A DNA stretch of 22,263 nucleotides from the IMG/VR virus record IMGVR_UViG_3300010883_005498, positions 1-22,263 of that record, one strand, 5' to 3'. Source of the stretch: a virus. The notes beneath the pieces are model-generated. The model was not told the DNA's origin. It did no database searches and saw nothing but the letters and a program-made list of their open reading frames with translations. The translations under genes were made by a program, and so were the position numbers. Below are positions 1 through 22,263 of the stretch, in pieces (the first letter of the stretch is position 1; each line of letters begins with the position of its first letter).

Positions 1-2
1 AA

Positions 3-368
3 GTGTTTGTTGATGTTATGTGGTTTCACCAAATGACCAAGGGAGACTATGATAACTGGCACAATCACTTCGGTTGTCAGTGGATAGGAATATACTTCGT
101 TGACCTACCTGAAGGTGAAGAAACCATACTAATGGATAGTGATGGTAATGAGTTTCAAGCAGATGTAAAAGAGGGGGAGTTATTGATATTCCCTTCTGGT
201 TTCTTACATAAATCGCCACCCAAGTTGTCAGATAATATAAAGACCATCATTGCATTCAACTTTAGTGTGGCATCCAAGTACAGTCAGGAGACGTTGAAGA
301 TGGTCAAAGAGACCCATCCATCAAACTATTTCGAAGATGTACGAATCGCAAAAGTATTTGAGGTATAA
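3..368 (+). CDS. 2OG-Fe(II) oxygenase-like protein, 5' end cut by window
   Basis: The frame is open from the window edge. The first start-type codon is a GTG at base 3 with no room for a ribosome binding site, so the gene almost certainly begins upstream. What remains is the C-terminal part of a jelly-roll 2-oxoglutarate/Fe(II) dioxygenase of the kind common in marine T4-like phages. Counting from the GTG, it shows an H20-N-H22 pair, then a GELLIFPSGFLH segment carrying the distal H69, then a basic residue (K80) followed by IAFNFS, the usual place for the 2-oxoglutarate-binding residue. The same pattern recurs in the complete protein at 11040-11543. Such proteins hydroxylate proteins, nucleotides or sugars; the substrate here is unknown. 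Fold assignment is fairly likely, activity is inferred. Confidence 0.6.
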   Translation: MFVDVMWFHQMTKGDYDNWHNHFGCQWIGIYFVDLPEGEETILMDSDGNEFQADVKEGELLIFPSGFLHKSPPKLSDNIKTIIAFNFSVASKYSQETLKMVKETHPSNYFEDVRIAKVFEV

Positions 369-371
369 ATA
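364..371 (+). promoter_or_regulatory. possible T4-type late promoter element TATAAATA
   Basis: The octamer TATAAATA matches the T4 late promoter consensus and lies just before the ATG at 377. It overlaps the stop codon of the oxygenase gene, and a start site at the usual distance would fall almost on the ATG, leaving no leader. It may therefore be a chance match. The better-placed copy is at 18090-18097. Confidence 0.3.
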
Positions 372-376
372 GAAGT

Positions 377-973
377 ATGGGATTATTAAAAACAGCAGCA
401 GACTTAGTATACACGATTCGGTTCTTGAAACTGTTGGTCACTCCGATTGAGAAGACCGATGCATTCAAGAAAGGTATCATTGATATCGATGGTAAGAAAC
501 GAAAGGAATTCAATACGAACAGTACTGATGACCGTGAAGCATATCGTTCGCATTACACACCATTTCACCGACTTGTATTTAACCTCAAAAAGATTATGGC
601 GAAAGCGCCAGGCGGTTCATCTGTTATCGCAAGGTATGGTGCTGCACTTGCACTCATAAAAGAACATGGTCAATTGACTGATTATCGCATTATGCAGATT
701 CACGAAGAGACGGGGATTGATATTCTTGACTGTCTTGCAGAGGATTCTCAGTGGTTCGTCATAGAAGATAAACAACTGTCGCCAGGAATTTACCGAATCA
801 AACATGATACCATGAACGCTATGTGTGAAGAAGTTGTTCACAAAGACGATAAAATACGAGTAGACGAAGACGCAATACCTGTTGATGAGATTCTGGGTAT
901 TGATATCTACAAAGGAATACACCTTGCGTCAAGGAGTTATGTGTATTTCACAACTGGGGAGATTACCCGATGA
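377..973 (+). CDS. conserved T4-like marine phage protein, function unknown
   Basis: This 198-aa soluble protein has no motif I can tie to an activity. Landmarks are a hydrophobic-basic N terminus (VYTIRFLKLLVTP), the segment FHRLVFNLKKIMAKAPGG followed by a helical IARYGAALALIKEHG, and an acidic C-terminal half. The pattern resembles a conserved hypothetical protein seen in marine T4-like genomes near structural or lysis genes, but I cannot name it. It starts 8 bases after the upstream stop and has only a weak ribosome binding site. Its TGA overlaps the ATG of the next small gene (ATGA), so the two are probably translationally coupled. Coding status is firm because of length, codon use and coupling on both sides. 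Confidence 0.8.
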   Translation: MGLLKTAADLVYTIRFLKLLVTPIEKTDAFKKGIIDIDGKKRKEFNTNSTDDREAYRSHYTPFHRLVFNLKKIMAKAPGGSSVIARYGAALALIKEHGQLTDYRIMQIHEETGIDILDCLAEDSQWFVIEDKQLSPGIYRIKHDTMNAMCEEVVHKDDKIRVDEDAIPVDEILGIDIYKGIHLASRSYVYFTTGEITR

Positions 974-1131
974 AAAAGTTTAAAGATTTTCAAGAAGACA
1001 TGACAACCACTGCCGTTGCTGGCGCTGGCGATGATAGTACGACTGTACCTGTCTATTTGAAAAAGAAGAAGAAGAAGAAACCTATTGTAGTTGATAGGTT
1101 CAAAGAAATGAGACAACGTTGGAGTAAATAA
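970..1131 (+). CDS. small lysine-rich phage protein (53 aa)
   Basis: The ATG at 970 overlaps the previous TGA, and its TAA at 1129-1131 shares a base with the holin ATG at 1131, so it sits exactly between two neighbours with no spare sequence. A GGGGAGA ribosome binding site lies 8-9 bases upstream. The product starts MKKFKDFQED, followed by a small-residue linker (TTTAVAGAGDD), a run of seven lysines and a basic C terminus. The start FKxFxED followed by a Gly/Ala linker resembles the N-terminal tags of several marine T4-like phage proteins. That makes a virion-associated or nucleic-acid-binding role conceivable, but this is inference. No domain is recognisable. Confidence 0.7.
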   Translation: MKKFKDFQEDMTTTAVAGAGDDSTTVPVYLKKKKKKKPIVVDRFKEMRQRWSK

Positions 1132-1592
1132 TGTTAAGTGGATTATTAGGTAGTGTACTTGGTTTTGGTGGTTCGGTAGTACCCGCAATCACAGACCATT
1201 TTAAAGCAAAAGCAAACAACAAGTTTGAACTAGAGAAGATGGGTAAGATGGCAGAACTGCGAGCAGCAGGGTTTGACCATGAAGTCCGTACCTATGAGAT
1301 TCAAGCAGATGATAAAGAACATGACCGATTGATTCAACATGACATCTCAATCAACCAAGGTACTGGTATCATTGCGGGTCTACAGAAGTCTGTACGTCCT
1401 GTAATCACATACTGTTTCTTTGGACTGTTTTGTGCAATTGAGATTACCCTTCTAAGAGAAGCCCTGAATAGTGGACTCCCACTTGCAGACTCTCTTGGAC
1501 TATTGTGGGACGGTGACACTAAGGCAATTTTTGCCGCTATCATCTCATTCTGGTTCGGTTCTCGTGCAATAGATAAAGCACGAAAAACATAA
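1131..1592 (+). CDS. holin of the 3-TM (GTA-type) family
   Basis: This 153-aa protein matches the layout of the 'holin of 3 TMs' family found in gene transfer agents and phages. It has a hydrophobic glycine-rich N terminus (residues 3-20), a long charged helix (about 22-75), a membrane segment at 88-108 (PVITYCFFGLFCAIEITLL) and a third at about 133-147 (IFAAIISFWFG), with a short basic tail. In such phages the protein permeabilises the inner membrane and releases the endolysin. Its ATG overlaps the stop of the preceding gene, and GGAG lies 7 bases upstream. The endolysin candidate is 9 kb away at 10579-11043, so the lysis genes are split. It is the last gene before a strong new promoter, and no terminator is visible after it. 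Confidence 0.72.
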   Translation: MLSGLLGSVLGFGGSVVPAITDHFKAKANNKFELEKMGKMAELRAAGFDHEVRTYEIQADDKEHDRLIQHDISINQGTGIIAGLQKSVRPVITYCFFGLFCAIEITLLREALNSGLPLADSLGLLWDGDTKAIFAAIISFWFGSRAIDKARKT

Positions 1593-1600
1593 AATAAGTC

Positions 1601-1629
1601 TTGACATTTAGCCTTTAATTAGGTATAAT
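1601..1629 (+). promoter_or_regulatory. perfect sigma70 promoter for nrdA
   Basis: TTGACA (1601-1606) and TATAAT (1624-1629) are separated by exactly 17 bases in the intergenic gap before nrdA. Transcription would start near 1636, giving a leader of about 65 bases. Its spacer differs from that of the three related promoters at 7241, 7533 and 12367, so it looks like an ordinary host-polymerase promoter outside that group. Confidence 0.85.
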
Positions 1630-1646
1630 ACATTAACTGAAAACAC

Positions 1647-1675
1647 TCAGGGGTATATATATTATTACCCCCTGA
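1647..1675 (+). promoter_or_regulatory. hairpin in the nrdA leader
   Basis: TCAGGGGTA (1647-1655) faces TACCCCCTGA (1666-1675), giving an 8-9 bp stem with one extra C and a short A/T loop. It starts about 11 bases after the predicted transcript start and ends 27 bases before the nrdA ATG. It is not followed by a T run, so it is unlikely to be a terminator. A 5'-end stabiliser or a translation or processing element is more likely. Confidence 0.5.
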
Positions 1676-1702
1676 AAAACTATACTCTATGGAAAAGTAA
1701 AA

Positions 1703-3691
1703 ATGCCCGTCAAAATTGATAAAAAGAAAGATGCCCTACTAGAAGAATATGCAGTAGGAATGTTAAAAGATTTTTACTTACGTGATTATGAAAAGAGTCC
1801 TCAAGAAGGATTCAGACGAGCAGCAGAAGCTTGGTCAAAGTATAGAGAAGAGATGGACGATGAACTCGCCCAACGTCTCTATGACTACGTAAGTAATAAA
1901 TGGTTTATGTTCGCCTCTCCTGTGCTATCGAATGCACCCAACGGAGAATCTAAGAAAAATAAAGGGATGCCTATCTCTTGTTTCTTAACCTATGTTCCAG
2001 ATACCCTTGAAGGATTAATCGGTCACTCATCTGAGTTGAGATGGTTGTCTGTCTACGGTGGTGGTGTAGGTGGTCATTGGTCAGATGTAAGAACTGTATC
2101 AGACATAGCGCCTGGCCCGATTCCATTCTTACATACTGTTGATGCAGATATGATTGCGTATAGACAGGGTAAGACCCGTAAAGGTTCTTATGCTGCGTAT
2201 ATGAATATATCGCATCCCGATATTATAGAGTTCATGAACATGCGTATACCTACAGGTGACGTACAACGTAAAGCATTGAACCTACACAATGCAATCAATA
2301 TCTCCGATGAATTTATGAATGCGGTAATGTCAAATGATACGTTTGACCTCCGTGACCCCAAAGACGGTACAGTAAAAGAAAGTATCGATGCACGTAAGTT
2401 ATGGGAACGTCTAATAGAGATTCGTTTCCGCACTGGTGAACCATACTTGAACTTCATTGATACCGCAAATGCTGACTTACCTCAACCTCTGAAAGATAGA
2501 GGTCTGAAGATTCATGGGTCAAACCTATGTAACGAAATTCACTTACCAACAAACGAAGACAGGACTGCGGTATGTTGTCTGTCTTCTCTGAATCTGGAGT
2601 ATTATGATGACTGGAAAGACACAACAATTGTTCGTGATATTACTAGGATGCTTGACAATGTCTTGCAGTACTTCATTGAAAACGCCCCCGATACCATATC
2701 AAGAGCAAAGTATTCCGCAGAAAGAGAAAGAAGTATTGGAATCGGAGCGATGGGATTCCATTCCCTCTTACAAAGACACGGAGTTGCATGGGAGTCTGAA
2801 GCTGCACGAGAAATTAACCGTACAGTATTCGCACACATTAAATCAGAAGCAGTACTAGAAACAGAATTACTTGCAACAGAACGTGGTTCATATCCAGATG
2901 GAGAAGATTCTGGACGTAGAAACTCTCACTTACTTGCTATTGCCCCGAATGCATCATCTGGTGTAATCTTAGCAACAAGTCCATCTATTGAACCATTGAA
3001 GGCAAACGCATATACACATAGAACACGTGCGGGTTCTTTCTTAGTTAAAAACAAATATCTTGGTAGATTATTAGATGAGAAGGGTGAGAACAACAACCCT
3101 ATCTGGACATCTATTATAACTAAAAAAGGGTCTGTTCAACATCTTCCATTCCTCACAGAAGGAGAGAAGGCAATCTTTAGGACTGCGGCTGAACTTGACC
3201 AAGAGTGGATTGTTACTCATGCGGCAGAACGTCAAGAGTATATCTGTCAAGGTCAGTCAGTAAATCTGTTCTTCCCTAGTGGTTGTGAAAAGTCTTATGT
3301 AAATAAAGTCCACCTTAAAGCGTGGAGCGAAGGACTCAAGGGTCTGTACTACCTAAGAACTGAGTCAAAACAAAGAGCAGAAAATGTATCTGAGAAAGTA
3401 GAACGTGTTGCACTGTCTGGTGACATGCGTAGTATAGTCTACAGTAAAGCAGATTGTCCTTTCTGTTCAATGGCAATGGAAGAACTGAAACTAAGAGGAA
3501 TACCATTTGATAAGATAGACCTCAAAGAAATCGGTAAGACAGCGGCAGAAGTAACAGGAAGAAAAGTGAAGACTGTTCCGCAAATATACATCGAAGGTGA
3601 ATATGTCGGTGGTTATGAAGACTTAATGGAACACTTAAATAAACCAGTAGAAACAAACGAAGACGATGAATGTCGTGCTTGCGAGGGATAA
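1703..3691 (+). CDS. nrdA: ribonucleoside-diphosphate reductase large subunit with embedded glutaredoxin domain
   Basis: Class Ia RNR alpha subunit (662 aa), reducing NDPs to dNDPs for phage DNA synthesis together with NrdB. The catalytic set is intact. C93 and the C291/C292 pair correspond to the E. coli C225/C462 redox pair, N274-L-C276-N-E278 is the active-site N-x-C-x-E, and Y549-Y550 are the radical-transfer tyrosines. Two features stand out. The N terminus enters almost directly into the catalytic domain, so the roughly 90-residue ATP-cone that senses dATP is absent. After the tyrosine pair there is a glutaredoxin domain (about 575-645) with active site C585-P-F-C588 and the TVPQIYI glutathione-site motif; the usual C-terminal cysteine tail (C657-R-A-C660) follows it. 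The enzyme may thus carry its own reductant. A weak GGAAAAG precedes the ATG, and nrdB starts 3 bases after the stop. Confidence 0.97.
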   Translation: MPVKIDKKKDALLEEYAVGMLKDFYLRDYEKSPQEGFRRAAEAWSKYREEMDDELAQRLYDYVSNKWFMFASPVLSNAPNGESKKNKGMPISCFLTYVPDTLEGLIGHSSELRWLSVYGGGVGGHWSDVRTVSDIAPGPIPFLHTVDADMIAYRQGKTRKGSYAAYMNISHPDIIEFMNMRIPTGDVQRKALNLHNAINISDEFMNAVMSNDTFDLRDPKDGTVKESIDARKLWERLIEIRFRTGEPYLNFIDTANADLPQPLKDRGLKIHGSNLCNEIHLPTNEDRTAVCCLSSLNLEYYDDWKDTTIVRDITRMLDNVLQYFIENAPDTISRAKYSAERERSIGIGAMGFHSLLQRHGVAWESEAAREINRTVFAHIKSEAVLETELLATERGSYPDGEDSGRRNSHLLAIAPNASSGVILATSPSIEPLKANAYTHRTRAGSFLVKNKYLGRLLDEKGENNNPIWTSIITKKGSVQHLPFLTEGEKAIFRTAAELDQEWIVTHAAERQEYICQGQSVNLFFPSGCEKSYVNKVHLKAWSEGLKGLYYLRTESKQRAENVSEKVERVALSGDMRSIVYSKADCPFCSMAMEELKLRGIPFDKIDLKEIGKTAAEVTGRKVKTVPQIYIEGEYVGGYEDLMEHLNKPVETNEDDECRACEG

Positions 3692-3694
3692 AAA

Positions 3695-4693
3695 ATGTCA
3701 TTATTAGAATTTAGTAAAACGTATAAACCTTTCCTCTACCCTTGGGCGGTGGAATTAACAAAGAAACATGAAGAGATTCATTGGACAGAAGATGAAGCGG
3801 AACTATCCGAAGACATTCAAGACTGGAGAATCAAACTTAATCCGCAGGAAAAAGAATTTATTACGCAAGTATTACGTCTGTTCACACAGTCGGACGTACA
3901 GGTTGGTGAGAACTACCACGAGTTGATGATTCCCAAGTTTAAGAACAACGAGATACGCAATATGTTATCCTCGTTCGCAAACCGTGAAGGTGTACACCAA
4001 CGTGCATACGCACTATTGAATGATACCCTTGGTCTACCAGACGAAGAACATTCTGCCTTTATGGAATACACAGAGATGGCAGATAAGATTGACTTCATGA
4101 AAGAGGGTGACATCAATACCCAAACAGGACTTGCACTGGTACTCGCACAGTCTGTATTCAATGAAGGTATGTCTCTGTTCGCATCATTTGTTATGCTGCT
4201 GAACTTCCAACGTTTCGGTAAGATGAAAGGTATGGGTACTATTGTTGAGTGGTCTATCCGTGATGAGACAATGCACGTCCAAGGCAATGCTAAGTTATAC
4301 CGTGAGTTCTGTAACGAACATCCACGTATTGTAAACGATGAGTTGAAGTCTAAAATCTATCAGATGGCACGTAATGCCGTTAAGTTAGAAGACCGATTCA
4401 TTACACTTGCATATAAGTCTGGTGATATCGAAGGTCTATCTGAGGCAGATGTTAAACAATACATCCGTCACATTGCAGACCGTAGATTACTACAACTAGG
4501 TATGAAACCTAAGTTTGGAGTAAAGGATAATCCACTACCTTGGTTAGACTGGGTATTGAATGGTGCATCACACGATAACTTCTTCGAGAAACGAGTTACC
4601 GAATATTCCGTTAATGGAATGGAAGGTGACTGGGGTTGGATAGAAGAACCAGAGAGTTGCGGATTAGATGGCAATGCAGTAAGTGTCGCCTAG
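3695..4693 (+). CDS. nrdB: ribonucleoside-diphosphate reductase small subunit
   Basis: Class Ia RNR beta subunit (332 aa), which holds the di-iron/tyrosyl radical cofactor and passes the radical to NrdA. The six iron ligands and the radical tyrosine are all present: D67, E98, H101, E157, E191 and H194, with Y105 at the position of E. coli Y122 (pattern ExxHxxxY). The C-terminal region LDWVLNGASHDNFFEKRVTEYS is typical of the family. It lies 3 bases after nrdA with GAGGG upstream, so the two form an operon under the promoter at 1601. The stop TAG overlaps the GTG of the next small gene. Nothing suggests loss of function. Confidence 0.96.
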   Translation: MSLLEFSKTYKPFLYPWAVELTKKHEEIHWTEDEAELSEDIQDWRIKLNPQEKEFITQVLRLFTQSDVQVGENYHELMIPKFKNNEIRNMLSSFANREGVHQRAYALLNDTLGLPDEEHSAFMEYTEMADKIDFMKEGDINTQTGLALVLAQSVFNEGMSLFASFVMLLNFQRFGKMKGMGTIVEWSIRDETMHVQGNAKLYREFCNEHPRIVNDELKSKIYQMARNAVKLEDRFITLAYKSGDIEGLSEADVKQYIRHIADRRLLQLGMKPKFGVKDNPLPWLDWVLNGASHDNFFEKRVTEYSVNGMEGDWGWIEEPESCGLDGNAVSVA

Positions 4694-4815
4694 TGGAAGA
4701 AGACAACGAAACATATCTTTTAGAATGTTCTCTTTGTGAAACGGATGTCGAAGTCCTAGTCAAAGACAGTGAGGAAGAACCACAATACTGTCCTATGTGT
4801 GGAGTAACGATATAA
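4693..4815 (+). CDS. 40-aa zinc-ribbon microprotein
   Basis: This short gene starts with GTG at 4693, sharing the final G of the nrdB stop codon (TAGTG), and is therefore probably read by coupling. It encodes an acidic peptide with two CxxC knuckles, C12-S-L-C and C33-P-M-C, about 20 residues apart, which is the layout of a minimal zinc ribbon. Very similar peptides of the form LECSLC...CPMCG are common in marine T4-like phages. Its role is unknown; the position after nrdB suggests co-expression with nucleotide metabolism, but a protein-binding or transcription-related role is equally possible. The paired cysteines and the exact overlap argue that it is real despite its length. Confidence 0.85.
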   Translation: MEEDNETYLLECSLCETDVEVLVKDSEEEPQYCPMCGVTI

Positions 4816-4834
4816 GAGACACATATATACCATT

Positions 4835-5239
4835 ATGTGGATATATGAAGATAAAGAGTTTCAACCAGAAGACGAGTTCTTGGAGCAATACCAAGGATTC
4901 GTCTACTGTCTAACCGAGACAAGTACTGGTAAAAAGTATATTGGTAAGAAGTTTTTCTGGAAACCCAAGATACTCCCTGTCACAAAAACAAGAAAGAGAC
5001 GCAAACGAACAAGAGTCCAATCCGATTGGCGGACGTACTATGGTTCGTCTGAAAAGGTAAAAACACTGTATGAAGGGGGTCAGGACTTCCGTAGAGACGT
5101 TCTACGACTCTGTCGTACAAAAGGTGAGTGTTCATACTACGAAGCGAAACTACAATTTGAATATGATGTTTTACTGAGTGATGAATACTATAATGAGTTT
5201 ATAGGTTGTAAGATACATGCAAAACATATTAAGTCGTGA
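4835..5239 (+). CDS. GIY-YIG-like nuclease domain protein
   Basis: This 134-aa protein has a GIY-YIG-type core: F22-V-Y24 stands for the first motif, Y35-I-G37 for the second about ten residues later, then K38/K39 and a basic stretch (about 44-61), and E103 in a helix at the position of the metal-binding glutamate. The segment SDWRTYYGSS and the C-terminal LSDEYYNEFI are typical of phage members of this group. No DNA-binding module such as an NUMOD repeat is attached, so it may be a free-standing DNA-processing or former homing enzyme. It begins 19 bases after the zinc-ribbon gene, and its end overlaps the next gene by 23 bases. The first motif departs from canonical GIY, so activity is uncertain. 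Confidence 0.65.
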   Translation: MWIYEDKEFQPEDEFLEQYQGFVYCLTETSTGKKYIGKKFFWKPKILPVTKTRKRRKRTRVQSDWRTYYGSSEKVKTLYEGGQDFRRDVLRLCRTKGECSYYEAKLQFEYDVLLSDEYYNEFIGCKIHAKHIKS

Positions 5240-6443
5240 TGCAATTTCCCGTGGTCGAGGATTCGTCTTCGATAATGTTGGAAAACCCGAAATATGCAGA
5301 GAAATAAATAAGATTAAAAACCTGTTGTTAGAGACAGGTGCAAGAAAAGGTGACATAGTAACTATCAATATTATGGTAGTTAATATACGTCACGTTGCTG
5401 CCATATTTGCGTGTGCAGAATTGGGACTGCCATTAATTATCCTCAACAGTCCTGCAACAAAAGAATCCCTACCATTTACTAAACTTGCACTCCATGGCCC
5501 AAGTGCCTGGCACATCTACGATTCTGAAAACCCTACCAATCTCGTTTATGATGGTCTTCATGATGAGATGATAAAACAATATGGTGGAATAGGTATTGAC
5601 GTACAGGATGCATACAATCCGCATGATATAATAGGTGACGATGTACTACCGAATGACATATTCCTAATAAGTTCTACCAGTGGAACAACCAAAGCGTCTA
5701 GACCTGTAAAGTTTTCACATAAAGAAACCATGAAGATTGCCAAACGAAATATAGAGGTGTTCTGGTTTGGACACGATGCAAAGGTTATCCATTCAAGAAA
5801 TCTACACCATGCATCCGCATTATTGACCCACCTACTACCCGCACTTATGAATGCATACACACATAGTTCTTTTGCACTAGGTCATGATGGGACACATGCA
5901 GAAGACTATAATTATCTAAAGGGTCTTAAAGATTTACATGATAATCCCCCATCTAATATAATGATGCCTAATAAGAAAGTTCTCTTTGATTTTCTAGAGA
6001 CGTTTGGAGGGCCGTTCATGAGAACCGTTAATATTAACATGTGTGGATTCCTATTGGACGCAGAGTTTGTTGACCTTGCAAGAGAATACAATGTTTGTTT
6101 TCAGTCACATTACGGTAGTATTGATACCGCAATCCCTCTTTTAATAAACCGTGTAGACAAAGACTCATTCCATATTCCTAATTCATTAGGAGTACTATGT
6201 GATGACTTTTACGAGACAACCCTTGAGGATGGACGTATGAAGGTGGAACACCCCTTGTGGGACGCACCAAGGTATATGGACGATGAGTTACAGGAATTTG
6301 ACGGACAATACATTCTAAAAAGTAATCGTCAAGTTGATATAGATATGACGGGGATTCTTGATTTGTCCCCATTCTCCCACGACACTAAAATTGATTACGA
6401 ACAATTACGAGGACATTTGCATGTTACTAGTAGCAGGGTGTAG
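5217..6443 (+). CDS. ANL-superfamily adenylate-forming enzyme lacking the C-terminal lid domain
   Basis: This 408-aa protein carries the signatures of acyl/aryl-CoA synthetases and NRPS adenylation domains. It has a phosphate-binding loop S153-T-S-G-T-T-K (core motif A3), an SHYGSIDTA segment near 297-305 (A5 region) and a D-rich stretch followed by GQYILKSNRQVDI near 363-375 (A7/A8 region). Typical enzymes run to 500 or more residues; here the C-terminal lid with the catalytic A10 lysine is missing, because the frame ends and the next gene begins. It may therefore adenylate a carboxylate and pass it on without forming a CoA ester, or use a partner. It overlaps the nuclease gene by 23 bases and the SGNH-like gene by 23 bases. 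The substrate cannot be deduced. Confidence 0.72.
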   Translation: MQNILSRDAISRGRGFVFDNVGKPEICREINKIKNLLLETGARKGDIVTINIMVVNIRHVAAIFACAELGLPLIILNSPATKESLPFTKLALHGPSAWHIYDSENPTNLVYDGLHDEMIKQYGGIGIDVQDAYNPHDIIGDDVLPNDIFLISSTSGTTKASRPVKFSHKETMKIAKRNIEVFWFGHDAKVIHSRNLHHASALLTHLLPALMNAYTHSSFALGHDGTHAEDYNYLKGLKDLHDNPPSNIMMPNKKVLFDFLETFGGPFMRTVNINMCGFLLDAEFVDLAREYNVCFQSHYGSIDTAIPLLINRVDKDSFHIPNSLGVLCDDFYETTLEDGRMKVEHPLWDAPRYMDDELQEFDGQYILKSNRQVDIDMTGILDLSPFSHDTKIDYEQLRGHLHVTSSRV

Positions 6444-7233
6444 TTTTGCTTGGGGAGACGAATTAGTCGGCTCTCGAAACAATCCACCGACTCACCAAGA
6501 CTTGGTGTTTGGTAGTATATTATCAAAGAAGTTAGACTTAGAATACACCAATATAGCTGCATGTGGTAATTGTAACTATAAGATATTTCGTGACGTTATG
6601 AGTAATCTCCATCTAAATCCTAGTCACATTTTTGTCTTGTGGTCTGACCCTCTAAGAAAAGAACAACTATTAGACGTACCGAACCATGATAGAAACAAAT
6701 TAAAGGTTGCTACAAGCTTGTCTATGACTCAATGGCACGAGAATCGATTCGATGACCTGTTACTCTCTATGAGTAGGGATGTTGCATATGAATGGTCAAG
6801 ACATTATACCTTTAATGAATTACCCTCGTTTGAAAAAAAGGAAACCGCAATCAGTGCCTATGGTACGGGTTTGTTAACTGGATTCACTCACCTAATACCC
6901 CAAATGATTGCATTGCAACATATGTGTGACGGTATGGGAATTAAGATTACACAAGGTATTTTTCATCAAGAAATTCGACAAGAAGTGTTCCGATATATTA
7001 AAAAAATAAGAATGTCACGGTTCAATTCCAGTAATCAACTCAAAGCTTGGACTAAGTGGGCAGAAGACTCATTAGACTCATTGAGACCAGAGTGTAAACT
7101 AGGGTTAGTTGAAGGTGATACATGTCTAAAGACTGTAATGGAAGGCAGACCTATGAAGAAATACGGTCATCCAGACGAACAAGCACACACAGACTACGCA
7201 GATTATCTCTATCCTATCGTAAAAAAACTTTAA
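6421..7233 (+). CDS. SGNH/GDSL-hydrolase-like protein
   Basis: I place the start at the ATG at 6421, which has GAGGA 7 bases upstream and gives a protein (270 aa) beginning MLLVAGCSFAWGDEL. Earlier in-frame ATGs lie inside the ANL gene and add unrelated sequence. The first residues match block I of SGNH hydrolases, with S8 as the nucleophile, and the C terminus has the GHPDEQAHTDYADYL pattern of block V around H250. The usual Asp three residues before that His is Lys (K247), so the catalytic triad looks incomplete or rearranged. Family members remove or transfer acyl groups on sugars and lipids. The tight overlap with the ANL enzyme suggests one pathway. Confidence 0.65.
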   Translation: MLLVAGCSFAWGDELVGSRNNPPTHQDLVFGSILSKKLDLEYTNIAACGNCNYKIFRDVMSNLHLNPSHIFVLWSDPLRKEQLLDVPNHDRNKLKVATSLSMTQWHENRFDDLLLSMSRDVAYEWSRHYTFNELPSFEKKETAISAYGTGLLTGFTHLIPQMIALQHMCDGMGIKITQGIFHQEIRQEVFRYIKKIRMSRFNSSNQLKAWTKWAEDSLDSLRPECKLGLVEGDTCLKTVMEGRPMKKYGHPDEQAHTDYADYLYPIVKKL

Positions 7234-7240
7234 ATAAAGC

Positions 7241-7269
7241 TTGACAAACCCTGCTCTTGTTGTTATAAT
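7241..7269 (+). promoter_or_regulatory. strong sigma70-type promoter, shared phage family (copy 1)
   Basis: TTGACA (7241-7246) and TATAAT (7264-7269) have a 17-base spacer. The flanks (G-C before, AACCC after the -35, TTGT before the -10, AA after) match the promoters at 7533 and 12367. It sits in the gap between the SGNH-like gene and the small gene at 7300, with a predicted start near 7276. Confidence 0.9.
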
Positions 7270-7299
7270 AAGTATATAAAATGAGAAAAGGGAAAGAAA

Positions 7300-7524
7300 A
7301 TGTTTAAAGAACTTCAAGAATTCGGTGACTATGTCAATAGTTTCTATGGTCAAGGTGGTATCTATGCCAAGTCTGACTACGCAACCGTCCAACAAATCGA
7401 GACTGCAATTATGACTTATATGTCAAGGTTGACTGATTTAGTCACTTGGGGTGGCGGTGACAGTCTGGACAGAGAAAGAGTTTCTGTCATTCTGACTGAC
7501 GAATTAAATGTTAAACTTTATTGA
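7300..7524 (+). CDS. small phage protein of unknown function (74 aa)
   Basis: This compact gene sits between two members of the same promoter family, with AGGGAAAG just upstream of its ATG. The product is acidic, soluble and probably helical (MFKELQEFGDYVNSFYGQGG at the start, a WGGGDSLDRE turn in the middle), with no cysteine, signal peptide or recognisable catalytic motif. Location behind a consensus host-type promoter and its size suggest an early host-takeover gene, which is inference. Having its own promoter immediately before and another immediately after implies that it can be made in a different amount from its neighbours. Confidence 0.75.
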   Translation: MFKELQEFGDYVNSFYGQGGIYAKSDYATVQQIETAIMTYMSRLTDLVTWGGGDSLDRERVSVILTDELNVKLY

Positions 7525-7532
7525 AAAAAGGC

Positions 7533-7561
7533 TTGACAAACCCTGTAAACCTTGTTATAAT
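7533..7561 (+). promoter_or_regulatory. strong sigma70-type promoter, shared phage family (copy 2)
   Basis: TTGACA (7533-7538) and TATAAT (7556-7561) are 17 bases apart in the gap after 7524. The spacer begins AACCCTGT and ends CTTGT, as in the other two copies. The predicted start is near 7568, giving a short leader with an AAAGGAAAG ribosome binding site before the ATG at 7593. Confidence 0.9.
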
Positions 7562-7592
7562 AATAACATAAACTAAAGAAAGGAAAGAAATT

Positions 7593-8012
7593 ATGGCGTA
7601 TGTATCTCAAGAAGACAAGAAAGAACTCTCTGTTGAAGTTAAGAAAGTCTGTAAAAAGTATGGATTTAAAGTGAGTTTAGGTGTCAGACATCATAGTACT
7701 CTCGTTGCGAAAGTGAAGGGTGCAAGACAAGTTTTAGAGGGATACTGTGCAGAACAGATGACCCCTAGAAAAGTAGAGAAGAGGGAGTTTTACGGTTATA
7801 AGTTCAACCCTGCGACTGTTCTAGAAGAGTCTGCAAAGTGGGGTCACGATGTGAACCTTCACTGGTTGGAAGAGAACTACTGTCCTACTGGAGTTAAGTT
7901 CTTACAAGAATTAAAGTCTGCGATGGAAGGAGAAAAATTCTTCTGTGAAGATGATTCAATGACCGACTACTTCCACAGAAGTCACTACGTTGACGTTAGA
8001 TTATTTGCATAA
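7593..8012 (+). CDS. LPD29-like phage protein
   Basis: This 139-aa protein begins MAYVSQEDKKELSVEVKKV with a basic VRHHSTLVAKVKG segment, followed later by NLHWLEENY and near the end by SMTDYFHRSHYVDVRLF. This order resembles the LPD29 domain (large polyvalent-protein associated domain 29), seen alone in many phages and inside large plasmid or phage proteins; its biochemical role is not known to me. An AAAGGAAAG ribosome binding site precedes the ATG and a consensus promoter lies just upstream, so it is probably highly expressed early. The next small gene follows after 9 bases. I am confident it is a gene; the family name is by pattern only. Confidence 0.8.
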   Translation: MAYVSQEDKKELSVEVKKVCKKYGFKVSLGVRHHSTLVAKVKGARQVLEGYCAEQMTPRKVEKREFYGYKFNPATVLEESAKWGHDVNLHWLEENYCPTGVKFLQELKSAMEGEKFFCEDDSMTDYFHRSHYVDVRLFA

Positions 8013-8021
8013 GGAAAAGAT

Positions 8022-8177
8022 ATGGGAATGTTAGAAGAATACTTTGAATTTTTGGATGACTTGAGAGAGTCTGGTGAAATCAACATGTTTGGTGCCGCAA
8101 AGGTACTACAAGAAACGTTTGGTTTGGTCAAGTATGAATCAAGAGACATCGTCTCTGCGTGGATGGAACAATTTTAA
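8022..8177 (+). CDS. 51-aa conserved small phage protein
   Basis: The ATG at 8022 follows the previous stop by 9 bases with AAGGAAAAG as ribosome binding site, and the frame closes at TAA 8175-8177. The product reads MGMLEEYFEFLDDLRESG, then INMFGAAKVLQETFGL and a C-terminal helix ending SAWMEQF. This arrangement (FLDxLRxSG...NMFGA...LQ..FGL) recurs in small proteins of marine phages. It is predicted to be an all-helical, acidic domain. No activity is known to me. A start two codons later (second Met) is possible but further from the ribosome binding site. Confidence 0.8.
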   Translation: MGMLEEYFEFLDDLRESGEINMFGAAKVLQETFGLVKYESRDIVSAWMEQF

Positions 8178-8183
8178 ATGAGT

Positions 8184-8199
8184 TATATATAATATTAAG
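8184..8199 (+). repeat. 16-bp leader repeat, copy 1
   Basis: TATATATAATATTAAG lies directly before the gene at 8212 and recurs without mismatch before the gene at 8432. It contains TATAAT (8188-8193) but has no good -35 box, and runs into an AAGGA ribosome binding site. It could be a promoter of another class or a shared translation-start leader. Confidence 0.7.
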
Positions 8200-8211
8200 G
8201 AAAACAATTTC

Positions 8212-8394
8212 ATGATTACACGAGAAGAAGTTGAACAGAAAGCAGTTGCAATCAAAGAAATGATTGCGGGTGCGGAAAAGCTACTTGTGGCTTCACAAGA
8301 AACTGGTAATGAAGAAGGTGTCGCTGCTGCGACATATCTAGTCGTTGAATATGAACAAATGTTGAAAGAATTTTGTTCATATTATAGCATCTAG
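8212..8394 (+). CDS. small helical acidic protein (60 aa), unknown
   Basis: The gene lies behind copy 1 of the 16-bp leader repeat with AAGGAAAA as ribosome binding site. The product is rich in Glu, Ala and Lys, looks like two helices joined at an ETGNEEG turn (about residues 30-36), and ends CSYYSI. There is no transmembrane segment or metal motif. Such small helical proteins in early phage blocks often bind host proteins, but nothing here shows a partner. Coding status rests on the ribosome binding site, a clean frame and fit in the gap. Confidence 0.7.
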   Translation: MITREEVEQKAVAIKEMIAGAEKLLVASQETGNEEGVAAATYLVVEYEQMLKEFCSYYSI

Positions 8395-8407
8395 AGAATC
8401 TTTTTCA

Positions 8408-8423
8408 TATATATAATATTAAG
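8408..8423 (+). repeat. 16-bp leader repeat, copy 2
   Basis: An exact second copy of TATATATAATATTAAG lies 9 bases before the ATG at 8432, with AGAGGAAAA following as the ribosome binding site. The two copies are 224 bases apart in the same orientation and the same position relative to a start codon. Confidence 0.7.
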
Positions 8424-8431
8424 AGGAAAAT

Positions 8432-8854
8432 ATGCAGAAAGAAGTATTCGAAATCTTTGAAGATTTCACGAAACTCAAACAACGGAAAGACAAAGTAGCT
8501 TTCCTAAAAGAACAAGGGACATTGTACCCTGCCGTCAAAGACATAGTCCGTGGTGCATTCGACCCCCGACTAAAGTTCGTCTTACCCGAAGGAAAACCAC
8601 CTTACTCCCCAAACAGACCTGAGTCTGTGCCATCATCACTGAGAAAACTGCACAAACAGTTCGGTGACTATGTGGAAGGTGCAAGGTCAACCGCAATGGG
8701 TAAAATTAAAAGAGAAACAAGATTCATTCAACTATTAGAGAGTATCCATGCAGAGGATGCCCTAATCGTATTGGATATGGTGGCAAAGAAACCACCTGTA
8801 AAAGGATTGACGAAAAAGATAGTAGAGGAGGCATTCCCGAACCTATTGTCTTAG
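8432..8854 (+). CDS. DUF6433-like conserved phage protein
   Basis: This 140-aa protein has the landmarks of a family found across marine T4-like phages: an N-terminal helix (VFEIFEDFTKLKQRKDKVAFLKE), then VKDIVRGAFDPRLKFVLPEGKPPY, a KIKRETRFIQLLESIHAEDA core and a KGLTKKIVEEAFPNL end. I match it to DUF6433 by memory of the pattern. No catalytic motif is evident. It follows the second leader repeat and a GAGGAAAA ribosome binding site, ending the block of small genes that starts at 7300. The family name is moderately sure; function is unknown. Confidence 0.82.
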   Translation: MQKEVFEIFEDFTKLKQRKDKVAFLKEQGTLYPAVKDIVRGAFDPRLKFVLPEGKPPYSPNRPESVPSSLRKLHKQFGDYVEGARSTAMGKIKRETRFIQLLESIHAEDALIVLDMVAKKPPVKGLTKKIVEEAFPNLLS

Positions 8855-8908
8855 TACTTTGTTATGTTGTTACGCTAAACTCACAACAACAACCCGTAAG
8901 GAGCAAAT

Positions 8909-9085
8909 ATGCCAAGAAACCAAATAGAACGTTTAAAGAATGATAGTCGAGAACTTGATAACTACATCCACCGTCTCAAGAAGAAGGGAAGAGACAACCT
9001 TGCTCATAAGTTATCGATTAAAAAATCATTCTTAAATCAGACTATTACCGAGTACGAAAATTTGGACACTCAAATTCTAGCATAA
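8909..9085 (+). CDS. 58-aa basic coiled-coil protein
   Basis: The ATG at 8909 has a strong AAGGAG ribosome binding site, and the frame closes at TAA 9083-9085. The product is basic and rich in Lys, Arg, Leu and Asn (MPRNQIERLKNDSRELDNY, IHRLKKKGRDN, later SFLNQTITEYENLD), with heptad-like spacing of Leu/Ile that suggests one or two helices forming a hairpin or coiled coil. Comparable short coiled-coil proteins occur between early genes of marine phages. No function is known to me. It is separated from panD by a 66-base gap holding a hairpin. Confidence 0.75.
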   Translation: MPRNQIERLKNDSRELDNYIHRLKKKGRDNLAHKLSIKKSFLNQTITEYENLDTQILA

Positions 9086-9109
9086 AAAGGTAGGTGGTTA
9101 AATCTCGTG

Positions 9110-9130
9110 GGGGGTGCGTAATGCACCCTC
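9110..9130 (+). promoter_or_regulatory. hairpin in the panD leader
   Basis: GGGGGTGC (9110-9117) and GCACCCTC (9123-9130) can pair over 8 bp, including one G-U, around a GTAAT loop. It ends 21 bases before the panD ATG. There is no T run behind it, so terminator function is unlikely; an mRNA-stability or translational control element is more plausible. Confidence 0.5.
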
Positions 9131-9151
9131 AACGTCAATGGAATTATTATT

Positions 9152-9478
9152 ATGATAACAATGCTAAAATCCAAAATCCACGGTGCTACAGTCACGCAAT
9201 GTGACTTACATTATGAAGGTTCAATCAAAATTGACCGCAACTGGATGAAAAAAGTCGGTATACTCCCCAACGAACAAGTAGATGTTGTCAACCTAAATAC
9301 AGGTGGACGATGGACAACCTATGCAATTGAAGGTTCTGTTGCAGAGATAGGTGTCAATGGTGCGGGTGCAAGACTTGCCGTAGAAGGTGACGAACTAATC
9401 ATCATGGCGTATTCTTTAATGTCCCCGTTAAAAGCGAAATGGTTAACCCCAAAAATACTTATCCCAAAGGATTTATAA
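9152..9478 (+). CDS. panD: aspartate 1-decarboxylase proenzyme
   Basis: This 108-aa protein reads along the whole E. coli PanD. PanD decarboxylates L-aspartate to beta-alanine, the precursor joined to pantoate to make pantothenate and hence CoA. The pyruvoyl precursor site is intact: HYEGS, with G23-S24 as the self-cleavage point and S24 becoming the pyruvoyl group. K8, H10, Y21, R53, T56, Y57 and the VNGAGA segment (N69) match the known active-site and binding residues. The protein is about 18 residues shorter than E. coli PanD, the loss being at the C-terminal tail outside the catalytic core. The ribosome binding site is weak (TGGAA), with a hairpin upstream. The TAA overlaps the next ATG (TAATG). 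As a phage-borne metabolic gene it is unexpected; homology is clear, activity is inferred. Confidence 0.93.
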   Translation: MITMLKSKIHGATVTQCDLHYEGSIKIDRNWMKKVGILPNEQVDVVNLNTGGRWTTYAIEGSVAEIGVNGAGARLAVEGDELIIMAYSLMSPLKAKWLTPKILIPKDL

Positions 9479-9714
9479 TGCCTCTATATACAATCGTAAA
9501 TAAAAAAACTAAGAGAACACAAACAATGATGTGTTCTTACGTTTCTCTTGAAGAAAAGTTGAAAGAACTAGGAGATGAGTGGAGTCAAGAAATTGGTGCT
9601 CCTGCCATAGTATCTACAACTGGTAATGTTGTTAACAAAACAAGTAGTGATTGGAAGAATCACTTGTCAAATATTCAGAAAGGTGCGGGTAGAGGGAGTA
9701 ATATCAAGACATGA
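9478..9714 (+). CDS. FmdB-like small phage protein without zinc cysteines
   Basis: I take the ATG at 9478, which overlaps the panD stop (TAATG) and has AAAGGA upstream, rather than an earlier in-frame ATG inside panD. The 78-aa product starts MPLYTIVNKKTKR and has a central IGAPAIVS segment and a C-terminal SDWKNHLSNIQKGAGRGS. This order resembles the phage version of FmdB-type proteins (MPxYxF... at the start, later SAPAIV, later xxWxxxLxxI). The CxxC zinc knuckles of bacterial FmdB are absent; the only cysteine is C19. Phage versions are often found near phoH in marine T4-like genomes. The function is unknown. Confidence 0.75.
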   Translation: MPLYTIVNKKTKRTQTMMCSYVSLEEKLKELGDEWSQEIGAPAIVSTTGNVVNKTSSDWKNHLSNIQKGAGRGSNIKT

Positions 9715-10397
9715 CAATGAAGCGTCTCAAGATAGACCATTTACATACATACGATGCAATAACATCTAATCAACAAATTGCATACGAAGCATTCAAAGAC
9801 GGAGACCATCTGGTTCTCTGTGGTTCTGCGGGTACTGGTAAAACCTTTGTTGGTATGTACCTTGCACTACAGGATGTCCTTGATAAGTCGTATGACCAAG
9901 AGAAACTTGTCATTGTAAGAAGTGTTGTTCCTACCAGAGAGATGGGTTTTTTGCCTGGCAGTGTTGAAGAAAAGATTGCTACCTATGTTGCACCCTATAA
10001 ATCAATTGCAACCGAACTCTTTAATGAGAAGATGGCATATGAGAATCTAGAACAACAAGGAATTATTGAGTTTGTATCAACATCGTTTATACGTGGTACA
10101 ACTCTAGATAACTGTATAGTGTTGGTTGATGAGATGCAGAATCTCACCTTCCATGAACTAGACAGTATCATTACAAGGGTGGGTAAGAATAGTCGTATTA
10201 TCTTCTCTGGTGATTATTATCAGTCTGACCTGAAGTCCAGTTCAGATAAAAAAGGTATCCTTGACTTCATGAACATCATGGAAGTCATGAATCACTTTAC
10301 AACCGTGGAATTTGGATGGGCGGACATCGTTCGTTCGGACTTTGTCAGAGACTATATAATGACAAAAGAAATGGTTGAACGAGGAAACATTAAATGA
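9711..10397 (+). CDS. phoH: PhoH-like P-loop ATPase
   Basis: This 228-aa protein carries a Walker A motif (G38-SAGTGKT-45), an LVIVRSVVPTREMGFLPG stretch characteristic of PhoH, a Walker B motif (VLVDE, 137-141) followed by MQN, and a sensor-like IIFSGDYYQSD segment near 163-173. It is a complete stand-alone PhoH domain of the length usual in marine phages. PhoH proteins bind and hydrolyse ATP and have been linked to RNA metabolism; the link to phosphate starvation seen in bacteria is not established for phages. The ATG overlaps the preceding TGA by three bases (ATGA). A second Met (M3) at 9717 could be the true start, and neither has a strong ribosome binding site. Confidence 0.95.
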   Translation: MTMKRLKIDHLHTYDAITSNQQIAYEAFKDGDHLVLCGSAGTGKTFVGMYLALQDVLDKSYDQEKLVIVRSVVPTREMGFLPGSVEEKIATYVAPYKSIATELFNEKMAYENLEQQGIIEFVSTSFIRGTTLDNCIVLVDEMQNLTFHELDSIITRVGKNSRIIFSGDYYQSDLKSSSDKKGILDFMNIMEVMNHFTTVEFGWADIVRSDFVRDYIMTKEMVERGNIK

Positions 10398-10433
10398 TAG
10401 ATAATAACATCTGTCAAATTTAGGAGAAGTACC

Positions 10434-10577
10434 ATGTGGGCATTCATATTAATCGCTTTACTTATCGGCTCAGCTAGCAACAAACAACTAACAGAAAAAT
10501 GCGAAAAGGAAGTTAAAACCAATATCGCAGATAGTATGTACGAGTGTACAAATTACTATCGTACTAGGTTAAAGTAA
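10434..10577 (+). CDS. 47-aa membrane-anchored or secreted peptide next to the endolysin
   Basis: The ATG at 10434 has a good AGGAG site 7 bases upstream, and the frame ends at TAA 10575-10577, one base before the endolysin ATG. The N terminus MWAFILIALLIGSAS is a signal peptide or single membrane segment; after it comes a charged region with two cysteines (C24 and C39) that could form a disulfide outside the cytoplasm. Size, topology and position before a lysis enzyme make a lysis helper (antiholin, spanin-like or endolysin regulator) plausible, but there is no lipobox and no family match that I recognise. It could also be a superinfection-exclusion peptide. Confidence 0.7.
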   Translation: MWAFILIALLIGSASNKQLTEKCEKEVKTNIADSMYECTNYYRTRLK

Positions 10578-10578
10578 G

Positions 10579-11043
10579 ATGAAATTAAGTAAAAACTTCA
10601 CACTCAAAGAGTTCACAAAGTCTATGACTGCGACTCGATTGGGTATCGACAACACACCACAGGGCGAACATCTAGTAGCGGCACAAGAGTTATTCACTCA
10701 AGTCGTTCAACATGTTCGAGACCACTTCGGTATCACCCGTATCAATTCGGGTTACCGTTCTCCTGCACTGAACCAATCCGTGGGTGGTTCTTCAAACTCA
10801 CAACATTGTAAGGGTCAAGCAGTTGACTTGGAATGTGATAAGGCGGATAACCTTGTTGTTGCACAATGGATTAGGGACAACCTAGAGTTTGACCAAATCA
10901 TCTCAGAGTTCTATGTTGAAGGTGACCCCTCTTCGGGTTGGGTTCATGTGACATATGTGAGTCCTGAAGAGAACCGTAAGAAGTGTTTGACCGCATCACG
11001 AGTAAATGGTAAGACACATTATTCGGTTGGTCTGCCTGAGTGA
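10579..11043 (+). CDS. endolysin, M15 family peptidase
   Basis: This 154-aa protein is a peptidase M15 domain of the VanY/Ply type that cuts peptide cross-links in peptidoglycan. Zinc ligands are readable: H76 and D83 in SSNSQHCKGQAVDLE (the SxHxxGxAxD motif) and H123 in SGWVHVTY. The preceding INSGYRSPALN segment is the usual substrate-binding strand, and E110 (ISEFYVE) is placed for the catalytic base. There is no signal peptide, so release through a holin is expected; the 3-TM holin candidate lies far upstream at 1131-1592. It follows the small membrane peptide by one base, and its stop overlaps the GTG of the next gene. It may instead be a virion-borne lysin, but the domain is clear. Confidence 0.88.
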   Translation: MKLSKNFTLKEFTKSMTATRLGIDNTPQGEHLVAAQELFTQVVQHVRDHFGITRINSGYRSPALNQSVGGSSNSQHCKGQAVDLECDKADNLVVAQWIRDNLEFDQIISEFYVEGDPSSGWVHVTYVSPEENRKKCLTASRVNGKTHYSVGLPE

Positions 11044-11543
11044 AACATGTACAGGTGTTTGCAATAGACAATTTTGACAGTCTACAGAAAGAAGCACTAT
11101 TACAAATACCTGTAAGTAACGAACCTGTCTATGGGGACTATGATGTTCATGGAGACCCTACGAAATGGGACTTCGATTCTAAACCATATTCCGATGTTAC
11201 TAGACGAATAATTACCCCTGCAATCAGTAAGTATTGCAAATCGTGGGAATGTATTTCCTGTGCATTAAATACTCTGTGGTATCATGTATATAATAAAGGT
11301 GGCAGTTATATGTCACACACCCACACTCTAGCAAATATGACTGGGGTGATACACTTGTTATTAGAAGATGAAAGAGACTGTACTACTATAGTCGGTTATG
11401 ACGGAAAAATAAAAGAAGGTGAAGTTGTATTATTCCCATCGATGACACCACACAAATCAAATCCAGTTCATGGGAAGAAAATCATTATCGGTTTTAATTG
11501 GGACATGTATTCGGATATGAAAACAGGCGAGGAAGTACAGTGA
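11040..11543 (+). CDS. 2OG-Fe(II) oxygenase-like protein
   Basis: The GTG start at 11040 shares bases with the endolysin TGA (GTGA), giving a 167-aa protein. The N-terminal half is variable. The C-terminal half is a jelly-roll dioxygenase core: H93-T-H95 after SYMS, a TGVIHLLLED strand, GEVVLFPSMTPH with H138 as distal iron ligand, then K147 and IIIGFNWD, where the 2-oxoglutarate-binding residue is expected. The same features occur in the cut gene at the start of the window, so the phage carries at least two. These enzymes hydroxylate diverse substrates; next to glycosyltransferases a sugar or protein target is possible. Its TGA overlaps the GTG of the glycosyltransferase gene, implying coupled translation. 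Confidence 0.7.
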   Translation: MKHVQVFAIDNFDSLQKEALLQIPVSNEPVYGDYDVHGDPTKWDFDSKPYSDVTRRIITPAISKYCKSWECISCALNTLWYHVYNKGGSYMSHTHTLANMTGVIHLLLEDERDCTTIVGYDGKIKEGEVVLFPSMTPHKSNPVHGKKIIIGFNWDMYSDMKTGEEVQ

Positions 11544-12370
11544 ATTTAATATTTCAATACATGATAACAAACGAGGAGACCGAGAAACGGGCTCCAGTTC
11601 CACAATATCCACAAGGTACTAGGTCAGAACTCTATCGTGTAACGGGTGACCTATCCGCAAAGTCGTTTCAAATCTATGCGGATAAGATTGGATGTAAACA
11701 CCAATACTCGACAAAACAAGTATTCACCGAAGGTAAGGTTGGGTCAACTGTGTTGCTCTATGAATGCCTACGTATCATCTATGACCCTATTTACGAACAA
11801 TTTGACAAGATTGCATTCATTGATACTGATATCATCTGTAACACCGAAGAGAACATCTTTGATGAAACTGGTGATTATGAGATTACAGGTGTTCTTGAAT
11901 CTGAAATACGTACTGGTAAAGACGGTGGATACAATACTTGGGATTTCAGTAAGAAGACAAGAGATGCACTGGTAACCAAGTATAAGCGTAATGGTATCCC
12001 ATGTGTCCCCACAGAACCCCCATATCGTCCCTCCTGTATCGCTACCTTTAATACTGGTGTCATGGTATGGACTAAAGAAGCACGTATGAAAGCACGTGAG
12101 AAATTTGATGATTGGTACGAATACATGTCAGATGGGGACAAACACGGTGACCCGTTTTGGATTAACAATGACCAACCATGGTTATCTGGACAGATAATGA
12201 AACACGGATTAACGTGGCAAAGTATCGAACAGAAATGGAATGACACACCTACCCATTGGCCAGATGACAGAGGATATGACATGAATTTCCTCCATTATAC
12301 TGGGGGTGGTAATAAGGTTGTTATGTTGGAAGACTATAAAAAAGGTAAATTTAAGTACTTAAAAGCTTGA
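11540..12370 (+). CDS. glycosyltransferase, GT-A fold (GT8-like)
   Basis: I choose the GTG at 11540: it overlaps the previous TGA and has GAGGAAG at the right distance, whereas the earlier in-frame ATG at 11498 lies inside the oxygenase and adds unrelated residues. The 276-aa protein has the DxD metal/nucleotide-sugar motif (D95-T-D97 after IAF), a FNTGVMVW segment (N171-T-G) that positions the sugar, NNDQPWL (D211) and a C-terminal LHYTGGGNK with H252, as in retaining GT8-type enzymes. It shares this layout with the protein at 17303-18094. Donor and acceptor are unknown. A phage promoter overlaps its stop codon, so the next gene is separately controlled. Confidence 0.82.
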   Translation: MNLIFQYMITNEETEKRAPVPQYPQGTRSELYRVTGDLSAKSFQIYADKIGCKHQYSTKQVFTEGKVGSTVLLYECLRIIYDPIYEQFDKIAFIDTDIICNTEENIFDETGDYEITGVLESEIRTGKDGGYNTWDFSKKTRDALVTKYKRNGIPCVPTEPPYRPSCIATFNTGVMVWTKEARMKAREKFDDWYEYMSDGDKHGDPFWINNDQPWLSGQIMKHGLTWQSIEQKWNDTPTHWPDDRGYDMNFLHYTGGGNKVVMLEDYKKGKFKYLKA

Positions 12371-12395
12371 CAAACCCAGTGTTTCTTGTTATAAT
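12367..12395 (+). promoter_or_regulatory. strong sigma70-type promoter, shared phage family (copy 3)
   Basis: TTGACA (12367-12372) and TATAAT (12390-12395) have a 17-base spacer beginning AACCC and ending CTTGT, as in the copies at 7241 and 7533. The -35 box overlaps the stop codon of the glycosyltransferase. The transcript should start near 12402, which bears on the start codon of the next gene. Confidence 0.9.
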
Positions 12396-12440
12396 AACCA
12401 CATGAAGAAAGAAATACAACTACAACATAAGGAAGAAGAA

Positions 12441-13022
12441 GTGCTAAGTCAGTACCATAAGGTAATATTAACAGACGCAGATGGTGTTCTCCTGAACTGG
12501 GGTTACGCATTTGACGTGTGGATGACCGAGAAAGGTTACACCGCCAAAAGTAAATTAGAATACAATGTCGGTACGATATATGACATTGCACCAGAAGTAT
12601 CAAAAAGATTAGTCAGAGAGTTCAACGAATCTGCCCATATGGGTTTTGTACCTCCGTTAAGAGATGCAATGCAGTATGTCAGAAAGTTACACGAAGAACA
12701 CGGTTATGTGTTCCACTTGATTACTAGTATGAGTAAAGATGAGAACGCACAGAAACTAAGAACAATGAACATTAAGAAGTTGTTCGGTGAGACTGCATTC
12801 GTTAAATTCATCTATCTGGACACAGGTGCAGACAAGGATGAAGTCCTTGCACAGTACAAAGGAACAGGTTATACTTGGGTTGAGGACAAAGTTGAAAACG
12901 CAATTGCGGGTGACAAACAAGGTCTTGACTCAATTGTCATGGAACATGGATACAACATGGACAACCAAGACTATCCCCTAATGAAAAACTGGAAAGATGT
13001 GTACGAATACCTTGTAGGTTAA
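12441..13022 (+). CDS. HAD-superfamily phosphatase-like protein
   Basis: The frame also has an ATG at 12402, but that base is about where the transcript from the promoter at 12367-12395 should begin, so it would be leaderless. The GTG at 12441 has AAGGA 7 bases upstream and puts the catalytic motif at the usual distance from the N terminus; I prefer it (193 aa). HAD motif I is D12-A-D14-G-V-L-L-N-W, motif II is the ITSMS segment (about 96-100), followed by a lysine-bearing ADKDEV region (motif III) and WVEDKVENA (motif IV acid). Such enzymes dephosphorylate nucleotides or sugar phosphates. Placement before the carbamoyltransferase suggests a role in its pathway, but a 5'-nucleotidase is equally possible. 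Confidence 0.8.
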   Translation: MLSQYHKVILTDADGVLLNWGYAFDVWMTEKGYTAKSKLEYNVGTIYDIAPEVSKRLVREFNESAHMGFVPPLRDAMQYVRKLHEEHGYVFHLITSMSKDENAQKLRTMNIKKLFGETAFVKFIYLDTGADKDEVLAQYKGTGYTWVEDKVENAIAGDKQGLDSIVMEHGYNMDNQDYPLMKNWKDVYEYLVG

Positions 13023-13037
13023 CGTATATATAACTAC

Positions 13038-14603
13038 ATGAAAAGATATGTAGGTTACTCCGAGTTTTATCATGATGCCGCACTCGCCATCGTTAATCCC
13101 GATGGTGAAGTTGCTTTCGCATCCCAATCAGAAAGATATAGTGGTCTTAAAATGGATGGTCATATCCATCCGCCTATGTGGGAAATGGTTAATGACGATG
13201 ACCATGTTACCTTCTACGAAGACCTAAACGAACGCATGACAGTCATGGGTGGGCTTAGAACTTTCGGTGGAGCGACATCATTTGAAGAACTCATTGCTAG
13301 AGACTTAAAAGATGGTGACGAAAACCTAACAAGGGCACACACCTCAGAAATTAGAAAACCCATCCACAATCAAGCATCCTATGATAGCTTCAATAAACAT
13401 CATGAAAGTCATGCAGCACTTGGATTCTTTACCCGACCATGGGAATCAAAAGAGGATACAGTAATTGTATCTGTCGATGGTTCGGGAGAAGTAGAATCTA
13501 CTGTAATCTATGACCACAATTTCAAACCCCTCAAAGTTGTTAGATGGCCTCAGTCCTTGGGAAGTCTCTATGGGATGGGTTGTGTTTCAATCAAATTAAA
13601 ACCTTTAAGAGATGAATACATTCTTATGGGTCTTGCTGCATATGGTAAACCTCAAGATGATTTGTATCAAATCTTACACGATTGTTATTACTGGCACGAC
13701 ACACTGGAAGGACAAGATGTTTGGGATAAAATCGATTTTACGGGTGAGTGTATAGCAGATAGTGAACTTGCACATAGAGATTACCAGTTTGAGAAACAGT
13801 TTATAAAATTGGTAAAACTTAGTTATACTAACAGAGAGTCGGATGTCGCTGCAACAGTTCAGAAATTCTTTGAGACAGAGATTTTAAAGATTATGACCGA
13901 AGCACGACAGTATGGTTCTAAGTTAATCTTTACTGGTGGATGTGCTCAAAACGTTGTTGCAAACTCTTTGATACGTCCAATGTTTGATGAGATGCATATT
14001 CCTATTGCACCCAATGATGCGGGTAACGCTCTTGGTTGTGCCGCATACTCATGGCACAAAGAGACAGGTGGAACACACCTAAAGTGGTCACCCTATCTGG
14101 GACACAACATCGAACGTGAGATAGACCCCAAAGAAGTTGCACAATATATCGTAGACAATAAGGTATGTGGAGTTGCAAACGGACGTGCAGAGTATGGCCC
14201 TCGTGCGTTAGGTAATCGTTCTCTACTTGCAGATGTTCGTTTTGATGTCAAGGACACAGTAAACGATATAAAACGCAGACATAAGTACCGTCCATTCGCT
14301 CCTGCAATACTATCAGAATGGGCAGAATATTACTTTGAAGGACACATGGGTGAGTATATGCAGTACACCGCTACTGCAAAACATCCCTATGATTCAGTTA
14401 GTCATGTGGACGGTACTGCAAGAGTTCAACTTGTTAAACCAGACTGTGAGTCTGTATTGAGACAGATTCTAGAAGAGTATTACAAATTAACGGGTGTTCC
14501 AATGTTACTAAATACATCATTGAACATAAGAAATAAACCCATGGTCAATACCGTAGAAGACGCTATTGCATGGGAAGAAAAATATAAAGTAAAGGTATTT
14601 TAA
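13038..14603 (+). CDS. O-carbamoyltransferase (NodU/CmcH/TobZ type)
   Basis: This 521-aa enzyme spans both domains of the family. The N-terminal YrdC/Kae1-like ASKHA domain shows H12-D13, the metal-binding H121-H122-E-S-H125-A motif and VSVDGSGE (D147). Further on there are LMGLAAYGKP, IFTGGCAQN (about 297-305) and PNDAGNALGCA. The C-terminal domain has the diagnostic GRAEYGPRALGNRSLLADVR (about 382-401) and RPFAPAIL. The family makes carbamoyl-adenylate from carbamoyl phosphate and ATP and transfers the carbamoyl group to a hydroxyl, often on a sugar. It lies 15 bases after the HAD gene with no clear ribosome binding site. In this cluster a glycan target is the likely guess; nucleoside or DNA modification cannot be excluded. 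Confidence 0.92.
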   Translation: MKRYVGYSEFYHDAALAIVNPDGEVAFASQSERYSGLKMDGHIHPPMWEMVNDDDHVTFYEDLNERMTVMGGLRTFGGATSFEELIARDLKDGDENLTRAHTSEIRKPIHNQASYDSFNKHHESHAALGFFTRPWESKEDTVIVSVDGSGEVESTVIYDHNFKPLKVVRWPQSLGSLYGMGCVSIKLKPLRDEYILMGLAAYGKPQDDLYQILHDCYYWHDTLEGQDVWDKIDFTGECIADSELAHRDYQFEKQFIKLVKLSYTNRESDVAATVQKFFETEILKIMTEARQYGSKLIFTGGCAQNVVANSLIRPMFDEMHIPIAPNDAGNALGCAAYSWHKETGGTHLKWSPYLGHNIEREIDPKEVAQYIVDNKVCGVANGRAEYGPRALGNRSLLADVRFDVKDTVNDIKRRHKYRPFAPAILSEWAEYYFEGHMGEYMQYTATAKHPYDSVSHVDGTARVQLVKPDCESVLRQILEEYYKLTGVPMLLNTSLNIRNKPMVNTVEDAIAWEEKYKVKVF

Positions 14604-14939
14604 ATGAGCGAAGAAGACGCAAAAATAATCGAAAATAAGGGATACCATCCCGCAGATTCAAATGGAGACGGTAAAGTTTCCGATGCAGAACAGGAAATGT
14701 ATCTGGAGTTCAAACGTAAAGAACTTGATGACCAAGATGCAATGCGGGACGCACAACGTAATATGGCATGGTTTGCACTAGGTGGTATGTTGTTATATCC
14801 CTTTGCGGTAGTTCTTGCAAATCTAGTTGGACTAGACCAAGCGTCTAAGATTCTAGGTGATATGGCAGCGACATACTTTGTCTCTGTTGCAGCAATCGTT
14901 GCTGCATTTTTTGGTACTCAAGCGTATACCAAAAAATAA
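14604..14939 (+). CDS. EF-hand membrane protein
   Basis: This 111-aa protein has a textbook calcium loop: D18-S-N20-G-D22-G-K24-V-S26-D-A-E29, fitting DxNxDGxxSxxE. A charged helix (about 30-54) follows, then two membrane segments, about 55-75 (AWFALGGMLLYPFAVVLANLV) and 88-104 (ATYFVSVAAIVAAFFG). The short basic C terminus ends AYTKK. I recall proteins of this layout in other marine T4-like phages, with no known function. A second holin or a calcium-responsive membrane protein are possible guesses. It starts directly after the carbamoyltransferase stop, and its TAA overlaps the next ATG, so it belongs to the same transcription unit as the modification genes. Confidence 0.8.
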   Translation: MSEEDAKIIENKGYHPADSNGDGKVSDAEQEMYLEFKRKELDDQDAMRDAQRNMAWFALGGMLLYPFAVVLANLVGLDQASKILGDMAATYFVSVAAIVAAFFGTQAYTKK

Positions 14940-15742
14940 TGGAAAAAGTCCGATGGAGAGGTACTTGGGGTGTTGGTGACTTTCAACATGCATTAAACGT
15001 TTGTCATAACTATTGTTTCGATAACAAGATTAAGGTAAACTTGGAGATGCACTGGAGTCATGATGAGAATTACAAACCTCATCCAGATGACCCAGAAACA
15101 ATCGTAGAACGAATGGAGTGGTTACACAATAAGTATCATAGACAAGATGATGTTGTTGTTACACACGTATTTAACTCCGACCTATTCCCCTCTGGTAATG
15201 TCAACCCTGATAAACAAAAACCACGATTCTTCTTTGATTCAAATAAGTTTGACCCAACGAGTGCTCCACCAAATGATTGGATATTCAAACCTGAAGAGTT
15301 TGTAAAGAAGAGACCTAAGATAGTTATATGGACACCCGCATACAATAGTGAACCTCCAAGAAGTTGGAAAAAGTTCTTGACAAAAGATGATTGGTCTGAT
15401 ATAATAAGCTTGTTGCGTTGGGACGGGTGGATACTAGTGGAGCTAACTTATCGAACCCCTATCAAAGATGCATATAAACAGATACAAGAAGCAGACTTCA
15501 TTGTCTGTTATGATGGTATGTGGCATTACATTGCAAGAAACTTTGGTAAACCAATGTACATTCCATCATGGGAAGGTATCACAGATTATAATACTCCTCA
15601 GTGTATAAGAAAACCAAATAGAAATCAAACTATGGAATTCTTTGGAGATGGAGGAGACTCCTTCGAACCCAATATGTCTCTAATGAAGGACAAAGCAGAC
15701 AGATATATAAGAATGTTAAAAGAAAAATATCATGAAAAGTAA
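14939..15742 (+). CDS. glycosyltransferase-like protein (GT-B C-terminal pattern)
   Basis: This 267-aa protein starts at the ATG that overlaps the previous TAA (TAATG). The N terminus RWRGTWGVGDFQHALNVC looks like the first strand-loop of GT-B enzymes. The C-terminal half has QEADFIVCYDGMWHYIARNFGKPMYIP (about 182-208), the pattern seen in heptosyltransferase/GT9-like proteins where donor sugar is bound. WTPAYNSEPPRSW in the middle may form the interdomain turn. It is shorter than usual GT9 enzymes, so it could be a reduced or divergent member. Neighbouring transferases support a glycan role. A perfect promoter sequence lies inside it at 15377-15405. Confidence 0.6.
   Translation: MEKVRWRGTWGVGDFQHALNVCHNYCFDNKIKVNLEMHWSHDENYKPHPDDPETIVERMEWLHNKYHRQDDVVVTHVFNSDLFPSGNVNPDKQKPRFFFDSNKFDPTSAPPNDWIFKPEEFVKKRPKIVIWTPAYNSEPPRSWKKFLTKDDWSDIISLLRWDGWILVELTYRTPIKDAYKQIQEADFIVCYDGMWHYIARNFGKPMYIPSWEGITDYNTPQCIRKPNRNQTMEFFGDGGDSFEPNMSLMKDKADRYIRMLKEKYHEK
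15377..15405 (+). promoter_or_regulatory. possible internal promoter with full sigma70 consensus
   Basis: TTGACA (15377-15382) and TATAAT (15400-15405), 17 bases apart, lie within the coding sequence of the preceding glycosyltransferase-like gene. The near flanks (C before, AA after the -35, AA after the -10) also agree with the phage promoter family, but the rest of the spacer does not. It would supply the radical SAM gene and those after it, from a start about 345 bases upstream of the ATG at 15756. It could be a coincidence of codons. Confidence 0.5.
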
Positions 15743-15755
15743 TAGGTAGTTTTGT

Positions 15756-16718
15756 ATGAAAATAGATAGAGCAGTAATTGAAATTAATGGTGGGTGTAAC
15801 TACTCATGTACTATGTGTCCACAGGATACACGTACTGGTGGAAGACATAAAGACTTTCTCAAGAAGATGGGACTAGAAGAGTTCGAGAAGAATGTTGCAG
15901 ATTGTGCTCAACACGGACTAAGAGTAGTCAACCTAGAAGGTAGTGGAGAACCCACACTAAATAGAAACCTACCTGAATACATTAAGATTGTTAAGAAGTA
16001 TGGTGCTAAGTGTTTCATGTTCTCTAATGGATTCCGTATGCACGGTAAGTTCATGGAAGATTGTGTTGATGCAGGATTAGACTTCTATCGATTCTCTTTT
16101 ATTGGATATAGTCCTGAGAAGTATGATGAGTGGATGAACAATATCATTGGCGGAAACTTTAATCATATTGTAAAAAACATACGTGAAATGAAAGCATACG
16201 TTGATAAGACTGGTTCGGATTGTTCTGTTGCAACCTATCATCTCATTACTGATAATGACAATTTAGACTTTGAACTAGATGCATATAAGAAACTAGTAAA
16301 TGACCTTGGTGTTAAGACTGAGATATGGAAGATGCATAACTGGTCTGGTGTCTATGACCCTAAACAAAATACACGTACTGGTGAAGAGAAAACATGTGGT
16401 AGACCGTTTAGTCCTGACGTTGTTATACGTGCAGGAGGCAGTGACGGTAAGAGAGGTGGTGTCGCACCTTGTTGTCAAGTACTAGGACAAGATGAGAAAG
16501 CAGTCCTTGGTCATACAAGTGAGAATACCATTGAAGAGATATGGAACGGGCCAGAGTATACCAAACTACGTGAAGACCACACCAATAAAACATATCCTGA
16601 CTATTGTAAGACATGCGACTTCCTATTAGATGACCCTGAAGTCTTGGTCTATACCAATCACGAACGTGACTTGATGAAGATGCATGGAACTGAGTTTGAC
16701 TTAAATGATTTCAGATAA
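15756..16718 (+). CDS. radical SAM enzyme with SPASM-type C-terminal cluster domain
   Basis: The 320-aa protein has the radical SAM motif C14-N-Y-S-C18-T-M-C21 that binds the 4Fe-4S cluster, with GSGEPTLN (about 62-69) as the SAM-binding GGE-type strand. The C-terminal part has C214 (TCGRPF), C239-C240 (APCCQVLG), an EEIWNGPEY segment and C284-K-T-C287. This is the SPASM/twitch layout with an extra iron-sulfur site. Relatives modify ribosomally made peptides, alcohols or sugars by radical chemistry. No precursor peptide is evident beside it, so a sugar or glycan target within the cluster is likelier than a peptide. A weak AGGT site precedes the ATG. It overlaps the next gene by 14 bases. Confidence 0.9.
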   Translation: MKIDRAVIEINGGCNYSCTMCPQDTRTGGRHKDFLKKMGLEEFEKNVADCAQHGLRVVNLEGSGEPTLNRNLPEYIKIVKKYGAKCFMFSNGFRMHGKFMEDCVDAGLDFYRFSFIGYSPEKYDEWMNNIIGGNFNHIVKNIREMKAYVDKTGSDCSVATYHLITDNDNLDFELDAYKKLVNDLGVKTEIWKMHNWSGVYDPKQNTRTGEEKTCGRPFSPDVVIRAGGSDGKRGGVAPCCQVLGQDEKAVLGHTSENTIEEIWNGPEYTKLREDHTNKTYPDYCKTCDFLLDDPEVLVYTNHERDLMKMHGTEFDLNDFR

Positions 16719-17310
16719 TGTATGGATGATACAGATACCTGATAATAGGGTATCACAACATTACGCAAGTTTGTGTATCCCAACATGGGACTGTAAAGTA
16801 AATCTATTTGATGCATTCACCCCCACTGCAATGCCAGACTATTTAGATTTTGGTACATTCTGGGGGTCAAGAGAATTTAGTCCTAGTGAAAAAGCAGGGT
16901 TCTATAGTCACCTAGAGTTATGGAAACGGTGTTATACAGAAGACAAACCCATATCAATCATAGAACATGATGTTGCACTACGTAAGTGGCCATTAAAAGA
17001 TATGCCAATCATTGATGACTTCTTTGCGTTTGCAGACTTTATTGATGAGGATGATTGGAAAAACTATTCTACCCGATTCGAAGGACATCCATACTGGGGA
17101 ACAGATGAACCATTATGTCCTGTCACCCATGCATACTATATGACACCTGATATTGCAGAGACTCTACATTCGACTTTATCCAATATGACACTCACCAAGT
17201 TTGTGGATGATTACATGTGGGAGTTTATGGGTAAAGATAAGAATAAAATAGTTAATTACGCCCGTCCTATATACACAGACTGTATTGGAGGAACAATGGT
17301 TCATGCGTAG
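16705..17310 (+). CDS. glycosyltransferase family 25-like protein
   Basis: This 201-aa protein has the central pattern of LPS beta-galactosyltransferase-like (GT25) enzymes: FSPSEKAGFYSHLELWKRC (about 57-75), corresponding to the G-x-x-x-SH-x-x-LW helix, then KPISIIEHDVAL, where the usual ILEDD acidic pair is replaced by E-H-D. Later a WGTDEPLCPVTHAYYMTP strand is typical of the acceptor side. The ATG at 16705 overlaps the radical SAM gene by 14 bases; an internal Met (M8, 16726) is an alternative, and neither has a strong ribosome binding site. Its TAG is overlapped by the next gene (ATGCGTAG). Donor sugar unknown. Confidence 0.72.
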   Translation: MISDNVWMIQIPDNRVSQHYASLCIPTWDCKVNLFDAFTPTAMPDYLDFGTFWGSREFSPSEKAGFYSHLELWKRCYTEDKPISIIEHDVALRKWPLKDMPIIDDFFAFADFIDEDDWKNYSTRFEGHPYWGTDEPLCPVTHAYYMTPDIAETLHSTLSNMTLTKFVDDYMWEFMGKDKNKIVNYARPIYTDCIGGTMVHA

Positions 17311-18094
17311 ATTAATATTTCAAGTATCGGTAGGTAAACCTTCCAAACTATATGAACATTGTATTGATTCAGTCGCAAAGTATTGTGCGAAATATGATAT
17401 CGAACACATTGTATTAACTCAACCCAAACTAAGAATCAAACCTGATATCTTTACCAGTGGACGTAGTGAAGCGTCCTATATGAAATATGGTGGATATCTT
17501 CCTATCTTTGAAAAGGAGAATGCATTTGACTATATTGATAGATTTGAACAAATTGCGATTGTGGATGCCGATATATACATCCGACATGATGCAACAAATA
17601 TATTTGATGACTTTGGTACTGACCACGCATTTGGTGCTGTAGTAGAACGTGAAATGGACATTCAAGATTGGTATGGTGGTAAGATTAAAAACTACTCCGC
17701 TATGCAGTATAGACACCTACATAGTGCGGGTCAAGGTGATTTCAAACCAACCAAATTAGGTTATGAGTTCTTTAACATGGGAATGATTCTCTTGAACTCC
17801 AAACTATTCAAACCATACCTCAAGGGACAAGACCCTCACAGTTTCCTAAACCGTATGGAATTTAAGGACTTTGTAGACGGAGTCGGTGCATACAAGTGGA
17901 GTACTGACCAAACGTTACTAAACTATTTCCTGAAGAAGTATAACATACCTACCAAACATATGGAAGGTAAATGGAATGGACTATTTGGTGCAATCAATAA
18001 TGTAAAAGATTGTAACTTTGTACATTTCTTTCTAAAGGATAAACTCCCCGATGGTGGAGAAAATGTTACCCAGTTGATGAATCAAATTGTATAA
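17303..18094 (+). CDS. glycosyltransferase, GT-A fold (GT8-like), second copy
   Basis: The start is set at the ATG at 17303, with GGAGGA 10 bases upstream; the earlier ATG at 17285 would add a stretch belonging to the GT25-like frame. The 263-aa product starts MRRLIFQVSVG, like the MNLIFQYMIT start of the protein at 11540, and shares its motif order: D88-A-D90 (AIVDADIY), FFNMGMILLN, STDQTLLNYFLKKY and a C-terminal FVHFFLKDK with the metal/phosphate histidine. The two are probably distant paralogues acting at different steps. It ends in a 53-base gap with a late promoter element, so it may close the transcription unit that begins at 12367. Confidence 0.8.
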   Translation: MRRLIFQVSVGKPSKLYEHCIDSVAKYCAKYDIEHIVLTQPKLRIKPDIFTSGRSEASYMKYGGYLPIFEKENAFDYIDRFEQIAIVDADIYIRHDATNIFDDFGTDHAFGAVVEREMDIQDWYGGKIKNYSAMQYRHLHSAGQGDFKPTKLGYEFFNMGMILLNSKLFKPYLKGQDPHSFLNRMEFKDFVDGVGAYKWSTDQTLLNYFLKKYNIPTKHMEGKWNGLFGAINNVKDCNFVHFFLKDKLPDGGENVTQLMNQIV

Positions 18095-18097
18095 ATA
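18090..18097 (+). promoter_or_regulatory. T4-type late promoter element TATAAATA
   Basis: A perfect TATAAATA lies at the very end of the glycosyltransferase gene (overlapping its stop) and opens the 53-base gap before 18148. The distance leaves a leader of about 40 bases with a strong AGGAGA ribosome binding site. No sigma70 -35 box is present, which fits a late promoter. Confidence 0.6.
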
Positions 18098-18147
18098 CTA
18101 GGGACAATACCGTCAAACTTATATTAATAGAGTGATAGGAGAAACAT

Positions 18148-18846
18148 ATGTTAACCCCACAAGAATTTGTGAAGAAAATTCGCAACGAAAACCAACCGCT
18201 ATTTGAAGCGTCTAAGATGAATACTAAGTCGTATTTTGAAGGTGACCTTCCTGAAGAGGAAATGGTTAATCATTTCATTGGTCGTATGGTCAATGAACGC
18301 ATGAACATGTCTGAGATTTGTGATGCAATTGCAAAAGCACCCGATGATACAGACCCTAGAGAGTTAGAACTTCTAACTAAACAAGCAGCAGACGAAGCAA
18401 AACATTACCGTATGGTTCGAGAAGTAATTGAACACATCAAAGGTGAGAAGATTGATGTAGTCCAAGCACTTGAATCAGAAAGAAAGGCAAACACCGCAAA
18501 AGGTGCTGCACTTCTAGAAAAGTATGATGCACAAGAAGATGAGGCAGTCCTTGCCGCATACCAACTTGTTGCAGAAGGACGTGCGGAAGCAGTCTGGAAT
18601 CAGATGGCAGACACTATCGAAGATGACTTCATCTCTTCTCGTTATCGTGAGATTGCGAAAGACGAAGGTTTCCACAGTGCAATCGGTGGATACTCGTTAC
18701 GTAAACTTGCGACAGATGAAAAGACTCAGAGTCGTGTCCAACGTGTTGTTGACGCAATGCGTAAAGACCTCTTTGAAATCTCGTGTAGAAATACAGTAGA
18801 AGCAACAGGTTCAAGACAACTTGTAAACGCTGCTTACGGTTGGTAG
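18148..18846 (+). CDS. ferritin-like di-iron protein
   Basis: This 232-aa, mostly helical protein shows the ligand spacing of a four-helix di-iron carboxylate site: E50 in a first helix, D82-E83-A-K-H86 (ExxH) in the second, E143 or E147 in the third (VAEGRAEAVW) and D172-E173-G-F-H176 (ExxH) in the fourth. It is neither NrdB nor a recognisable ferritin; ligand spacing is compatible with oxygenases or oxidases of the ferritin-like superfamily. The C terminus ends RQLVNAAYGW. It has the best ribosome binding site in this region (AGGAGA) and sits behind a TATAAATA element, suggesting strong late expression. It is followed without gap by the amidotransferase-like gene. Substrate unknown. Confidence 0.68.
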   Translation: MLTPQEFVKKIRNENQPLFEASKMNTKSYFEGDLPEEEMVNHFIGRMVNERMNMSEICDAIAKAPDDTDPRELELLTKQAADEAKHYRMVREVIEHIKGEKIDVVQALESERKANTAKGAALLEKYDAQEDEAVLAAYQLVAEGRAEAVWNQMADTIEDDFISSRYREIAKDEGFHSAIGGYSLRKLATDEKTQSRVQRVVDAMRKDLFEISCRNTVEATGSRQLVNAAYGW

Positions 18847-19413
18847 ATGAAAATAGGACTCACTCAAAGAGTCCTCACGCACAATAAACAAGTTCATGAT
18901 TCTTTAGACCATAACTGGTATAGGTTACTAAAGGGTCATGAACTCGTTCCAATCCCAAATCGTGATGACTTAGATTATGAATCTCTTGCAGAATCTCTAG
19001 ACCTCCTCATTATCACAGGTGGAGGAAACGAGCGTATCCGTATCACCACCGAAGTATCCCTTGCAACAGAAATGTCTGAGTTGGGTAAACCTATACTTGG
19101 TATATGTCATGGTGCATTTTTACTTACGGAAATACTTGGTGGTAAAACAAGGACGGGTAAAGAGAACCACACAGATGTTGACCATCTAGTGTATAAAAGT
19201 GATTCGTGCCATACTGTTTCGTGCCATACTGTGAACAGTTATCACAATATTTGTATTGACAAAGTACCACCAAATAGTGTATCATTGTGTATAGACGATG
19301 ATGGTGATTGCGAGTCTTGGATAAAGGATAATGTTTGTGCAATCGTGTGGCATCCTGAGAGGATGACCATACCCTATATACCTACAGAGATAAAAGAGAT
19401 TATAAGATTATGA
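18847..19413 (+). CDS. class I glutamine-amidotransferase-like hydrolase, gamma-glutamyl-CDP-amidate hydrolase type
   Basis: This 188-aa protein has the class I GATase/peptidase C26 triad: nucleophile C87 in LGICHGAF, then H169 and E171 in VWHPER. The start MKIGLTQRVL with HDSLDHNWYRLL and the later VNSYHN segment resemble the Campylobacter Cj1417-type hydrolases, which release the amide from gamma-glutamyl-CDP-amidate in O-methyl phosphoramidate synthesis. The kinase and cytidylyltransferase partners are not in this window. A PuuD-like gamma-glutamyl hydrolase is the main alternative. Residues 120-129 are a doubled SCHTV just before VNSYHN. It begins right after the di-iron gene stop, and its TGA overlaps the cupin ATG. 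Confidence 0.8.
   Translation: MKIGLTQRVLTHNKQVHDSLDHNWYRLLKGHELVPIPNRDDLDYESLAESLDLLIITGGGNERIRITTEVSLATEMSELGKPILGICHGAFLLTEILGGKTRTGKENHTDVDHLVYKSDSCHTVSCHTVNSYHNICIDKVPPNSVSLCIDDDGDCESWIKDNVCAIVWHPERMTIPYIPTEIKEIIRL
19203..19232 (+). repeat. 15-bp perfect tandem duplication inside the hydrolase gene
   Basis: TTCGTGCCATACTGT occurs twice in direct succession (19203-19217, 19218-19232). It is in frame and adds a second SCHTV pentapeptide to the protein. Perfect identity suggests a recent slippage or duplication event. Confidence 0.95.
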
Positions 19414-20078
19414 AGGGAATGTTAAATATAGAAAATGGTGAAACCTATAAGGTTCGTGATGTATGGAGTTATGACGTTACGGTTACCAAAGACTCAGTCC
19501 AATACCTTGGAGATGAGTTTGAAGGAACAAGTTATCTAATGGGTAAGAATTGTGATATCGATGTGAAAGAAGGATACACCATTCACCGTGGTGATTTTGC
19601 AGGACAGATAGGAAAAGAGTTTCTAGTATCTGGTGAGACATTTGCTCATATAAAATTCTATGGACTATCCATGAATGATGACCGACTGTTTATACCTCAT
19701 GGTCTACCGAAGGGTAATCTATCCTACATGGACGGTGGTACAAACACCACCGCAGTAAATCCTGGCAGACTGGGACTTCCTGTTATTAACTATGTCCACT
19801 TCCCCGCAGGGATGTCACAGACCCTACACACCCATCCAAGTCAACGTGTTGGTCTTATCCTTTCTGGTAAAGGTGAGATTGAACTTGATAATGGTGTAAT
19901 GTTTCCTATTAAAGCAGGGGACTGTTGGGTGATGGATAGAAATGTATTACACAACTTCATGTGTAATCAAGGTGAAGATGTCACCCTATTTGTGTTCAGT
20001 CCTGACTCTGGTACAGGCCCGACAGATGAAATTAACCCATTGAAGGTACGAACTTATGTCGGACAAACAAGAGTCTAA
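19410..20078 (+). CDS. cupin-domain protein
   Basis: In this 222-aa protein the C-terminal half is a cupin: PAGMSQTLHTHPSQRVGLILSG gives the HxH pair (H140, H142), then GEIELDNG, and GDCWVMDRNVLHNF supplies the last histidine (H180). The Glu normally found after HxH is replaced by Gln/Arg (SQR), so the metal site would be three-His or altered. The N-terminal half (about 1-115) is beta-rich and may be a second, degenerate cupin barrel. Relatives include sugar isomerases, epimerases and dioxygenases. The ATG overlaps the hydrolase stop (ATGA), tying the two together. The gene overlaps the next by 23 bases. Confidence 0.78.
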   Translation: MKGMLNIENGETYKVRDVWSYDVTVTKDSVQYLGDEFEGTSYLMGKNCDIDVKEGYTIHRGDFAGQIGKEFLVSGETFAHIKFYGLSMNDDRLFIPHGLPKGNLSYMDGGTNTTAVNPGRLGLPVINYVHFPAGMSQTLHTHPSQRVGLILSGKGEIELDNGVMFPIKAGDCWVMDRNVLHNFMCNQGEDVTLFVFSPDSGTGPTDEINPLKVRTYVGQTRV

Positions 20079-20694
20079 GAAACTAATTATACTCACAGGG
20101 CCACAAGGTTCTGGAAATCATCTATTCAGTAAGGTGTTCAGTTATCATCCCTTGGTAGAGGGATGGAACTTCATGAACAAGTACTGGATACCATCTGACG
20201 AAGAACCCTTTGCAGAGTGTTGGGTTGACCCATCCAAGACAAAGAGTATGTTGACCAAAGACCATGTGGTCGCAAACGTTAGTGTACCATTTGTCTTTGA
20301 TGGTGTCAAACAAATTCCTCAGATACAAGAGGTTGTCTACGAAGCACAAGATGCGGGTTACGAAGTAAAGGTCTGTATCGTAACAAGAGACCGAACCATT
20401 AACGAAGAACAACAACTCAGAGTCCGTAAGGAAGTAACCCTACCTACCGCATTACAGTACTACTACAACCTAGATGCGACTTTAGAATTCATATCACACG
20501 AATCACTCTACCTATATGGTGGTGCGTATCTGAAATGGTTGAGTAAGGTTCTTGACTTTCCGATTGAATATAGTGACGAACGAATATTGAAAGATATCAA
20601 AGAGAACCAGAATGCGAAGTATGTGAAACACGTAGAGGAACACTGGTTGGATGAACACGTATGGAATGGGATAAGACCAAAAAATGAAAGGTAA
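20056..20694 (+). CDS. P-loop sulfotransferase-like protein
   Basis: This 212-aa protein opens with LIILTGPQGSGNHLFSKVF, a P-loop (residues about 15-22) of the form seen in phage sulfotransferase-like proteins rather than in kinases: G-P-Q-G-S-G-N-H instead of GxxGxGKS/T. Without the Walker lysine, PAPS binding through the loop is more plausible than ATP hydrolysis. A VKVCIVTRDRTINEEQQLR segment (about 113-131) fits the second nucleotide-binding strand and arginine region. It overlaps the cupin by 23 bases and the next gene by 11. Paired genes of this kind recur in marine T4-like phages; the acceptor is unknown. Confidence 0.65.
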   Translation: MSDKQESKKLIILTGPQGSGNHLFSKVFSYHPLVEGWNFMNKYWIPSDEEPFAECWVDPSKTKSMLTKDHVVANVSVPFVFDGVKQIPQIQEVVYEAQDAGYEVKVCIVTRDRTINEEQQLRVRKEVTLPTALQYYYNLDATLEFISHESLYLYGGAYLKWLSKVLDFPIEYSDERILKDIKENQNAKYVKHVEEHWLDEHVWNGIRPKNER

Positions 20695-21262
20695 GTATTT
20701 ATTAATGACAGGAGCGCCAGGCAGTCGATGGTCTGGAGTTGCAAATAGGATTCATGCATCCGTTGACTTTGACCAGACCGATGATACCAAAGAAAGGTCA
20801 TTCTCACATCACAATGGTTTGATACACGGGGGTGCATACTTTGACCCTATGATGGAGTTTGATAATGACGTTGGGTCATGGGATAAACCATTTAGTGGAG
20901 AAGACACTCACGGTGTCCGACTAATCAAATCTCATACCTTTGCATATGAACTGAACTCCTTAAAAGAACATCCTATTGTTATGGTACTAAGGAACGACTA
21001 CGAGTGTTTAACTTGGTGGTTGGAGTGTGGTGGTTTTGATATTCCGTATCCCAACTATGCGTGGTACAAAAATCAAGACGAAATGTTTACACAGATACAG
21101 TTACAGAACAAAGCAATTAACAGATTCATATATAAGAACAGAGACAAAGTTGTCAAGTGTAAAACTAATTGGGAATTATTAGACGTGTTAGAACTAGACT
21201 CTTCGGTAACTTGTGATGGATACAGTAAAAAGGATGTGACCGTATATGTCTACCAACCCTAA
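20684..21262 (+). CDS. second P-loop sulfotransferase-like protein
   Basis: This 192-aa protein begins KYLLMTGAPGSRWSGVANRI, a degenerate P-loop at about residues 10-18, again without a Walker lysine. Then RLIKSHTFAYELNSL and HPIVMVLRNDYECLTWWLECGG follow, the latter at the place of the 3'-phosphate-binding R-N-x-x-D/E-x-x segment of sulfotransferases. Aromatic residues cluster near 120-128 (YPNYAWY). It is read in overlap with the genes on both sides (11 and 17 bases). It looks like a partner or paralogue of the protein at 20056. I can support the fold class but not the activity. Confidence 0.6.
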   Translation: MKGKYLLMTGAPGSRWSGVANRIHASVDFDQTDDTKERSFSHHNGLIHGGAYFDPMMEFDNDVGSWDKPFSGEDTHGVRLIKSHTFAYELNSLKEHPIVMVLRNDYECLTWWLECGGFDIPYPNYAWYKNQDEMFTQIQLQNKAINRFIYKNRDKVVKCKTNWELLDVLELDSSVTCDGYSKKDVTVYVYQP

Positions 21263-21803
21263 AGCAATGACTGCCGAAACAAGACAGTGGTTGAAAGACT
21301 ACTTTACATACGACTGGCCAAGTTCACGCACTGCGGGACTTGATAGATATTATTGGACGGGGTTTAGATTAATTGAAGAAATCGGAGAAGGGGAATCAGT
21401 TCTGGATGTTGGTTGTGGTGTCAATCCTCTTAAGCGTCACATTACCAATCTTCATGGAATTGATATCACAGACATAGGTTCTGACGAACAGGTTGCAATT
21501 GAATATTTTAAGACCGAAGAGAAGTATGATGTTGCGTTTGCATTGGGTAGTATCAACTTTGGTAGTTACGATACAATCAGAGACCAGACCGAATCAATGG
21601 TCAATGCATTGAAACAGAAGTCTCGTATCTATTGGAGATGTAATCCCGCACACCGTGACCATGGTAATGACAAAGTAAAGGATGTGCCATTCTTTCATTG
21701 GAGACTGGAACACCACCTCTTGTTAGCAAAACGTTTTGGATACGAAGTAACAGAATTTATGCCTGACTTGAATCGTTATTATGTCAAGTGGGAAAGAGAA
21801 TGA
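21246..21803 (+). CDS. SAM-dependent methyltransferase (class I)
   Basis: This 185-aa protein has motif I of Rossmann-fold methyltransferases, SVLDVGCGVNPL (about 51-62), followed by LHGIDITD with the acidic residue that binds the SAM ribose (D73/D76) and YDVAFALGSINFG (about 94-106) as motif IV. It is short but holds the whole core. The C-terminal HRDHG and WRLEHHLLL segments may form the acceptor site. It is placed between sulfotransferase-like genes with 17- and 4-base overlaps, suggesting O-methylation in the same pathway, for example of a sugar or of a phosphoramidate group. No DNA-methyltransferase motif such as DPPY is present. Confidence 0.85.
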   Translation: MSTNPKAMTAETRQWLKDYFTYDWPSSRTAGLDRYYWTGFRLIEEIGEGESVLDVGCGVNPLKRHITNLHGIDITDIGSDEQVAIEYFKTEEKYDVAFALGSINFGSYDTIRDQTESMVNALKQKSRIYWRCNPAHRDHGNDKVKDVPFFHWRLEHHLLLAKRFGYEVTEFMPDLNRYYVKWERE

Positions 21804-22263
21804 TTAAGATGTTCGTCCACATCCCCAAGAATGGTGGGATGACAATAAGAAAGAATAAACAAATTCGTCAAAAGGTATTACTTTCTGGGACAGACAACCT
21901 AAAGAATGCGGAGTATGTACAAGGTCTTACAAAGAAAATGCATGACACCAAAGACCACGCAGGGTACGAACACGGACGTTGGAGAGACTGGCGACAAGAC
22001 GTAAAGGACACATATCAAGCAGTTGCAATCGTTCGTAATCCTTGGGATAGAGTATGTTCTCGTTACCTGTTCGCAAAGAAAGTAATACAACACGAAGGAA
22101 CTCAACCACAAAACTATGCAGATGTGTCATCCTTCGAGGCATTCCCAGAGGAACGTCATACGCGGCGTGGGCAAGAGTATATGTGGCAGCGTGCAATTCG
22201 TGGATGGTATCCTGCAGACGACCATGTGTCAGACGAAGAAGGAAACAACCGATGTGACATACT
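21800..22263 (+). CDS. sulfotransferase, 3' end cut by window
   Basis: Starting at the ATG that overlaps the methyltransferase TGA (ATGA), the frame stays open for 154 codons to the window end. MFVHIPKNGGMTIRK (from residue 4) is the 5'-phosphosulfate-binding motif of PAPS-dependent sulfotransferases (HIPKxGGxS/T). AIVRNPWDRVCSRY is the 3'-phosphate-binding motif RNPxxRxxSxY. Both are intact. It would transfer sulfate from PAPS to a hydroxyl or amine, commonly on a carbohydrate. It is the clearest of the three sulfotransferase-like genes in this run. Confidence 0.9.
   Translation, partial: MIKMFVHIPKNGGMTIRKNKQIRQKVLLSGTDNLKNAEYVQGLTKKMHDTKDHAGYEHGRWRDWRQDVKDTYQAVAIVRNPWDRVCSRYLFAKKVIQHEGTQPQNYADVSSFEAFPEERHTRRGQEYMWQRAIRGWYPADDHVSDEEGNNRCDI

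Follow-up and report, generated by a model that had tools for sequence, protein, structure and literature searches.

Introduction

Beta-alanine is a building block of vitamin B5 (pantothenate) and coenzyme A (CoA). Aspartate 1-decarboxylase (PanD) is a homotetramer, and the functional roles of its catalytic residues are known from work on the E. coli enzyme. The described system closest to the one reported here is bacterial class II PanD (TIGR00223/PF02261), which our phage-encoded protein resembles in predicted fold, cleavage motif, catalytic residues and equivalog score. It differs from bacterial PanD in being encoded by a T4-like phage, in the glycine that its phage clade carries in an NGAGA loop, in a C-terminus shorter than that of E. 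coli PanD, and in its divergence, none of the 80 best of 576 cellular PanDs exceeding 55% identity.

Viruses are known to carry genes of this pathway. According to an excerpt of a marine virome study (PMC8940887), these include auxiliary genes for pantoate transferase and pantothenate kinase, which share pathway and viral carriage with the gene described here but encode other steps. The main text of that paper does not contain the term panD, nor do those of PMC10980836, PMC11126160 and PMC11128263; in the accessible parts of PMC13233415, PMC13182921 and PMC6893657, the matches to 'panD' were 'Pandey', 'Panday' or 'pandefensome'. Among the matches listed from the open literature, no paper deals with a phage PanD. 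Two annotated phage records, Gordonia phage Jace (gp87, 'aspartate decarboxylase', 45% identity to our protein) and Achromobacter phage 2-1 (panD, 37%), come from unrelated phages and contexts and show that phage panD is not unique to the family described below.

INPHARED contains 15 records with a PanD match, none of which is an isolate of the clade studied here. In one of them, an Acinetobacter record, panD is surrounded by lolB, rplY, pth and tRNA genes and looks like part of a bacterial chromosome; several other panD records in the same collection (hits H1–H12), those that lack annotation, may also be chromosome fragments. Phages that resemble ours through other genes include the Kyanoviridae Phage C48C1, with a DUF6433 protein 55% identical to ours and a weak 28% match to the regulator gene in the same place, and the Methylophilales phage Melnitz, which shares the gp5 OB-fold hub (39%). 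Neither these two nor the cyanomyophages are among the 15 records. What is new here is a viral PanD clade, its two genomic slots, its fixation in a baseplate operon and a loop signature; the kind of enzyme is already known.

The panD gene and its product

The window, meaning the whole stretch of DNA analysed, is an IMG/VR virus record of 22,263 bases. The following features surround or make up its panD gene:

8432–8854, forward strand: DUF6433 phage gene, conserved left neighbour of the slot (Pfam PF20025, E 7e-17; synteny)
8909–9085, forward strand: phage ORF of 58 aa, left border of the panD slot (synteny in phoH loci)
9083–9140, forward strand: conserved hairpin element between the 58-aa ORF and panD (stem in 37/37 elements tested)
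9152–9478, forward strand: panD, aspartate 1-decarboxylase proenzyme, 108 aa (Pfam, TIGR00223, AlphaFold, Foldseek)
9218–9223, forward strand: codons of Gly23-Ser24, predicted self-cleavage and pyruvoyl-forming site (family conservation)
9356–9370, forward strand: codons of the loop N69-G-A-G-A73, with Gly72 as phage-clade signature (loop comparison)
9478–9714, forward strand: FmdB-like small gene (phrog_385), its start overlapping the panD stop (TAATG)
9711–10397, forward strand: phoH (Pfam PhoH, E 8.5e-44; phrog_170, E 5e-81)

An earlier reading of this DNA, made from the sequence only, had described panD at 9152–9478, and this frame, which lies on the forward strand and has 108 codons for amino acids, exists as described. 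Its product matches Pfam PF02261 (Asp_decarbox) with 127.2 bits against a cut-off of 25 (E 3.6e-37) and the NCBIfam panD equivalog TIGR00223 with 107.9 bits against a cut-off of 106, a margin of less than 2 bits. No PHROG family matched it at E up to 0.001. A phmmer search of PDB sequences returned 26 entries, all PanD chains, with M. tuberculosis 2c45 as the best. AlphaFold modelling of the monomer from an alignment of 59 sequences (window, viral and bacterial) gave a mean pLDDT of 96.8, and Foldseek returned 40 matches to this model at E up to 0.001, all of them PanD chains (for example 1pqh, 2c45 and 1ppy). The ten best PDB fold matches, again all PanD, have TM scores (by query length) of 0.92–0.94 and rmsd values of 0.9–1.5 Å, and BFVD viral models yielded no fold match at E up to 0.001. 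We are nearly certain that the window gene encodes a PanD enzyme.

The product has 108 residues compared with 126 in the E. coli chain 1ppy, which bears out the earlier observation of a C-terminal tail some 18 residues shorter; the alignment ends at window residue 105. An excerpt of PMC4537548 states that the E. coli stretch Ala118–Ala126 predicts a need for the activator or maturation factor PanM/PanZ. This C-terminal PanM-binding stretch, a class I feature, is absent from the window protein, which is predicted to be of the PanM/PanZ-independent class II type. Self-processing would be expected because the protein stops short of the Ala118–Ala126 stretch.

The phage and its gene neighbourhood

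The window comes from a T4-like virus of bacteria and carries an intact-looking panD. Analysis of 41 forward ORFs (55 aa or more, overlapping minor ones included) revealed that 37 are collinear with 54.8–76.3 kb of a separately assembled 149-kb phage contig (G002); three of the remaining four have no match in G002, and the ORF at 3–368 matches only weakly, elsewhere. The position among T4-like phage genes beside phoH, as first proposed, is supported, and the TAATG overlap between panD and the next gene is real: the panD stop TAA (9476–9478) and the following ATG (9478–9480) share a base within 9476–9480. That following gene, for which we keep the earlier name 'FmdB-like', has no Pfam match; among PHROG families it hits phrog_385, annotated as 'transcriptional regulator' (E 7e-10).

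The best public record for the G002 terminase is Phage C48C1 (74% identity), a record that gives no host. In C48C1, 78 bases separate a 51-aa ORF (82395–82550) from the regulator gene at 82629, and this ORF has no BLAST match to the 58-aa ORF of the window. For the window phoH, the best listed records are cyanophages, at 52–57%. A cyanophage reading was set aside, since psbA was not found in any of the 13 panD-phage records (window included), though most of these are fragments. The panD phages are probably marine, judging from their kin and from IMG sample numbers.

Elsewhere in the window, the gene at 5217–6443 encodes an AMP-binding (ANL-type) protein that falls just under the Pfam threshold (29.4 against a cut-off of 29.9). 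The region 11040–22263 contains carbamoyltransferase, radical SAM/SPASM, glycosyltransferase 25, class-I glutamine amidotransferase and cupin genes together with ORFs lacking a Pfam match. This modification block may make or modify a glycan or a small molecule.

Two genomic slots for panD

The first slot lies in a conserved order of DUF6433 gene, 58-aa ORF, slot, FmdB-like gene and phoH, followed in closer relatives by an M15 peptidase gene. Searching viral genomes for PanD next to phoH, as the sequence-only reading had suggested, placed panD in the same slot, beside the FmdB-like gene and phoH, in 24 other IMG/VR contigs: 20 from a first IMG/VR search, and L108, L109, L112 and L113 from a scan with an alignment of phage PanDs. 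These last four carry a PanD that resembles the baseplate type (group II) described below. That reading did not regard panD as a common phage metabolic gene; the gene is real and is not a one-off, as it belongs to a viral PanD clade that occupies two genomic slots. With viral genes on both sides of it in independently assembled contigs, this metabolic gene of cellular type is a candidate phage auxiliary metabolic gene.

Presence of panD at the phoH slot varies among relatives. Among the best 80 loci of a phoH-based scan, 29 testable contigs have a phoH closest to that of the window (77–100% identity), and 9 of them carry panD; none of the 50 with a more distant phoH does. L039 was too short to test. 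Relatives without panD and with the same flanks have about 70 bases in the slot (for example L031 and L035). The slot can also hold a methyltransferase-like gene, recognised by eye at L030:3161–3751 and L046:3203–3775, neither of which matches a named PHROG. We regard the phoH slot as an exchangeable cargo site because relatives have it empty or with another gene.

The second slot lies in a baseplate operon. The scan with the phage-PanD alignment (71 loci) revealed 39 contigs in which a sister panD follows a tail protein (phrog_350) and precedes the gp5 baseplate hub, gp25 and gp6; four of the 39 are cut, with one neighbour missing. One example is L120:5989–6366, directly before gp5, and the other 38 contigs are alike. 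Presence in this slot was scored in a gp5 scan, based on an alignment from panD-bearing contigs, for which the best 80 of 280 loci were taken and 12 with less than 1 kb upstream were left out. panD occurs in 33/33 testable contigs with a gp5 at least 57% identical to that of L120, in 0/8 at 45–56% and in 0/27 below. It is fixed in the baseplate-group lineage, being present in every testable close relative. In the three panD-less relatives examined, the gap before gp5 holds small unrelated ORFs, which makes the baseplate slot a cargo site as well. In both groups the gene is single, with one PF02261 match per record in the 12 records searched; four panD-less relatives, possibly fragments, had none.

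Conservation and origin of the phage enzymes

The active site is intact. In E. coli numbering, the catalytic and binding residues of PanD are K9, H11, Y22, R54, T57, Y58 and N72. The Gly-Ser cleavage site and all of the catalytic and binding positions are present in the window protein, as had been read from the sequence, and by analogy with the family cleavage would fall between Gly23 and Ser24. Across the 61 full-length members of the phage clade (25 from the phoH slot, including the window, and 36 from the baseplate slot, with 12 and 32 distinct sequences), K8, Y21, G23, S24, R53, T56, Y57 and N69 are each kept in 61/61, and H10 in 60/61, with Leu in one contig (L007). An alignment of 59 viral and bacterial PanDs, L007 not among them, shows no variation at seven of these positions (K8, H10, G23, S24, R53, T56 and Y57), and Y21 and N69 stand at 90% or more. 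Pairwise dN/dS of panD lies at 0.03–0.23 for 14 of the 15 pairs; the window and L001, which are nearly identical, give 0.29. These values are rough because synonymous distances exceed 1 in several pairs; they indicate that panD is under purifying selection.

Comparison of the loop N69–A73 revealed a signature of the phage clade. Of 72 viral rows, 61 read NGAGA; no cellular row among 110 (108 readable) does, and most cellular PanDs read N-G-A-A-A at the same place. The 11 viral rows without it comprise three truncated fragments (L149, L151 and L152) and eight other contigs (L021, L022, L104, L105, L134, L143, L147 and L148). The clade thus has Gly in place of Ala in an active-site loop.

Trees of these proteins rest on about 120 columns and have many unresolved forks; the cellular rows L168 and L202 are in neither of the two. 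In the first (107 rows), the viral label needs seven changes, through long branches and host-like contigs. Both phage groups (24 rows including L134) fall with three alphaproteobacterial rows, among them Rhodobiaceae bacterium UBA7378, on one branch with support 89/90, the order inside which is left open. In the second (97 rows), 23 phage representatives form a single clade (97/92) with alphaproteobacterial PanD nearest, a result that appears only after removal of long-branched or host-like rows (viral L021, L148, L134, L104, L105, L147 and L143; cellular L270, L262 and L211). L104 and L105 group with Caulobacteraceae, and L147 is placed next to Thioalkalivibrio; these positions suggest that all three are host or prophage DNA. 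L134 groups with the baseplate set in the first tree (96/81), yet has neither the NGAGA loop nor baseplate neighbours. Further panD genes without NGAGA are those of L143 (6001–6315, on a 447-kb contig), L148, L021 and L022, the last with neighbours that look phage-like by eye.

The donor tree that had been proposed at the outset thus points to an alphaproteobacterial-type PanD. We infer an old acquisition from this source, since identity to cellular PanDs reaches 55% at most (80 best of 576 listed). The gene would later have moved between slots, since phages of the L108 type carry a group-II-like PanD in the phoH slot. A recent transfer from a known bacterium is not supported by the same identity value.

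A hairpin element upstream of panD

The 58-aa ORF is followed by a conserved hairpin element regardless of what comes next, be it panD, the FmdB-like gene or some other gene. The element consists of a AGGAGGTGATC-like stretch, TATCTC, a stem of 7–12 bp and then CGT, and relatives have it in the same place (for example L068:1282–1341 and L098:2650–2707); it is absent from L087 and L092. All 37 elements tested have a stem of 7–12 bp after TCTC (mean 9.2 bp), compared with a mean of 5.4 bp in shuffles, 40% of which reach 6 bp. The 37 were drawn from 53 distinct stretches (105 loci), near-copies and odd ones being mostly left out. Whether a stem is G-first or C-first depends on the lineage; stems were scored by script because MAFFT could not join the two kinds.

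In more distant phages the bases before the stem read TAAGGAGGTGATC, which is complementary to the 3' end of 16S rRNA. A spaced pattern of the hairpin matched 2 of 372 loci, since the spacing varies, and a stricter pattern matched seven stretches in IMG/VR; AGGAGGTGATC with two mismatches occurred no more often than by chance in one tile of G002. Neither the window nor five loci had an Rfam hit at the gathering threshold, and 8850–9250 had none at E up to 1. The Pan-motif RNA, considered as a candidate ahead of panD, was rejected on this result and because an excerpt of the paper that describes it places the motif in other phyla (PMC2864571). The element may represent an undescribed phage leader or regulatory RNA; alternatively, it may act as a decoy for the tail of 16S rRNA.

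Proposed role and alternatives

A mechanism is proposed where the PanD chain would be made as an inactive pi-protein that cuts itself between Gly23 and Ser24, with a pyruvoyl group forming at the newly exposed Ser24; the processed enzyme would then decarboxylate L-aspartate to beta-alanine. During infection, host PanC would join beta-alanine to pantoate, and the pantothenate formed would be converted into CoA and 4'-phosphopantetheine. Reliance on host PanC is proposed because neither panB nor panC was found in any of the 13 panD-phage records (window included, most of them fragments), a finding that also disposes of a fuller pantothenate pathway on the phage. Bacteria with PanC would benefit if they have no PanD of their own or if their beta-alanine production falls short; that the phage may raise beta-alanine and CoA supply where this step limits had been suggested in the earlier reading. 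As a whole, this chain, from a self-processing viral PanD to beta-alanine for hosts with PanC and without PanD, seems to us probable rather than well assured. Counted against it are the panD-less relatives with the same flanks, the narrow TIGR00223 margin and the loss of H10 in one relative. Nor is it known that demand for CoA becomes limiting within a short infection.

A survey of 289 Alphaproteobacteria, drawn evenly from the class, revealed PanD in 49. PanC matched in 175 at E up to 0.001, with 168 over the cut-off; setting aside 18 weak matches (E 1e-5 to 1e-3, some over the cut-off) left 157 genomes with a strong PanC, of which 43 have PanD and 114 have no detected PanD. Strong PanC accompanies PanD in 43 of the 49 PanD-bearing genomes, and 126 of the 289 have neither; these absences are upper limits because many of the surveyed genomes may be incomplete. 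In a host with neither enzyme, PanD alone would not yield pantothenate. The control genome of Synechococcus elongatus has PanB and PanC and no PF02261 match. By these counts a phage PanD would benefit many hosts, but there are also many that would gain nothing from it.

An active PanD could instead supply beta-alanine for purposes other than CoA, for example as a carbon source by way of malonate semialdehyde, or for a phage product to which the neighbouring modification genes contribute. The absence of panB and panC is consistent with this, as is the presence in the window of the ANL gene together with the carbamoyltransferase, radical SAM and glycosyltransferase genes of the modification block, and the ANL gene was found in all 14 contigs checked of the 24 with panD in the phoH slot. 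However, it also occurs in panD-less relatives (L033–L035 and L043–L051), which does not support an obligatory partnership with panD, it has no match in the baseplate-group record G008, and no beta-alanine-using enzyme was identified. We consider such a use possible though unlikely.

A broader version of the CoA account holds that beta-alanine supply generally limits phage growth in parts of the ocean, that the old PanD clade owns this step, and that the baseplate-operon enzyme is a core gene which brings a missing step of CoA synthesis into PanD-less bacteria; baseplate-group PanD would then perhaps be made late or even be carried in the virion, and the Ala-to-Gly change in the loop of the clade could be a sign of altered kinetics or substrate. 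A generalization of this reach strikes us as distinctly doubtful.

It is quite improbable that baseplate-slot PanD is a component of the virion or baseplate, structural or as a packaged enzyme, with the window gene as a relocated relative. The constant position between tail protein and gp5 would fit such a role, as would the group-II-like PanD in the phoH slot of L108, L109, L112 and L113. PanD of the other 38 baseplate contigs shares 81–99% identity with the L120 protein, and the tail protein next to it reaches only 41–63% in 30 of 37; but gp6 of the same operon is equally conserved (80–98%), so the conservation of PanD is not peculiar to it. All catalytic residues are kept, as for an enzyme, and the unrelated small ORFs in the same gap of the three panD-less relatives mark a cargo site. 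A YRELL C-terminal tail, which we had considered as a conserved docking device and rejected, is absent in 4 of the 36 full-length members.

That panD is a passenger from a host, without benefit and in the course of being lost, would agree with its patchy presence at the phoH slot (9/29 of the closest testable relatives and 0/50 of the more distant, among the best 80 loci). The low dN/dS, the conserved catalytic set, fixation in the baseplate group and a long divergence from cells, with 55% identity at best among the cellular PanDs listed, all speak against this, and we judge it highly improbable. An assembly chimera or host contamination, which the earlier reading had named among the circumstances that would undo its claim and which the chromosome-like INPHARED records bring to mind, is excluded in practice by recurrence of the same junctions, with phage genes on both sides, in contigs from several separate metagenome samples, by the 24 other contigs with panD in the phoH slot and by the collinearity with G002, and the phage location stands.

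Conclusion

The beta-alanine-forming step of pantothenate synthesis joins the gene repertoire of T4-like environmental phages. Its presence is more than an isolated accident, as panD has become fixed in one uncultured phage lineage and is variably present among the members of another. Since bacteria that have PanC without PanD appear common, the role favoured here, provision of beta-alanine to such hosts, leads to a prediction on which hosts these phages would infect and on vitamin B5 and CoA as a limit that their virus production may face.
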